Positions 1 to 52,278 of a stretch of DNA of 52,278 nucleotides are shown one piece after another. Source of the stretch: Candidatus Poribacteria bacterium. GTDB lineage: Bacteria; Poribacteria; WGA-4E; WGA-3G. The translations under genes and the position numbers were made by a program. The stretch covers positions 1-52,278 of the forward strand of contig JAPOZO010000065.1 of the NCBI GenBank assembly GCA_026706025.1, written 5' to 3'. How positions within the stretch are numbered: position 1 is the first letter of the stretch; every line of letters begins with the position of its first letter. Under the pieces are notes generated by a model. The model saw only the letters and a program-made list of their open reading frames with translations, had not been told where the DNA came from and searched no databases.

Positions 1-663
1 GACGTGTGGTACAGTGAGAATTTTGATAACTTCAAAGATGGAGACATCGCCGGGCAAGACGAATGGAAAACGGCAATGAACCAAAAAACTTGCCAAATTG
101 GAAGCAAGGTGAAACGCGGTGACACAGGCAAAAGCATTCTGATCACAGAGCAAACAATGGTCACCAGAAGTTTTGAAGGTACCCATGATGGCATTCAGTA
201 TGTTTCATTATTCACGCAGCGGGACAAGGGTGCAGGCACAATGCTGTTTTATATTGGTGGAGATGCCATCAAGTGGGGAGGGGCTGCTGTATTTAATATT
301 CAGCCGGATGCCAGTATCCATGCGCTCGACGGCACTGCTGGACAACAAGTAGCGCCGGGAAAATTCGGTGAATGGCATCATTTCCGTATCGTGCTTGACT
401 TTAAAGATAGAACTTATGACTTTTACGTTGATGACGAACAAGTCGCCGATGATTTCGGTTTTAGGGGTGAGGGTGGCAAAGGCGGCGTGAATCCGGAGCT
501 AAGCTGGATCTTCTTCGGTTGGGACCACCCCACTGCTCTGAAGGCTTATATTGATGACATTGAAATGGGAGACGGTGCGGGCGAAACGGCTGGCCAACCT
601 CAAGCGGTTTCCGCCTCAGACAAACTCGCGACCACTTGGGGAAGGATCAAGCGACGATTGTAG
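1..663 (+). CDS. Secreted LamG/DUF1080-like protein, 5' end cut by window
   Basis: The reading frame is open to the first base, so the N-terminus, probably with a signal peptide, lies outside the window; the GTG at position 4 is not a convincing start. What remains looks like one concanavalin/LamG-type beta-sandwich: an opening YSENFDNFKDGDI, a central GEWHHFRIVLD and a closing YIDDIEMGDG are typical of carbohydrate-binding DUF1080/LamG modules. The last residues (KLATTWGRIKRRL) carry the TTxWGxLK-type tail seen on the four LamG-like proteins at 43363-46452 and on the TolB-like propellers. Role inferred: an exported glycan-binding or cell-surface protein. The substrate cannot be told from the sequence. 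Confidence 0.6.
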   Translation, partial: DVWYSENFDNFKDGDIAGQDEWKTAMNQKTCQIGSKVKRGDTGKSILITEQTMVTRSFEGTHDGIQYVSLFTQRDKGAGTMLFYIGGDAIKWGGAAVFNIQPDASIHALDGTAGQQVAPGKFGEWHHFRIVLDFKDRTYDFYVDDEQVADDFGFRGEGGKGGVNPELSWIFFGWDHPTALKAYIDDIEMGDGAGETAGQPQAVSASDKLATTWGRIKRRL

Positions 664-718
664 CATTTGTTCATGTGTTCAGGCAATGGTAAAGGGTAGA
701 TGGACAGTAGACTTTTTC

Positions 719-747
719 TTGACACTATTTTTTCAAAGTGCTATACT
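719..747 (+). promoter_or_regulatory. Sigma70-type promoter of the proteasome locus
   Basis: A perfect -35 TTGACA (719-724) and a -10 TATACT (742-747) are separated by 17 bp. Transcription would begin near 754, about 175 nt before the ARC start at 931. The untranslated leader would include the palindromic repeat element at 760-907. It is the best housekeeping promoter seen upstream of the locus, so it may drive arc and possibly the genes after it. Confidence 0.65.
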
Positions 748-759
748 CTAATAAAATGG

Positions 760-907
760 TTGTCAGTCGTCGGTTATCGGTTTGGCTTTTGAAATTAGAA
801 AATCTTTTTCTATCTCGGACGTTCTTATAGGTAACGACGGTTCCAAGAAGCTGTTAGAGAATCAGAGACCTCTTAACTGAAAACTGATAACCGATGACCG
901 ATAACTA
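760..907. repeat. Palindromic CAGTTAT-type intergenic element, copy 1
   Basis: The left arm holds GTCAGTCGTCGGTTATCGG. The right arm, after CTCTTAACTG, reads AAAACTGATAACCGATGACC and is an imperfect inverse complement of the left. The transcript could fold into a long imperfect hairpin in the ARC leader. The same architecture (heptad array, AGAGG/CCTCTT core, complementary heptad array) recurs in nine other spacers of the window. Confidence 0.6.
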
Positions 908-930
908 CTTGGAAAGTGAGAACTTGACGT

Positions 931-2715
931 ATGGCTATCAAAAGAGGAAATTCCGAGGATGCCTTTGAGGACCAAAAGACACTTGATGTCGTTTGGTATC
1001 AACAGCAGATGCGTGCCCTTCAAGGGACAATTGACATGCTTGAAGGGGAACTCGAAAGCATGCGGCAGCAGCAGCGGGTTGTCCATGTCAAGGAGCTTGA
1101 AACGCAGCTCTATGAGACACAGCGTGAGTTGATGGCGGCGGAACGACGCAACAAGCGGTTGATGAGCACCTTGCAGGAAGCGAAGGAGAAGCTGCAAATC
1201 CTGAAGGAAAAAGTTGCTCAACTCAGCGCGCCTCCCAATAATTACGGAGTCTTCCTCGGCGCGAATCAAGATGGTACTGTCGATATTGACATCAGCGGCA
1301 GAAAATGGCGCGTCAATATCGATCCAGCACTCAAGGGTAAAACCCTTGCGGTGGGACAAGAGGTCATTGTCAATAGCGGAATGAACGTTGTTGCCATCAA
1401 AAGTGCTGAGAGACACGGGGATGTCGTGAAAATTAAAGAGCGCATTGAAGATGAACTCGCTATTGTCAGCCTCCGCACCGATGAAGAGCGCGTTGTCAGA
1501 ATAGCCGAATCTCTCAAAGAGGAGCCCCTGAAAACTGGTGATAATGTACTCCTCAACCATACGACAAGCATGCTCATGGAAAAGCTTCCCAAACGGGAAG
1601 TGGAAGACTTGCTGCTTGAGGAGGTACCCGATATCGGTTACGCCGACATCGGTGGACTTGATACACAAATAGAAGCGATTCGTGACGCAATTGAGCTGCC
1701 GTACCTCTATCCGAAGGAGTACGAAGAGTTTAACCTCTCACCGCCGAAAGGCGTTCTACTGTATGGTCCCCCTGGATGTGGTAAAACCTTGATCGCCCGA
1801 GCTGTTGCAAGTAGTATAGCCGAGCGCGTACGAAAAGAGAGCGGCAATGATGAGGTTCGCGGGTATTTCATCAATATTAAGGGGCCTGAGCTTTTAAATA
1901 AATACGTCGGCGAAACCGAACGTAAGATCCGAGAAGTTTTCCAAAAAGCGCGCGATAAATCGAGAGAAGGGTTTCCTGTTATCATCTTTTTCGATGAAAT
2001 GGACTCCCTCTTCCGTTCGAGAGGTATGGGAATCTCATCGGATATGGAATCGACGCTCGTGCCACAGTTTCTCTCCGAAATTGATGGCGTTGAGAACTTA
2101 CGCGATGTCATTGTCATTGGCGCGAGCAATCGGCAAGATCTCCTTGACCCGGCGGTTTTGCGTCCCGGTAGGCTTGATGTTAAAATTAAAATTGATCGGC
2201 CCAACTCAGAGGGTGCTAAAGACATCTTCGCAATATATCTAACACCGGATCTTCCGTTCGCTGAAAAGGTTTGTCAACAGTTTCAGGGAGATACACAGGC
2301 GATCGCGGACCACTTCGTTGATGAAGCTGTCCGTGAGATGTACGCCACCACAGATGAAAATCGGTTTATTGAGGTGACATACGCCCGTGGCGAACGCGAA
2401 ACGCTCTTTTTTAAAGATTTTGTTAGTGGCGCAATGATCGAAAACATTGTTTCACGTGCCAAGAAAGCAGCGATCAAACGCTTTATCGGTTCCGATGGAG
2501 CAGACAAAGGGATGTGTCTTGACGATCTCAAGGCAGCTATCAGGGAAGAGTATCACGAAAATGAGGATCTGCCGAACACGACGAATCCTGACGATTGGGC
2601 AAAAATTTCAGGGCGGAAGGGCGAAAAGATCGTTAATATTCGTGCCTTGACTAATGAACCCACACGCGAGAAAAAACAGGATGTCCGGGTCACCCGAGGC
2701 GGAACTTTTCTTTAA
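931..2715 (+). CDS. arc: Proteasome-associated AAA+ ATPase ARC (Mpa homologue)
   Basis: Hexameric unfoldase that feeds pupylated proteins into the 20S proteasome. The 594-residue product has the family layout: an N-terminal coiled coil that binds Pup (about residues 25-98), OB-type domains (about 100-230) and a single AAA module. Walker A is GPPGCGKT (279-286), Walker B is VIIFFDEMD (about 350-358), and the arginine-finger segment LRPGRLD lies near 410-416. Mycobacterial Mpa ends in QYL, used to open the proteasome gate; this protein ends in TFL, keeping an aromatic-Leu end with Phe for Tyr. ATG 931 gives the expected N-terminus, though upstream Shine-Dalgarno pairing is weak. First gene of the Pup-proteasome locus. 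Confidence 0.95.
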   Translation: MAIKRGNSEDAFEDQKTLDVVWYQQQMRALQGTIDMLEGELESMRQQQRVVHVKELETQLYETQRELMAAERRNKRLMSTLQEAKEKLQILKEKVAQLSAPPNNYGVFLGANQDGTVDIDISGRKWRVNIDPALKGKTLAVGQEVIVNSGMNVVAIKSAERHGDVVKIKERIEDELAIVSLRTDEERVVRIAESLKEEPLKTGDNVLLNHTTSMLMEKLPKREVEDLLLEEVPDIGYADIGGLDTQIEAIRDAIELPYLYPKEYEEFNLSPPKGVLLYGPPGCGKTLIARAVASSIAERVRKESGNDEVRGYFINIKGPELLNKYVGETERKIREVFQKARDKSREGFPVIIFFDEMDSLFRSRGMGISSDMESTLVPQFLSEIDGVENLRDVIVIGASNRQDLLDPAVLRPGRLDVKIKIDRPNSEGAKDIFAIYLTPDLPFAEKVCQQFQGDTQAIADHFVDEAVREMYATTDENRFIEVTYARGERETLFFKDFVSGAMIENIVSRAKKAAIKRFIGSDGADKGMCLDDLKAAIREEYHENEDLPNTTNPDDWAKISGRKGEKIVNIRALTNEPTREKKQDVRVTRGGTFL

Positions 2716-2825
2716 TGGCGGTCAGCAGTCAGCGGAGTAGCCGTCAGCCATCAGCAAGAGCGTATCACTTTATCAGAGGCCTCTTTGCTGACTGCCGATA
2801 GCCATTCTTGCTGATGGCTAATAAA
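2716..2825. repeat. Palindromic intergenic element, copy 2 (GC-rich variant)
   Basis: This fills the ARC-Dop spacer. The left side has GTCAGCAGTCAGC and CCGTCAGCCATCAGCAAGAG; the right side has CCTCTTTGCTGACTG and CTTGCTGATGGCTA. The heptads read GTCAGCC instead of CAGTTAT, but the arm-AGAGG-CCTCTT-arm plan is the same as in the other copies. It ends just before the Dop start codon and could influence dop translation. Confidence 0.55.
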
Positions 2826-2827
2826 AG

Positions 2828-4339
2828 ATGGAAATACCAATCATAATGGGAACAGAGACTGAGTACGGCATCTCAGTCAAAAATGCACGTGAGCAAGACC
2901 CGGTCGCTGCCTCTACTTTGGTAGTCAACGCTTATAAGACTTGTAGAGGAGATGTTCCGAGTACGGCTACTTCTGTCACATGGGATTACGATCAGGAAAG
3001 TCCGTTGATGGATGCCCGCGGGTTTCTCGCAGAGACAGAAACACCTATCTCCGAGGCAGACACGAGCAGTGCTGTTAATGACATCCTAATCAACGGTGGT
3101 CGTTATTACGTCGATCACGCGCACCCTGAGTATTGTACACCAGAATGCGCGAACGCACGCGATCTGCTCCTATATGAAAAAGCAGGCGAATTAATATTAG
3201 AAGTCAGTAGGCTCGCAGCGGAACGGCTACTCCTTGACAATCAAGAGATTATCATATATAAAAACAACACCGATTACAAGGGGCATAGTTACGGGGCACA
3301 TGAAAACTATCTCATGTCCCGTAAAGTACCGTTTGATACTATCGTTGATGGGTTAATGCCTTTCCTTGTTACTCGGATTATTATCACGGGGAGCGGCAAA
3401 GTCGGTGCGGAGAATGGGAGCGAGGAGACGGATTATCAAATCTCTCAACGCGCGGATTTCTTTGAAAAAGAGGTCGGGCTTAGCACTATGGTGAACCGCC
3501 CGCTGATTAACACGCGTGATGAACCGCATGCTGATGACAAGCTCTATCGACGTTTACACGTTATCGTCGGTGACTCAAACATGTCTGAATTCAGCATCTA
3601 TCTCAAAGCGGGCATCACTTCTATCGCGCTCCAGTTAATCGAGAAAGGTGTTATCGGAAAAAAATTCAGTTTGAAGGATCCTGTCGCGGCGATAAAGTGT
3701 ATCTCGCGCGATCTCTCTTGTAAGGAAGAGATCGAACTCGCGGATGGAAAGCAGTGGTCACCGATAGAAGTGCAACGCGCGTATCTCAAGTTGGCGCAGG
3801 AACACCTCACACCTGAGGAGCGCACCCCTATCGTTGAAGATGTCCTCAAGAAATGGCAATTCGTGCTGGATAATTTAGAAATAGACCCGGGGCGGTTGAG
3901 TCGCTATCTCGACTGGATTATCAAAAAGAAGTTGCTTGATGCATACCGAAAACGACACGAATATCAGTGGGACGACGCACATGTTCGTATGCTTGATCTC
4001 CAGTATCATGATATTCGTCCCGACAAAGGACTCTATATCAGGCTACTCAAGAACGGACATGTTAAACGCTTACTCAACCATGAAGAAATTGTGCACGCAA
4101 TGCACTATCCACCTGTAGACACACGTGCCTATTTTCGTGGCACCTGTTTACGGAGATTTCCAAAGCATATTTACAGTGCAAGTTGGAATTCAATGATTTT
4201 TATCGGTAAATCGGGGGGACTTGACAAAATTATGATGGATCGTCCCCACTTCGGGACACAAAAGATTGTTGGCGAACTGTTGAACAACTGTACAGCAGAG
4301 GAACTCGTTAAGAAAATTCGAGGCGATGCCTCAGGATAG
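2828..4339 (+). CDS. dop: Pup deamidase/depupylase Dop
   Basis: Converts the C-terminal Gln of Pup to Glu, so that it can be ligated, and also removes Pup from substrates; it belongs to the glutamine-synthetase-like carboxylate-amine ligase fold. The opening IMGTETEYGI is the Dop/PafA nucleotide and metal-binding start. INGGRYYVDHAHPEYCTPE follows, with Asp96 in the place of the catalytic aspartate of characterised Dop and PafA proteins. NTRDEPHAD and RLHVIVGDSNMSEFS are shared with PafA. Length 503 residues is close to the actinobacterial enzyme. The distinction from PafA rests on the IMGTETEYGI start, the longer N-terminal insertion before the catalytic Asp, and the presence of a better PafA at 6638. 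Located between arc and pup, as in actinobacterial loci. Confidence 0.93.
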   Translation: MEIPIIMGTETEYGISVKNAREQDPVAASTLVVNAYKTCRGDVPSTATSVTWDYDQESPLMDARGFLAETETPISEADTSSAVNDILINGGRYYVDHAHPEYCTPECANARDLLLYEKAGELILEVSRLAAERLLLDNQEIIIYKNNTDYKGHSYGAHENYLMSRKVPFDTIVDGLMPFLVTRIIITGSGKVGAENGSEETDYQISQRADFFEKEVGLSTMVNRPLINTRDEPHADDKLYRRLHVIVGDSNMSEFSIYLKAGITSIALQLIEKGVIGKKFSLKDPVAAIKCISRDLSCKEEIELADGKQWSPIEVQRAYLKLAQEHLTPEERTPIVEDVLKKWQFVLDNLEIDPGRLSRYLDWIIKKKLLDAYRKRHEYQWDDAHVRMLDLQYHDIRPDKGLYIRLLKNGHVKRLLNHEEIVHAMHYPPVDTRAYFRGTCLRRFPKHIYSASWNSMIFIGKSGGLDKIMMDRPHFGTQKIVGELLNNCTAEELVKKIRGDASG

Positions 4340-4596
4340 TTATCAGAGGAATGGTTATCAGTTATCAGAGGAAGTAGTTATCAGTTATCAGAGGAAATAG
4401 TTATCAGTTATCGGTTATCAGTTATCAGTTAAAAGAGGGTTGGGACAATGCCAAAGGTCTCTTAACTGAAAACTGAAAGGTTTTCGTAGAAAACCGCACT
4501 CTCACTGCGAGGCAAACTGACAACTATTCCCCTGACAACTGAAAGATTTTTTTCGTAGAAAAAAATCGTACTGTTCTCACTGCGAAGCATGACAAC
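4340..4596. repeat. Palindromic intergenic element, copy 3 (expanded)
   Basis: This is the longest copy, filling the 274-bp dop-pup spacer. The left half is an array of GTTATCAG heptads. After AAGAGGGTT and TCTCTTAACTG come the complementary AACTGAAAACTG units. Two small hairpins are inserted: GGTTTTC-GTA-GAAAACC (about 4479-4495) and GATTTTTTTC-GTA-GAAAAAAATC (4543-4568). A 22-bp tract at 4499-4520 recurs exactly in inverted orientation at 30484-30505. No gene is seen here. Confidence 0.6.
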
Positions 4597-4613
4597 TATT
4601 AAAGGAGAAAATC

Positions 4614-4811
4614 ATGTCGACTGAAAAACAACAAGAACACCTCAACCGTCATGTCGATGAAACCGAAGAGATCCAACCCGATGTTGGAAATGGCGAAATG
4701 GATGAGGAGTTCGTTGAAGACTTAGACACACTTCTTGATGAAATCGATGAGATTTTGGAAGAAGATTCACAGGAATTTGTCGAGAACTATATTCAGCGGG
4801 GAGGGCAGTAG
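4614..4811 (+). CDS. pup: Prokaryotic ubiquitin-like protein Pup
   Basis: Small, acidic, intrinsically disordered modifier attached to lysines of proteasome targets. The 65-residue product ends in ENYIQRGGQ, the Pup signature GGQ, so it must be deamidated by Dop before PafA can use it. The region DTLLDEIDEILEEDSQEF corresponds to the ARC/Mpa-binding helix of actinobacterial Pup. The start is preceded by AAGGAG at good spacing. The only lysine is Lys5; the lysine just before GGQ in mycobacterial Pup is Arg here, which limits possible Pup-Pup chains. The stop is 2 bp from the prcB start, indicating tight co-expression. Related proteins in some Gram-negative lineages have been called UBact. Confidence 0.95.
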   Translation: MSTEKQQEHLNRHVDETEEIQPDVGNGEMDEEFVEDLDTLLDEIDEILEEDSQEFVENYIQRGGQ

Positions 4812-4813
4812 GA

Positions 4814-5608
4814 GTGCTTGACCTCAGTGATTATGGCACCTCCGACTTCTTCCAAATCCTCAAGCGTCGCCACCCCGAATTACTCGCGACGCTTAATTCT
4901 TCTGATGTCGCCTCAGGTGGACACGTAACGGAGTCATCATTCCGTCCTTACGAAGGCACAACCGTCCTCGCTGTCGTCTATGATGCCGGGGTTGTTATGG
5001 CAGGTGACCGACAGGCAACAGAGGGTTATCAGGTCGGCGAGCGGCGAATTCAGAAAATCTATCCAGTTGATCGGCATTCCGCAATTGCTGTTGCGGGTGC
5101 CGCCGGTCCCTGCATTGAAATGGCAAAGCTCTTTCAAGTGGAGGTTGAATTTTACGAGAAGACGGAAGGCGTGAACCTTAGTCTCGAAGGACAGGCGAAC
5201 TTCCTTTCACATCTGGTACGTTCAAACCTCGGACTTGCAATGCAAGGGTTAATCGTTTTACCGCTCTTTGCCGGTTATGATCTAAAGCAGCAGCGCGGTA
5301 GGATTTTTAAATATGATGCTATCGGCGGGCGTTATGAAGAAAACGATTATTACGCAATCGGTTCCGGCGGAAAAGATGCTCGTACGACACTTAAAAAACG
5401 CTACACACCAGAGATTGACCGTCAAGATGCCTTAGCAATCGTCGCTGAAGCCATCTGGGATGCTGCCGATGAAGATATAGCAACTGGCGGGCCCGATCTT
5501 ATCCGGAAAATTTTTCCAACGCTTTACACTGTTACTGAAGAAGGAGTCGCCGAAGTTCCTGAGACGACTGTTGAGGCACTCTATCGCGAGCTTATCTCGC
5601 GTCTATAG
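4814..5608 (+). CDS. prcB: 20S proteasome beta subunit (catalytic)
   Basis: Threonine protease subunit forming the inner rings of the 20S core. The predicted propeptide is residues 1-48, cleaved before Thr49 (EG/TTVLAVVYDAG). Counting from that Thr as 1, Asp17 (AGDRQ) and Lys33 (RRIQK) fall exactly at the positions of the proteasome catalytic triad, so the enzyme should be active. The mature chain is 216 residues. It starts with GTG two bases after the pup stop; the pup 3' end (GGGGAGG, AGGAG) supplies the ribosome-binding site. The alpha subunit follows after a repeat-filled spacer. Confidence 0.95.
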   Translation: MLDLSDYGTSDFFQILKRRHPELLATLNSSDVASGGHVTESSFRPYEGTTVLAVVYDAGVVMAGDRQATEGYQVGERRIQKIYPVDRHSAIAVAGAAGPCIEMAKLFQVEVEFYEKTEGVNLSLEGQANFLSHLVRSNLGLAMQGLIVLPLFAGYDLKQQRGRIFKYDAIGGRYEENDYYAIGSGGKDARTTLKKRYTPEIDRQDALAIVAEAIWDAADEDIATGGPDLIRKIFPTLYTVTEEGVAEVPETTVEALYRELISRL

Positions 5609-5735
5609 GAGAATAGTAACCAGTAACCAGTTATCAGTAGCCAGTTAAAGAGGGGATATTGTGGCGGGAACATTATCTGTTACTACCACAAGGAGACTCG
5701 TAACTGGAAACTCGTAACTGGAAACTGACAACCGA
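5609..5735. repeat. Palindromic intergenic element, copy 4
   Basis: Lies between prcB and prcA. The left arm is GTAACCAGTAACCAGTTATC followed by CAGTTAAAGAGG; the right arm is ACTCGTAACTGGAAACTCG, then AACTGGAAACTGACAACCG. It ends at the prcA start codon, where no clear Shine-Dalgarno remains. Confidence 0.55.
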
Positions 5736-5736
5736 T

Positions 5737-6459
5737 ATGTCCACACCCTATTATGTTTCACCGGAGCAAATTCGCCAAGATAAAGAGGATTTCGTCAGTC
5801 GCGGCATTGCGCAGGCGAAAGAGGTTGTCGTCTTAGAATACCGAGATGGACTCCTGATGGTTGCTGAGAATCCACGTAAAACCACCTTTAAAATTTCTGA
5901 AATTTATGACCGCATCGCCCTCGCAGCAGCCGGTAGGATTGCTGAATATGAAATACTGCGTGTTGTTGGTATCCGTGAGTCTGAAATTAAAGGTTTTCGC
6001 TACTACCGTGAAGATGTTACTGCAAAATGGCTGACAAACCTCTATTCGCAGCACATGGGCGCGGTCGCGCAAGCGTGGGATGCCAAACCGCTGGAGATTG
6101 AACTCCTTGTCTGTGAATTAGGTGCCCCGGATGCGCCTGCAAACTCGGAACTCCAGAACAATCGGATTTACCATATCGCTTTTGACGGTATCTATTCGGA
6201 GGAGGAGCGGTATGCCGTTATTGGCGGGCGTGCCGCAGAGATAACCGGGATTCTGGAGCAGCGTTACACAGATGGGTTAGAGATGGCAGCAGCACTCCGG
6301 CTCGTAACAGAGACCTTTCGGACTATTGAGGCGAATGCCGGAGACGATTATGAAATAACGCCGCAAACAATAGAGGTCGCATGCCTTGAACGGACCGCTG
6401 AACGCCGAAAATTCAGACGACTCTCTACCGATGAGGTCACGACGCTTTTGGATTTTTAA
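5737..6459 (+). CDS. prcA: 20S proteasome alpha subunit
   Basis: Non-catalytic outer-ring subunit that gates the core and docks ARC. The start MSTPYYVSPEQIRQDKEDF matches the actinobacterial alpha-subunit N-terminus (MSxPYxxSPEQ), which supports ATG 5737. The central LLMVAENPRKTTFKISEIYD and ALAAAGRIAEYEILR segments are also typical of PrcA. It lacks an N-terminal nucleophile Thr, as expected. The 240-residue length is normal. It follows prcB after 128 bp, and its partner ligase gene lies downstream. Confidence 0.94.
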   Translation: MSTPYYVSPEQIRQDKEDFVSRGIAQAKEVVVLEYRDGLLMVAENPRKTTFKISEIYDRIALAAAGRIAEYEILRVVGIRESEIKGFRYYREDVTAKWLTNLYSQHMGAVAQAWDAKPLEIELLVCELGAPDAPANSELQNNRIYHIAFDGIYSEEERYAVIGGRAAEITGILEQRYTDGLEMAAALRLVTETFRTIEANAGDDYEITPQTIEVACLERTAERRKFRRLSTDEVTTLLDF

Positions 6460-6637
6460 AGTTCCTTGCGATTAAGTCATGTTGCTTGGAGGATTTACAT
6501 GCCCCTCTGCAGAGTTGAAGAAGCACCCAAGCAAAACCTTTCCATTTCATTACAGGCTTACGTTAGCCTATAACTTCAACAGAAACCCGATTTTGACCAC
6601 GGAAAAAAATCGGCGTAGAAACTTAATATTTAAAAAT

Positions 6638-7996
6638 ATGAAGCGCAGAATTTATGGATTGGAAACTGAGTTCGGAATTATCTGGACACCAGAGGTGGCG
6701 CATAGGAAGACGCTCACTGTTCAGAACGTTGTGATGTACCTCTTCCGAGAAATCGTAGCGGGACGGATGTACCCGGATGTCTTCCTCGAAAACGGGGCGC
6801 GGTTTTACCAAGACATCGGATGCCATCCAGAGTATGCAACCCCGGAATGTGACGATGTTGCCGAACTCGTCGCACACGATAAAGCAGGCGAACGGATTAT
6901 CACACGGCTCGCCAGTACCGCAGAACAGCGCATGCGAAATGATGGGTTCTACGGAAAAATCTCCATTTTTAAGAACAACTTGGATACCCCCGGAAATACT
7001 TACGGATGTCACGAAAACTATCTCATGGAACGGCATGTTGATTTCCGTCAATTAGCATCGCAGCTGATCCCTTTCTTCGTCACGCGTCAGGTTTTCGCAG
7101 GTGCGGGGAAAATCAAGCCGAGCCATCGCGGCTATTATGCGATCTCACAACGTGCGGAGCATATCCGAGAGGAAATTTCTATCGGAACAACCACGGCACG
7201 CGGGATTATTAACACACGCGATGAACCCCATGCCGACCGAGAAAAATATAGACGTTTACACGTCATTGTCGGCGATTCTAATATGTCCGAATTTTCGACT
7301 TTTTTGAAGGTAGGCACCACCGGTATTATTCTCCGGATGATTGAGGACAACTTCATTCAGCAACGGTTCGCGCTCCGGAACCCTGTCAAAGCCATCCGCG
7401 AGATTTCTGACGATGTCACATGCAAACATCCAATTGAACTCCAAAACGGGAAACGGCTCTCCGCAGTCGAACTGCAGTGGCAATACCTCGAATGTGCAAA
7501 GCGTTACCTTGAGCAAGCCGAATCCGATGCGACGACAACGCAAATTATGGCGCGCTGGGAGTATGTCCTCACCTGCTTGGAAAGTGATCCGATGCAGTTG
7601 GACCGGGAATTGGATTGGGTCATTAAGTGGAAATGGCTCCAAACCTACCTCACCAAACGCGGATTTGAATGGGACGCGCCAGAAGTGAAACACCTTGATT
7701 TGAAATACCACAATGTGCGACAGGAGGAAAGTCTTTACTATACCCTTGAAAATCGAGCCGAGGTCGAGCGTATCGTTGAAAATGAGCAGATTCGACATGC
7801 TGAGCACTTTCCGCCCGAACGGACCCGCGCCAAGTTTCGCGGTAAATTCATCAAGAAAGTCAATGAAGGGAAGATCTTATGCGGGGTCAATTGGAGTTAT
7901 ATCCAACTTTATGAACCCTACCAGATCCTTTATCTCTCGACGGATCCATTTAAACCAGAATTTGACGAAGCAAGTCGCACTATTTATTCAATTTAA
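6638..7996 (+). CDS. pafA: Pup-protein ligase PafA
   Basis: ATP-dependent ligase joining the Pup C-terminal Glu to substrate lysines. The start at ATG 6638 is chosen because MKRRIYGLETEFGI is the family N-terminus and it gives 452 residues, the usual PafA length. An in-frame extension back to 6479 would add 53 residues unlike any PafA. Key segments are ENGARFYQDIGCHPEYATPE with Asp59 as the catalytic residue, HENYLMERH, NTRDEPHAD and RLHVIVGDSNMSEFS. The paralogous Dop lies upstream. The 178-bp leader (6460-6637) has no other gene; it contains a GGAGG near 6488 not linked to a good start, and AAGCACCCAAGCAAAACC (about 6521-6538), which resembles a dispersed repeat motif of this window. Confidence 0.94.
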   Translation: MKRRIYGLETEFGIIWTPEVAHRKTLTVQNVVMYLFREIVAGRMYPDVFLENGARFYQDIGCHPEYATPECDDVAELVAHDKAGERIITRLASTAEQRMRNDGFYGKISIFKNNLDTPGNTYGCHENYLMERHVDFRQLASQLIPFFVTRQVFAGAGKIKPSHRGYYAISQRAEHIREEISIGTTTARGIINTRDEPHADREKYRRLHVIVGDSNMSEFSTFLKVGTTGIILRMIEDNFIQQRFALRNPVKAIREISDDVTCKHPIELQNGKRLSAVELQWQYLECAKRYLEQAESDATTTQIMARWEYVLTCLESDPMQLDRELDWVIKWKWLQTYLTKRGFEWDAPEVKHLDLKYHNVRQEESLYYTLENRAEVERIVENEQIRHAEHFPPERTRAKFRGKFIKKVNEGKILCGVNWSYIQLYEPYQILYLSTDPFKPEFDEASRTIYSI

Positions 7997-8147
7997 ATAG
8001 TTAACAGTCGTCAGTTAACAGTCGTCAGTTAAAGAGGGTGTCTTCAATTGGGGAATCCTCTTTTGAATCTATAACGATAAAAGCAGATGAGAGTTTATCA
8101 AAAACCTCTTGTGACTGATAACTGATGACTGAAAACTGATAACTATA
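7997..8147. repeat. Palindromic intergenic element, copy 5
   Basis: Begins with AGTTAACAGTCGTCAGTTAA repeated, then AAAGAGGGTG, a spacer, CCTCTTGTGACTGATAACTG, and ATGACTGAAAACTGATAACT. It occupies the whole pafA-ppdK spacer and stops 4 bp before the ppdK Shine-Dalgarno. Confidence 0.6.
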
Positions 8148-8163
8148 ACACAGGAGGCTTTTG

Positions 8164-10797
8164 ATGCCACAACCAAAGTATGTTTACTTCTTTGGAGGCG
8201 GTGAAAGCGATGGGAACGCCACAATGCGGACATTGCTTGGCGGAAAAGGGGCAAATCTCGCGGAGATGAGCAATCTCGGTGTGCCTGTCCCACCCGGGTT
8301 CACTATCTCCACGGAGGTTTGCAAATTATATTACGAAAATGACAAACGGTACCCCACGGGACTTGACAGGCAAATTGATGAGAATCTCGTGAAGTTAGAA
8401 GAGACGCTCGGCGCAAAGTTCGGTGATACCGAAAATCCACTCCTTCTCTCTGTCCGTTCTGGTGCTGCAGTCTCAATGCCGGGTATGATGGACACGATTC
8501 TCAACCTTGGCTTAAATGATGATGCCGTTAAGGGGCTTATTGCCAGATCTGAAAACGAACGTTTCGCTTACGATTCGTACCGACGCTTCATCCAGATGTT
8601 CGGGAACGTTGTACTTAACGTTGATCACGATGAGTTTGAACACTTACTCGAAGAAAAGAAAAAGGCGAAAGGTGTTGAATTAGATACGCAATTAGATGCC
8701 GCTGATTTAGTCGAACTCGTCCGCGAATTCAAGAACGCTGTCAAGCGGCACACAGGCAGCGATTTCCCTGATGAACCCCGGATGCAATTAGACATGGCAC
8801 GTGATGCGGTTTTTGAGTCCTCTGGGAACCCGCGCGCCATTACTTATCGGCGTCTCAACGATATTTCCGAAGAACTCGGACGCACGGCTGTCAATGTCCA
8901 AGCAATGGTGTTCGGAAATATGGGCGGCACCTCCGGCTCAGGCGTTGCCTTCACTCGTAATCCTTCAACCGGCGCGAACCAATTTTATGGCGAATTCCTC
9001 ATTAACGCGCAGGGCGAAGACGTAGTCGCTGGCATCCGAACGCCGCTGCCGGTCATCGAATTGAGAAATATCTTGCCCGATGCCTATGATGAATTGGTTG
9101 ATATCGGTTTAAGGCTTGAGAAGCACTATCGCGACATGCAAGACGTAGAGTTTACGATTCAGGATAGCAAACTCTACATGCTCCAGACCCGTAACGGGAA
9201 ACGCACCGGTCAAGCGGCTGTCCGCATCGCCGTTGAGATGGTTGAAGAGGGCTTGATTGATAAGCAGACGGCTTTGACGCGCGTCCCCGCGAACGACTTG
9301 GACCAATTATTACATCCAAGCGTTGATCCGGCTGCCTCCGTTGAGGTTATCGCGCAAGGCTTGCCTGCTTCTCCAGGTGCCGCTGTCGGTAAAGTGGTCT
9401 TCACAGCGCTCCACGCCGAGGAACTCGCCGCTGCTGGCGAGAAAGTCATCCTCGTCCGTACCGAAACATCGCCAGAAGACATCGGCGGTATGGATGCCGC
9501 GGAGGGTATCCTCACAGCGCGTGGGGGTATGACGAGCCACGCCGCTGTCGTCGCACGCGGCATGGGAAAATGCTGTGTCGCCGGTTGTTCTGCGTTATTT
9601 ATCAATGAAGAAGCATTGGAGTTTTACGCCGAAGGAAAACGCTACACTGAAGGCGATTTCATCACGCTCAACGGCTCCACAGGTGATGTCCTTGATGGAC
9701 AGGTTGCACTCATCCAACCTGAACTTAGTGGGCAATTCGGAACGCTCATGGAGTGGGCGGACGAAGTCCGTTCATTGGACGTTCGCACGAATGCCGATAC
9801 ACCCGAAGATGCCAAAAATGCAAGACAATTTGGCGCGGAAGGGATCGGACTCTGCCGAACCGAGCACATGTTCTTCGGCACAGGGATTGACGCAGTTCGT
9901 GAAATGATCCTCGCCGATGAGACCGCCGAACGCGAAGCCGCATTGGCGAAACTGCTCCCGCATCAACGTTCAGATTTCATCGGAATCTTTGAGGCGATGG
10001 CTGGTTATCCTGTTACGATCCGTACCCTTGATCCGCCGCTTCACGAGTTCTTACCAAAGAATGAAGCCGAAATCCAAGAACTCGCAGATCGGATCGGTAT
10101 TGAGCCACGAAAGCTCAGTGAGCGTGTTGAGGAATTGCACGAATTCAATCCGATGCTCGGACATCGTGGATGTAGACTCGGTATCGTCTACCCAGAGATC
10201 ACTGAGATGCAGGCGCGGGCGATCTTTGAAGCCGCTGTTGATGTTGTTAAACGTGGTATCACTGTACTCCCTGAGATTATGATTCCACTTGTCGGGCATA
10301 TCAACGAATTCTCGCTACAGCGCAAAGTCGTCGTTGACACCGCCGAAGCCGTTTTTAAAGAGACTGGCACCCGCGTTGCGTACCTTGTCGGAACGATGAT
10401 TGAGCTGCCCCGTGCAGCACTCACCGCTGACAAAATCGCAGCCGAAGCCGAATTCTTCTCTTACGGCACCAACGACCTCACGCAGACGACGTTCGGGATG
10501 AGCCGCGACGATGCAGTAAAATTCCTTGATGATTACGTCAAAGAGGGTGTGCTTGAATACGATCCGTTCCAAGTCTTGGACCAGGAAGGTGTCGGCAGCC
10601 TCTTACAAATCGGTTCGGAAAAGGGGCGCTCAGTGCGTCCTGATCTGAAGGTCGGTATCTGTGGTGAGCACGGCGGCGAACCGAGTTCCGTGAAATTCTG
10701 CTACGGCTTGGACTTTAATTACGTATCGTGTTCCCCGTTCCGTGTGCCGATCGCGCGTCTCGCTGCAGCACAGGCGGTCATTGAAGCAGAAGATTAG
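8164..10797 (+). CDS. ppdK: Pyruvate, phosphate dikinase
   Basis: Interconverts pyruvate + ATP + phosphate and PEP + AMP + pyrophosphate in the cytosol, serving glycolysis or gluconeogenesis. The 877-residue product has the full family layout: an N-terminal ATP-grasp domain (GGKGANLAEMSNLGVPVPPGF near the start), a swivelling phosphohistidine domain with GGMTSHAAVVARGMGK and catalytic His459, and a C-terminal PEP/pyruvate TIM barrel with GICGEHGGEP and Cys833. ATG 8164 is preferred over TTG 8161 because AGGAGG (8152-8157) lies 6 nt upstream. No regulatory kinase gene is seen nearby. It stands alone between two repeat elements. Confidence 0.96.
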   Translation: MPQPKYVYFFGGGESDGNATMRTLLGGKGANLAEMSNLGVPVPPGFTISTEVCKLYYENDKRYPTGLDRQIDENLVKLEETLGAKFGDTENPLLLSVRSGAAVSMPGMMDTILNLGLNDDAVKGLIARSENERFAYDSYRRFIQMFGNVVLNVDHDEFEHLLEEKKKAKGVELDTQLDAADLVELVREFKNAVKRHTGSDFPDEPRMQLDMARDAVFESSGNPRAITYRRLNDISEELGRTAVNVQAMVFGNMGGTSGSGVAFTRNPSTGANQFYGEFLINAQGEDVVAGIRTPLPVIELRNILPDAYDELVDIGLRLEKHYRDMQDVEFTIQDSKLYMLQTRNGKRTGQAAVRIAVEMVEEGLIDKQTALTRVPANDLDQLLHPSVDPAASVEVIAQGLPASPGAAVGKVVFTALHAEELAAAGEKVILVRTETSPEDIGGMDAAEGILTARGGMTSHAAVVARGMGKCCVAGCSALFINEEALEFYAEGKRYTEGDFITLNGSTGDVLDGQVALIQPELSGQFGTLMEWADEVRSLDVRTNADTPEDAKNARQFGAEGIGLCRTEHMFFGTGIDAVREMILADETAEREAALAKLLPHQRSDFIGIFEAMAGYPVTIRTLDPPLHEFLPKNEAEIQELADRIGIEPRKLSERVEELHEFNPMLGHRGCRLGIVYPEITEMQARAIFEAAVDVVKRGITVLPEIMIPLVGHINEFSLQRKVVVDTAEAVFKETGTRVAYLVGTMIELPRAALTADKIAAEAEFFSYGTNDLTQTTFGMSRDDAVKFLDDYVKEGVLEYDPFQVLDQEGVGSLLQIGSEKGRSVRPDLKVGICGEHGGEPSSVKFCYGLDFNYVSCSPFRVPIARLAAAQAVIEAED

Positions 10798-10798
10798 T

Positions 10799-10940
10799 CT
10801 GGTAATAGTTAACAGTTATCAGTTACAGAAGTTAACAGTTAACAGTACGCTGCGCTTTCAGTTAACAGTTACAAGAGGTTTAGGATTATCCTAAACCCGT
10901 ACTGAAAACTGAGTGCTGTTAACTGTTAACTTCCTAACGA
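10799..10940. repeat. Palindromic intergenic element, copy 6
   Basis: Left units are AGTTAACAGTTATCAGTTAC and GTTAACAGTTAACAGTACGC. The core is CAAGAGGTTTAGGATTATCC. Right units are TGAAAACTGAGTGCTG and TTAACTGTTAACTTCC. It fills the ppdK to Uma2-gene spacer up to the GAGGTG ribosome-binding site. Confidence 0.55.
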
Positions 10941-10949
10941 GGTGAAAAC

Positions 10950-11549
10950 ATGAACGCACAAGAATTTGGCGCACCCCCTCCGGACGGAAACTCCAATGCC
11001 CTACTCTCGCAAGAAGGGCTCCCTCTTAAACCTATCAAGATGACGTTAGAGGAGTTCCTTGAAAGTAGCTTAGAGACATGCGAGTACATTGGAAGCGAAT
11101 TAGTCCCGATACTGCCTAACTCATTGGAACATGGTGGGATTAGGACGAATTTGCTTTTGCGGTTAGGTTCATACGTACGTGAAAATCAATTGGGAAGTGT
11201 CTATGCGCCGTTCACAGGATTTCGCGTCGGCTCACATATTCTGGTGCCGGATATAGCCTTCATTTCGACAGATAAACTCCCCACTGATAGGAGTGAAATT
11301 TTCCCAATCCCACCGGACCTTGCTGTTGAGGTGGTTTCTCCAACAGATGTGTTACACCGAGTTGAGGAAAAAGTATTTGCCTATCTTGAGGCAGGGACGC
11401 AATTGGTATGGGTAATTAAACCGCGATCCAAAACTGTAACAATCTATCGTTCGGAGACAGACATCACGCTCCTCACGCGAAATGACACCCTCACCGGTGA
11501 GAATGTCGTTGAAGGATTTACTTGTCAGGTAGCAGAACTTTTTGAATAG
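10950..11549 (+). CDS. Uma2 family (DUF820) PD-(D/E)XK nuclease-like protein
   Basis: The 199-residue protein has the Uma2/DUF820 core: MTLEEFLESSLETCEYI, then VPDIAFISTD with the metal-binding Asp, then PPDLAVEVVSPTD with the E-V-V segment of the restriction-endonuclease fold, then EEKVFAYLEAGTQLVWVI. The family is abundant in cyanobacteria and other multicellular or symbiotic bacteria, often without known substrate. GAGGTG sits 7 nt before ATG 10950. No transposase partner is visible, so a free-standing nuclease-like protein of unknown role is the safest call. Confidence 0.85.
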   Translation: MNAQEFGAPPPDGNSNALLSQEGLPLKPIKMTLEEFLESSLETCEYIGSELVPILPNSLEHGGIRTNLLLRLGSYVRENQLGSVYAPFTGFRVGSHILVPDIAFISTDKLPTDRSEIFPIPPDLAVEVVSPTDVLHRVEEKVFAYLEAGTQLVWVIKPRSKTVTIYRSETDITLLTRNDTLTGENVVEGFTCQVAELFE

Positions 11550-11606
11550 TGCAAGGTAGCAGGCACAGTCCCTGTGCCGTCAGCATTGGAAAGGACAACA
11601 TAATAT

Positions 11607-12050
11607 ATGCTAATCGCAGATGTAAATGAAATTGAAGGGCGCACCTATCCTGCCCGTAGACGCACCAAAAATCTTGTCGGCGGTGCTTCCCCGATCCAGA
11701 TAAATGAATTCTGTATGGGGTTTGTCGTCTTAGAACCCAACGGTGGTCAAGTGCCGTGGCACAACCACGAACAGGAAGAGATCTACTTCATCGTTGAAGG
11801 CGAAGGCGAAATGTGTCTCGGTGAGGAGCGGCAAACCCTCTCGGCGGGGCAGACGGTTTTTATTCCGTCATGGGTCTTCCATCAACTAACGAACACGGGC
11901 GACACACCGATGCACATGGTCTATTGTTATGGTCCCGCAGGTGATGTGGCGCATTGGAAACAAGAACTCGCTGGCACACTTCCGAAAGCCGGTGTTGACG
12001 CACCACCACTCCCAGAAGGCGCAGCCTCCCAATGTACTGACAAACCTTAG
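11607..12050 (+). CDS. Small cupin-domain protein
   Basis: Single-domain cupin of 147 residues. Cupin motif 1 is seen as PWHNHEQEEIYFIVEGEGEM, whose two His and Glu are metal ligands. Motif 2 is seen as IPSWVFHQLTNTG with the last His ligand. A bound divalent metal is therefore expected. Such proteins act as sugar isomerases, dioxygenases or ligand sensors; nothing in the neighbours (nuclease, toxin/antitoxin) indicates which. The tail after about residue 118 is poorly conserved and Pro/Ala-rich. The start is the first in-frame ATG; the ribosome-binding site (AAAGGA) is rather far upstream. Confidence 0.82.
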   Translation: MLIADVNEIEGRTYPARRRTKNLVGGASPIQINEFCMGFVVLEPNGGQVPWHNHEQEEIYFIVEGEGEMCLGEERQTLSAGQTVFIPSWVFHQLTNTGDTPMHMVYCYGPAGDVAHWKQELAGTLPKAGVDAPPLPEGAASQCTDKP

Positions 12051-12109
12051 ACATATTTATCCCTTTCGCGTAGAACGGGCATAGAATCAGGAAGCAGAAT
12101 CAATTAACT

Positions 12110-12448
12110 ATGCGTAACGCATACCCGAGAGAAGTGGAAATCTATCGTTCTCGGAATGGTCGAGAACCTTTCACAGAATGGTTGAACGCAATCCGAGATC
12201 AGAAAACACAAAGACGCATTCGGACCCGGCTTGCAGCTCTTAAATTAGGCAATTTCGGAGATTACAAATCTGTGGGTGAAGGGGTCTTTGAGTTGCGTTT
12301 TCACTTCGGGGTAGGTTATCGAGTTTATTTTCGTGAAGTGGGTAACACCGTTGTTTTTCTGCTCTGTGGAGGCGATAAATCATCACAGGCGCGCCACATT
12401 GAACGTGCAAAAGCCTATTGGTTGGCGTACAAGGAGACGCACCTATGA
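12110..12448 (+). CDS. RelE/HigB-type toxin (Gp49-like addiction module killer)
   Basis: The 112-residue basic protein has the hallmark core of this toxin group: EPFTEWLNAIRDQKTQRRI, RLAALKLGNFGDYKSVGEGV, ELRFHFGVGYRVYF and LLCGGDKSSQ. Members are ribosome-dependent mRNA interferases of the RelE/ParE superfamily. The gene order is toxin first, as in higBA systems. It ends in TGA within an ATGA overlap with the antitoxin start, showing translational coupling and that TGA acts as a normal stop in this genome. Confidence 0.88.
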   Translation: MRNAYPREVEIYRSRNGREPFTEWLNAIRDQKTQRRIRTRLAALKLGNFGDYKSVGEGVFELRFHFGVGYRVYFREVGNTVVFLLCGGDKSSQARHIERAKAYWLAYKETHL

Positions 12449-12846
12449 GAAAAATGAGAACGTACCGCGAGTACCTTATTGATATATTCACCGATCGCGA
12501 TGAAGCAATTGGGCACCTCCAAGTGGCACTTGAAGATTACCAAACTCACGGGAATACAGACATATTTCTGTTCTTGCTTGAAACCGTCGTAGAAGCTCAA
12601 GGCGGGATTACTGAACTCGCAAAGCAAACTGATACGAAGCCACACGTGCTTTCGGACGCGCTCACCAGTGACGATGTACCGCTGATTGACAGACTCGGAA
12701 CGATTCTTAAAGCCCTCGGATACCGGCTTTCAATCGAACCGTTAGAAGTGGAAAGCCTCAATCTTGAAACTGCTACCACGGGGGGACAAGCTGCAACAGC
12801 ACCGCTGTCAGAAAATCAAGGCACATCACGACAAGCAGGTAAATAA
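12445..12846 (+). CDS. HigA-like helix-turn-helix antitoxin
   Basis: Partner of the toxin just upstream; it binds and neutralises it and represses the operon. Residues 5-75 match the addiction-module antidote pattern: YREYLIDIFTDRDEAIGHL, ALEDYQTHGNTDIFLFLLE, then AQGGITELAKQTDTKPHVL as the helix-turn-helix entry. LGTILKALGYRLSIEP closes the DNA-binding domain. ATG 12445 is chosen over upstream TTG 12418 because AAGGAG (12431-12436) fits it and it forms the ATGA overlap. The roughly 40-residue polar tail after the conserved core is unusual in length. Confidence 0.86.
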   Translation: MRKMRTYREYLIDIFTDRDEAIGHLQVALEDYQTHGNTDIFLFLLETVVEAQGGITELAKQTDTKPHVLSDALTSDDVPLIDRLGTILKALGYRLSIEPLEVESLNLETATTGGQAATAPLSENQGTSRQAGK

Positions 12847-12856
12847 TAGGAGATAC

Positions 12857-14026
12857 ATGACCCATCAGACTCAAAAAACGCATCGCGTCGGTATCATCAT
12901 GAACGGCGTCACCGGCAGAATGGGAACCAACCAACACCTCATCCGCTCCATCTTGGCAATCGCAGAGGAGGGTGGCATCCCGATCGGCGATGGTGAAGTT
13001 ATCATGCCCGACCCGTTTCTCGTCGGTAGAAACCCGGCGAAATTGGAGAAACTCTCCGAAACCACCGGCGTTGAGAAATGGACAACAGACCTCGACGCTG
13101 CCCTCGCCGATGACGCTTACAGCGTCTATTTTGACGCACAGGTTACGTCACGCCGCGTCGATGCAGTCGAAGCCGCAATCGCAGCAGGCAAACACATCTA
13201 TTGTGAGAAACCGACCGCGACTACCACTGCGGATGCATATCGTCTCTATGAACAGGCGGCAAAGGCAGGACTCAAAAACGGTGTCGTTCAGGATAAACTC
13301 TGGTTACCCGGTATCCAGAAACTCAAACGCTTGATAGATGCTGACTTTTTCGGACAGATTATCGCTGTCCGCGGTGAGTTCGGTTACTGGGTCTTCCAAG
13401 GCGATGCGATTCCGACCCAACGTCCTTCGTGGAACTACCGAACCGAAGATGGTGGCGGCATTATTCTTGATATGTTTAGCCACTGGCGATACGTCATTGA
13501 CAACCTTTTCGGCGCAGTTAAAGGGGTTTCTTGCATCGCTGCCACACATCTCCCACAGCGCTGGGACGAAGAAGGCGAACCCTATCGCTGCACGGCTGAA
13601 GACGCTGCCTATGCGACATTTGAATTGGAGAACGGGATCATCGCCCATTTTAATTCATCTTGGGCAGTCAGAGTCCGCCGCGACGATCTACTAACGATAC
13701 AAGTAGACGGCTTGAACGGTTCCGCTGTTGTTGGCTTGAGAGATTGTTGGATTCAACCGCTCTCTGGCACACCACGTCCTGTCTGGAACCCCGACATCGA
13801 ACAACCCATCAAATTCTTTGACGGCTGGCTCAAGGTCCCAGAGCAAGAGACGTACGAGAACGCATTTAGGGCGCAGTGGGAGTTGTTCCTCCGACATCTC
13901 GTCGCTGATGAACCGTTCCCGTGGACGCTGCTTGCTGGCGCGAGAGGTGTACAATTGGCGGATAAAGGCATGGAATCGTGGCAGACGCGTAAGTGGGTAG
14001 AATTACCGGAGTTAGCAGCACTATAG
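12857..14026 (+). CDS. Gfo/Idh/MocA family NAD(P)-dependent oxidoreductase
   Basis: The 389-residue two-domain dehydrogenase has a Rossmann start GIIMNGVTGRMGTNQHL and the family motif HIYCEKPTATT, whose Lys takes part in catalysis. The C-terminal alpha/beta domain contains WNYRTEDGGGIILDMFSHW, a typical substrate-site stretch. Members oxidise sugars, inositols or related polyols; the substrate here is unknown. ATG 12857 follows AGGAG by 4 nt. A longer in-frame reading from 12764 would overlap the antitoxin and is rejected. A strong intrinsic terminator follows within 70 bp. Confidence 0.92.
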   Translation: MTHQTQKTHRVGIIMNGVTGRMGTNQHLIRSILAIAEEGGIPIGDGEVIMPDPFLVGRNPAKLEKLSETTGVEKWTTDLDAALADDAYSVYFDAQVTSRRVDAVEAAIAAGKHIYCEKPTATTTADAYRLYEQAAKAGLKNGVVQDKLWLPGIQKLKRLIDADFFGQIIAVRGEFGYWVFQGDAIPTQRPSWNYRTEDGGGIILDMFSHWRYVIDNLFGAVKGVSCIAATHLPQRWDEEGEPYRCTAEDAAYATFELENGIIAHFNSSWAVRVRRDDLLTIQVDGLNGSAVVGLRDCWIQPLSGTPRPVWNPDIEQPIKFFDGWLKVPEQETYENAFRAQWELFLRHLVADEPFPWTLLAGARGVQLADKGMESWQTRKWVELPELAAL

Positions 14027-14063
14027 AGGCATTCATCGAAAAATACGGATATGGCTAAGTTCC

Positions 14064-14094
14064 GGCGCAGTTGCAAACTGCGCCTACTTTTTTT
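14064..14094 (+). terminator. Rho-independent terminator after the oxidoreductase
   Basis: GGCGCAGTT (14064-14072) pairs perfectly with AACTGCGCC (14076-14084) around the loop GCA, and TACTTTTTTT follows. This is the strongest classical terminator in the window and ends the transcription unit reading through the oxidoreductase. Confidence 0.85.
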
Positions 14095-14126
14095 AGAAGC
14101 GAAGCGTTGCTTAAATTGACACCCAT

Positions 14127-14242
14127 GGGGCGGTTTGATGAAGATTAATTTATTCATTCGGTAATTTATTGGCGAAGTCCGGTGCGGTTAGGAAACCGCC
14201 CCTACCGGGCCTGGGAAAATGTAGAATTACCCAAATATTTTA
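14127..14242. mobile_element. MITE-like element A, truncated copy
   Basis: Starting GGGGCGGTTTGATGAAGATT, it aligns along its length with the reverse complement of 26020-26178, including TTCGGTAATTT, GGTGCGGTTAGGAAACCG and CCTGGGAAAAT. The right terminal arm breaks off at about 14242, exactly where element B begins, so B probably inserted into or replaced the end of A. No coding capacity. Confidence 0.6.
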
Positions 14243-14453
14243 TTATACTAAAGTTTGGACAATTCTCGTCTGATGGTCTGCGTTTTCAAAGGTCTGTCTA
14301 TTTTTTGTGAGTTTCCGCCATTCACGGCACTCCGAGAAAAAACAGACGCTTTCCTGCGGATTGGGTAACCCAACCCCTACGCCTCTGTGTTCTTGGTAGG
14401 GGGCGGTTCTTCCGCCCCGCTGTAAAATTGTCCAAAGCTTAGTATAAAATTCG
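14237..14453. mobile_element. MITE-like element B with about 25-bp terminal inverted repeats
   Basis: The left end TTATACTAAAGTTTGGACAATT-like tract (14237-14264) is the inverse of AATTGTCCAAAGCTTAGTAT (14426-14445), with matching flanking A/T. The interior is about 160 bp and non-coding, with a GGGGCGG-rich hairpin (about 14399-14419). No transposase is encoded, so mobility would depend on a trans-acting enzyme. Confidence 0.6.
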
Positions 14454-14566
14454 TCTGCGGTGGGGAAAGTGTCTGAAAAACTGTGTTAAAACGCTCAAAG
14501 ATCCGTTAGTAGCAGCTTTGGTTATCATATAATTCGTAGTTGGATAAGACTTTATTATTTTTTTCT

Positions 14567-14595
14567 TTGACAAGCAAAAAAAAATAGCGTATCAT
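14567..14595 (+). promoter_or_regulatory. Orphan sigma70-type promoter
   Basis: TTGACA (14567-14572) and TATCAT (14590-14595) are spaced by 17 bp in an A/T-rich background. The next credible gene starts almost 600 bp downstream, so this would give either a very long leader for the protease gene at 15188 or an undetected small RNA. Confidence 0.4.
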
Positions 14596-15187
14596 AACCT
14601 GTGATTTACACAGCAGCGATTTTTAGCAGAGCAGATTTTAGTTGTTGATTGAGATATTCAGACAGGCATCCGTGCTTGATTTGATAAGCGTTGGTTTCCC
14701 TGTTCCATAAGTTTTACCCAAGCCAAAAACGCATTGGGTGCTCCAAGGGGTGTTCAAACTGTCCAAAGTTGAAGACCATGCAAAGCGAACACATCAATAT
14801 CAACATCACCAAACCGATTTTACGGGAACATCGAGTCTATGGTATAAGCGTTAATACTGCGCGTCGTTTCTCTGTATGTTCGTTGATTTTGTGTGTTATT
14901 AACGCAGAGTTAACATATCTGTCTGCAAGATTAACGTTCCCCCTCCCCCGATTAACAATAGATAAGTTTTACGTTTCACAAGATGGTATAGCCTTCACGG
15001 TAGTTCTATCTTTGTCATGCTTGTGTAATAATACTGCATGCGTTTGCGAGCGTAAAATAACCTTATTAGGAATTAACTGACGGTGGTTCATTAATCATGG
15101 CGTTTTTGTACCGTAAACTGTTAGTTTGCGGGCAACCAAAGGCGATCTAATAGGTTGTACGGCAGAAGGCGTACGAGGTGAGGCGTT
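14596..15187. other. Gene-free stretch before the TPR protease
   Basis: The only sizeable reading frame (14691-15080) begins at TTG, lacks a ribosome-binding site and shows no recognisable protein pattern, so no gene is called. TAAACTGTTAGTTTGCGGG (15113-15131) nearly repeats 41353-41370 inside another MITE-like element, suggesting mobile-element debris here. GAGGTGAGG just before 15188 is the ribosome-binding site of the next gene. Confidence 0.5.
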
Positions 15188-17674
15188 ATGGAAATTAAAA
15201 AATTTTATCCGTTTTTTATTTTCGTATGGATAAACGTTGTGTTCATAATACACGGCGCGGCAGAGAACACCGCCGATGATACGACAGCGACAGATTATTT
15301 CGAGCAGATTACGCTATTTTCGGGAGGCAGAATCACGCGCTTTACACAGATGCCGATTCGCGTGCATATTTCACCGACCCTCAAAGCACACCCGTATCTA
15401 AACGAGATACGCTACGCAATGCGCACTTGGGAAACCGTTACTGACGGAAAAATCCGGTTCCAAGAAACCGAAACCTTGGCGCAAGCAGGCATCCGCGTTA
15501 CCTCAACCTATACCGGTAGCCTGAGTTTCCTGGATACGCGACTCGGTAGCGCGGAGTTAACGCGACTTGAGCAAGGTAGACCCACGGTCTCTGGTGCTGA
15601 TGTCCAAGCCGAAAAGAACAACGTCAATCAACCCACAAACGCCGCAGCCAATTTCAGAGTAGAAGTGATCCTTGTCTTAGAGAGTGATGGCACCACCGGC
15701 GAACTCTCAGAAGAAAAGATGCGCACTGTGTGCCTCCATGAATTTGGACATGCCATCGGGTTATGGGGACACAGTCCAAGTGCCGATGATGTCTGCCATG
15801 CGATGGCAACCGGGCAACACCCAACACAGCGCGATATCAATACACTCTTGAAGCTTTATAACACACCGCTCCACACCTCGCAGCACGACATTGCCATTGA
15901 CCTCCTGAAAAAAGCGATCCAGACGAATCCGAGGCTCGCGCGTCCGCACTATCTCTTGGGGGCAGTCTACTTCGACAAAGGCGATATGGCATCGGCGATC
16001 CCTAATTTTCAGAACTGCCTCGAGGTTGACCCGAACTATGAACCGGCGCGGCAGAAACTGATTCAAGCGTACCAAAAAACAGGACAATCAAATCAAGCAC
16101 TCCGTCAGGTTGAACAGCGCGTGAAAAGTCAGCAGGGGCACCGTTCCTTCCGTGAAAATGCTGATTCCTATAACCGCCTCGGTACGCTCTATTACCGACA
16201 AGGCGATATGGACAAGGCGATAGAGGCATTCGAGAAGGCACTTAAACGCTCACCGCACCATAAAACTGCGAAACAGAACCTCAATCAACTCTACCGTCAA
16301 AAAGCGTTCAACGCTTTGAAACGCCGTGCTTTTGACGAAGCGACGACATATTTTCAGAAAGCCATCCGTCTTGATCCGGAGGACGCTACCACCTATCGCG
16401 TCATGGGAGACGGATATGCACTCGCCTCCGAGTTTTCCCAAGGGATTGCATATTATCAAAAGGCACTTGAGCTCGCCCCGGACGATGCTGAGACGCAGAA
16501 GAACCTCGCACTCACTTATACGAACCACGGTGTGGTGCTTAGAAACAGAGGCGAATGGGATGCCGCGATTCGCGCCTATCGCGACGCTTTGGCATTGCAA
16601 CCGACCTATCAAATCGCCAAGGCAAACTTAATTGACGCGCTCTCACAAAAGGCGAACGCACGTCGGCAAGCCGGACGCACCGATGCGGCAATCGAGACCT
16701 ACCTCGAATTGCAAAAACTGCAACCAGATGATACAACTATCGCCAGTCTGCTCGGTGAATTATACCTTCTTAAGGGGGGTGATTATCCGGCAGCGATAGC
16801 GGCGTTTCATAAGGTTTACACGACACAACCCGCCGACAAACAGGCGAAACAGAACCTCATCGCTGCGTATCAGCAATACGCAAAAACTTTGCGGAACCGA
16901 AGAGAGTACGCTGCCGCACTCGAACAACTCCAGAAAGCAGCAGCACTCTTTCCAGATGACATCAATCTCCGTGTGAATCTATCGCAAGCGTATCAACATG
17001 TCGGCAAATATGAACAGGCGAGTGCTGAATTAGAATGGATTTTAGCGCGGTCGCCGAATCACAAAAACGCGAAGATAGAACTCGTGAACCTCCAGGTCCG
17101 GCGTGGAAATACCTTGATGAACCAGAAGAAATACGCAGCAGCCCTCGCCGTCTTTGAAGCAATTCCGGGAGCTGAAAAAACTTTAGATATGCACAACATG
17201 ATCGGCTATCTCTATCTCGTGCAGGATGAGCATCTTAAAGCGTTAGCGACTTTTGAGACCGTCCTTGCGAAACGTCCGAAGAATGCTGTCGCATATCAAA
17301 ATCTGCTCTCGCTGGAATCTCAACTTGATGTGATGTTGAGTAAAGCGAGAGCCGCAGCCTCGCCAACACCCGGCACCGGCGAGGCTGCTCCAAACCGCGA
17401 CACCACTGACCCGATTGCTGAGAAGTTGGCGCGCGTGCAATGTGCGCTCATCCGGTGTTTAATGAACCGGAAAGCACCGAAAAATGCGATGGAGAAATAC
17501 CAACAGGCGTTAGGCGTGAAACCCTACGCGCCAAAATCGAGAGACCTACTTATCGAGACCGGTAAACAACTCGCCAATTGGTTTCAGAAGCGAAACGACA
17601 TTGACAGTTATGAAGCGATTGTGCGTTGGGCGACGGAGTTGGATAGCAATTTTAAAGAATCGCTGGAGCCTTAA
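15188..17674 (+). CDS. Exported matrixin-like metalloprotease with long TPR array
   Basis: The 828-residue protein begins with a hydrophobic signal or anchor segment (about residues 4-26). A metzincin-type protease domain follows, with zinc motif HEFGHAIGLWGH at residues 184-195 (three His, catalytic Glu185); VCHAMATG downstream is in the place of the Met-turn. From about residue 225 to the end are many tetratricopeptide repeats, e.g. RPHYLLGAVYFDKGDMASAI and YNRLGTLYYRQGDMDKAIEA, a scaffold for protein binding. Exported protease plus TPR suggests processing or assembly of surface proteins, which is inference. No C-terminal sorting signature is present. It precedes the WD40 gene by 31 bp and may be co-transcribed. 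Confidence 0.8.
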   Translation: MEIKKFYPFFIFVWINVVFIIHGAAENTADDTTATDYFEQITLFSGGRITRFTQMPIRVHISPTLKAHPYLNEIRYAMRTWETVTDGKIRFQETETLAQAGIRVTSTYTGSLSFLDTRLGSAELTRLEQGRPTVSGADVQAEKNNVNQPTNAAANFRVEVILVLESDGTTGELSEEKMRTVCLHEFGHAIGLWGHSPSADDVCHAMATGQHPTQRDINTLLKLYNTPLHTSQHDIAIDLLKKAIQTNPRLARPHYLLGAVYFDKGDMASAIPNFQNCLEVDPNYEPARQKLIQAYQKTGQSNQALRQVEQRVKSQQGHRSFRENADSYNRLGTLYYRQGDMDKAIEAFEKALKRSPHHKTAKQNLNQLYRQKAFNALKRRAFDEATTYFQKAIRLDPEDATTYRVMGDGYALASEFSQGIAYYQKALELAPDDAETQKNLALTYTNHGVVLRNRGEWDAAIRAYRDALALQPTYQIAKANLIDALSQKANARRQAGRTDAAIETYLELQKLQPDDTTIASLLGELYLLKGGDYPAAIAAFHKVYTTQPADKQAKQNLIAAYQQYAKTLRNRREYAAALEQLQKAAALFPDDINLRVNLSQAYQHVGKYEQASAELEWILARSPNHKNAKIELVNLQVRRGNTLMNQKKYAAALAVFEAIPGAEKTLDMHNMIGYLYLVQDEHLKALATFETVLAKRPKNAVAYQNLLSLESQLDVMLSKARAAASPTPGTGEAAPNRDTTDPIAEKLARVQCALIRCLMNRKAPKNAMEKYQQALGVKPYAPKSRDLLIETGKQLANWFQKRNDIDSYEAIVRWATELDSNFKESLEP

Positions 17675-17705
17675 CACTGACAACCAATAAAGGAGCCACA
17701 CGTTC

Positions 17706-19582
17706 ATGAAAACAAGATTTTTCATTTTAACGCTGTTAATGGTTTCAAACCTCAGTATTCTACCCTGTTTTGCACAATATGCGGCGCACACGCAGTTCAG
17801 TCTACCCGAAGGTGCCAAAGCCCGTCTCGGTAAAGGTGAAATAAATGAGATAACGTATTCACCCGATGGTTCGTTGCTTGCCGTGGCGAGTAGTATCGGT
17901 ATCTGGCTCTATGATGCCGAAACGTACCGAGAGGTCGCACTACTTGCAGGACATACGAGCTCAATCAATAGTGTGTCGTTCAGTCCGGATGGTACTACCA
18001 TTGCGAGTGGGAGTGATGACGGAAAGATACGTTTGTTGGATGTTGTGACCGGTGCGGTTAAAGACACACTCACAAATCCTATAGATCAGTTTGGCCTCGA
18101 CGATGTCTTGAGTGTGTTGTTTAGTCCGGATGGTTCGTTGCTTGCCAGTAGGGGTTGGTCTGAAGTGCATTTATGGGATGTTGCGGCAGGTACCCTCAAA
18201 GCAACACTCTCAACAGATCCATACCTGATAGCGAGTGTGTCGTTCAGTCCCGATAGTGCGACGCTTGCCAGTGGGAGCCTGGACAACACAGTGCATTTAT
18301 GGGACGTTGCCACCGGCACCCTCAAAGCAACACTCAGAGAGGATACATTTCTCATCAGCACTGATTGGGCCCGAAGTGTATCGTTCAGTCCCGATGGCAT
18401 CACTATTGCGAGTGGGAGTGATGATGGAAAGGTACGTCTGTGGGACATTGCCACCGGCACCCTCAAAGACTCACTCACAGGACACACGGGGAGACTTTTG
18501 AGTGTGTCGTTCAGTACTGATGGTACGATACTTGCCGGCGGGAGTGGGAAGGGTACGACGTACCTGTGGAATGTTGCGACCGGCACCCTTAAAGACACAC
18601 TCATAACAGAGGCGGGTGATGTCAGGAGCGTGTCGTTCAGTACTGATGGTAAGACACTGGTCAGTGGTGGGTCTTGGGGAGCAGTGCACTTATGGGATGT
18701 TGGGACCGGCATGCTGAAATCCATGATCACAGTAGAGACGGGGGGAGCGTGATTGGTTCGTTCAGTCCGGATAGCAAGACACTTGCCACCGGTGGGCATT
18801 GGGGAAGAACGATGCGTTTATGGGATGTTGCGTCCGGCACACTGAAATCCACATTCGTGGCAGAGGCGGGTGGTATCATAAGCCTGGCGTTCAGTCCTGA
18901 TGGCACCATCGTTGCCAGTGTGAGTTGGAGTGGGACGGTGTTGTTGTGGGATCTCGCACCCGCCGCACCAGAACCGCCACGCCTCGCAGCTGATGTCAAC
19001 GGTGATAGTCGTGTGAACATCCAAGACCTCGTCGCCGTCGCTGCCGCTTTCGGTGAAACAGGAGAGACCTCCGCCGATGTCAACGGTGATGGTCAGGTCA
19101 ATATTCAAGACCTCGTCGCCGTCGCCGCAGCATTTGGTGAAACGGCTGCCGGCGCGCCCTCTGCATCTCATCTTTCTGCGGAGACCGTGCAACAGTGGCT
19201 TTCCGCTGCTAAGCAACTTGGTCTCACCGATACAACCTCACAACGCGGCATCCGTTTCCTTGAGCAGCTCCTGTTAGTGTTGACACCACAAGAGACAGCA
19301 CTCTTAGCGAACTACCCGAACCCGTTTAACCCAGAGACATGGATACCCTACCAATTGGCAAACCCAGCAGATGTCACGCTTCGCATCTACACTATAGACG
19401 GAAGTTTGGTACGCATGCTATCATTAGGGCATAAAGCAGTAGGCATCTATCAGTCCCGTAATCGTGCCGCCTATTGGGATGGCAAAAACGAGGTAGGCGA
19501 ACCCGTCGCAAGCGGTGTCTATTTCTACACCTTAACCGCGGGCGAGTTCAACGCAACGCGTAAAATGTTGATACGAAAGTAG
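17706..19582 (+). pseudogene. Secreted WD40 - dockerin - FlgD-like protein, interrupted by a frameshift
   Basis: A signal peptide (ending near CFAQ) is followed by WD40 blades (VSFSPDGTTIASGSDDGKIR and similar). The first frame stops at 18750-18752, but the blade continues in another frame as SFSPDSKTLATGGHWG. Then come two dockerin-type calcium loops (DVNGDSRVNIQDL, DVNGDGQVNIQDL) and a FlgD-like end (NYPNPFNPETWIPY to ATRKMLIRK). The break maps to a run of six G at 18740-18745: one extra G, or a -1 slip, restores the frame precisely. It may be an assembly error, a true mutation, or a slippage or phase-variable site, so the protein may be functional. Homologous in its N-terminus to the gene at 20992. 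Confidence 0.75.
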
Positions 19583-19588
19583 GCGAGT

Positions 19589-19725
19589 ACGCAGTTAACA
19601 GTTATCAGTTGTCAGTTACAAGAGATTTTTGATAATTCCAACGCTCCTTTCTGATAACTGAAAGATTTTTTTCGGAGAAAAAAAATCGTCCTGATGACTG
19701 ATAACTATTAAAACTGATAACTACT
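19589..19725. repeat. Palindromic intergenic element, copy 7
   Basis: AGTTAACAGTTATCAGTTGTC and CAGTTACAAGAGATT form the left half. The right half is CTGATAACTGAAAG, a GATTTTTTTC-GGA-GAAAAAAAATC hairpin (about 19665-19689) and TGATGACTGATAACT units. The preceding CGAGTACGCAG tract after the stop codon recurs after the genes ending at 25119 and 29609. Confidence 0.6.
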
Positions 19726-19745
19726 CTAACAAAGGAACATATTCT

Positions 19746-20957
19746 ATGAATCTCTCTAAGTCAATCCAAATAAGTTTGGTCATCCTGATAGTTCTCCAGA
19801 TCGCCATCTTTAGCGGTTGTGATCAGTATAAAGAACTCACCAATGATCCGCCTGAAATAACCAACCTCACTGTCCCCGTGGAGGTTGAATACGGCGAAAC
19901 CGTTCAACTCCGAATCAGGGCTTTTGATGCGGATGACGACGATCTAACCTATATATGGGATGTCTCCGAAGGCACATTGGTTAGTGACACGGGATCCGAA
20001 GTTCAGTGGACTGCCCCAGAGTCAGACGAAGAGATGGTGCCCTCGAAAGTCGTAACCGTTAACGTTTATGTCCGAGACGGTAGCGAGAAAGATGCCTCTA
20101 AAACGGCAACGATCCTCGTCTACTCCAAACCTTACAGAATCGCCGAGGTGCTCAGCGGCACCTATAGGCTCGTTTCCAAAAGTGTTCACGGCGACCCCGT
20201 TCAAGTAGCGGGCACCCTGCGCCTCACGCCCACAACGTTCACACAGGAGTTCCAAGAGGTTTTAGAAGGCGAAGCACAATCTCTGAAACAGTTCGTCACC
20301 GGTTCCTACAAACTCGTCAGACCGTTCAACCAAAGCAGTGGGACGATCCACTGGTTCACGCATGGAAACCCTAGGCCTTCCGTAATTACATATACTTGGG
20401 ATGGACGATTCTTGGCTTTAGTTTTTCGCGCAGATGCCACGCAGTATATCTATAATCGTGGAGGCGCGGTCCCCGAAGTTGTCGAAACCGATGATGTGGA
20501 GCCAGAACCGATTGCTCCCGAACCCATTGAAGAAGATGTCGAACCAGAACCGATTGCTCCCGAACCGGAGCCGATTGCTCCCGAACCCGTTGAAGAACTG
20601 GAGGAGCTTAACCCAGATCCGATTAATACCGATGGCAAACCCGTTACAATAACCGATGCAACCTTCAATGCCAACGTGTTGAACGCTGAATTACCTGTTG
20701 TGCTTGAATTTGAAGCCGATTGGTGTCCGTTCTGCAGACAGATGAAGCCGGTCGTTGAGTCAGTCGCATTAGAACACCGGAACACTTTCATCATTGGGAA
20801 GTTGGATATCGACGAAAACCGTCAGACGACGGGGAAATATAAAGTCAATGGGATTCCGACGTATCTTGTATTCCGAGATGGCGCAGTAGCCGCGAGATTC
20901 GCAGGGGCAATGCCAAAAGCTATATTTGAGCAGAAAATCTTTGATGCCCTAAAATAG
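19746..20957 (+). CDS. Lipoprotein with Ig/PKD-like domain and C-terminal thioredoxin domain
   Basis: The 403-residue exported lipoprotein has a lipobox AIFSGC near residues 21-26. The N-terminal part (DPPEITNLTVPVEVEYGETV to RDGSEKDASKTATI) resembles a PKD/cadherin-type beta-sandwich. A middle module (SGTYRLVSK to YTWDGRFL) is shared with the lipoprotein at 25257. A Pro/Glu linker of EPEPIAPEP repeats leads to a thioredoxin domain with the active-site motif WCPFC followed by RQMKP, and cis-Pro segment GIPTYLVF. It probably acts as an envelope thiol oxidoreductase anchored away from the membrane by the linker. The thioredoxin part is closely related to the UGA-containing protein at 29989. Confidence 0.85.
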   Translation: MNLSKSIQISLVILIVLQIAIFSGCDQYKELTNDPPEITNLTVPVEVEYGETVQLRIRAFDADDDDLTYIWDVSEGTLVSDTGSEVQWTAPESDEEMVPSKVVTVNVYVRDGSEKDASKTATILVYSKPYRIAEVLSGTYRLVSKSVHGDPVQVAGTLRLTPTTFTQEFQEVLEGEAQSLKQFVTGSYKLVRPFNQSSGTIHWFTHGNPRPSVITYTWDGRFLALVFRADATQYIYNRGGAVPEVVETDDVEPEPIAPEPIEEDVEPEPIAPEPEPIAPEPVEELEELNPDPINTDGKPVTITDATFNANVLNAELPVVLEFEADWCPFCRQMKPVVESVALEHRNTFIIGKLDIDENRQTTGKYKVNGIPTYLVFRDGAVAARFAGAMPKAIFEQKIFDALK

Positions 20958-20991
20958 CGGTGCCCGTGGACACAAGCAAAGAGGAGTTCCA

Positions 20992-23900
20992 ATGAAAATC
21001 ACACGCTTTTCAATTTTAACGCTCATATTTATGGTATTTGCGCTTGTGCCGAATAGTTTCGGGCAAGCCTATACGCAATGGGATTTACCTGAAGGGGCCA
21101 AAGCTAGATTCGGCAAAGGCAATATAGAGGCTCTAACCTATTCTCCAGATGGCAGGCGATTGGCAGTAGCCGGTTCCGCCGGGATTTGGATATATGACAC
21201 ACAAACAGGAATAGAGATTGACCGGCTCACTACGGATACATCCGATCTTGATTGGATTAAGAGTGTCGCGTATTCTCCAGATGGCGGTACACTGGCAAGT
21301 AGCACATCCCATAAAGTGTATTTGTGGGATACTGGCACAGGACTAGCCAAAGGTGAGGTTGTAGGGCCGCTTATAAGAGGTGTTGATCCTGAGGTTAGCG
21401 TTAGGTATTCTCCCGATGGGGGTATACTCGCAAGTGCGGGTTATGGCAACTATACCGTGCGGCTGTGGAATACCGTCACAGGCGAACATCTTGAACCCCT
21501 ACGAGGTCATACAGAGGTTATCAACAGCATTGCCTTCAGTCCGGATGGTAGGATGCTCGCAAGTGGGAGTAGCGACAAGACCGTGCGGTTGTGGGATGTT
21601 GAATCTGGTACGCACAAGGCAACCCTTGCAGGGCATACGGAGGCTATCTACAGTGTGAGTTTCAGTCCGGATGGTACCATTCTCGCAAGTGGAGGTCGGG
21701 ATGGGAAGATACGGTTATGGAATGTTGTCACCGGCGAACTTAAAGCCACACTTGGACGGACTTGGTTTTGGGGTAACCTCAGTTTCAGTCCGGATGGCAC
21801 TACCCTCGCAAATGGAAGTATAGATGGAAACATACGATTGTGGGATGTTGTCACCAGCGAACTTAAAGCCACACTTAAAGGGCATTCAAGCGGGATAGGG
21901 GTGATTGTTACATTTAGTCCAGATGGCACCACTCTCACAAGTGGCAGTTGGGATGGAAAGATACGCTTATGGAATGCGACTACCGGTCAACTTAAAGCTA
22001 CGCTTGGAGGACATACGAACCAAGTCACTAAGGTTGTGTATTCTCCGGATGGCAGCACGCTGGCGATTGGGCATTGGGGTCCCAATGATATAGAGTTGTG
22101 GGATGTTGCCACAGGACAGCGCAAAGCTGCATTGGCTACTCATTCTAATGCAGGGGACACCCTTGCTTATTCTCCAGATGGTCGTACATTGGCGATTGGG
22201 AATGACACTACCGTGGAGTTGTGGGATACTTTCACAGGACAGAAGAAGGCGGGACTTGCTGGACATAAGAAGGAAGTCTGGAGCATCGCATATTCGCCAG
22301 ATGGTGGGATGCTTGCCAGTGGGGGCGTGGATGGCACCGTGCGGTTGTGGGATGCAAAGTCTGGCGCACATAAACATACCCTTATAGAGCAGGCAGGATG
22401 GGTCAGTAGTGTTGGTTTCAGTCCGGATAGTAGGATGCTTGCAAGTGCTGATTATACGGACGACACCGTGCGGTTGTGGGATGTAGACACGGGTAGACTT
22501 CTTAAAACTTTCATGGGGCACCTGGATGGTGTTAGTGGGATTACCTTCAGTCCGGACGGGAAGACACTCGCGGTCGAAGATCCGCGTAAGAGGCTTTTTG
22601 ATTCTAAAATCGTGCTATGGGATGTCGCGAGTGAGCAACGCAAAGCCACAATTCCACTCACAAATGGCTGCTATTACTCTGGTGTTGCCTTCAGTCCGGA
22701 TGGAAGTATACTGGCAAGTGGAAATCATGCGGAACTGCTATTGTGGGATATTGCCATAGGTGAACAACGGCAAGTTCTTTATGGGCATGCCTATCCGATT
22801 TCTAGTCTTGCCTTTGGTCCCAATGGCAGCACACTCGCCAGTGGGAGTGGTGATGGCACTGTGCTTCTGTGGGATGTTACGCCCTTCGTCCCAGAATATG
22901 ATCAACTGGATACAGACATTCGACAGACACAACCCGATACAGTTATCCAACAGTACGAGCGTGAGCAAGTGCGCTTAATCTATTTCCGTCCAAGCGATCG
23001 ACCCTCCCGTCAAGGGATTGACACAGAATTAGACACTTTAATAAGATGGTCACAGTACTTCTTCGCCGAACAGATGCAAGACTACGGCAGAAAAACCTTT
23101 GCCTTTGAAACCGATGCTACCGGTCACGCGAAGGTTCATCATGTTACCGGAAAATTTACCGATACATATTATCACGGTGATACCTACGACAAAGTGGTGA
23201 AAGAGGTTGCTGAGCGATTTGATACCTCAAGGGATGTCTTTTTGATTGCCGTAGATGTTAGTAGCGAATTCATTAACAATGAAGGCACTTGTGGGATAGG
23301 TGGCGGCGGTTGGAAATCGTATGACAGCGAACGCTGGCGACGGGATTTTGGCGGGACAGCCGTCATCCCTGCCTCCGGGGTCTGCATTAATCCGAGTATT
23401 ACTGCACATGAACTCGGACACGTCTTCGGATTGGAACACGATTTCCGAGATGACGCATATCTCATGGCTTACGGCACGCAAGAACGCTTATCGCACTGTG
23501 CCGCTGAATGGTTGGATGCACACCGGTTCTTCAACAACGATCCAACCACAGTCAATGAAACCACAACCATCGCTATGCATCCCGCTCAGGTATCCAATCC
23601 AGGGACCCGTCGCCTCCAGTTTGAATTGACCGACACCGATGGCCTCCATCAGGCACAGTTGATTGTTCCGGCAGCTGCCACCGACCCCGCCCAAGGCACT
23701 AAATTACATAGCTGCAAGTCCCTGAATGACAAAAATCAGACGGTCGCGTTTCTCACGACCGACGCAACTGTTCCGGCTGATAGCGAGGTAACGCTTCAAG
23801 TTATTGATGGCACTGGAAATATTACAAGGCAGGCATTTTCGCTGAAGGGAGGGGGTATTACATCGAAAGGAGAGGATATTACATCGAATCGGGCTCCGGT

Positions 23901-25119
23901 AGCCGTCGGTACAATTCCTGAACAAAATTTGACAGTCGGCGGCAATGCTGTGACGCTCAGTATATCGCCTTATTTCAGCGATCCAGACGGTGATGTTTTA
24001 AGTTATAAGGCGCAATCAAATAATACAAGAGTCGTGGGGGTGCGTTTGTTTGGAACTCAGATAACAATCGGACCGAGAACGGTCGGCAGCACGAGCGTGG
24101 CGGTGACAGCGAGTGATGGCAAATCGCTTGTCACGCAGCGTATTTCGGTTCATGTTAGAGATGCGCTGGTCAATGCGGGAACAGACGGTTTTGACGACGC
24201 ATTTGAGGGCACCGCCTTGCAGAACCCGAATTGGAAGTGGCAGAATGAACCCGCGAATTGGGATGTCGGGAAAACACGAGACGGTTTTCTCCATATCGAG
24301 AGCGAAACCAACCGGAATCTCTGGGCATCAGATGCCTCACATTTTCTCTATCAAGAAACCGATGCCGACGCGTTTGATGTTGAAACCCACTTTTTCAGCA
24401 GATGGGATACTGCTTCGGGGGTCAATGGATTGGTCGTGAAGAGTCCAGCAGACAATAACTGGGTGACAATAAAATTTTGGTCGCGGGATGCCGGTGCGAA
24501 AGGGCAAATCCAGTATCAAACCAGAGGACGCGGTTTAGTCGCGGATCCGGCATGGCGACCTGAATTCGGGGCGACGGAATTGTTTTTACGGCTCCGTAAG
24601 CAGGGAGACACTTATACAGGGTGGTATAAGACCCGCGCAGCCGATCCTTGGATAGAGATTGGGGTTGCCAATTTTCCGTTGACACCCCCGCTACAGTTGG
24701 GCATCTATGCGGGTGTCGCCGCGGGAACAGGTACTTTAACAGTTGACTATGATTACTTCCGAAGCACGGTTGACACGGGTGTTCTCGCGTCACCAATGCT
24801 ACAGATCGCTGCAATGGAAACACCGACGGAAACGACGCTACTACCGAACTACCCGAACCCGTTCAACCCTGAGACGTGGATACCGTATCGGTTATCATCT
24901 TCATCGGATGTAACAGTGCGTATCTATGCGATAAATGGCAATTTGGTGCGGCGTTTAGCGTTAGGACATCAGGCAATAGGGGTCTATCAATCCCGTAGCC
25001 GTGCAGCCTATTGGGACGGCAAAAACGAGGTAGGCGAACCCGTCGCAAGCGGTGTCTATTTCTACACATTAACGGCAGGCGAGTTTGCCGCCACACGAAA
25101 AATGTTAATACGAAAGTAG
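20992..25119 (+). CDS. Giant secreted WD40 - metalloprotease - DUF1349-like - FlgD-like protein
   Basis: A 1375-residue multidomain protein. A signal peptide (ending near SFGQ) precedes about 14 WD40 blades (residues about 40-640, e.g. SPDGRMLASGSSDKTVRLWD). A metzincin-like protease domain follows, with HELGHVFGLEHD at 806-817 (zinc His and catalytic Glu). Then come a cadherin-like module (about 966-1060, YFSDPDGDVLSY), a DUF1349/LamG-like beta-sandwich (about 1066-1260) and the FlgD-like end (NYPNPFNPETWIPY, about 1285-1375). The propeller is probably a binding platform placing the protease and glycan-binding module on a surface target. Its N-terminus and the following lipoprotein gene repeat the pair at 17706 and 19746, indicating block duplication. 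No dockerin here, unlike its paralogue. Confidence 0.85.
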   Translation: MKITRFSILTLIFMVFALVPNSFGQAYTQWDLPEGAKARFGKGNIEALTYSPDGRRLAVAGSAGIWIYDTQTGIEIDRLTTDTSDLDWIKSVAYSPDGGTLASSTSHKVYLWDTGTGLAKGEVVGPLIRGVDPEVSVRYSPDGGILASAGYGNYTVRLWNTVTGEHLEPLRGHTEVINSIAFSPDGRMLASGSSDKTVRLWDVESGTHKATLAGHTEAIYSVSFSPDGTILASGGRDGKIRLWNVVTGELKATLGRTWFWGNLSFSPDGTTLANGSIDGNIRLWDVVTSELKATLKGHSSGIGVIVTFSPDGTTLTSGSWDGKIRLWNATTGQLKATLGGHTNQVTKVVYSPDGSTLAIGHWGPNDIELWDVATGQRKAALATHSNAGDTLAYSPDGRTLAIGNDTTVELWDTFTGQKKAGLAGHKKEVWSIAYSPDGGMLASGGVDGTVRLWDAKSGAHKHTLIEQAGWVSSVGFSPDSRMLASADYTDDTVRLWDVDTGRLLKTFMGHLDGVSGITFSPDGKTLAVEDPRKRLFDSKIVLWDVASEQRKATIPLTNGCYYSGVAFSPDGSILASGNHAELLLWDIAIGEQRQVLYGHAYPISSLAFGPNGSTLASGSGDGTVLLWDVTPFVPEYDQLDTDIRQTQPDTVIQQYEREQVRLIYFRPSDRPSRQGIDTELDTLIRWSQYFFAEQMQDYGRKTFAFETDATGHAKVHHVTGKFTDTYYHGDTYDKVVKEVAERFDTSRDVFLIAVDVSSEFINNEGTCGIGGGGWKSYDSERWRRDFGGTAVIPASGVCINPSITAHELGHVFGLEHDFRDDAYLMAYGTQERLSHCAAEWLDAHRFFNNDPTTVNETTTIAMHPAQVSNPGTRRLQFELTDTDGLHQAQLIVPAAATDPAQGTKLHSCKSLNDKNQTVAFLTTDATVPADSEVTLQVIDGTGNITRQAFSLKGGGITSKGEDITSNRAPVAVGTIPEQNLTVGGNAVTLSISPYFSDPDGDVLSYKAQSNNTRVVGVRLFGTQITIGPRTVGSTSVAVTASDGKSLVTQRISVHVRDALVNAGTDGFDDAFEGTALQNPNWKWQNEPANWDVGKTRDGFLHIESETNRNLWASDASHFLYQETDADAFDVETHFFSRWDTASGVNGLVVKSPADNNWVTIKFWSRDAGAKGQIQYQTRGRGLVADPAWRPEFGATELFLRLRKQGDTYTGWYKTRAADPWIEIGVANFPLTPPLQLGIYAGVAAGTGTLTVDYDYFRSTVDTGVLASPMLQIAAMETPTETTLLPNYPNPFNPETWIPYRLSSSSDVTVRIYAINGNLVRRLALGHQAIGVYQSRSRAAYWDGKNEVGEPVASGVYFYTLTAGEFAATRKMLIRK

Positions 25120-25129
25120 GCGAGTACGC

Positions 25130-25235
25130 AGCTGTCAGTTACCAGTTACCAGTTACCAGAGAAGAAGAGGTCCCTCTTTTAACTGGTTACTGGCCACTGG
25201 ACACTGGTGACTGATACACTGATAACTGGTAACTA
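25130..25235. repeat. Palindromic intergenic element, copy 8
   Basis: GTCAGTTACCAGTTACCAGT, then CAGAGAAGAAGAGG, then CCTCTTTTAACTGG, then TTACTGGCCACTGGACACTG and TGATAACTGGTAACT. The heptads here read CAGTTACC. Adjacent ACTACTCTAACAAAGGAGC is also found before the paralogous lipoprotein gene at 19746. Confidence 0.55.
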
Positions 25236-25256
25236 CTCTAACAAAGGAGCATATTA

Positions 25257-25976
25257 ATGAATCTCTTTAAGTCAACTCAAGTGGGTGTGGTACTCCTGTT
25301 GGTGCTTCAGATCGCTATCTTCAGCAGTTGCGATCAGTACGAAGAACTCACCAATGACCCACCTGAAATAACCACTTTCATCGTCCCGAATGAAGTTGAA
25401 TACGGTGAAACCGTCACGTTTAAAGCCAGGGTATTTGATCCCGAAAATAATCCGTTGACGTATACTTGGGATGTAACCGACGGCACTTTGGAAGGCGAAG
25501 CCGGACCCCAAGTCGAGTGGACTGCCCCGGAACTGCCACCGGAGGGGATTGTTCCACCGAAAATCGTGACCGTCTATCTCTACGTGCGCGATGGCGGTGA
25601 AGAAGATGTCCACAAAGAGGCAACCGTTACCGTCTTCTCCAAGCCCTATAAAATTGCCCAACTCTTCAGCGGCACCTATACGCTGATTTCCAAGCAAATC
25701 AAGGGCGACCCGGTTGCAGAGACGAGTACGCTGCGGCTCACACCGACGACATATACACGGGAAATCCAGTCGGATCCCGGAGCGGAGACCCAAAAACCGA
25801 CGCAGTTCATCACTGGCTCTCATAAATTCGTTGAGCCGTTTAATGAAAGCAGCGGAACGATCCACTGGTTCCCCACGGGAAGCACGACACCCGATGTCAG
25901 CACGTATACATGGGACGGCAGGCTGTTTGTCATTTTCTGGCCCGAAACCGATACCAGCCATATTTATGAAAAGTAG
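25257..25976 (+). CDS. Lipoprotein paralogue without thioredoxin domain
   Basis: The 239-residue lipoprotein has lipobox AIFSSC, then the same Ig/PKD-like domain (DPPEITTFIVPNEVEYGETV) and the same SGTYTLISK to YTWDGRLF module as the protein at 19746. It ends (HIYEK) exactly where the paralogue continues into its linker and thioredoxin domain. Either this copy lost the redox module or the other gained it by fusion; the stand-alone thioredoxin lipoprotein at 29989 is a possible donor. ATG 25257 follows AAAGGAGC. Molecular role unknown; envelope location is inferred from the lipobox. Confidence 0.8.
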   Translation: MNLFKSTQVGVVLLLVLQIAIFSSCDQYEELTNDPPEITTFIVPNEVEYGETVTFKARVFDPENNPLTYTWDVTDGTLEGEAGPQVEWTAPELPPEGIVPPKIVTVYLYVRDGGEEDVHKEATVTVFSKPYKIAQLFSGTYTLISKQIKGDPVAETSTLRLTPTTYTREIQSDPGAETQKPTQFITGSHKFVEPFNESSGTIHWFPTGSTTPDVSTYTWDGRLFVIFWPETDTSHIYEK

Positions 25977-26019
25977 GGTTCGTCTTGTAAAGATACATAG
26001 GGGGCAATTGTGTTCGGTG

Positions 26020-26178
26020 GGTGCGGTTTTATGAAGTTTAAGAAAATATTTCGGTAATTTTATATTTCCCCAGGGCCGGTAGGGTTTTTGCTTGGGTGTT
26101 TCTGCACGGTTTCCCAACCGCACCGGGCATCGCCAGAAAACTACCGAATTAAATTGTTAATCTTCATTCAACCGCACC
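26020..26178. mobile_element. MITE-like element A, full copy
   Basis: Imperfect terminal inverted repeats of about 40 bp: GGTGCGGTTTTATGAAGTTT (26020-26039) against the reverse complement of AATCTTCATTCAACCGCACC (26159-26178), both arms continuing to TTCGGTA. The interior carries GGGTTTTTGCTTGGGTGTTT (26083-26102), a motif dispersed elsewhere. A truncated copy in opposite orientation lies at 14127. It ends 26 bp before a start codon and so forms most of that gene's leader. The 43 bp before it contain no gene. Confidence 0.65.
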
Positions 26179-26204
26179 TATCTACGAACCGAAAAGGAAT
26201 TTTC

Positions 26205-29200
26205 ATGAAAACACTATTGAACTATCGAAATCTCGTTGTAGTACTTTTTACCGTTATATTCGCCCTCACTCTTCACGGTGTGAGCGATGCCCTAACCTAT
26301 ACACATATCTATGTAGACGCAGTGAACGGCGTAAACGCGCCCACGGGTAGAGGTTCAGTGGCAAGCCCGTACAAGTCTATTACCTTTGCGTTGTTGATCA
26401 GTGAAAGAAATAATCTACCGGATCCGTGGCATGTGCATATCCACCCGGGCAACTACAACGGAGATGCTGCCAAAGGTACCGCCCGTGAAATCTTCCCACT
26501 GAAACTCCGCCAAGAGATGATCTTTGAAGGCACCACCACCGCCGAAGAATGTATCATTGACGGACAGCATACCGGCGACGCACTTGTCCCCATTCTCAGT
26601 GGCGAGAACACGGAAGGTGTCACGATCCGCAACTTAACAATACAGAATTCTCTGCGCACCAACGGTGTCGGCGGGACCGTCCTGCATGACCCGACCGGTA
26701 CCAAGGAGACACCAAGTACCTTTGAGAAGTGCATCATCCATAACAATAAAGGCGGCGGCGTGTGGTCTAATATGCCCCTTATCCTCACCGGAAACACCTT
26801 CAGCAATAATCATGGTGCCGGTGTGTGGACGAGCAAGTCCACTGCTGCTATGGACAATACCTTCAGTGATAACAGTGGAAGCGGACTTCATATTGAAGGA
26901 AATTCTACCGGAGATATTTCTGATAACATCTTTAAAAATAACAGAGAATCCGGTGTCCATGTTAAGGATACATTAAAAGGCAACGTTACGCAAAATACCT
27001 TTAGCAATAATAAAAAAGAAGGTATATCTATTGAGGGATACACCACCAGTGAGGGATACATCGGTGATATTACATACAATACCTTTACTGGAAATAAATG
27101 GGGGGGATTCGATATCAGGGGCTTTACCGGCAATGTTACCCATAATAGATTTGAGGGTAATTATGGCAACGGTGGTGGCGGCGGGTTTCGAATCATCGGT
27201 AATTTCACTGGCGGCAACGTTATCCACAATGTATTTATTAGAAACGAGATAGTAGGCGATGGTGGCGGTGGATTTCTCATTACCGGGAATTTTACCGGCA
27301 ATGTTACCCATAATACATTTGATGGCAATGTTGACCTTGGTGGCGGGACTTCTCATGGTAGTGGGTTCTGTGTTAAAGAAATTCTTATAGGAGAAATCAC
27401 TGACAATCATTTTACGAGGAATATAATACGGATCTCCGGCGGTGCTTTTTTTATTAAAGTATTAACTGGAAAGGTCAGCCGTAACATATTTGATAGCAAT
27501 TCAGCCAAGTGGGGTGGCGGATTTGAATTAGGGAGTGCTACAAATACGGTAGAAGTCGTCAACAATATTTTCTTCAACAACACCTCAAGTGGGACCGGTA
27601 ATGCAGTTGTCACACGACATGCTACACACTTTATGAACAACTTGTTCATGATTTCCGATGAACTCTCCGAGGGCGTATCTGGTATGCACACGATCTGGGT
27701 GAACTCACCCGAATGTCGGTTCCATAACAACATCTTCACCGGTCTGAAAACTGTCATCTATACGGAAGGGACATTTGATCTCCCCATTACGCATAACCTC
27801 TTTCACAATGTCAAAGTAGACTTTGTTGAACAAGCCGGAAACAACCTCGGTAACGATCTGCTGTTCTGGGAACTCGTCGCTGTCAATGCCACGGATAACC
27901 TTGAAGGCGACCCGCGCCTCGTCGATCCCGTAACGACTCGCGACTTCCACCTACAATCCACGAGTCCTGCTATTGATGCTGGTACGAACGTCTTCGCCCC
28001 CGCGGACGATTTCGATGGCGTTATCCGACCCGTCGGTGCCACCGTGGATATTGGACCCTACGAATACGGCGGCACGCCTATCGTAGCGATAGACGATCCG
28101 ATTGTGCTTGATGATCTTGTGGGTGAGCCCGTTGATGACACACCCCCCGACCCACTTGTTCCCGACGATTCTGTGGGTGAACCCGTTGATGACACACCGC
28201 CCGCGGCACCAACGCTGAAACTCTATTGGACAACCGGGGACAAAATCCAACGCGGCGATTTGGATGGCTCCAATATTGAGGATGTCATCAATCAAAAAGC
28301 CGTGAGTATCGCCTTGGATGCAATGAACGATAGGATATACTGGATACACGCTGAGACCGGTATCTTTCGCGCCAATTTAGATGGGACGAACATTGAACAT
28401 CTCAGACAAGATAAGATATGGGAAATTTCAGGCGGGCGTATCGCTTTGGATGTGGCAGGCGGTAAGATGTACTGGAGCAACGGTATCACGAACAGCATCT
28501 TTCGTGCGAACTTCGATGGAACCAACGCCGAAGAAGTTTTAAAATTACTCGTCGGAACCCCATTGGATATTGCCTTAGATATCGCAAGTAGTAAAATATA
28601 CTGGACCCAATGGCAAGGGAATGCAAGCATTTCTCGCGCCAACTTAGATGGGACAAACGTTGAGTTACTCATAAACCCCGGCGATAGACGCGGTATTGAC
28701 TTAGATGTTGTCAGCGGTAAGATGTACTGGACAGATGGATTTGATGGTATAGGTATGTCGAAGCTTGACGGCTCAAACGTCACAAACTTTGATACCGCCG
28801 ATTTTACAATGGGAGATGTAATCCTAGACCTCCATAACGGCAGAATGTATTGGGTAGATGGTGAGGGGTTTGAACTTCGGCGCGGTAATCTGGATGGATC
28901 GCAGCAGCAGACAATCCTTAAATCCCGTATCTCTGATATCGCCTTGTATACCCCTCCCGTAGCATCAGAACCACCAGCCAAAACGTATCCAGCGTGGGAT
29001 GTCAATAAAGATGGGAAAACGGACATTACCGATCTCGTCATGGTAGCAACGGCACTCGGCACCAACGCAGCTGAAAACCCGCGTCTTGATGTCAATGGGG
29101 ACGGGTCAGTTAATATCCAAGACCTTATCCTCGTTGCGACACACCTCGGTGAGACAACGGCGGCCGCGGCACCCGTCATTATTGAACTGCCGAAGCACTT

Positions 29201-29609
29201 CACCCCTGAAACACTTCAGCAGATGTTAAATCTCTTACGGACGCAGAATGACGGATCCCTTGCTTTCCAACGCGCAATTGCGAACTTAGAGCAGCTGCTG
29301 TTGGCACTGGCTCCAAAAGAGACGGCCCTCTTAGCGAACTACCCGAACCCATTCAACCCAGAGACGTGGATACCTTATCAGTTGGCAACGCCAGCAGATG
29401 TAACGCTACGTATCCATGCGGTAGACGGTACTTTAGTCCGCGCGCTGTCATTAGGGCATAAGGCTATCGGCACCTATCAAACTCGTAGCCGTGCAGCCTA
29501 TTGGGACGGCAAAAACGAGCTCGGTGAACCCGTCGCAAGCGGTGTGTATTTCTACACGCTCACAGCAAGCGACTTCAACGCCACCCGTAAAATGCTGATA
29601 CGAAAGTAA
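26205..29609 (+). CDS. Secreted beta-helix - YWTD propeller - dockerin - FlgD-like protein
   Basis: The 1134-residue protein starts at ATG 26205 (AAGGA upstream); a longer in-frame reading from 26088 lies in a MITE and is rejected. A signal peptide ends near VSDA. A DUF1565-like entry (YVDAVNGVNAPTGRGSVASP) opens a right-handed parallel beta-helix of NNxxSG/NTFxxN rungs up to about residue 620. A linker repeats EPVDDTPP. An LDL-receptor-type YWTD propeller follows (about 672-920: LYWTTGDKI, RANLDGTNIEHL). Two dockerin loops (DVNKDGKTDITDL, DVNGDGSVNIQDL; about 930-985) and the FlgD-like end (about 1045-1134) finish it. The beta-helix suggests binding or lyase action on surface polysaccharide, not shown by any catalytic motif I can identify. 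Confidence 0.85.
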   Translation: MKTLLNYRNLVVVLFTVIFALTLHGVSDALTYTHIYVDAVNGVNAPTGRGSVASPYKSITFALLISERNNLPDPWHVHIHPGNYNGDAAKGTAREIFPLKLRQEMIFEGTTTAEECIIDGQHTGDALVPILSGENTEGVTIRNLTIQNSLRTNGVGGTVLHDPTGTKETPSTFEKCIIHNNKGGGVWSNMPLILTGNTFSNNHGAGVWTSKSTAAMDNTFSDNSGSGLHIEGNSTGDISDNIFKNNRESGVHVKDTLKGNVTQNTFSNNKKEGISIEGYTTSEGYIGDITYNTFTGNKWGGFDIRGFTGNVTHNRFEGNYGNGGGGGFRIIGNFTGGNVIHNVFIRNEIVGDGGGGFLITGNFTGNVTHNTFDGNVDLGGGTSHGSGFCVKEILIGEITDNHFTRNIIRISGGAFFIKVLTGKVSRNIFDSNSAKWGGGFELGSATNTVEVVNNIFFNNTSSGTGNAVVTRHATHFMNNLFMISDELSEGVSGMHTIWVNSPECRFHNNIFTGLKTVIYTEGTFDLPITHNLFHNVKVDFVEQAGNNLGNDLLFWELVAVNATDNLEGDPRLVDPVTTRDFHLQSTSPAIDAGTNVFAPADDFDGVIRPVGATVDIGPYEYGGTPIVAIDDPIVLDDLVGEPVDDTPPDPLVPDDSVGEPVDDTPPAAPTLKLYWTTGDKIQRGDLDGSNIEDVINQKAVSIALDAMNDRIYWIHAETGIFRANLDGTNIEHLRQDKIWEISGGRIALDVAGGKMYWSNGITNSIFRANFDGTNAEEVLKLLVGTPLDIALDIASSKIYWTQWQGNASISRANLDGTNVELLINPGDRRGIDLDVVSGKMYWTDGFDGIGMSKLDGSNVTNFDTADFTMGDVILDLHNGRMYWVDGEGFELRRGNLDGSQQQTILKSRISDIALYTPPVASEPPAKTYPAWDVNKDGKTDITDLVMVATALGTNAAENPRLDVNGDGSVNIQDLILVATHLGETTAAAAPVIIELPKHFTPETLQQMLNLLRTQNDGSLAFQRAIANLEQLLLALAPKETALLANYPNPFNPETWIPYQLATPADVTLRIHAVDGTLVRALSLGHKAIGTYQTRSRAAYWDGKNELGEPVASGVYFYTLTASDFNATRKMLIRK

Positions 29610-29616
29610 ACGAGTA

Positions 29617-29722
29617 CGCAGTTAACAGTTGTCAGTTATCAGTACTCGGCAGGCTTCTTCCCTACAGGCGGGGTTTGTAACCCCGCCTCAACTGAAAACC
29701 GATAGCCGATTACTGGTAACCA
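29617..29722. repeat. Palindromic intergenic element, copy 9, with GC hairpin core
   Basis: CGCAGTTAACAGTTGTCAGTT begins the element. The usual AGAGG core is replaced by a strong hairpin, GGCGGGGTT (29667-29675) with AACCCCGCC (29679-29687), then CAACTGAAAACCGATAGCCG. No U-tract follows, so it is not a classical terminator. Confidence 0.5.
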
Positions 29723-29802
29723 GTTCCCTCTTATCATAGCAATCACAGAAATCGCAAAAATCATAGTTCAGCTGACTATTGATGGCTGATGGCTGAAAAC
29801 AA

Positions 29803-29860
29803 AATCCAAGACCTCGTCGCCGTCGCAGCCGCATTCGGTGGAGCTACCGGCATACGATAG
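29803..29860 (+). pseudogene. Dockerin fragment (remnant)
   Basis: The frame reads IQDLVAVAAAFGGATG then stop. The DNA nearly matches the dockerin of the gene ending at 19582 (IQDLVAVAAAFGE). It has no start and no upstream partner, so it is debris of a duplicated secreted-protein gene. The remaining 29861-29988 is non-coding up to the ribosome-binding site AAGGAG (29976-29981). Confidence 0.6.
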
Positions 29861-29988
29861 ATTTTGCATAGAAGTAGGCACGCGCCGGTGCCGTAACCTA
29901 TCTGCCACGCTTGCATCCTACTTCAAACTATGATATAATAGCAATTACAGTGGAACAGAATGTTCTGCTAATATTAAGGAGCCACTTC

Positions 29989-30480
29989 ATGAAAACATTG
30001 TTTAGAACGTGCACTTTACTGATCATTGGTTTAGTTGCAATCTACACTGCTGGCTGCGGTGAAGACGTTGAACAGGAGATGGACCCCGTAGCGTTTGACA
30101 CAGAGCCCGCCCGCGAAGAGCCTTCTAAACCGGTTAATGAACCCATTGCGGCCGATGGGAAACCTATCACAGTCACCGATGCAACTTTTGAAGACGTTGT
30201 GTTGAATGCAGACATGCCGGTCATGCTTGAACTCGGCGCGGAATGGTGAGGCTTCTGCCGGTCGATGAAACCGACCGTTGATGCAGTTGCATCAGAACAT
30301 CGTGAAAAGTTTATCATCACAAGATTGGATGTCGATAAAAATCGTAAAACAGCGAGAGAATACGGCGGACAGGGGATTCCGGCTTACATTATCTTCCGTG
30401 ATGGCGAAGTCATAGGAAAATTTGTAGGCGCGATGCCCAAAGCCGCTTTTGTCCAGCGAATCCTTGATATCTTGAAATAG
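29989..30480 (+). CDS. Thioredoxin-like lipoprotein with in-frame UGA at the first CxxC cysteine (candidate selenoprotein)
   Basis: ATG 29989 follows AAGGAG by 7 nt. The N-terminus has a lipobox (IYTAGC), then a short acidic linker and a thioredoxin domain. Codon 87 is TGA (30247-30249). Reading through it gives EW-X-GFCRSMKP, and the paralogue at 19746 has DWCPFCRQMKP, so the UGA sits exactly at the first active-site cysteine. The frame then runs intact to the cis-Pro segment GIPAYIIF and a TAG at 30478-30480, with length and conservation like the paralogue. Selenocysteine (UxxC) is the attractive reading; a single nonsense change from TGC or TGT is the simple alternative. TGA is a real stop elsewhere (12448, 34688, 41106), so global recoding is unlikely. 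Confidence 0.7.
30259..30293 (+). promoter_or_regulatory. Tandem hairpins just after the UGA (possible bacterial SECIS)
   Basis: CGGTCG (30259-30264) pairs perfectly with CGACCG (30272-30277) around loop AUGAAAC, starting 9 nt after the UGA. CUGC before it can also pair with GCAG after a five-base bulge. A second hairpin, GATGC (30280-30284) with GCATC (30289-30293), loop AGTT, follows at once. Position fits a bacterial SECIS, but the loop lacks a clear G in its first two bases unless the four-pair alternative CGGT/ACCG is used, so support is only moderate. Confidence 0.35.
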
Positions 30481-30590
30481 TTTTCAGTTTGCCTCGCAGT
30501 GAGAGGACTCGATACTCAGTTAAAGAGCGGTTTGATTAACCAGAGTCTCTCTTAACTGATAACTGAAAACTGGGTACTGAAAACCGCAGA
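30481..30590. repeat. Palindromic intergenic element, copy 10
   Basis: It contains TCAGTTTGCCTCGCAGTG (from 30484), an exact inverse of sequence in copy 3. GATACTCAGTTAAAGAGCGG, then GTCTCTCTTAACTGATAACT and GAAAACTGGGTACTG follow. It leads directly to the rtcB start, where no Shine-Dalgarno is visible. Confidence 0.55.
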
Positions 30591-30598
30591 ATAAAAAT

Positions 30599-32056
30599 AT
30601 GGCACAACAAAGCGTAACACTCCAAAAACTTGATGAATACCGGTGGCGTATCCCGAAAAGTTATATGAAAGGCATGCGCGTTGACGGCATCGTCTATGCC
30701 AACGAGAAACTCCTTGAACAGGCAAAAAGCGACGAGGCGTTGCAGCAAGTCGCAAACGTCGCGCATCTCCCCGGCATCGTCAAACACTCACTCGCGATGC
30801 CCGATTTACACTGGGGATACGGCTTCGTCATCGGCGGTGTTGCTGCCACGGATCCGAAGGCGGATGGTGTCGTCTCTCCCGGTGGCATCGGATACGACAT
30901 CAATTGTGGGGTCCGGCTCATCCGGACGAACCTTGATGTCGCACAGCTTGATGGAAAACGGAAAGCACTCATCGGCAGGTTGTTCGAGAACGTCCCGTGC
31001 GGTGTCGGCTCCAGCGGCGCAATTCGGCTCACCGTCCAAGAAGAACGACGGATGCTCGAAAGAGGCGCGCAGTGGGCAATTGACCGGGAGTACGGACACC
31101 CAAACGACCTCAATTTTACCGAAGCGACCGGTTTCCTCCAACAGGCAAACGCCGACGCTGCGAGCCAACGCGCCTTAGAACGTGGTAAAAACCAGCTCGG
31201 CACCCTCGGCTCCGGCAACCATTTCCTTGAAGTCCAAACCGTTGACCGTATTTTTTATAGAGAAGCCGCCGATGCGATGGGGTTAAGCGAAGGTAACGTC
31301 TGTGTGATGATTCATACCGGTTCACGCGGCTTCGGTTACCAGATCTGCGATGAACACGTCAAGAGTTGGGTCAAAGTTGCCGAAAGATACGGCATCAGAC
31401 TTCCTGACCGACAACTCGCCTCCGCGCCGATTAACTCACCAGAGGGCCAGGACTATATCACTGCAATGGCGTGTAGTGCCAACTACGCATGGAACAATCG
31501 ACAGTGTATTATGCACCTCGTCCGCCAGACGTTCATGCAATTTTTTGACACAACAGAAGACGAACTCGGCTTAGAACTCGTCTACGATGTCGCGCATAAC
31601 ATCGGAAAATTTGAGAAACACACCGTTGATGGCAAAGAACGTGAACTCTTTATCCACCGCAAAGGTGCGACGCGCGCGTTCCCAGCAGGGCATCCAGAAA
31701 TCCCGGAAAAATACCAGAAAGTCGGGCAGCCCGTGCTAATCCCCGGCGATATGGGTACCGCCTCTTACGTGCTTGTCGGCAATCCGGGTGCGATGGCGGA
31801 GACGTGGGGCACCACCTGCCACGGTGCCGGTAGAGTCCTCTCACGCCGGAAAGCGATCGCCTTGACAAAGGGACGTTCCATCCAGAAAGATTTGGAAGCA
31901 CAAGGGATTTTCGTCCGCGCCGAAGGTAGACGGACCCTCCAAGAAGAGGTGCCCGAGGCTTACAAGGATGTTGATGAAGTCGTCCGTGTCGTTGACAAAG
32001 CCGGGCTTTCGCGGCGGGTCGCACGCCTCCGTCCTATCGGTGTCGTAAAAGGTTAA
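30599..32056 (+). CDS. rtcB: RNA-splicing ligase RtcB
   Basis: GTP- and Mn-dependent ligase joining RNA 2',3'-cyclic phosphate (or 3'-phosphate) ends to 5'-OH ends, used in RNA repair. The 485-residue protein has the family signatures: MPDLHWGYGFVIGGVAA, GGIGYDINCGVRL with metal-binding Cys103, GTLGSGNHFLEVQ, MIHTGSRGFGYQ, and TCHGAGRVLSR with His408, the residue guanylylated in characterised RtcB. No archease or rtcA gene lies beside it. The gene is flanked by a palindromic element upstream and a repeat-rich segment downstream, so it is probably monocistronic. Confidence 0.95.
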   Translation: MAQQSVTLQKLDEYRWRIPKSYMKGMRVDGIVYANEKLLEQAKSDEALQQVANVAHLPGIVKHSLAMPDLHWGYGFVIGGVAATDPKADGVVSPGGIGYDINCGVRLIRTNLDVAQLDGKRKALIGRLFENVPCGVGSSGAIRLTVQEERRMLERGAQWAIDREYGHPNDLNFTEATGFLQQANADAASQRALERGKNQLGTLGSGNHFLEVQTVDRIFYREAADAMGLSEGNVCVMIHTGSRGFGYQICDEHVKSWVKVAERYGIRLPDRQLASAPINSPEGQDYITAMACSANYAWNNRQCIMHLVRQTFMQFFDTTEDELGLELVYDVAHNIGKFEKHTVDGKERELFIHRKGATRAFPAGHPEIPEKYQKVGQPVLIPGDMGTASYVLVGNPGAMAETWGTTCHGAGRVLSRRKAIALTKGRSIQKDLEAQGIFVRAEGRRTLQEEVPEAYKDVDEVVRVVDKAGLSRRVARLRPIGVVKG

Positions 32057-32063
32057 ACTTTTA

Positions 32064-32213
32064 AGCAAGTTTGAATATTAAATTAGCACATTTCCCACCA
32101 ATGTCGGGCGGGGAAACCCTGGGGAAACACCCAAGCAAAAACACCCTACGGGTTCGGGGCCTGCGGAAAAATCGAAAAATTGATACTTTATTGTTTAATA
32201 TTGCTTAAGGAAG
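32064..32213. repeat. MITE-like repeat segment downstream of rtcB
   Basis: The ends TTAAGCAAGTTTGAATATTAAA (32069 onward) and TTTAATATTGCTTAA (32195-32209) are imperfect inverted repeats. The interior has GGGGAAACACCCAAGC (32121-32136), the reverse complement of the dispersed GCTTGGGTGTTT motif. No gene. It ends just before the AAGGAAG ribosome-binding site of the next gene. Confidence 0.5.
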
Positions 32214-32220
32214 AATTAAA

Positions 32221-32904
32221 ATGAAAAACTTAACACTTATCGTACTCGCATCCGCAAGTATAATCGCAATCCTATCCTTTATCTTGACATCCTGCGGCAC
32301 CCCAATCGAAGCGCAAGATGTCATAGAACCTTCGACTGTTACTGCTAACGACTTGGCAGCTATCCTTGAGGGGATGCCGCTTTCGGATGTTAAAGAGGCG
32401 ATATTGAAGGTGGATCCTGAGGTTCGGTCGTTAATTGGGGTTCATGCTTTAAATAGTCTACCCAGTGAAACCGCTTTTGATACAGGCAAATTGTTAAAGG
32501 GTAAGGTCCGGGAGGGGGCATCCTCAATATCGCTTGATGAGTTCGTCACGGTATACCTGAATGAAATATCGCAAGTGGATGTTGATGTTCGCGCGTTGAT
32601 TGGGGTTCGGGCGTTAAACTCTCTGAATGATGTGTCCGATGAATTCGCTTTTGATAAAGGTAAGTTATTAGAGGGTGAGGTTCGGGATGGTGCCGCCTCA
32701 GCACTGCTTGATGAACTTGTCAACGCATGCTTGGTGGAAGTCCCACATCTAATATCACCAGACATCACCGATGCGGAGATGGAAGAATTTGTTAACAGTT
32801 CATGCTTTACAGATATGCGACGTAAGTTCAGGGATTTGAATCAATTGTACTCTATTATGTTAGAGGAAGTGCTGTCTAAAGAGTACACGCTGCCGCCATT
32901 GTAG
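32221..32904 (+). CDS. Lipoprotein with an internal tandem duplication, function unknown
   Basis: The 227-residue product has a signal peptide and lipobox ILTSC. Two copies of a roughly 55-residue unit follow: VRSLIGVHALNSLPSETAFD with GKLLKGKVREGASSISLDEF, and VRALIGVRALNSLNDVSDEF with GKLLEGEVRDGAASALLDEL. The repeats look helical and acidic. I do not recognise the family. AAGGAAG upstream supports ATG 32221. The stop is followed by an imperfect hairpin (GAAGCGAT...ATCGCGACTTC, 32905-32929) without a U-tract. Confidence 0.7.
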   Translation: MKNLTLIVLASASIIAILSFILTSCGTPIEAQDVIEPSTVTANDLAAILEGMPLSDVKEAILKVDPEVRSLIGVHALNSLPSETAFDTGKLLKGKVREGASSISLDEFVTVYLNEISQVDVDVRALIGVRALNSLNDVSDEFAFDKGKLLEGEVRDGAASALLDELVNACLVEVPHLISPDITDAEMEEFVNSSCFTDMRRKFRDLNQLYSIMLEEVLSKEYTLPPL

Positions 32905-33005
32905 AAGCGATCTCCGAATCGCGACTTCTTCGATGCTGATCAAAATTGTTTCCGAATTGTTAATATTTTGTAACCTTTTTCGATCTCCTGCCGTTAGTAA
33001 AAACA

Positions 33006-33082
33006 GTGTCTATTTTTTTATGATAGCATGACTCAAAAACGGGCAATACTGGCGCGCTTGTTGTCCAAAATAGACACTTTCC
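33006..33082. promoter_or_regulatory. Inverted repeat upstream of the sigma54 promoter (possible activator sites)
   Basis: AGTGTCTATTTT (about 33006-33017) and its exact inverse AAAATAGACACT (33067-33078) face each other across about 50 bp, ending 7 bp before the -24 element. Enhancer-binding proteins of sigma54 promoters use inverted upstream sites, though usually a little farther away. The 33 bp between it and the preceding lipoprotein hairpin are A/T-rich and empty. Confidence 0.4.
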
Positions 33083-33084
33083 GA

Positions 33085-33101
33085 TTGGCACGGAAATTGC
33101 C
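33085..33101 (+). promoter_or_regulatory. Sigma54 (RpoN) promoter
   Basis: TTGGCACG (33085-33092), four bases GAAA, then TTGCC (33097-33101). This matches the -24/-12 consensus TGGCACG-N4-TTGC at every conserved position, with the invariant GG and GC 10 bp apart. Transcription would start near 33112. It points into the structured segment that follows, so it needs a bacterial enhancer-binding protein encoded elsewhere. Confidence 0.75.
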
Positions 33102-33111
33102 TATTTTAAAT

Positions 33112-33239
33112 AAACCTCCTTGGATAAGCCGGAAGCATAGTTCCTGAAGGGCGTAGTTTGCAAGCCTATATTGCATACGTTAGGTTAGAATCCCTGAAAC
33201 CTGAAAACCCTTTGGGAAGTGGCTTCCGGTTCCTTTTTT
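33112..33239 (+). ncRNA. Candidate sigma54-dependent small RNA, about 128 nt
   Basis: It begins at the predicted start of the sigma54 promoter and ends in TTTTTT (33234-33239). A 10-bp closing stem joins AGCCGGAAGC (33127-33136) to GCTTCCGGTT (33222-33231, one G-U pair), immediately followed by CC and the U-run, so the closing stem can also be the terminator; a local GGAAG-UGG-CUUCC hairpin (33215-33227) is an alternative. Inside, CGTA/TGCAA (33152-33163) pairs with TTGCA/TACG (33171-33179) with a 3-nt bulge and a 7-nt loop. No reading frame is convincing, and I recognise no Rfam family or riboswitch consensus. Target unknown; the next gene (33672) is 430 bp away. Confidence 0.6.
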
Positions 33240-33671
33240 CTCGCTGTTTATATTACATTCTGTAATTACTTATACACTCAGCATCGGTGCGATTAGGAAT
33301 GCAGGTCGCATTTGGGGTTTTTGCTTGGGGTTTTTGCTTGGGTGTTTCTGCGGATTTCTTCGCGTACGCCGCAAAACCGCACCTACCGGGAGGTGAAAGT
33401 GTGTATTTATTTTTGGAATTTACTATAAGTTCTACCTCTTCATCTAACCTCGCTAACTAAAAACCGAGAACTGAATACCTCTACGCAATACTGAAAAAAT
33501 GTGTTATATTCTTGGATTATAACGACTATCTCATTTTTTTTAGCAAATTATGCACCTTTTGCCGTTAAAAATAGTCTCTTTAACAATTGGATGATAACGC
33601 CATTCCGACGCGCGTGACCTAATGACAGTTTTGAAGCATTGGTCCTAAGATGGCCAATCGGAGGAATACGT
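33240..33671. other. Spacer with dispersed GCTTGGGTGTTT repeats
   Basis: No gene is seen. GGTGCGATTAGGAATGC (33285-33301) and CAAAACCGCACCTACCGGG (about 33372-33390) resemble ends and core of MITE-like element A. Between them GGGGTTTTTGCTTGGG occurs twice in tandem (33314-33346), followed by TGTTTCTGCGG. GGAGG (33660-33664) is the ribosome-binding site of the TolB-like gene. No clear sigma70 promoter was found for it. Confidence 0.45.
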
Positions 33672-34688
33672 ATGAGACTAAAGTCGATTTTTTTTATCAC
33701 ACTTTTGATGCTGATATGTGGAACGATGTGTTCGCTTTTTGCCAAAGCACCGACAACGCCGAAAATCCTGTTTACATCCACACGGGACGGCAATCGAGAG
33801 ATCTACGTGATGAACCCAGATGGTTCTGAACAGGTGAACCTGACACAGCACCGCGCAGAGGATCTTCAGGCTGTTTGGTCCCCGACCGGTGAGGAGATTC
33901 TTTTCGTCTCCGATCGCGATGGCATCCGAGACCTCTATCTGATGAATCCAGATGGGTCTAATGTCCGACGCGTCTTCAAAAAATTCGTTTATAGATACTA
34001 TCCGACGTGGTCACCCGATGGTAAACAGATCGCTTACATGCACAAGGCTCATGACCTTCGCGCATCCATTATCTACATTGCCACCTTAGGTAAACCAAAA
34101 GAGGAATCCTTCGTGAATGCTCTGTATCCCGCATGGTCACCAGATAGAACAGAAATTGCTTGTTCAGTGGGTGGTCTTGGTCAAGAGGGCCGACTTGCAC
34201 TTATCAACATCCGCACAGGGGAACGGGAACATCTTCTGCCTGTGAACGAGAAGGGCGGACAATCCTTTCCATCTTGGTCTGCTGCGGGGGACAAACTTGC
34301 CTTTTCTTGGAATAACAATCCGCTGCCGCCGCTTGCAGTTGGTGAACATGTGCCCGACGCATGGCTGGACAAGTTGACAATCTACATTATCAACCGTGAT
34401 GGCACCGGTCTCCGGCAAATTGTTGATGAAGCGGGGCCTAGGGCAATGGCTCCCACATTATCACCAAATGGAGAAGAAGTCCTTTATACACAGGAAATTA
34501 ATGAGAATCTACAAATCTTCAAAGTTGATGTGGACAGTGGCGTTCGGACGCAATTAACACGTATTAAGCGGAATTTTGGAGCCGATTGGTTCGATCCGGC
34601 GTATACCTTGCCGGTATCGCCCCAACCGGCGTTACTAACCACAACATGGGGAGAACTGAAAATGGAGAATCGCGATGGTAGAAAATGA
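33672..34688 (+). CDS. Exported TolB-like beta-propeller protein with WGxLK tail
   Basis: ATG 33672 has GGAGG 7 nt upstream; an upstream in-frame TTG at 33639 is rejected. A signal peptide ends near LFAKA. Propeller blades of the TolB/PD40 type follow: REIYVMNPDGSEQVNLTQ, AVWSPTGEEILFVSDRDG, YPTWSPDGKQIAYMHK. The end, PVSPQPALLTTTWGELK, carries the window's WGxLK tail with a short extra polar stretch. The gene overlaps the next, an ECF sigma factor fusion, by 14 bp, so translation is coupled and the two products probably work together, perhaps as envelope sensor parts. It is the outlying member of the TolB-like family tandemly repeated after 46832. Confidence 0.82.
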   Translation: MRLKSIFFITLLMLICGTMCSLFAKAPTTPKILFTSTRDGNREIYVMNPDGSEQVNLTQHRAEDLQAVWSPTGEEILFVSDRDGIRDLYLMNPDGSNVRRVFKKFVYRYYPTWSPDGKQIAYMHKAHDLRASIIYIATLGKPKEESFVNALYPAWSPDRTEIACSVGGLGQEGRLALINIRTGEREHLLPVNEKGGQSFPSWSAAGDKLAFSWNNNPLPPLAVGEHVPDAWLDKLTIYIINRDGTGLRQIVDEAGPRAMAPTLSPNGEEVLYTQEINENLQIFKVDVDSGVRTQLTRIKRNFGADWFDPAYTLPVSPQPALLTTTWGELKMENRDGRK

Positions 34689-37617
34689 TGTTCAATTAAT
34701 TTACAGAACTTTAGCTGGTGATGAGACGGCGTTCACGGCTTTAGTCCGAAAATACCAAAAGGGCGTTCACGCACTCGCATGGCGGAAAGTTGGCGATTTT
34801 CATGTTGCTGAAGAGATTACACAAGATACCTTCCTCCAAGTCCACAAAAAACTTACGACACTCCAAAACCCGAACCAGTTTGCAGGGTGGTTGTATGTAA
34901 TTACGAATCGGATGTGTATTCGGTGGTTCAAAAATAAAAAACCGACAATGCTATCGCTGGAAAAAATATCCCGCGCAGAAGTAGACAAATCTTCTTATAA
35001 ACGTTATGTATCAGAGCAACGAGAGACAGAAGCAGCGGAACATCGCTACGAAATGGTTAAGGAATTACTGAAAAAACTACCCGAAAGTGAACGTACCGTC
35101 GTAACGCTCCACTATCTCGGCGAGATGACGGCGAAGGAGATTGGCAATTTCTTAGGTGTATCCGCGAACACAATCAAGAGTCGGCTTCAACGCGCCAGAA
35201 AACGTTTACGGGCACAAAACGAAGAATCCTTAGTCCGTGAGGTGCTTGGGAGTTTCCAATTACCTACGAACCTAACCGAGAGCATCATGCGGCAAGCCGC
35301 CGATCTGAAACTAACACCGCCGCAGGTCGGGAAACCGTTGCTACCGTGGGCGGCTTTTGGCACGGCTGTGCTTTTGATAGTTTTGATGCTCGGTACACAT
35401 AACCAGTATCTCGCGCGCTTCCAGCAGCCATATAGTTTTGAAGCAGAATCTGAACCGACGGTTGAAATCGTTGACGCGCCTATCACGCTTCATCTGTTTT
35501 CCAAACCGGCTGTCCGAAATCAGATTGGGCGTGCTGCTACCGCCACTAAAAACATCGGAACTGGCTTACGAACTTCTGAGGCTGCTGTCGCAACCCCAAC
35601 AACGGTGGAGTTGCCCACTACATTCTCGACTGCGCCGTGGACACAGATGGGCGGACCGCCAAGCGGAGTCGTGTTTGACATCTTTGAGACTTCTAACAAA
35701 ACACTCTACCTTAATTCGTCAATAAGTCTCTACAGGTTAACAGCGGATACGACTGTGTGGACACCCGTAAATGTTGATATCTCAATTGAGCAACTCCGTA
35801 TGCCTATGGCAGAGCATGCAGGCACCCTCTATATCGTCGCTGCCAATGAACTATTGGCTTCAACCGATGATGGCGAGACGTGGAACGCATTAGGTGCACG
35901 ACCCGAAGGGCACCCTGCTGAACTCATTGTAATAGATGCAGCAGATGGACGCAGCGCACACGAGCGTGTTGCGATGTATCTTGCCTTTTGGGATAACAGT
36001 ATCTTCCGATCTACCGATGCTGGAAAACGCTGGACACCCGTGAACAACGGATTGACGGGTAGAAAGATTTCCAAACTCGTTGTGATTGAAGGGACGATCT
36101 TCACTGGAACAGACAGAGGGCTCTATCGACTCAATGCAGATGTTTGGGAACAGTTGCCGGTGGATACAACCAGAGCCGTACACGACTTGGTGGCTTTTGA
36201 AGATACTCTCTATGTCGGAACAGGTCGCAAAGTTGAGGAGCGAGTGCGGCTTGGTCTCTCACAACATGCAGGCAGAATTTTCAAATCAAACGATCTTGGA
36301 ACATCGTGGACTGAGATAACGCCTAAAGGCGAACGCTACGACTTCGTATCAGCAGCGGGAATAAGCATAGCAGTTGGAAGCAAAACGGTCTTAGCACGCG
36401 GTCTCAGGCTATTTCGTTCAACCGATAGCGGGGTGACTTGGACCGATCTTGGATTGGATGTGAATTTCTATGCCTATATAGCACGCGACGAAAATACCTT
36501 TTACAAATCCGGAAACTCGGGGGTCTATCGCACGACCGACGGCGGTGAATCGTGGCATCATTTTATGGACGGCATCGTCGGCACCGGAGCACGAGATCTC
36601 GTGGTATTCAATAATAGCTTCTATGTACATGCTAACGGCAATATAGTTCAATCTGCTGATGACGGCGAATCTTGGACACTCGTTCCAGTTGATTACGCCG
36701 AACGAGCATCTGAACCATTAAAAAGAGAACCATCTAACAGCGACTTTGAGCCTGATTCAAAGTTTGTGAGTGTTGACAACATTTTTTATGGTATTGAGTC
36801 CGGCCGAGACAACCTCCGTATCTTTCATTTATCTGGTGATAATACGTTTATCCCTGTTCAAGGCGTACCCGATTTTGGTGGGGGAAATTTGTCTCCTGCG
36901 GTGCTAAAAGAGATTGCGGTAGCACAGGGGATGTCCTTTTCTGGTGATCCTGAAAAGGACCGTAAATTGATGAGTGATTTGTCCTTTTATGAAAACTATG
37001 GGAGAACAGGCGCGTTTGCAGTCAGCGGTGATACATTCTATGTGGAATACAAGCGAAAACTCTTCAAATGGAAACTGGGCGACTCCGAATGGAAAAATAC
37101 CGGTTTAATAGATACTGGAAAACGGTCTGATGACGGTTCAAAAAATGGGTTCAAATTAGCGGTCTCAGCGGAAACCGTCTACGTCGGTAAGCGAGACGGT
37201 AGGCTATTCCAATCGCTTGATGGCGGAAACAGTTGGCGCGACATTACAACCAGCCTACCCCTGCGTTTTACCCAGTTCAAGGAGATCATCTTTGTCGATT
37301 CAACGGCTTACGTCGCGACGGATAGTGGTATTCTCACTTCACAAACCGGCACATACTGGCGTGTCCTGACCGATACCGCGGGCGGGCGTATCGTTATAGA
37401 CAGGTTCGCCGTGAATGGCACCAGTGTTTATGGTGCTGGTGATGCCGGTGTCTATCGTCTGGATGACCGTAAACAATCAGAACAGATTTATCCAAACGTG
37501 CCAGATAGGGTCTTATCTCTCGCTGTTAAGAACGACAAACTTTATATTGTTACCAGACATCACGGGATGTTCCAGATCCCGCTTGCGGAAGCGGGAAATA
37601 ACTTATCTCGTAAATAG
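34675..37617 (+). CDS. Membrane-tethered ECF sigma factor with extracytoplasmic Asp-box propeller
   Basis: The 980-residue fusion starts with an ECF sigma factor: region 2 (residues about 20-85, ALVRKYQKGVHALAWRKV, EITQDTFLQVHKKL) and region 4 (about 130-185, LPESERTVVTLHYLGEMTAK, GVSANTIKSRLQRARKRLR). A hydrophobic segment at about 223-242 (WAAFGTAVLLIVLMLGT) should cross the membrane. The rest, about 325-975, is a BNR/sialidase-like propeller with repeated Asp-boxes: STDDGETW, STDAGKRW, SNDLGTSW, STDSGVTW, TTDGGESW, SADDGESW, SLDGGNSW. No sialidase catalytic residues are evident, so a sensory or binding propeller is likelier. ECF factors with long C-terminal extensions are known in Planctomycetes and relatives. 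How the sigma domain would be released is unknown. Confidence 0.85.
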   Translation: MVENDVQLIYRTLAGDETAFTALVRKYQKGVHALAWRKVGDFHVAEEITQDTFLQVHKKLTTLQNPNQFAGWLYVITNRMCIRWFKNKKPTMLSLEKISRAEVDKSSYKRYVSEQRETEAAEHRYEMVKELLKKLPESERTVVTLHYLGEMTAKEIGNFLGVSANTIKSRLQRARKRLRAQNEESLVREVLGSFQLPTNLTESIMRQAADLKLTPPQVGKPLLPWAAFGTAVLLIVLMLGTHNQYLARFQQPYSFEAESEPTVEIVDAPITLHLFSKPAVRNQIGRAATATKNIGTGLRTSEAAVATPTTVELPTTFSTAPWTQMGGPPSGVVFDIFETSNKTLYLNSSISLYRLTADTTVWTPVNVDISIEQLRMPMAEHAGTLYIVAANELLASTDDGETWNALGARPEGHPAELIVIDAADGRSAHERVAMYLAFWDNSIFRSTDAGKRWTPVNNGLTGRKISKLVVIEGTIFTGTDRGLYRLNADVWEQLPVDTTRAVHDLVAFEDTLYVGTGRKVEERVRLGLSQHAGRIFKSNDLGTSWTEITPKGERYDFVSAAGISIAVGSKTVLARGLRLFRSTDSGVTWTDLGLDVNFYAYIARDENTFYKSGNSGVYRTTDGGESWHHFMDGIVGTGARDLVVFNNSFYVHANGNIVQSADDGESWTLVPVDYAERASEPLKREPSNSDFEPDSKFVSVDNIFYGIESGRDNLRIFHLSGDNTFIPVQGVPDFGGGNLSPAVLKEIAVAQGMSFSGDPEKDRKLMSDLSFYENYGRTGAFAVSGDTFYVEYKRKLFKWKLGDSEWKNTGLIDTGKRSDDGSKNGFKLAVSAETVYVGKRDGRLFQSLDGGNSWRDITTSLPLRFTQFKEIIFVDSTAYVATDSGILTSQTGTYWRVLTDTAGGRIVIDRFAVNGTSVYGAGDAGVYRLDDRKQSEQIYPNVPDRVLSLAVKNDKLYIVTRHHGMFQIPLAEAGNNLSRK

Positions 37618-37668
37618 AGAAAATCTAATGAGTTATAGAAGTTTGAAAAAGTTTTCACATATTTTCCT

Positions 37669-37683
37669 CACCCCGTAGGGGTG
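37669..37683. repeat. Small hairpin repeat CACCCC-GTA-GGGGTG
   Basis: A perfect 6-bp stem with loop GTA, followed by TTATGTCTATAGAAA. The same plan (short GC hairpin, then TATGT-TATA) occurs at 47959-47983 inside a MITE-like element. It may also serve as a weak terminator after the sigma factor gene, but no U-run follows. Confidence 0.45.
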
Positions 37684-37750
37684 TTATGTCTATAGAAAAT
37701 CCGAATAACCTCAGGCGTAATATTGACTCTGACACCATTAGGAGAACGGG

Positions 37751-39175
37751 ATGAAACGCTTTCTGATAGTATTTTTGCTATGCGTCACGACAGGCATTCC
37801 TGCTGAAAAAGAAGTCTGTGAGATCAACAGAAACAGCGTTGTAGAACGTCTCGTCAGTCGGTCGTATCCTTCTGTGTTTGGTGTGTGGGATCATGTTTTC
37901 CATAATATCCCACCACCCGGTAACGAATGGGAATGGTCATATTATAAAAAGGTACTATCATACCGAGACCTGGTTTGGCAGAGTAGTTTCCGGAGTCTCA
38001 GTTTTGAAAAGATTACACCGGAAGGCCCCAAGTTGGTTGATGGAGAAGTAGAACATGTCTTGTATGAAAAAAGCCAAATACAGGCTCTAAACCCAGACTT
38101 TATATTTCTCATACCTATTTACTATTATGGTGCGCGTCCGGAAGAGTATCCAGAGGACTGGCCGTATTGGCTCAGAGATAGGAATGGAAATAGAATTAGA
38201 GATGAACCTTGGGCTGAATTGCTTATAGACTACACATATCCCGAAGTGCAAGAACATATGATCGAACAAGCCGTTGCGGTTTCCAAGTGCGGTATCTTCG
38301 ACGGTATTTTCATGGATCTGTGGAGTGAAAGAGCAGAAGCTGCACCGGGGCCGGGGGGAATAGCACATCTGTATCACGGCAATCGTGTGGAGGCACTTGT
38401 TTCACTGGTCAAACGTATCCGTGAAGCCGTCGGCGACGATTTTCTCATTGTTGTCAATACGCGCACTGAGAAAATTCCACGTTCCGCACCGTATGTCAAT
38501 GGTGCGTTCATGGAAACGTGGGATGCAGCCTATCCTCGCGAAAGGCTTATTGAACTTGAGGAAGCGTTGTCCTGGTATGAAGAAAACCTCAAATACCCGC
38601 AAGTCAATTGTTTGGAGGTTGCGATAAATATCAGCGAACCCTGGGACTCTCCAGCTAATCGCCGATTGGCACGCGCCGCCACAACCCTAAGTCTCACACA
38701 TTCTAACGGCTATATTTTAACTCATAGTAAACCAGAGAACCCCCTGTCCTTCTGGTATCCGTTCTTCGATGCGCCTCTCGGTAGTACTGTCGGCGGTAAT
38801 GAAACCCAAGGCGTTCTCTACGAGACCCCCAAAGGTGAAGAAATCGAGGGACTCTTCATCCGGGAGTTCACTAACGGATGGGCGGTCTATAACCGGTCCG
38901 GCACAGCACAGGAGATTGAACTTCCGCAGGAGGTCTCTGGCTGGTCGAGCGGTGTAAAAGGTAAACGCCGGCATACGTTGGCTGATTTGGATGGCGAGAT
39001 TTATTTGAAGGCGGAAGCCCCTCCTACGGCGGATGTTAATGGTGATGGGGTGGTGAATATACAGGATTTGGTGATTGTTGCGAACGCGTTAGGTGATTCC
39101 ACTGGACCCGATCTGAATGGAGATGGCGTTGTCAATATACAGGACTTGGTGATTGTGGCAAATGCTTTTGAATAG
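37751..39175 (+). CDS. Secreted glycosidase-like TIM-barrel protein with dockerin
   Basis: The 474-residue protein has a signal peptide (LIVFLLCVTTG) and a barrel containing DGIFMDLWSE, an acid-rich beta-strand end like the catalytic strand of GHL15-type putative glycoside hydrolases, and IVVNTRTEKI plus FMETWDAAYP farther on. The C-terminus (about 427-474) is a pair of calcium-binding dockerin loops, each DxNGDGVVNIQDLVIVAN. Function inferred: exported polysaccharide-degrading enzyme attached to a cohesin partner, not seen in this window. AGGAGAACGGG precedes ATG 37751. The next two genes encode other dockerin-tagged glycosidase-like proteins. Confidence 0.75.
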   Translation: MKRFLIVFLLCVTTGIPAEKEVCEINRNSVVERLVSRSYPSVFGVWDHVFHNIPPPGNEWEWSYYKKVLSYRDLVWQSSFRSLSFEKITPEGPKLVDGEVEHVLYEKSQIQALNPDFIFLIPIYYYGARPEEYPEDWPYWLRDRNGNRIRDEPWAELLIDYTYPEVQEHMIEQAVAVSKCGIFDGIFMDLWSERAEAAPGPGGIAHLYHGNRVEALVSLVKRIREAVGDDFLIVVNTRTEKIPRSAPYVNGAFMETWDAAYPRERLIELEEALSWYEENLKYPQVNCLEVAINISEPWDSPANRRLARAATTLSLTHSNGYILTHSKPENPLSFWYPFFDAPLGSTVGGNETQGVLYETPKGEEIEGLFIREFTNGWAVYNRSGTAQEIELPQEVSGWSSGVKGKRRHTLADLDGEIYLKAEAPPTADVNGDGVVNIQDLVIVANALGDSTGPDLNGDGVVNIQDLVIVANAFE

Positions 39176-39219
39176 AAAACACGAAATAACACAAGTCTAT
39201 TTAGAAAGAAGATGAAGTT

Positions 39220-41106
39220 ATGAAACATTTCTGTGCTAAATGTGCGTATATCGTGATATTGCAGTTTGTTTTAATCGCTGCTGCGTTAGCGAACACTTTG
39301 ACGCTCGGTGAAGATGGTGAAATTGTCGCTGAGACGGATCGCTATCAGGTGCGGTTTAGAAATGGTAGCGTCATACACGTGCATAACAAACTCACGAAAG
39401 AAACTTATACAGTTTCAGGAAGGCACGATGCAACACTTTCAGGGATGCGTGGGCCCCGGTTCGATGAATCAGAAATAGACCGTGAAGATTACGTGGCACC
39501 TGAGTGGGAAATAGGTGGTGCTGATGCCTTGGAAGTTGAAAAGATTTCACCCTTAACAGCGAAACTGACGGCTCGGTGGCATCAGAGCACACTTATTATG
39601 TGGGTGGCTATTGATGTGCTCACTGGCGATCTAATAATTAGACAGGAGGGTTTTTCTGATCAAACAGGGATTTCCACTATCGGATGGGGTATCGGAAATT
39701 TAGATTATGATCAGGTATCTCCGATTGTGCCAGGGCGCAGCGGGAACATAATGCATGAACAACACACAATGGATTTGTATTGGACGTATCCGGGTTTATG
39801 GGAAGCCCCTCTTGCCGTCGTGCAAGGAACATTGGGGGGATGTTTTGTGATGAGTGAGGATGAAACAGATCAATTTCAAGCACTCGGTCATTGGCCAGAG
39901 AGAAAAAAGCCAAATCTCTTCGCTATTGCTTTTAACACACACAATTTTCTTCCTTTTGAAGAGCATCAACATATTACTTCCGCGATTTGGAGGTTTAATA
40001 CATATAGGGGCGATTGGCAGGTGCCTGCGGAAAGGTATCGTCAAGGGATGGTACAACGAAATGCGTCGCGTGTCGCGCGTCCGCCTGCGTGGGTTAAAGA
40101 TATTCAACTTGTTGTTATGTACTGTTCACTGAATCGTAACTACATTAGAATGTTAGATTTTTTACCACGACAGATCAACCCGCCAAATGTGTTAATTTAC
40201 TGTCGTGGCGGTTGGAGACAGGAACACTTCGGGGCGTTTGTATCTGAGGCAAAGGCTCGCGGGTTTAGGGTAATGGTCTATGAAGGTTTTCCGTTTGTTG
40301 ATCAAGACCACCCGCGTTACGCTGAGTGGGAACCCTATTTCTATCGAGATAGCGATGGAAACATACAGGGATGGGAATTCGAGTTGGGAGGCCCCGCTTA
40401 CATAAATCCTGCAGCTTCAAGTTATAGAGAATATTACGTGCAATTATTGAAAAACGTGCAAGAGACATATAACATTGATGCCTTCCATCTTGACGCTAAC
40501 GGGCTTATCAGAAATCACGCTAAAATTGATGGATTGACGCCTATTCAAGGAAATATGCTTTTACATGAAGAACTTATTGAAGCGATGCCAGGTATTGTTT
40601 TTTCTGGCGAATTTATTCACGCGGTGACAGCTCCGTATGTCGCTTTTTATGGGACCGGGGACAATTTGGATTATGGAGATCCGCACCCGATAACTGATTT
40701 CTTATTTTCGCAGTGGTCCCTTGCTTATAGCGGCACCTTCGCATATTTGGGGGACAGATATAAACCACAAGAACTGGAAATATTGAATGCACATATTAAG
40801 ACGTATAAACAGGTGGCGGTGATTCCGACAATCCGGTATTATTTCGAGCATCATCTGGAAATAGAACAAGCGATTTCTATCCTGCATCGCACCTCTTCAA
40901 ATGTTGAGTTTTGGGAAGCATTAGAACAGATGGTGAATACGCCTCGTGAGGATTTGAACTTTGATGGTGTTGTGAACATTTTGGACCTTGTGATCGTCGC
41001 AAACGCTTTTGGTAGTTCAATAGATTCCGATTTGAAATTTGATTTGAACTTTGATGGTGTTGTGAATATCTTGGACCTTGTGATAGTTACAAACGCTTTG
41101 AATTGA
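39220..41106 (+). CDS. Secreted glycosidase-like protein with dockerin, paralogue 1
   Basis: The 628-residue exported protein has a signal peptide ending near AALA. An N-terminal beta-rich domain (TLTLGEDGEIVAETDRYQV) is followed by a TIM-barrel-like region with VLIYCRGGW, VMVYEGFPFV, INPAASSYREYYV and NIDAFHLDANG, a probable catalytic-acid strand. The C-terminus has two dockerin loops (DLNFDGVVNILDLVIV twice, about 578-628). The fold resembles DUF6259/clan-D-type glycosidases, which is tentative. It is a clear paralogue of the gene at 41457, including the first 14 residues (MKHFCAKCAYI start). It ends in TGA, a real stop here. Confidence 0.72.
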   Translation: MKHFCAKCAYIVILQFVLIAAALANTLTLGEDGEIVAETDRYQVRFRNGSVIHVHNKLTKETYTVSGRHDATLSGMRGPRFDESEIDREDYVAPEWEIGGADALEVEKISPLTAKLTARWHQSTLIMWVAIDVLTGDLIIRQEGFSDQTGISTIGWGIGNLDYDQVSPIVPGRSGNIMHEQHTMDLYWTYPGLWEAPLAVVQGTLGGCFVMSEDETDQFQALGHWPERKKPNLFAIAFNTHNFLPFEEHQHITSAIWRFNTYRGDWQVPAERYRQGMVQRNASRVARPPAWVKDIQLVVMYCSLNRNYIRMLDFLPRQINPPNVLIYCRGGWRQEHFGAFVSEAKARGFRVMVYEGFPFVDQDHPRYAEWEPYFYRDSDGNIQGWEFELGGPAYINPAASSYREYYVQLLKNVQETYNIDAFHLDANGLIRNHAKIDGLTPIQGNMLLHEELIEAMPGIVFSGEFIHAVTAPYVAFYGTGDNLDYGDPHPITDFLFSQWSLAYSGTFAYLGDRYKPQELEILNAHIKTYKQVAVIPTIRYYFEHHLEIEQAISILHRTSSNVEFWEALEQMVNTPREDLNFDGVVNILDLVIVANAFGSSIDSDLKFDLNFDGVVNILDLVIVTNALN

Positions 41107-41183
41107 AGATGAAGGTCTCGTCAAGAGGGTGCTAACATGGTTTTTAAACCGAAAACAAAACAACAGAACGACAAAAATGGCGT

Positions 41184-41288
41184 GCTACGATTGTGGCAAA
41201 TGCGTTTGGGGAAGCGGCACCGGATCTGAATGGTGATGGCATTGTTAATATTCAGGACTTGGTGATGGTTGCAAATGCTTTTGAATAG
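41184..41288 (+). pseudogene. Orphan dockerin fragment
   Basis: The frame gives ATIVANAFGEAAPDLNGDG then IVNIQDLVMVANAFE and stop, i.e. half a dockerin pair without any enzyme. The tract after its stop (AAAACACGAAATAACACAA) matches that after the gene ending at 39175, so this is the leftover 3' end of a lost or rearranged copy of that gene. Confidence 0.65.
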
Positions 41289-41316
41289 AAAACACGAAAT
41301 AACACAAATCTATTTA

Positions 41317-41438
41317 TAGTGAACCCTAAAAATAAGTAGACATATTCGTAGCATAAACTGTTAGTTTGTGCCAGTCTGAATGCCTGTTATAGGTATTCAG
41401 ACTGTTTGAGAGTGCCCAATTAATTATAGGTTTTACTA
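41317..41438. mobile_element. MITE-like element C, 122 bp, with TA target duplication
   Basis: Terminal inverted repeats TAGTGAACCCTAAAAATAAG (41317-41336) and, inverted, TAGTAAAACCTATAATTAAT (41438 back to 41419) match at most positions. TA flanks each side (41315-41316 and 41439-41440). The paralogous spacer at 39198-39216 has the uninterrupted site TCTATTTAGAAAGAAGATG. Inside is a 14-bp hairpin (CAGTCTGAAT with ATTCAGACTG, 41372-41404). TA duplication suggests an IS630/Tc1-mariner-type transposase acting in trans. Confidence 0.8.
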
Positions 41439-41456
41439 TAGAAAGAAGATGAAGTT

Positions 41457-43319
41457 ATGAAACATTTCTGTGCGAAATGTGCGTATATCCTGATATGTCA
41501 GTTTGTTTTCGTTACGGTTGCTTTTGCAAACACTTTGATGGTTGATGAAGCAGGCAATGTCCTCGCGGAGACGGACCGCTATTTGGCACGTTTTGAAAAT
41601 GGTGTGCTGACGGACTTTCACAACAAACTCACCAACGAAACCTATACGCAAGGCGAAAGCGAAGCACTCACACGGATGAAAGCCGGACGCAGTCTAACCA
41701 TACACGAGATTACACCAGAGATAAAAAGACTCTCACCCCTTGAATGTCAACTGATCTACCGCGATACTTGGAGTGTACCAACTGACAATAACGTGGAACT
41801 CCATCTGTTTATCAGTATAGACGCAGAAACAAGCGATCTTCTTATTCGGCAAAAAGCTGTTTCAGAAACCGGTGGTATTGAACGGGTTATGTGGGGGTTC
41901 GCAAATCTTTCAGAGACAGTTGTGGATGTCATCGCGCCCGTTACAGGCGGTCAAATCCTTGTCAATCCTGATAGATACTACTATCCGCGTAAGTGGGAGA
42001 CCCCGCTTGCTATCCTTCAAGGACAACGCGGTGGTGTTTTCGTCCACAGCGACGATACACAGTTCCGCTTCAAAACACTCGAATATGAATCCGAAGGTGG
42101 TGATGATTTCGCGCTCAACTTTTGGGAAGTGCCCCATGCCCCTTTTGAGCAGGTGAAACAGATCACGACTGCCACATGGCGGTTGAACGCCTATCAAGGC
42201 GATTGGCAAGTTCCAGCACTTCTGTATAGGGAATGGATGCAGAAGGCATTGCAGCCCCCTGATCGCACAAAGATGCCCGCATGGATCAATGATATTGAAG
42301 TAGTCATCTACTACTCAAACATAGACCTCAATGTCTTAACACCGCTCAGCCAACTCGTGGATCCTGAACAAACATTAATATTTGTGCATCAATGGCGGCA
42401 CGGCGGACACGACGGGGATTTGCCGAATTATACACCCGACGCGGTGAAACCGGAGTTCGCTGACTTCGTCAAGGAGGCACACGGCTATGGTTTTAAGGTG
42501 ATGGCGCACGTGAATATGTTGGGGGTTTCAGAGTATCATCCGCTTTACGCGAAATTTGAGAAATATCAAGTCCGCGACCCGTACACGGGTGAAAAAACAG
42601 GTTGGCATTGGAAAATCCGTCACACAAATCCAGACAGTCACGCTTTTATTAATCCGGCTTCATCTGACTATAGAAAAATGTTTGTGGATATCTTAAAAAA
42701 TCTGTGGGAACGCTACCAAGTTGATGCTTTTCATCTCGATATTAGTTCACCTGTCTATAACGATAAGAATGGACTTATTGACGGGTTAACATACGCAGAA
42801 GGTAATATCTTGCTCCATCAAGAAATCAGAGACGCTATACCCGGCATCGTTCTCGGTGGTGAAGGTCTCAATGATGTCACCTTTATACATGAAAGTTTCG
42901 CAAAACGCTTTCGGATACCAGCAACAGAGATCCCGCATCCGGTTAGTTCCCTTCTGTTTTCGCCCTATACAATATCCTATGGCCGTGCCATACCCAACCC
43001 AGATCATGCACTTGACGAATACCAAGAATTTCTCCATGAATATGAAGTCTGGGATGTTTTACTTACCATTCGGATTTATGAGGTAGGCGATTTGGTAGAG
43101 CAAGACCGGCCTGAAACTTTTAAGCTATTTGAACTCGCAAGAGAACGACAAAATTATAGATTTGGAGACGTAAATGGCGATGGCATCGTCAACATCCTTG
43201 ACCTCACACTCGTCTCACAGCAAATCGGAACGCTGAATCCGAGCAATCGACGCGTAGATGTGAACAAGGATGGTGTCGTCAATATCCTCGATCTTGTGCT
43301 GGTAGCGAATGCGTTTTAG
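41457..43319 (+). CDS. Secreted glycosidase-like protein with dockerin, paralogue 2
   Basis: The 620-residue paralogue of the gene at 39220 starts with the same MKHFCAKCAYI signal peptide. It shares the N-terminal beta domain (TLMVDEAGNVLAETDRYLA), the barrel segments VMAHVNMLGVSEYHPLYA and INPASSDYRKMFVDILKN, and the acid strand QVDAFHLDISS. The dockerin pair reads DVNGDGIVNILDL and DVNKDGVVNILDL (about 571-620). The barrel diverges more than the signal peptide, suggesting a different glycan target. ATG 41457 and its leader (GAAAGAAGATGAAGTT) equal those of the paralogue, though element C sits 18 bp upstream. Confidence 0.72.
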   Translation: MKHFCAKCAYILICQFVFVTVAFANTLMVDEAGNVLAETDRYLARFENGVLTDFHNKLTNETYTQGESEALTRMKAGRSLTIHEITPEIKRLSPLECQLIYRDTWSVPTDNNVELHLFISIDAETSDLLIRQKAVSETGGIERVMWGFANLSETVVDVIAPVTGGQILVNPDRYYYPRKWETPLAILQGQRGGVFVHSDDTQFRFKTLEYESEGGDDFALNFWEVPHAPFEQVKQITTATWRLNAYQGDWQVPALLYREWMQKALQPPDRTKMPAWINDIEVVIYYSNIDLNVLTPLSQLVDPEQTLIFVHQWRHGGHDGDLPNYTPDAVKPEFADFVKEAHGYGFKVMAHVNMLGVSEYHPLYAKFEKYQVRDPYTGEKTGWHWKIRHTNPDSHAFINPASSDYRKMFVDILKNLWERYQVDAFHLDISSPVYNDKNGLIDGLTYAEGNILLHQEIRDAIPGIVLGGEGLNDVTFIHESFAKRFRIPATEIPHPVSSLLFSPYTISYGRAIPNPDHALDEYQEFLHEYEVWDVLLTIRIYEVGDLVEQDRPETFKLFELARERQNYRFGDVNGDGIVNILDLTLVSQQIGTLNPSNRRVDVNKDGVVNILDLVLVANAF

Positions 43320-43362
43320 GTTTGATTATCCTATAAATGTTCGCGTAGAACGGAGGTAACAA

Positions 43363-44109
43363 ATGTTGATGAAATTTCTAATCATTGTAACAGTCCTGTT
43401 TTTATCTCCTTTATCTGTTTGGGCAGGCACATTTCTGGAAACCTTTGACGGCAAAGATTTGGACGAATGGGAGCAAATTTGGGCGATTAAGGGACCTGCT
43501 GTCTGGGAGATTGTTGATGGTGAACTGCACGCAGAAAGTCGTGAGGCGTATATTCATTTACTGACAACTGGGGACACCACGTGGGAAGACTACACGATGG
43601 AACTTGATGTCAAACCTCTGAAAAAACATGGTATTGGCGGTATCATGATCGCTGTGCGAGTTGACGGAACTTGGTTAGTTTACTGCAGTATTTCTGATCC
43701 GGTGATTATAAGGGGGGATGATCCGCCGGTTCAAGAAAGACAAATAGGTTGTTACGCTGCCGGTTTGCACCTGCCACCACATGCCACCCTTTTCGAAGAA
43801 CTGCACCCACTTTTAAGATTAAACAGATGGTCCCATCTGAAATTAAGTGTTGAAGGCGATATCTTTACCTTCTGGCTTAATGGTGAGCAGATTATGGCAC
43901 CGACGAAACTTCTAATTTTCAAGCAGATTGATGTCTTTGCGGATTTTCCCGATTTTCAGACTGGCGGTGTCGGTTTCGGTCTCTGGAACTATACGGCAAT
44001 TTTTGATAACATCACTGTCACAGGGGATAGCGTTCCAAACAGCGGTGATTTCGCCGTAACGCCCCAAGCAAAATTGGCGACAACCTGGGGACACTTGAAA
44101 AGATTTTAG
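43363..44109 (+). CDS. LamG/DUF1080-like secreted protein 1 of 4 (type A), WGxLK tail
   Basis: The 248-residue protein has a signal peptide (ending SVWA) and one concanavalin-type beta-sandwich: GTFLETFDGKDLDEWEQIW, WEIVDGELHAES, WEDYTMELDVKPLKKHG, HLKLSVEGDIFTFWLNGEQ, IFDNITVTG. Such modules bind glycans; a few DUF1080 members hydrolyse 3-keto-disaccharides, but no catalytic residue can be assigned. The tail FAVTPQAKLATTWGHLKRF carries the WGxLK motif. Closest relative is the fourth gene of the array, not its neighbour. Confidence 0.78.
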   Translation: MLMKFLIIVTVLFLSPLSVWAGTFLETFDGKDLDEWEQIWAIKGPAVWEIVDGELHAESREAYIHLLTTGDTTWEDYTMELDVKPLKKHGIGGIMIAVRVDGTWLVYCSISDPVIIRGDDPPVQERQIGCYAAGLHLPPHATLFEELHPLLRLNRWSHLKLSVEGDIFTFWLNGEQIMAPTKLLIFKQIDVFADFPDFQTGGVGFGLWNYTAIFDNITVTGDSVPNSGDFAVTPQAKLATTWGHLKRF

Positions 44110-44143
44110 TGTCAATAGTGATAGCATTGGAAGGAGAATTATT

Positions 44144-44890
44144 GTGAAATCTGTGATGATTGTAGTGACCCTTTTCCTCCTGCCTCTTTCTGTTTGGGCA
44201 GGCACATTCCTGGATACCTTTGAGGACGGAAATTTGGACGGATGGCGGGAACTGGTTCCGTGGGACAGGGAACCGGGGTCTTGGGAGATTATTGCTGGCG
44301 GACTTCACGGGTCAGTTGATGATGGGTATCCGCGTCTATTCATAACCGGGGATGACACGTGGAAGGATTATACAGTCGAATTTGATGTCAGACCCCTTAA
44401 AAAACATGGGCGTCCAACGATCGCCATAGCGGCGCGAATTCAGGAGAAATGGTTCGTACGGTGCAGTCTTATGGAACCAGTCGTTGTATTGCCTGGGGGT
44501 GGCAATGCGCCAGAAAAAGGATGGGTGTTCTGTTCGGCTGGCAACTTGCACCGTGAAAAAGCCGATCTGCTTTTCTTTGAGCCGCATCCACTTTTAAAAT
44601 TATTCAGATGGGCACATTTCAAGTTAAGCGTTGAAGGCAGTATTTTCACCTTCTGGATTAATGGTGAACAGGTGATGGAGCCTACGGAACTTCGTATTGT
44701 TAGAAACCGCGATGGCTTTGAGGACTTCCCTGAGTTTCAGACCGGTGGTGTCGGTATCGGTCTCTCGAATTATACGGCGCGCTTTGATAACTTTACTGTT
44801 ACAGGCGATAGCATTCCCGACAGCGGCGCGTTCGCCGTAACGCCTCAAGGAAAACTGGCGACAACCTGGGGACACTTGAAAAGATTTTAG
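44144..44890 (+). CDS. LamG/DUF1080-like secreted protein 2 of 4 (type B), WGxLK tail
   Basis: GTG start with AAGGAG 8 nt upstream; the signal peptide ends SVWA. The sandwich reads GTFLDTFEDGNLDGWRELV, WKDYTVEFDVRPLKKHG, FKLSVEGSIFTFWINGEQV. It is almost a duplicate of the third gene (same DGWRE and VPWDR entry). Ends FAVTPQGKLATTWGHLKRF. The 34-bp spacer before it (GATAGCATTGGAAGGAGAA) is itself repeated before genes 3 and 4, so the unit of duplication was gene plus leader. Confidence 0.78.
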   Translation: MKSVMIVVTLFLLPLSVWAGTFLDTFEDGNLDGWRELVPWDREPGSWEIIAGGLHGSVDDGYPRLFITGDDTWKDYTVEFDVRPLKKHGRPTIAIAARIQEKWFVRCSLMEPVVVLPGGGNAPEKGWVFCSAGNLHREKADLLFFEPHPLLKLFRWAHFKLSVEGSIFTFWINGEQVMEPTELRIVRNRDGFEDFPEFQTGGVGIGLSNYTARFDNFTVTGDSIPDSGAFAVTPQGKLATTWGHLKRF

Positions 44891-44924
44891 TGTCAACGGC
44901 GATAGCATTGAAAGGAGAATTATT

Positions 44925-45674
44925 GTGAAATCTGTATCTATTATAGCACTCCTTTTTTTCTTGCCCTTTTCTGTGTGGGCAGGCACATTTCTGGATACCT
45001 TTGAAGACGGTAATTTGGACGGATGGCGCGAAGTTGTTCCGTGGGATAGAGTTCCGGGGTCTTGGGAGGTTGTTGCGGGTGGACTCCACGGGACGGGTGA
45101 TGATATATCTCTGCGTCTATTCACAACTGGGAATGATACATGGACGGATTACACAGTCGAATTTGATGTCAGGCTCCTTAAAAGAAGACCCGGGACCCCA
45201 CGTATCTCGATTGCGGCGCGGGTTCAGGAGAAATGGATAGTGCAGTGCATTATGATGGAGCCAGTAATCGTGTTGCCTGCGGGTGCGAATGTGCCAGAAA
45301 AAGGATGGGTGAATTGTTACGCTGGCAGTTTGAACGATGGAAAAGTTAAGGCACTTCTCTTGGAACCGCATCCACCTTTAAAATTATTCAGATGGGTACA
45401 TCTAAAGTTAAGTGCTGAAGGCAATATCTTCACCTTCTGGATTAATGATGAACAGGTTATGGAACCTACGGAACTACGTATTCGCAGAGACCGTGAAGGT
45501 TTTGAGGACTTTCCTGAGTTTCAGACCGGGGGTGTCGGTATCGGTCTCGCAAATTGTACGGCGCGCTTTGATAACTTTACTGTTACAGGTGATAGCATTC
45601 CCGACAGCGGCGCGTTCGCCGTAACGTCTCAGGGAAAACTTGCGACAACTTGGGGAAACTTGAAAAGATTTTAA
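44925..45674 (+). CDS. LamG/DUF1080-like secreted protein 3 of 4 (type B), WGxLK tail
   Basis: GTG start with AAAGGAG upstream. Signal peptide to SVWA, then GTFLDTFEDGNLDGWREVV, WTDYTVEFDVRLLKRRPG and LKLSAEGNIFTFWINDEQV. The insertion of two residues (RRPGTP) and the metal-free look of the surface loops separate it from gene 2. Ends FAVTSQGKLATTWGNLKRF. Confidence 0.78.
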   Translation: MKSVSIIALLFFLPFSVWAGTFLDTFEDGNLDGWREVVPWDRVPGSWEVVAGGLHGTGDDISLRLFTTGNDTWTDYTVEFDVRLLKRRPGTPRISIAARVQEKWIVQCIMMEPVIVLPAGANVPEKGWVNCYAGSLNDGKVKALLLEPHPPLKLFRWVHLKLSAEGNIFTFWINDEQVMEPTELRIRRDREGFEDFPEFQTGGVGIGLANCTARFDNFTVTGDSIPDSGAFAVTSQGKLATTWGNLKRF

Positions 45675-45705
45675 CGTCAATAGTGATAGCATTGAAAGAA
45701 GAATT

Positions 45706-46452
45706 ATGATGAAATCTGTGATGATTGTAGCGATCCTTTTCTTTCTCACCTTCTCTGTGTGGGCAGGCACCTTTTTGGAAACCTTTGATGGCAAAGCGTT
45801 GGAGGGATGGCAGGAAATTTGGGTGGATAAAGGACCCGCTGTCTGGGAGATTGTTGATGATGAACTGCACGCAGAAAGTCGTGAAGCGTATACGCATTTA
45901 CTGACAACTGGGGATAGCACGTGGGAAGACTACACTATGGAACTTGATGTCAAACCCCTAAAAAAACACGGTATTGGCGGTATCTCAATCGCTGTGCGGG
46001 TTGACGGAACTTGGTTAGTTTACTGCAGTATTTTTGATCCGGTGATTATAAGGGGTGATGATCCTCCGGTTCAAGAGGAACGAATAGGGTGTTACGCTAC
46101 CGGTTTGAAACCGCTACGTGCACATGCCATCCTTATCTCTGAACTGCACCCACTTTTAAGATTAAACAGATGGTACCATCTGAAGTTAAGCGTTGAAGGC
46201 GATATTTTTACCTTCTGGATTAATGATGAGCAGGTTATGGCACCGACGCAACTTCAAATCTTCAAGGGGATTGATGTCTTTGCTGATTTTCCTGATTTTC
46301 AAACTGGGGGTGTCGGTTTTGGGCTTTGGAACTACACGGCAATCTTTGATAACATCACTGTCACGGGTGAGAGCGTTCCCAATAGCGGTGATTTCGCCGT
46401 AACGCCCCAAGCAAAACTGGCGACGACGTGGGGACAGTTGAAGAAATTTTAG
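45706..46452 (+). CDS. LamG/DUF1080-like secreted protein 4 of 4 (type A), WGxLK tail
   Basis: Start ATG 45706 (an ATG also at 45709). Signal peptide to SVWA, then GTFLETFDGKALEGWQEIW, WEIVDDELHAES and WEDYTMELDVKPLKKHG, nearly identical to gene 1 of the array. Ends FAVTPQAKLATTWGQLKKF. The order A-B-B-A cannot come from simple repeated unequal crossing of neighbours; it needs two duplication steps or gene conversion. Confidence 0.78.
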   Translation: MMKSVMIVAILFFLTFSVWAGTFLETFDGKALEGWQEIWVDKGPAVWEIVDDELHAESREAYTHLLTTGDSTWEDYTMELDVKPLKKHGIGGISIAVRVDGTWLVYCSIFDPVIIRGDDPPVQEERIGCYATGLKPLRAHAILISELHPLLRLNRWYHLKLSVEGDIFTFWINDEQVMAPTQLQIFKGIDVFADFPDFQTGGVGFGLWNYTAIFDNITVTGESVPNSGDFAVTPQAKLATTWGQLKKF

Positions 46453-46608
46453 ATACACGGCGAAGCAGCAACCATAGGTGTCAATTTAAGAAAATAGCCT
46501 TGTGGGTCGTAGTATTGAATCAAGATTGAACGGATTGCATCAGGACGGTAAAAAAATCATAGAAAAGTGACCCTTTTTCACACACGTTGTATCAAATAGA
46601 GACAGAGA

Positions 46609-46755
46609 GAAACCCAACGTTTTTGTTTGCAAGTTTCCAAAGTTATGCTAATATGAAGTTGGGTTTCACTGCGTTCTTGATTGCGGACAATGACGTGTCG
46701 GATTTGAGAGTATTTGACGTATCATATCTATCTTCTTAGTTTCGTTCAACCCAAC
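46609..46755. repeat. REP-like GAAACCCAAC repeats
   Basis: GAAACCCAAC (46609-46618) is the exact inverse of GTTGGGTTTC (46658-46667), and GTTCAACCCAACCTAC (46744-46759) gives a third half-site. Sequences of the AACCCAAC type linked to CGTTC are widespread bacterial intergenic repeats. The surrounding 46453-46831 shows no gene. Confidence 0.55.
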
Positions 46756-46774
46756 CTACAATGCTTTTTTTAAA

Positions 46775-46803
46775 TTGACATGTGTCAAGTACCCAACTAT
46801 TTC
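46775..46803 (+). promoter_or_regulatory. Promoter with overlapping palindrome before the TolB array
   Basis: TTGACA (46775-46780), a 17-bp spacer and TATTTC (46798-46803) form a plausible sigma70 promoter just 28 bp before ATG 46832. The -35 box is half of a palindrome TTGACA-TG-TGTCAA (46775-46788), a possible operator for a dimeric repressor of the downstream array. Confidence 0.45.
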
Positions 46804-46831
46804 CATACTGAATTGCTTGGAGGATATAAAA

Positions 46832-47815
46832 ATGAAAATAAAACGGACCTATACAGCCTTTGGGATAACATTCTTGTGGAGTCTATTTCTTTTGAGCATA
46901 AATGCTTCGGCGGATACGTATATCTCCTTTAGTTCCAACCGATCAGGGAACTATGACATTTATGTCATGGATATATTTGGAAACAATCTACGCAACTTGA
47001 CGAATCACCCCGCTTATGACGGTGACGTAACATGGTCACCCGACGGACGTTCTTTCGCTTTTGTGTCGAACCGCGATGGACACCGCGAGATCTACATTAT
47101 GGATGTCGATGGGATAGCAACTCGACGATTGACAAATCATCCAGAGGAGGCGGCCCAACCGGACTGGTCGCCTGATGGAAACTGGATCGTATTCACGTCG
47201 GACAGAGAGAGCAGAGAAAACTATGATATCTACAAAATAGGTGTCAATGGTAGAAACCTACAACGACTCACTAAACATAAAGCATACGATTCGGCACCGG
47301 CGTGGTCGCCAGATGGGAAGCAGCTTGCCTTCTCTTCCTATCGCGATGGAAGTATGGGTATCTATGTGATGAATGCCGACGGAAAACATCTCGAGCGCGT
47401 TAAACAGGTAGAGGCAGGCGGAGTATCTCCGAGCTGGTCGCCTGATGGGAAACAGCTGGCTTATTCTTCAAGTTTTGCGGGCATTGGTATCTACGTTATG
47501 GATATGCGTCAGAAAGATGTGCGCCGCGTGACACCTATGGGCATTTGGAGTCGGCACCCAACGTGGTCACCCGATGGTGATTGGATTGCCTACGATATGG
47601 AACCTGAAAAGCAGTGGGGCAACCCGAAGGAGTTGGATCAAAACATTTATATCGTCAGTGCTGACGGCGGTAGACCTCGCCAAATCACAGTGGATGCGGG
47701 AAAAGATCGTGATCCTGCGTGGGTCCCGGAGGCATTTTTCTCAGTATCCCCGAGCACGGAGAAGCAGACAACGTTATGGGGTAGACTCAAGCAAGCAGAA
47801 AACACTGTCAAGTAA
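46832..47815 (+). CDS. TolB-like beta-propeller protein, array member 1
   Basis: ATG 46832 has GGAGG (46819-46823); a longer in-frame reading from 46775 would run through the promoter and is rejected. A signal peptide (ending NASA) precedes TolB/PD40 blades with strong periodicity: YDIYVMDIFGNNLRNLTNHP, VTWSPDGRSFAFVSNRDG, PDWSPDGNWIVFTSDRE, PAWSPDGKQLAFSSYRDG. It ends FSVSPSTEKQTTLWGRLKQA, the WGxLK tail. Classic TolB partners (Pal, TolA) are not nearby; the propeller is probably a surface or periplasmic binding module. Confidence 0.82.
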   Translation: MKIKRTYTAFGITFLWSLFLLSINASADTYISFSSNRSGNYDIYVMDIFGNNLRNLTNHPAYDGDVTWSPDGRSFAFVSNRDGHREIYIMDVDGIATRRLTNHPEEAAQPDWSPDGNWIVFTSDRESRENYDIYKIGVNGRNLQRLTKHKAYDSAPAWSPDGKQLAFSSYRDGSMGIYVMNADGKHLERVKQVEAGGVSPSWSPDGKQLAYSSSFAGIGIYVMDMRQKDVRRVTPMGIWSRHPTWSPDGDWIAYDMEPEKQWGNPKELDQNIYIVSADGGRPRQITVDAGKDRDPAWVPEAFFSVSPSTEKQTTLWGRLKQAENTVK

Positions 47816-47828
47816 CCACTGTATTATA

Positions 47829-48002
47829 ACCCAAGTTGCTACTAACAGATTTTGCCTACTTCGGAAAGGTTTTTTGTCTTTTTTCCCACCCCGTGGGGGG
47901 TTTTTGCTTGGGTGTTTCTTCAATATATCTATAGAAAGCAAGATATTCAAATACCTGCACTCCAGCGGAGTGCTATGTGTATAAAAAGGTAGCAACTTGG
48001 GT
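47829..48002. mobile_element. MITE-like element D, 174 bp, with 7-bp target duplication
   Basis: Perfect 14-bp terminal inverted repeats ACCCAAGTTGCTAC (47829-47842) and GTAGCAACTTGGGT (47989-48002), flanked by direct repeats TATTATA (47822-47828 and 48003-48009). Equivalent spacers of the array (e.g. CTGCATTATAGGAGG at 52086-52100) show the unfilled site. The interior carries GTTTTTGCTTGGGTGTTT (47900-47917) and a GC hairpin followed by CTATGTGTATA. It sits 11 bp before a ribosome-binding region and splits member 1 from member 2. Confidence 0.82.
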
Positions 48003-48019
48003 TATTATAGGAGAAATTT

Positions 48020-48979
48020 ATGAATATAAAGCGCACGCGAACTTATATGATATTAGGAATGGCATTATTGCTAAGTATGCGTCTATTCGCCAACAGCGGC
48101 TGGGCGGATGAACGTGAGGTCCTCTCTTTTGTTTCTGTAGAAGACAGAACGCGTCCCATTATTCTTATGGATACCCAAGGGAAGATCCTCCAAGAACTCG
48201 TTATCCCGGACTTGACACAACTGTCTATGAGTTGGTCTCCTGATGGACGTTCATTTACCTATCATGCCATTCACAATCAAGTACCTAATCTTGACTTTGA
48301 CATTTATGTGATGGATGTGGAAACACAGACAAGCCGTCGATTGACGCTTGATGATGGTTTGGATATATGGCCCGCTTGGGCTCCGAATGGGAAGTGGATT
48401 TCGTTCGCCTCAAACCGCGCCGGAACGTCCAACCTTTATAGAATGGATGTAGATGGCGGAAATTTAATGAAATTGACGGATGGGATAGGCTACGATAAAA
48501 CCGCTTGGTCTCCAGACAGTCAATGGATCGCCTTTACTTCAAGAGCCGCCCTTTTTGTGATGACTGCTGAAGGAAAAAAATTGAAGAGGCTCACGGGGAA
48601 TGCACACGGCGTTGACTGCACATGGTCACTGGATGGCGAAAAGATTGCTTTCTCCGCAAATAACGGAATTTTCAGCATTGGTGTCAATGGAAAGAATTTG
48701 CGCCAACTCACACAACTCGATCAAAGGGTATGGTCTCTTACGTGGTCGCCGAGTGGGGAATGGATCGCCTATCGTTTGACAGACGTATTCGATGATTTGG
48801 TCGTCGGGGTCGTAAACACAGTAGATAGTAAGCGGGGGGGAGTGCTTGAGGCGACGCGAGGATTAAAACCTCTTTATCTTGATTGGGTCCCGGAGGCATT
48901 TTTCTCAGTATCCCCGAGCACGGAGAAGCAGACAACGTTATGGGGTAGACTCAAGCAGACAGAGAATACTTCTAAGTAA
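48020..48979 (+). CDS. TolB-like beta-propeller protein, array member 2
   Basis: The 319-residue product has a signal peptide (ending NSGWA), then blades including MSWSPDGRSFTYHAI, PAWAPNGKWISFASNRAG, TAWSPDSQWIAFTSRA. The tail FSVSPSTEKQTTLWGRLKQT equals that of member 1 nearly letter for letter, while the N-terminal blades are diverged, hinting at gene conversion of the 3' ends. AGGAGA is upstream, just beyond element D. Confidence 0.8.
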   Translation: MNIKRTRTYMILGMALLLSMRLFANSGWADEREVLSFVSVEDRTRPIILMDTQGKILQELVIPDLTQLSMSWSPDGRSFTYHAIHNQVPNLDFDIYVMDVETQTSRRLTLDDGLDIWPAWAPNGKWISFASNRAGTSNLYRMDVDGGNLMKLTDGIGYDKTAWSPDSQWIAFTSRAALFVMTAEGKKLKRLTGNAHGVDCTWSLDGEKIAFSANNGIFSIGVNGKNLRQLTQLDQRVWSLTWSPSGEWIAYRLTDVFDDLVVGVVNTVDSKRGGVLEATRGLKPLYLDWVPEAFFSVSPSTEKQTTLWGRLKQTENTSK

Positions 48980-49002
48980 CCGCCGTGTTACAGGAGGAAT
49001 TT

Positions 49003-50052
49003 ATGTATATGAAACGCTTGCGATTTTATGTGGTATTAGGGATGGCGTTGTTGCTAAGTGGCAGCCTATTCGTCAACAGCGCGTGGGCGGCAGCGGCTGA
49101 GATCATTTCTTTTCTCCCCAGAGGGAACGGAGAGCGTTCCATCCATTTCATAGATACCCAGGGCAAACTCCTTCAAGGATTGATGGTGGGTCCTGGACGT
49201 ATAAGCAGCTTCAGCTGGTCCCCTGATGGGCATTCGATTGCCCACGGTTCTAATCAGGATGGGGATCCTGATATTTATGTGAGGGATGTGAGAACAAATG
49301 TAGCACGTCAGTTGACGTTCCACGATAGTCGAGATATATGGCCCGCTTGGTCGCCGAATGGGAAGTGGATCGCATTCATCTCCGAACGTGACGGGGAGAT
49401 GGACATCTACAGAATGGATGCAGATGGCGCAAATGTGAAGCGGCTGACGAGCCGGGGCGACTGCAAAAGACCGGCTTGGTCGCCAGACAGCCAATCGATT
49501 GCCTTTAGTGCATCCAAGAAAGATGAAGAAATAGGATCCGATATTTATGTCATGAGTGCTGAAGGAAAAGGGTTGAGGCGGCTCGCAGATACATCTGCCA
49601 GTGTCTGCGCATGGTCGCCGGATGGTAAAGAGATCGCTTTTATTCCACCTGGAGATGCTGTCGGGGGTACTGCGCTCTTCAGTATTGACATAAATGGCAA
49701 AAACATGCGTCAACTCACCCGGTTGTATAAAGGGTGGACATTAATCACTTCACCGGTATGGTCCCCGCGTGGCAAATGGATTGCCTATATTTTGACTCAA
49801 ATGCCAGAAGCATTGGTCGAAAGATTGCTCGGAGGGGAGCGGATTCCGGCAGATGAAGTTTCCGCTAACGCGGTCCTCTGTATCGCCAATACAGAAGACG
49901 TTGGGGGTGGGGAACCCATCGAAATGCCAAGAGGATTAGTACCTGGTCATCTTCAGTGGATGCCGGAGGAATTTCTCTCTGTATCCCCGAGTGCGGAGAA
50001 GCAGATAACATTTTGGGGGGTGCTCAAGCAGACCGAGAATATTTCTAAGTAA
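49003..50052 (+). CDS. TolB-like beta-propeller protein, array member 3
   Basis: ATG 49003 follows AGGAGG (48992-48997). The 349-residue product has a signal peptide (ending NSAWA), blades FSWSPDGHSIAHGSNQDG, PAWSPNGKWIAFISERDG and PAWSPDSQSIAFSASK, and an extra insert in the last blades (RLLGGERIPADEVSANAV). Ends LSVSPSAEKQITFWGVLKQT. The 23-bp spacer to the next gene repeats the one before it. Confidence 0.8.
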   Translation: MYMKRLRFYVVLGMALLLSGSLFVNSAWAAAAEIISFLPRGNGERSIHFIDTQGKLLQGLMVGPGRISSFSWSPDGHSIAHGSNQDGDPDIYVRDVRTNVARQLTFHDSRDIWPAWSPNGKWIAFISERDGEMDIYRMDADGANVKRLTSRGDCKRPAWSPDSQSIAFSASKKDEEIGSDIYVMSAEGKGLRRLADTSASVCAWSPDGKEIAFIPPGDAVGGTALFSIDINGKNMRQLTRLYKGWTLITSPVWSPRGKWIAYILTQMPEALVERLLGGERIPADEVSANAVLCIANTEDVGGGEPIEMPRGLVPGHLQWMPEEFLSVSPSAEKQITFWGVLKQTENISK

Positions 50053-50075
50053 CTGCCGCGTTACAGGAGGAATTT

Positions 50076-51059
50076 ATGAATGTGAAACGCATACGACCTT
50101 ATGTAATATTAGGGTTGGCATTATTACTAAGTAGTGGGTGGGCGGAAACTGAGTGGGATGTCCTTTCTTTTAATTCTGAAAAAGGTGGAGACAGTCCTAT
50201 CATTCTCATGAATACCGACGGAGAGATACTCCAAAAATTGGCAACCGATCCGGGAAAGCCATCCCAATTCACTTGGTCTCCCAGTGGGCATTCGATTGCC
50301 TATGAGTCTTGGCACGGTGGGAACCTTGATATTTATGTAATGGATGTCGGAACAGATGAACACCGTCAGTTGACTTTTGACGGTAACAAGGATCGGTTCC
50401 CTGCATGGTCTCCGAACGGGAGATGGATCGCCTTCGTCTCGGAGCGTACGGGGAGCGCGAACATCTATAGAATGGATACGAATGGAGAAAATATGAAGCA
50501 ACTCACCAAGCAAGAAGGTTGCCGCCGTCCCGCTTGGTCTCCAGACAGTCAGTGGATTGCCTTTAGTTCAGAACACACTCTTTACGTGATGGGTGCTGGC
50601 GGTAGACAGTTGAGAGAACTCGCATGGGCTACGCGCTTCACCAATTGTTCATGGTCACCCGATGGCAAGCAAATCGCTTTTAGGTCAAATGCTGCGAATG
50701 GGAGTAGCGAAGTTTTCAGCATTGACGTAAATGGAAAGAACCGCCGCCAACTGACGCAATCGAACCGAGGAGAAGACATCTCCGACCCTATGTGGTCGCC
50801 GAGTGGAAAATGGATCGCCTATATCCTGGGGCGGATCCCAGCAGGCGGGGCACCGGTAGATCAAATTAGGGCTGACGGGGTTATCAGTGTTATTGATACG
50901 ATAGACGGTGCGGATAGCAAACCGATTGAGGCAACAAGAGGATTGCCCAAACAGTCTCTTCAGTGGGTGCCAAAACAGTTGCTCTCTGTATCGCCAAGTG
51001 TAGAGAAGCAGACAACGTTATGGGGAGTGCTCAAGCAGGCAGAGCATACTTCCAAGTAG
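50076..51059 (+). CDS. TolB-like beta-propeller protein, array member 4
   Basis: The 327-residue product has AGGAGG before ATG 50076. Signal peptide, then WDVLSFNSEKGGDSPIILMN, FTWSPSGHSIAYESWHGG, PAWSPNGRWIAFVSERTG and CSWSPDGKQIAFRSNA. Very close to member 5, with which it shares GDSPxILMNTxG and LTTDPGKPS-type stretches. Ends LSVSPSVEKQTTLWGVLKQA. Confidence 0.82.
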   Translation: MNVKRIRPYVILGLALLLSSGWAETEWDVLSFNSEKGGDSPIILMNTDGEILQKLATDPGKPSQFTWSPSGHSIAYESWHGGNLDIYVMDVGTDEHRQLTFDGNKDRFPAWSPNGRWIAFVSERTGSANIYRMDTNGENMKQLTKQEGCRRPAWSPDSQWIAFSSEHTLYVMGAGGRQLRELAWATRFTNCSWSPDGKQIAFRSNAANGSSEVFSIDVNGKNRRQLTQSNRGEDISDPMWSPSGKWIAYILGRIPAGGAPVDQIRADGVISVIDTIDGADSKPIEATRGLPKQSLQWVPKQLLSVSPSVEKQTTLWGVLKQAEHTSK

Positions 51060-51083
51060 CTGCCGCGTTATAGGAGGGATTTG

Positions 51084-52082
51084 ATGAATATGAAACGCTT
51101 GCGATCTTATGTAGTATTAGGGATGGTGTTATTGCTAAGTAATGGTTTGTTCGTCCACAGCGGCTGGGCAGCTGAGTGGGACATCCTCTCTTTTGTTTCC
51201 GAAAAAGGTGGAGACAGTCCTGTCATTCTCATGAATACCCAAGGCGCGATACTTGAAAGGTTGACAACCGATCCGGGAAAGCCATCTAACTTCGCCTGGT
51301 CTCCCAATGGACGTTCGATTGCTTATGATTCCTGGCAAGGTGGAAACTATGATATTTACGTGATGGATGTGGCAGCAAATACACACCGCCAGTTGACTTT
51401 TGATGGTAACAAGGACTTGGGCCCTGCGTGGGCTCCAAATGGGAAATGGATCGCTTTCGTCTCGGACCGTGCTGGGGACAGGACTATCTACAGAATGGAT
51501 GTCAATGGAGAGAATGTGAAGCAACTCATAAACAAGAAAGATTGCCGCAAACCCGCTTGGTCTCCAGACAGCCAATGGATTGCCTTTGCTGCAGAACACA
51601 CTCTTTTTGTGATGGATGCTGGCGGTAGAAGGTTGCGGGAACTCACATGGGCTACACGTTTCTCTGAGTGTTCATGGTCACCTGATGGCAAACAGATTGC
51701 TTTTATCTCATCTGCTGCGAATGGGGGCACGGAAGTTTTTAGCATTGATATAAACGGAAAAAACCGGCACCAACTCACGTGGTCGGACCAACCGGTACTC
51801 ATTTGGGACCCTGTGTGGTCGCCGAGTGGGAAATGGATCGCCTATATCGTGGGTCCGATCCCATTCGAAGGTGCATGGGCAAATCAGATTATGACTAATG
51901 GGGTCGTCAGTGTTGTCAATACGACAGACGGTGCGGGTGGGAAACCGATTGAGGCAACAAGAGGATTACCAAAAAAGTCTCTTCAGTGGGTGCCAAAACA
52001 GTTGCTCTCTGTATCCGCAAGTGCAGAGAAGCAGATAACGTTATGGAGTAGACTCAAGCAATCCGAAAATACTGTCAAGTAG
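51084..52082 (+). CDS. TolB-like beta-propeller protein, array member 5
   Basis: ATG 51084 is preferred to TTG 51081 because of its spacing to AGGAGG (51072-51077). The 332-residue product has a signal peptide (ending HSGWA), blades FAWSPNGRSIAYDSWQGG, PAWAPNGKWIAFVSDRAG and PAWSPDSQWIAFAAEH, and the tail LSVSASAEKQITLWSRLKQS, in which the Gly of the WGxLK motif is Ser, the only such change in the window. Confidence 0.82.
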   Translation: MNMKRLRSYVVLGMVLLLSNGLFVHSGWAAEWDILSFVSEKGGDSPVILMNTQGAILERLTTDPGKPSNFAWSPNGRSIAYDSWQGGNYDIYVMDVAANTHRQLTFDGNKDLGPAWAPNGKWIAFVSDRAGDRTIYRMDVNGENVKQLINKKDCRKPAWSPDSQWIAFAAEHTLFVMDAGGRRLRELTWATRFSECSWSPDGKQIAFISSAANGGTEVFSIDINGKNRHQLTWSDQPVLIWDPVWSPSGKWIAYIVGPIPFEGAWANQIMTNGVVSVVNTTDGAGGKPIEATRGLPKKSLQWVPKQLLSVSASAEKQITLWSRLKQSENTVK

Positions 52083-52105
52083 GTACTGCATTATAGGAGG
52101 AATTT

Positions 52106-52278
52106 ATGCGTATGAAACGCACGCGAACTTATGTGATATTAGGAATGGTGTTATTGCTAAGTATCAGTCTGTTCGTCCACGGTGGCTGGGCAGATGAGGC
52201 GGACACCCTCTCTTTTATTTCCAAAAAAGGTGGAGACAGTCCTGTCATTCTCATGAATACCCAAGGCGCGATACTTGA
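52106..52278 (+). CDS. TolB-like beta-propeller protein, array member 6 counting from 46832 minus element D; 3' end cut by window
   Basis: ATG 52106 follows AGGAGG (52095-52100). The visible 57 residues give a signal peptide (MVLLLSISLFVHGGWA) and the same first blade as members 4 and 5 (ISKKGGDSPVILMNTQGA). It is the sixth gene of the tandem series and shows that the array continues past the window. Confidence 0.8.
   Translation, partial: MRMKRTRTYVILGMVLLLSISLFVHGGWADEADTLSFISKKGGDSPVILMNTQGAIL

Follow-up and report, generated by a model that had tools for sequence, protein, structure and literature searches.

Known Sec-thioredoxins and the poribacterial gene

Thioredoxin selenoproteins with a UxxC active site in the PF00085 (Trx) family have already been described (PMC13188914; PMC9312934), and SelA and SelB are reported to co-occur in most sponge-symbiont bins while being absent from most close references (PMC5649159, ISME J). 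The gene analyzed here lies at positions 29989-30480 on the forward strand of the window, which is the whole 52,278-nt stretch of Candidatus Poribacteria DNA under study. With the described Sec-thioredoxins it has in common the PF00085 fold, a UxxC site with selenocysteine (Sec) as its first residue, and a SECIS just after the UGA codon. It differs from them by the addition of a signal sequence, a lipobox-like motif and an acidic linker, and by a SECIS loop located 35 nt from the UGA. In place of the classical CGPC motif the site reads WUGFC, WUGAC or WUGVC, all lacking the Pro, and the position of Asp26 in E. coli thioredoxin is occupied by Glu.

Three further comparisons were made within the Poribacteria. 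TrxA (TIGR01068; C18:11132-11440 in the same genome) shares the fold, the Trp preceding the active site and the cis-Pro, but it is cytosolic and has a WCGPC site, and the window protein falls below the cut-off of the TrxA equivalog model TIGR01068 (79.5 vs. 96.8 bits). A paralog at 19746-20957 (forward strand), identified from sequence, Pfam and the phylogenetic tree, belongs to the same conserved gene cluster and is 57% identical in the thioredoxin domain; it differs in having Cys instead of Sec, an N-terminal PKD-like domain, and no counterpart of the second hairpin described below. The poribacterial dockerin Sec-thioredoxins fall in the same thioredoxin clade of the tree, have UxxC sites and are likewise exported, but are fused to Dockerin_1 and Ig-like domains, have FUIYC, TUPFC, DGUPFC or WUPFC sites, and have a SECIS apex closer to the UGA. 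Our literature search found no paper linking a selenoprotein with Poribacteria, and the only paper retrieved for dockerin together with selenoprotein concerns carbohydrate-active enzyme software. The gene almost certainly encodes a real selenoprotein of a known type, belonging to an unusually rich family that is apparently undescribed.

Reading frame and protein features

The frame 29989-30480 contains a single internal stop, the TGA at 30247-30249 (codon 87), and is terminated by a TAG at 30478-30480, so that the complete selenoprotein gene comprises 163 codons including Sec. The frame had been described beforehand as intact on both sides of the TGA, and the 163-residue read-through product indeed contains a full PF00085 thioredoxin domain (80 bits, E-value 1.5e-22, cut-off 23.5). 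By itself the half following the UGA gave a partial thioredoxin match (50 bits), and no Pfam domain was found in the half preceding it. Standard ORF calling cuts the gene into an ORF of 112 residues (29911-30249) and one of 71 residues (30265-30480); automatic annotation halves the gene and conceals the active site, which probably also happens to more than 80 related genes. Of 31 long window ORFs, 18 end in TAG, the most frequent stop codon, and three in TGA, the least frequent.

A ribosome-binding site (AAGGAG, 29976-29981) is located 7 nt upstream of the ATG, and each aligned copy of the gene (15/15) has a RAGGA motif. The first 23 codons (29989-30057) encode a signal sequence ending in a lipobox-like TAG-C motif, recognized from the sequence and its orthologs, at which the precursor may be cleaved and lipidated. 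Cys23 and the preceding Gly are invariant, positions -3/-2 are TA, IA, TI, AI or II, and the corresponding ortholog motifs are IIGC, TIGC, AIGC or IAGC. The TAGC of the window protein is a non-canonical lipobox, and judging from this short motif the thioredoxin is probably anchored to lipid at Cys23. An acidic low-complexity linker follows (30058-30165, pLDDT below 50 over most of its length).

The thioredoxin domain (residues 60-158, 30166-30462) was delimited by profile match and structure prediction. In the alignment the UGA, read as Sec, is residue 87 and occupies the position of the nucleophilic Cys of WCGPC, while Cys90 (30256-30258) corresponds to the resolving Cys, giving WUGFC where relatives carry WCxxC; the paralog at 19746 has WCPFC at the matching position, as stated in the preliminary description. 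The cis-proline position is the invariant Pro131 of GIPAY (30379-30381). In the AlphaFold model the domain has a pLDDT of about 97, residue 87 is placed immediately N-terminal to helix 88-103, and the top PDB matches of the domain are E. coli thioredoxins. No NCBIfam family cut-off was reached by the window protein, and among the NCBIfam thioredoxin-like selenoproteins (SaoT, HUIPC motif, TsoB) only TsoB surfaced, with 19.7 bits vs. a cut-off of 805.

Selenocysteine machinery

The search for selA, selB, tRNA-Sec and selD, which had been proposed as a check, recovered all four in the source genome (6.27 Mb, 96% complete, a draft of 103 contigs). The tRNA-Sec gene (C84:129927-130016, 78 bits, anticodon TCA) adjoins selB (353 bits); the matches to selA and selD scored 604 and 360 bits, respectively, and selD itself has an in-frame UGA. 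Across the genus tRNA-Sec was detected in 32 of 36 genomes, and it was also found in most relatives outside the genus. Three of the four genomes in which it went undetected have selB, and the missing genes look like gaps of draft assemblies. In genome G030 (locus L105, about 3457-3530) the tRNA-Sec gene that follows selB is truncated, without its 3' half, while the UGA-containing thioredoxin genes are retained, which reflects either an assembly fault or a recent true loss of tRNA-Sec.

Hairpins downstream of the UGA

Two hairpins following the UGA had been noted beforehand, and both are present, starting 9 and 29 nt after the codon; conservation with covariation was found for the second only. 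Hairpin 1 (CGGTCG/CGACCG, 30259-30277) is stable in the window. Hairpin 2 (UGAUGC-AGUU-GCAUCA, 30279-30294) has 6-7 base pairs, a free energy of -7.9 kcal/mol and an AGUU loop (30285-30288) that lies 35 nt from the UGA. Across the aligned copies 96.9% of the cells of hairpin 2 are paired, with two compensated replacements, A-U to C-G and U-A to G-C (GAGGC/GCCUC in L030, GCUGC/GCAGC in L084), and the hairpin was recovered unaided by RNAalifold. The synonymous-difference rate at codons U+10 to +16, which encode it, is 0.097 compared with 0.32 over the domain, a threefold drop that places this stretch among the lowest of the gene.

The bacterial SECIS model of PMC13188914 defines a loop of 3-9 nt with a G in the first two positions, a spacing of 16-37 nt from the UGA and a free energy of at most -7.5 kcal/mol. 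Hairpin 2 fits these constraints with a spacing near the upper limit. The strict version of the test was passed by 12 of the 15 copies, whereas the pass rate was 2.7% for background codons (n = 1500) and 3.2% for Cys codons (n = 124), and none of 31 Cys-thioredoxins passed; in the three failing copies (L028, L031, L032) the core stem is still present. The hairpin 2 palindrome is absent from the Cys paralogs, and Rfam gave no match at the SECIS. The earlier expectation of a SECIS directly 3' of the UGA thus held as regards a hairpin fitting the model downstream of the codon, but the element is probably the second hairpin rather than the adjacent first.

That the protein contains Sec but is decoded with hairpin 1, or with both hairpins jointly, as its SECIS is the alternative that survives best, and we consider it improbable. 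The perfect stem of hairpin 1 in the window and a compensated G-C to A-U pair in one ortholog (L035) speak for it; against this, only 72% of its pairs are kept, its register shifts between orthologs, a G at the first two loop positions is not consistently found among them, and synonymous change is not reduced in its region. Hairpin 1 alone was rejected as the SECIS on its poor conservation, and hairpin 2 is most likely the element that SelB would recognize.

Conservation of the UGA codon and alternative readings of it

The window copy was aligned with 14 orthologs (n = 15, identity 53-92%), the genomes being mostly draft metagenome assemblies. The UGA is retained at the codon 87 position in 15/15 copies, with no TGC or TGT, and the TAG terminator is likewise found in 15/15. 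Among the genomes surveyed the gene occurs in 15 of the genus beyond the window's own, and the fifteenth (G084) also has the UGA. Within the domain the part preceding the UGA has a median dN/dS of 0.21 and the part following it 0.22, compared with 0.44 for the signal sequence and linker. RtcB (PF01139; 30599-32056, forward strand, identified by profile match and synteny) is the next conserved downstream gene at every ortholog locus examined, and PKD and beta-helix genes are usually found upstream. In genome G027 (L068, G027:C540) the Sec-thioredoxin gene is present as a tandem pair, with the UGA and hairpin 2 in both copies.

These data bear on whether the codon is a nonsense mutation of a Cys codon, leaving a recent pseudogene or only a truncated N-terminal product. 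The UGA is one base away from TGC and TGT, and UGA does serve as an ordinary stop in the three window ORFs mentioned above, but it is present in every aligned copy at identities down to 53%, constraint is equal on either side of it, and the truncated product would have no recognizable domain. The preliminary description had taken conservation of the downstream half as a weak argument against an old pseudogene. Because of the UGA in all 15 copies and the purifying selection after it, a one-base nonsense change was ruled out, and we regard this explanation as very unlikely.

Decoding of the UGA as Trp (code 4), Gly or near-cognate Cys is given an equally slight chance. The frame would be just as open under such a code, but the genome has the full Sec machinery, UGA ends other ORFs, the relatives have Cys and not Trp or Gly at this position, and the codon is followed by a hairpin that only the UGA genes share; the first three points rule out Trp. 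A sequencing or assembly error at the UGA base, conceivable in a draft of 103 contigs, has a negligible probability, as a further 15 genomes carry UGA at this codon, the single-contig assembly of G005 among them.

Proposed decoding and function

Based on UGA conservation, selection and the SECIS tests we consider the gene a genuine UxxC selenoprotein, as first proposed, namely an exported, probably lipid-anchored WUGFC thioredoxin whose UGA is decoded by SelB guided by hairpin 2 (probability about 0.95). SelB and Sec-tRNA would decode the UGA at 30247-30249 with the help of the hairpin at 30279-30294 (loop AGUU). From established thioredoxin chemistry Sec87 would be the attacking nucleophile and Cys90 would resolve the resulting intermediate. 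Presumably located in the cell envelope, the thioredoxin may reduce disulfides or oxidized thiols there, and its electrons could be supplied via the full-length DsbD (625 residues, with a thioredoxin domain of its own) encoded in the genome. As a guess, it might repair oxidized thiols in a symbiont exposed to oxidants.

The Sec-thioredoxin family and its evolution

From the genus loci examined we gathered 83 distinct UGA-containing thioredoxin genes of all types. Related Sec-thioredoxins occur nearly throughout the genus, and many are fused to dockerin domains (Dockerin_1, in some cases with Ig-like domains). The source genome has three such genes (C59:37885-38637, C59:38653-40740 and C69:40791-42026; L065, L066), and the usual Trp is often absent from their kind. 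The strict SECIS model with an uninterrupted stem matched 0 of 34 genes in the W/DGU dockerin clades, for which it is too narrow: these forms have a GGNG-N-C-AGUU-G-U-CNCC stem with one mismatch, in which 98.9% of cells are paired and one pair is seen as CG, UA, AU and UG. Their C-AGUU-G apex, on a covarying stem, is found repeatedly at about 23 nt from the UGA, and the same apex with its loop at 35 nt in one clade and at about 23 nt in the sister clades provides a natural test of the reach of SelB.

Of 85 genomes of the phylum, those with UGA forms belong to the genus or, in the case of G064, to one sibling genus. In the sibling genus g18 the Sec site is Cys (EFKSEFC vs. EFKSEFU in the genus). 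Two sibling-genus dockerin-thioredoxins (L126 and L127, in G063 and G062) have Cys exactly at the genus Sec position. In a tree inferred from 106 alignment columns the Sec lipoproteins, the Cys PKD paralogs and the dockerin forms group apart from TrxA; the tree requires three Sec/Cys changes, for which gain and loss are indistinguishable.

The family provides concrete selenoprotein candidates for the SelA and SelB of sponge symbionts, with the Cys-using sibling genus as a natural control. More speculatively, and with considerable doubt, this genus of sponge symbionts may have built an extracytoplasmic selenium redox system, with Sec-thioredoxins on lipid anchors and in dockerin-based extracellular assemblies; if true, such a radiation would help to account for the reported SelA and SelB enrichment among sponge symbionts (PMC5649159).

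Two other loci of the window were noted. The gene at 25257-25976 is a paralog of the gene at 19746 that has the PKD-like part without the thioredoxin domain, and it is conserved in the cluster across genomes. In the region 17706-19582 a WD40 ORF that ends in a TGA at 18752 overlaps, in another frame, an ORF at 18674-19582, in which the WD40 repeats carry on and are joined by dockerin-like and FlgD-like segments; this is a probable frameshift and not a Sec site.

Follow-up and report, generated by a model that had tools for sequence, protein, structure and literature searches.

Regulatory RNAs that depend on sigma54 include the Qrr sRNAs of Vibrio and CrcZ of Pseudomonas. GlmY of the enterobacteria is likewise a single sRNA made from a sigma54 promoter with a dedicated activator (PMC7073468), and the Salmonella rsr-yrlBA-rtcBA operon carries sigma54-linked Y RNAs next to rtcB (PMC7790460). 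A precedent of another kind is alpha-r14 (“cuckoo”, NfeR1) of the alphaproteobacteria, a trans-acting RNA with an ultraconserved anti-Shine-Dalgarno (anti-SD) motif, CCUCCUCCC, in unpaired regions (PMC10746234).

The locus considered here lies in a window (the whole stretch of DNA analysed, 52,278 nucleotides) from a Candidatus Poribacteria genome. Poribacteria are uncultured bacteria known mainly from sponges, and a literature search of partial coverage returned no described small RNA from them. The predicted small RNA spans positions 33112-33239 of the forward strand (~128 nt), with a predicted start at 33111-33113 and a predicted end at a T-run. Upstream on the same strand is a gene named from its sequence as an rtcB-like RNA ligase (30599-32056), and a 227-aa ORF (32221-32904) sits between this gene and the RNA. 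The locus had been described as lacking a protein frame, and indeed no ORF of at least 60 aa extends over it; across 51 homologues the longest frames inside the RNA are variable (3-24 codons), and the length differences among copies are not multiples of three.

A sigma54 -24/-12 promoter of the form TTGGCACG-N4-TTGC (33085-33100, forward strand) precedes the RNA and is present at all 51 homologous loci. The preliminary description had claimed such a site, and TTGGCACG-GAAA-TTGC is found exactly at these positions, in agreement with the consensus. No other exact TGGCAYRN4TTGC occurs in the window; when one mismatch is allowed, however, the pattern occurs 10 times vs. 3.5 expected, so that the site by itself is weak proof of a promoter. 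Genome-wide, TTGGCAYRN4TTGC has 57 exact matches vs. one for the reversed pattern, which, combined with the presence at every homologous locus, is strong evidence for the predicted promoter. The spacing between promoter and RNA is 12-13 nt in 46 of the 51 aligned copies, and the RNA model begins 11 nt past the sigma54 site in the window's genome, which agrees with the distance at which sigma54 should start transcription.

As its predicted proteins indicate, sigma54 is used in this genome: the rpoN gene on which the preliminary description had made its promoter depend is there (one RpoN, E 8e-59), and about 20 proteins contain a sigma54-activation domain (i.e., enhancer-binding proteins). Of 30 sigma54 sites read, several lie upstream of stress genes, namely dnaK, groEL and a gene for a small heat-shock protein, and another stands before the gene of an enhancer-binding protein (names taken from translated sequence). 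Near-consensus sites stand before groEL, dnaK and the small heat-shock protein gene at loci L107, L110, L113 and L114 of the window's genome, and part of the heat-shock response may thus be under sigma54 in these Poribacteria. In Planctomycetota and Bacteroidota, chaperone genes are predicted to be sigma54-controlled (PMC12316311).

Most copies have two to three boxes between 65 and 116 nt upstream of the RNA start: TGTCTATTTTTT and, in inverted orientation, AAAAAATAGGCAA. Box 1 of the window (TGTCTATTTTTT, 33007-33018, forward strand), a putative activator half-site, is kept in most homologues; box 2 (AAAAACGGGCAA, family consensus AAAAAATAGGCAA, 33035-33046, reverse strand) is inverted relative to it, and the promoter-proximal box 3 (AAAATAGACA, 33067-33076, reverse strand) is conserved only in part of genus g1. 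When 10 genomes were searched, the dyad of boxes 1 and 2 occurred at this locus alone, in the four genomes that match the pattern. Likewise, 29 of the 30 other sigma54 sites in the genome lack the boxes and the remaining one has a weak single-box match; neither the 30-site survey nor the 10-genome dyad search revealed co-regulated genes with the same boxes. This confinement to the RNA locus suggests a dedicated activator, whose gene does not appear to adjoin the RNA. RtcR, considered as a candidate, is absent from 38 of 38 genomes of the genus. On sensing a signal, the putative enhancer-binding protein would bind the TGYCTATTTTTT boxes, and sigma54 polymerase would then transcribe the RNA from about 33112.

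Homologues of the RNA were detected by blastn in most genomes of the window's genus, and a covariance model built from 31 of these genus homologues recovered exactly one copy in each of 52 out of 58 family genomes. These belong to three genera (33/38 genomes of the window's genus, itself included, and 1/2 and 18/18 in the two others), and the model had no match in 26 genomes of the phylum outside the family. The 5′ tail had 34 matches in a named collection. Of these, 33 came from Candidatus Poribacteria, and the last, in a “Betaproteobacteria” bin (L202), falls within what chance was estimated to produce there, given the length of the pattern.

Comparison across relatives, proposed in the preliminary description as a check on its structured RNA, showed that the stems covary. 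In an alignment of 51 copies fitted to the covariance model, which favours structure, 24 of 38 pairs are changed on both sides, 89% of cells are paired, and 118 cells carry double changes, vs. 38 ± 6 after shuffling and a maximum of 41 with partners slid (i.e., more than in any of 500 shuffles or any slid control). A MAFFT alignment of 31 copies points in the same direction (24 double-change cells vs. 9.8 ± 2.5). Register shifts between clades hid the side hairpins from RNAalifold at its default settings, and relaxed settings recovered them. Covariation in both alignments indicates selection on the fold at the level of the RNA. Neither the window nor six divergent homologous loci matched an Rfam 15 family at gathering score, and a permissive search of the RNA region returned chance matches only, in line with the preliminary description, in which no known family had been recognised. 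Together with RpoN and a family-wide promoter and structure, this lends support to the initial proposal of a new sigma54-dependent small RNA.

The window's RNA has a minimum free energy of -48.6 kcal/mol, vs. -33.0 ± 3.5 for dinucleotide shuffles (z = -4.43, none of 200 shuffles being equally good). It contains a long stem (33127-33231, forward strand) in which 14 of 19 pairs are changed on both sides, with imperfect pairing above the lower part. This lower part (33127-33136/33222-33231) doubles as terminator stem and corresponds to the closing stem first proposed: its 10 pairs are there (one of them G-U), but the T6 run does not directly follow the 3′ arm as had been stated, since CC intervenes. 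The T6 run (33234-33239, forward strand) of the predicted intrinsic terminator is kept in most homologues, and nearly all of them retain a terminator-like end. An internal bulged 9-bp hairpin had also been claimed, and a hairpin of 4+5 pairs, P3, is predicted at 33152-33179 (forward strand) from fold and covariation, with both sides changed in six of seven model pairs and 81.5% of cells paired; it is missing from a few g2/g3 copies. A 17-nt sequence within P3 (GGCGTAGTTTGCAAGCC, window 33150-33166) recurs dispersed as imperfect palindromes, CGGCGTAGTTTGCAAGCCG (L004, L006, L007), and a small dispersed repeat may have shaped P3 in the window's clade. The adjacent small hairpin P4 (33180-33197, forward strand), UUAGG-UUAGAAUC-CCUGA, is strongly conserved in sequence, including its loop, with 92% of cells paired and slight covariation. 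The long stem and side hairpins would protect the RNA and end transcription.

The most conserved feature of the RNA, more so than the stems, is CCUCCUU at +4 (33115-33121, forward strand), invariant and at a fixed position in 51 of 51 copies. The preliminary description had mentioned neither this 5′ anti-SD tail nor the upstream boxes and the linkage to rtcB. CCUCCUU matches the 3′ end of 16S rRNA, and can thus pair with Shine-Dalgarno sites. Its mean predicted unpaired probability is 0.69, with pairing to the rest of the RNA at 0.3% and the remainder in a weak local hairpin, GCCU-CCUU-RGGU. The 5′ tail would pair with the AAGGAGG Shine-Dalgarno sites of a few mRNAs and so block ribosome binding, perhaps assisted by an Hfq-like protein. 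The genome encodes an Hfq-like LSm protein (weak match, 31 bits), whose Hfq-like domain (YKHGIYTF) lies C-terminally in a longer frame, in contrast to a short Hfq (L238:1440-1650).

The same conserved elements could instead serve a sigma54-dependent RNA that binds a protein, by sequestration or as a scaffold (as CrcZ and 6S RNA do), with the 5′ tail and the P4 loop as binding sites. The long conserved branched fold and the conserved P4 loop would fit such a role, as would the absence of a genomic surplus of extended complements: the full 12-nt complement, ACCCAAGGAGGC, with one mismatch allowed, is no commoner than the reversed control. However, the invariant element is a 5′-terminal, mostly unpaired anti-SD, as pairing seeds usually are; there is no match to 6S or any other Rfam family; and one copy of genus g2 (L165) has lost P4 yet retains the 5′ tail. 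We consider protein binding unlikely on balance, although it is the strongest of the rival explanations weighed here.

If the RNA acts by pairing at Shine-Dalgarno sites, its seed would be selective, since AAGGAGG occurs in one of 188 sampled genes. Only one gene with an intact AAGGAGG at the Shine-Dalgarno position recurs in seven of seven genomes. It encodes a 350-aa lipoprotein that belongs to no Pfam family and has homologues in 54 of 57 family genomes. In all seven genus genomes tested, 9-10 nt of its leader are complementary to the RNA; the window's own RNA has an A at position 3 and loses one pair with the leader. The AAGGAGGC pattern is matched by 46 of 50 lipoprotein leaders and was seen on reading in three of the other four, this octamer being also kept in g2 and g3. 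However, ribosome selection alone could keep AAGGAGGC in these leaders, and most g3 leaders lack a change matching the G to A substitution at RNA position 11 in g3, so that pairing beyond the core finds no support in covariation. A hairpin often stands directly before AAGGAGGC; at one locus (L175:1450-1540, homologues L294-L343) the leader hairpin GCCAUUC..GAAUGGU abuts AAGGAGGCAAUNUUAUCNAUG and is near-unchanged in three genera. The lipoprotein leader may itself be a regulated one. We regard the conserved lipoprotein mRNA as the best candidate target, a lead rather than a result.

The genes around the RNA bear on two further explanations. The preliminary description had left room for a leader, and a same-strand gene does lie downstream in the window (33673 onwards). 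Yet the downstream genes differ between genomes, being convergent within 100 nt in L075 and L085, and the terminator-like end is kept nearly everywhere. Variable or convergent downstream genes argue that the RNA is no leader, and a leader or attenuator of a downstream gene seems to us highly improbable.

Upstream, the neighbour is conserved in most genomes: rtcB, on the RNA's strand and about 120 to 2200 nt away, is found at 20 of 21 wide loci and, among 15 further loci whose upstream DNA reaches far enough, at eight. This linkage would suit an RNA-repair function, the RNA being a Y-RNA-like partner or substrate of RtcB under sigma54, as in the Salmonella operon, where rtcBA is RtcR-controlled and Y RNAs are encoded (PMC7790460), and P4 slightly resembles a tRNA T-arm. 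As a T-arm mimic, P4 was set aside (its loop is mostly 8 nt, with A in place of tRNA C56), as was rtcB as a target, with no visible Shine-Dalgarno sequence at its start. Against a repair function, none of the genus's 38 genomes encodes the Ro60/TROVE protein or RtcR, Rfam gives no Y RNA match, and the RNA, which has a promoter to itself, is kept where rtcB does not adjoin (L087, L153, L155, L157 and others). Isolated relatives outside the genus carry Ro60/TROVE (G039, G071) or RtcR (G073, G081), at loci L038-L042. We therefore read the rtcB linkage as an ancestral position rather than a function, and rate an RNA-repair role as improbable, if less so than a leader.

Overall, the RNA is probably a stand-alone trans-acting sRNA, induced by a signal through an activator and blocking ribosomes on a few mRNAs with strong Shine-Dalgarno sites. 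The sigma54 promoter, the single unit with its own terminator, the fold and the free seed are supported by sequence; activation via the boxes, Shine-Dalgarno pairing, the translation block, Hfq-like help and the transcript itself are what we infer from them. It is tempting, and distinctly more speculative, to see a sigma54 riboregulator peculiar to this lineage, with a 5′ end that mimics the 16S rRNA 3′ end, in a signal-triggered competition with ribosomes on a few perfect-Shine-Dalgarno mRNAs, including the structured-leader lipoprotein mRNA. The predicted anatomy is complete, testable and conserved across three genera (own boxes, promoter, start, seed, fold, terminator and candidate target), and opens RNA-level regulation in an ungrown phylum to study via metatranscriptomes and surrogate hosts.

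Set against the known systems, a sigma54 switch combined with a single 5′-terminal anti-SD seed on a branched stem had no Rfam match, and no such RNA was found in the literature searched, with most subscription papers outside the search. The Salmonella operon also places a sigma54-linked noncoding RNA beside rtcB, but the window's genus has neither Ro60 nor RtcR, and its RNA is an independent unit. Qrr sRNAs occur in several copies, whereas the Poribacteria RNA is single-copy in each genome, and the CA-rich Hfq-binding motifs of CrcZ were not seen in it. With GlmY it shares the sigma54 switch, but GlmY is a decoy for RapZ, and no common fold was found. Closest in its proposed mode of action is alpha-r14, which likewise has a conserved anti-SD motif. 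Membership in that family was rejected: alpha-r14 carries CCUCCUCCC in each of three hairpins, whereas the Poribacteria RNA has a single CCUCCUU, 5′-terminal on a branched stem, and differs further in its phylum, its sigma54 promoter and the lack of an Rfam match. The RNA family is thus new, and the kind of sRNA that it represents is already known.

Follow-up and report, generated by a model that had tools for sequence, protein, structure and literature searches.

The window, meaning the whole 52,278-nucleotide stretch of DNA that was analysed, comes from Candidatus Poribacteria bacterium, a sponge symbiont; features given as coordinate ranges in the window lie on its forward (+) strand. A one-piece sigma gene, identified from its open reading frame and Pfam matches, occupies 34675..37617 and encodes a protein of 980 aa, with an ATG start and GGAGA just 5' in the ORF reading. 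The N-terminal portion comprises sigma region 2 (residues 23-89; 34741..34941; PF04542) and sigma region 4 (residues 126-180; 35050..35214; PF08281/PF04545). Both regions, already named in a preliminary description of this DNA, were borne out by Pfam (Sigma70_r2, and Sigma70_r4_2 at residues 126-178 with an E-value of 7.5e-16); they are of the ECF type and well conserved, and the Pfam and NCBIfam sigma70-ECF superfamily cut-offs were passed. Structurally solved relatives of the sigma part are SigW, SigE and AlgU. Behind it lie an anchor module (residues about 186-290; 35230..35544), within it a membrane helix (residues 222-248; 35338..35418), and a GH74-like double propeller (residues 321-975; 35635..37599), where Pfam gave Sortilin-Vps10/BNR-type matches.

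Upstream, a gene for a TolB-like PD40 propeller protein with a signal-like N-terminus (33672..34688; ATG at 33672 after GGAGG) overlaps the sigma gene by 14 bases, and its protein ends in LLTTTWGELK. An ECF-type promoter-like site, ATTATGCACCTTTTGCCGTTAAAAATAGTCTCTTTAACAA (33547..33586; PWM score 22.9), precedes this operon. Downstream follow a GHL15 glycosidase-like protein with a dockerin (37751..39175), which is a probable target and has relatives downstream in loci L104 and L105, a second glycosidase-like protein with a dockerin (39220..41106), a DUF6259 glycosidase-like protein with a dockerin (41457..43319) and four 3-keto-disaccharide-hydrolase-like secreted proteins (43363..46452; starts 43363, 44144, 44925 and 45706). 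Relatives of the latter come after the sigma gene in L101, L103, L105, L106 and L109. An adjoining anti-sigma gene was sought and none was present among the scanned neighbours.

The best 19-residue Kyte-Doolittle mean was 2.20, at residue 222, compared with 1.27 for the next best elsewhere, and the segment was kept in 45/45 aligned Poribacteria sequences, which upholds the earlier claim of a single hydrophobic segment. AlphaFold2 placed a helix at residues 228-248 with a pLDDT of only about 45-55, which counts against reading the protein as a membrane receptor; two short helices preceding the membrane segment were confidently predicted. The charge bias around the helix was also weak (mean K+R 2.3 vs 1.8 in 15-residue flanks, 39 members), again to the disadvantage of a receptor, and the means in 45-residue flanks were 6.5 vs 4.4 (39 members). 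In favour of a receptor, the anchor module, which is common to the anchored paralogues and belongs to no Pfam family, is kept on both sides of the helix whichever domain comes next. Conservation irrespective of the following domain also holds for FQxPYSFxA..KPxxRNQxG, the juxtamembrane stretch on the outer side. A known anti-sigma domain within residues 186-290 was considered and rejected: the commonest Pfam match was DUF3094 (5/38 members, best E-value 0.005). Pfam found no anti-sigma family in the 980-aa protein or in 38 anchor modules and no zf-HC2 match in the 980-aa protein, and in the alignment residues 185-225 contained no Cys or His that was strictly or almost strictly conserved.

Structure prediction of the C-terminal part, proposed in the preliminary description, returned a GH74-like fold of two seven-bladed propellers spanning about 670 aa, as did sequence comparison. 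The VIA structure list had GH74 rows on top (Z 23-25, spanning both propellers), and also contained unrelated WD40-type propellers (Z 21-22). The at least seven Asp-boxes previously noted proved to be exactly seven, at residues 396, 446, 538, 582, 620, 660 and 847 (pattern [ST]xDxGxxW; mean 0.02 in shuffled propeller sequence). Among the two GH74 catalytic Asp positions, the profile alignment reached only that of the first propeller, which we take to be D70 in Xgh74A numbering, and Asp was missing there in 34/34 relatives. An active glycosidase was therefore rejected, and because this one alignable position has no Asp, the propeller is probably a binder and not an enzyme. The fold of the outer part is that of a glycan-active family, with putative glycan binding. 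Purifying selection is strong on the sigma part (dN/dS 0.07-0.17) and weaker on the propeller (0.29-0.39).

This sigma clade has 57 members in the genome; about 39 of these share the anchor module and carry exchangeable parts behind it. The 57 members were taken from fetched stretches, include four ORFs of 150-268 aa, and were judged on the visible portion where they reached the end of a stretch; 40 were scored with a helix, and the anchored number is given as about 39 because one of them (L088:12553-13248) is doubtful. L098 has the helix and was nevertheless omitted from set A3, since the part after its helix differs. The fusion was intact in 9/9 of the closest loci (L101-L109), which supports a sensor-like part, helix and sigma factor on one chain and excludes that the two halves are separate in all relatives. 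Fusions to DnaN, PurC and HTH_20 lack the helix, as would suit a receptor role for the anchored members; helix-less members can likewise carry parts that might be extracytoplasmic (PnrA, redoxin and M61), which counts against it. A putative frame at L100 would join the sigma to FtsZ and DnaE. Within 8 kb and on the same strand (some sigma ends being rounded from open-frame lengths), anchored members had 14/75 dockerin genes near them (2.8 expected; 5/42 clusters, p 0.02) and 11/28 PF06439 genes (1.1 expected; 5/19 clusters, p 6e-4). Unanchored members showed no such co-location by the same measure. The remaining 61/75 dockerin matches lie away from anchored sigmas and weigh against a receptor.

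The genome's other ECF factors fit the earlier remark that such a sigma usually has a separate anti-sigma: seven open frames match zf-HC2, each beside a divergent ECF sigma, and none of the seven stands beside a clade member, which favours a receptor. HisKA matches numbered eight. The search for site-2-protease-like enzymes was answered in part, since RseP-type M50 proteases with PDZ domains are encoded in the genome and no link to the clade proteins was found.

The search for promoters shared with the operon was likewise productive. An ECF-type motif, ATTATGCAMC..TTT..GTC, precedes 42/57 clade genes compared with 1/285 shuffled sequences, and precedes 25/45 clade loci of other species (1 of 46 loci was dropped for too little upstream DNA). 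It was derived from 7-mers and then refined; a fixed-word bipartite motif search, whose output was mostly T-runs, was discarded. The strict pattern gave 31 matches, two of which overlap to leave 30 places, vs 0 for the reversed pattern. Counting against a receptor, non-clade ORFs scored above 10 in 15/335 cases, the 335 including at least one clade gene met again in an overlapping stretch. The matching site lies 1128-1164 bp upstream of the sigma gene in orthologues L102, L105, L107 and L108, and about 100 bp upstream in L101 and L106, which have no TolB-like gene; the 4-kb motif figures are by position alone, whatever genes stand between site and sigma. The operon site was the only one in the window scoring above 20, with no such site directly 5' of the window's dockerin genes, which counts against a receptor controlling them; weaker matches at 31508, 32965 and 39217 scored 13-16.

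We propose that the protein is probably a membrane-anchored single-chain ECF sigma receptor, in which an outer ligand, likely a glycan, leads to the sigma factor being freed or re-posed and transcribing its own operon. The sigma part would be cytoplasmic, one helix would cross the inner membrane, and the probably non-catalytic GH74-like double propeller would lie outside, where it, perhaps with the co-encoded TolB-like protein, would meet the ligand. The anchor module might then be cut by an outer protease and next by an RseP-type site-2 protease, or might alternatively shift shape. The sigma part would transcribe from ATTATGCAMC..TTT..GTC promoters, its own operon first, and then the neighbouring dockerin and 3-keto-disaccharide-hydrolase genes through read-through or similar promoters.

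A less probable course is that the sigma factor works while tethered, the ligand re-posing it at the membrane, to which RNA polymerase and promoter would be drawn without cleavage. This mode parallels the ToxR/CadC-type one-component regulators, the stretch of about 40 residues from region 4 to the helix is long enough for it, and cleavage is at this stage a purely inferential element of the proposed receptor. The conserved FQxPYSFxA..KPxxRNQxG is nevertheless more in keeping with a shared site for processing or docking than with a simple linker, and the known single-chain membrane sigmas are described as thought to be released (PMC8999054).

It is improbable that the sigma is a self-expression device and no receptor output. 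In that reading a cassette of sigma and promoter, promiscuous or mobile, would join unrelated genes at their 5' ends and drive their expression. Fusion to unrelated domains such as the beta clamp and PurC, tandem arrays of clade genes and the motif common to the upstream DNA of most copies would fit such a device, as would the PurC fusion, found in this genome alone of 11 and carrying a PurC 88-90% identical to ordinary PurC. However, the helix and both juxtamembrane parts stay together in the anchored group, the GH74-like fusion is selected and, with copies sharing 35-50% identity, old, and the dockerin and PF06439 co-location is confined to anchored members. Equally doubtful is a separate master ECF that reads the motif and leaves the tethered sigma parts inactive or mere decoys: the genome has other ECFs, and at C56 a divergent ECF has one of the strict sites upstream of it, such that another ECF could read the motif, but the low dN/dS and conserved regions 2 and 4 of the sigma part argue otherwise, as does a -10 flank type that differs by sigma subclade (16/27 vs 1/15, Fisher p 0.001), although shared ancestry could also explain that difference.

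Bacterial signalling is usually described in terms of two-component systems, one-component regulators and sigma/anti-sigma pairs. Returning to the single-chain receptor, we tentatively suggest that in this branch of Poribacteria the ECF sigma may be a general-purpose output module, welded to dozens of intracellular and extracellular domains with sensor or effector roles and reading one shared promoter style. The 57 one-piece sigmas of this genome would then outnumber histidine kinases (8 HisKA matches) and sigma/anti-sigma pairs (7 zf-HC2 frames) as the principal path by which signals reach genes. The lineage seems to have swapped the two-protein sigma circuit, many times, for single chains with an exchangeable outer part. 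A set of many sensors with a single anchor and promoter style lends itself to studying how a sigma can be kept silent when no anti-sigma is present, whether the dozens of sensors converge on a single regulon, and by what means symbionts of sponges perceive glycans from host or diet; the anchored sigmas could also serve as single-gene receptors in engineering. The preliminary description had missed the anchored paralogues, the upstream TolB-like gene and promoter, and the known single-chain membrane sigmas. The latter include ECF52 and IutY (PMC8999054); the Poribacteria family seems to be new, as do its anchor and its scale. In titles and abstract starts of the open-licence PMC literature (Poribacteria with sigma factor or ECF; membrane-anchored sigmas) the family was unreported, and nothing was found in that literature on Poribacteria with dockerin.

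Among known systems, ECF57 has WD40-like C-terminal repeats behind an ECF sigma, resembling the propeller here, and is set apart by its description in PMC8999054, where a membrane helix goes unmentioned. The outer propellers of BT4673-type sensors from Bacteroides hybrid two-component systems were among the fold matches (3ott, 3va6), but the match was weaker (TM-score about 0.32 to 0.33) and their output runs through a kinase instead of a sigma. GH74 xyloglucanases (2cn3 and others) share the double propeller by sequence and structure, whereas the Poribacteria proteins join it to a sigma and lack the aligned catalytic Asp. The SigI/RsgI systems of Clostridium thermocellum are described as several paralogous sigma systems with differing outer glycan-binding parts, one a nearly inactive GH10, and with autoregulation, dockerin-bearing targets and RseP cleavage (PMC4711584, PMC12203970); in those systems the sigma and its anti-sigma are separate proteins, whereas here an ECF sigma is on one chain and the scanned neighbours include no separate membrane anti-sigma. 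IutY (ECF243) of Pseudomonas putida is reported to be a single polypeptide of sigma and membrane-bound regulator, which Prc and RseP process (PMC8999054), but it carries the fused anti-sigma of an iron system, for which Pfam gave no counterpart behind the sigma here; a novel anti-sigma fold is possible. Also similar in layout is ECF52 (SCO4117 of Streptomyces coelicolor; also ECF48 and ECF53), described as an ECF sigma, membrane region and outer carbohydrate-binding module on one chain, with proteolytic release and positive autoregulation proposed (PMC5826349, PMC8999054). By that description ECF52 has a zinc-finger domain and a proline-rich extension and is exclusive to Actinobacteria, whereas the Poribacteria protein has a GH74-like double propeller, no zinc-finger anti-sigma domain linking its sigma part to the membrane part, and dozens of paralogues that differ in what they carry outside.

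The gene under study (34675..37617, +) encodes, in a single frame, a product of 980 residues comprising sigma region 2 (residues 23-89), sigma region 4 (126-180), a hydrophobic helix (222-248) and a propeller (about 321 to 975). The helix was the sole strongly hydrophobic segment (2.20 versus 1.27 for the runner-up), and the propeller contained seven [ST]xDxGxxW Asp-boxes, compared to 0.02 expected from shuffling. Domains, hydropathy and Asp-boxes thus bore out the preliminary description of an ECF sigma factor, a helix and an Asp-box propeller on one chain. Structural matches of the sigma part were SigW, AlgU and SigE, and two short helices C-terminal to it (184-192 and 200-210) were predicted confidently. 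The AlphaFold2 model of the propeller had a mean pLDDT of 82 and a pTM of 0.77. GH74 xyloglucanases ranked top for the propeller in both the profile search (2cn3, E 6e-18) and the structure searches (2cn3, E 6.5e-25), and in the comparison with 6p2m 559 residues aligned at 5.3 A (Z 25.4). The first GH74 catalytic position held Asp in 0/34 aligned sequences; 2cn3, a D70A mutant, has Ala there.

A genome-contig scan returned 46 loci, all titled Poribacteria. The nine closest (L101-L109) shared 72-94% identity over residues 1-318, and the fusion, sought in these relatives as had been proposed, was unbroken in 9/9 (975-983 residues). Measured against these nine, dN/dS was lowest in the sigma part (0.07-0.17), with 0.21-0.46 in the anchor and 0.29-0.39 in the propeller, indicating that all three are under selection, the sigma part most strongly.

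With membership set at ≥47% identity to residues 1-190, the clade had 57 members in this genome (6.27 Mb, 103 contigs), about 39 of which carry the anchor module (residues about 186-290, enclosing the helix). The module profile found 40 copies here and 56 in one single-contig genome of the same genus; copy number is therefore not explained by fragmentary assembly. The module was present in 9/9 tested genomes of the family (1-56 copies), 4/6 other genomes of the order (1-2 copies) and 0/6 tested outside it. A wider sigma query matched 84/84 genomes of the phylum, with ordinary ECFs among its weak matches.

The anchor module is conserved on either side of the helix, regardless of the C-terminal part. 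The Asp-box group has 22 members, 20 with the helix and 2 without. Other parts following a helix were WD40 and PD40 propellers, Kelch, leucine-rich repeats with or without a GHL15 glycosidase-like domain, M16- and M61-type peptidase domains, transglutaminase and redoxin. Helix-less members carried a DNA polymerase beta clamp, PurC, HTH_20, a PnrA-type binding protein, prolyl oligopeptidase, WD40, and additional redoxin and M61 copies. The helix was absent from all plainly cytoplasmic parts (clamp, PurC, HTH), which fits a helix that determines compartment, some cases being ambiguous.

On contig C56 (35-78 kb, L061-L063), ten one-piece sigma genes with differing C-terminal parts stand in tandem with a fragment. 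The anchored sigma at L081:9753-12419 (+) ends in leucine-rich repeats and GHL15, a domain also found in the dockerin protein adjoining the window's sigma gene; L080 and a second L081 member share this ending. At L075:14842-16569 (-), a clade sigma is joined to an entire DNA polymerase III beta clamp (relatives, L204-L209), a fusion full-length in 9/14 Poribacteria genomes alongside separate ordinary clamps. The sigma-PurC fusion at L075:5532-7040 (-), unique to this genome in a search of 11, is either a recent capture or a chimera; its PurC portion shares 81-90% identity with the ordinary PurC proteins of related species and 88% with another copy in this genome. Divergent ECF fusions, to FtsZ (L087:9693-10877, -) and, within a single frame of 1344 aa, to FtsZ, PHP and DNA polymerase III alpha domains (L100:6696-10727, +), are either real or assembly faults.

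Clade upstream regions share a motif made up of ATTATGCA[AC]C..TTT, a spacer of ~14-16 bases and a GTC with a T/A-rich flank. In leave-one-out scoring (threshold >10 within 250 bp), it was detected in 42/57 clade genes versus 1/285 shuffled sequences, in 25/45 genes of other species, and in 15/335 other ORFs, part of them first genes of clade operons. The strict pattern matched 31 times genome-wide versus 0 when read backwards. In the window, a site at 33547-33586 precedes the TolB-like gene (33672..34688, +), which overlaps the sigma gene. Where orthologues have the TolB-like gene (L102, L105, L107, L108), the site lies 1128-1164 bp upstream of sigma, and where they lack it (L101, L106), about 100 bp upstream. 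This arrangement looks like an autoregulated ECF operon, and we infer that the window's sigma reads this site. The -10 flank type differed by sigma subclade (16/27 versus 1/15), which fits sigma-promoter matching, although shared ancestry could also produce the difference. Two strict sites remote from any clade gene precede dockerin genes (C52, C59). Strict sites lacking a nearby clade sigma (L188, L191, L195, L196, L199, L200) stand ahead of genes for secreted proteins, membrane transporters and a dockerin protein.

Downstream of the sigma gene lie three glycosidase-like proteins with dockerin and four 3-keto-disaccharide-hydrolase-like proteins, whose relatives also follow the sigma gene in several species. 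Genome-wide, on the same strand and within 8 kb, anchored members had 14/75 dockerin matches nearby versus 2.8 expected (by clusters 5/42, p 0.02) and 11/28 PF06439 (3-keto-disaccharide-hydrolase) matches versus 1.1 expected (5/19, p 6e-4). The same test gave no excess of either near unanchored members, and the majority of dockerin genes are located away from anchored sigmas. Five consecutive PD40 propeller proteins on the same strand occupy 46775-52082 further downstream.

A short C-terminal tail, roughly KLATTWGxLKRF, occurred in 30/946 ORFs of ≥120 aa, always ≤8 residues from the end and never more internally; the reversed motif gave 0. Most tailed proteins have a signal-like N-terminus, and the tail looks like a sorting tag. 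Its sites in the window are 34653-34688, 44080-44109, 44860-44890, 45645-45674 and 46425-46452, with others in L061, L066, L068, L071, L085, L092, L094-L098, L191 and L197.

All 7 zf-HC2 (anti-sigma zinc-finger) frames in the genome adjoin a divergent ECF and none lies beside a clade member, so the clade sigmas must have another control. We favour cleavage of the anchored sigma, which a ligand would trigger; the main rival is that sigma acts while tethered, without cleavage. The genome encodes RseP-type M50 proteases; scanning one of them showed PDZ domains, and its gene adjoins dxr. A search of open-licence papers found no published description of the anchored family. The one-piece sigma belongs to a large family and is a variation on sigma systems already known; ECF52 (PMC8999054, PMC5826349), IutY (PMC8999054) and the SigI/RsgI glycan sensors (PMC4711584, PMC12203970) are the nearest models, none matching it in full.
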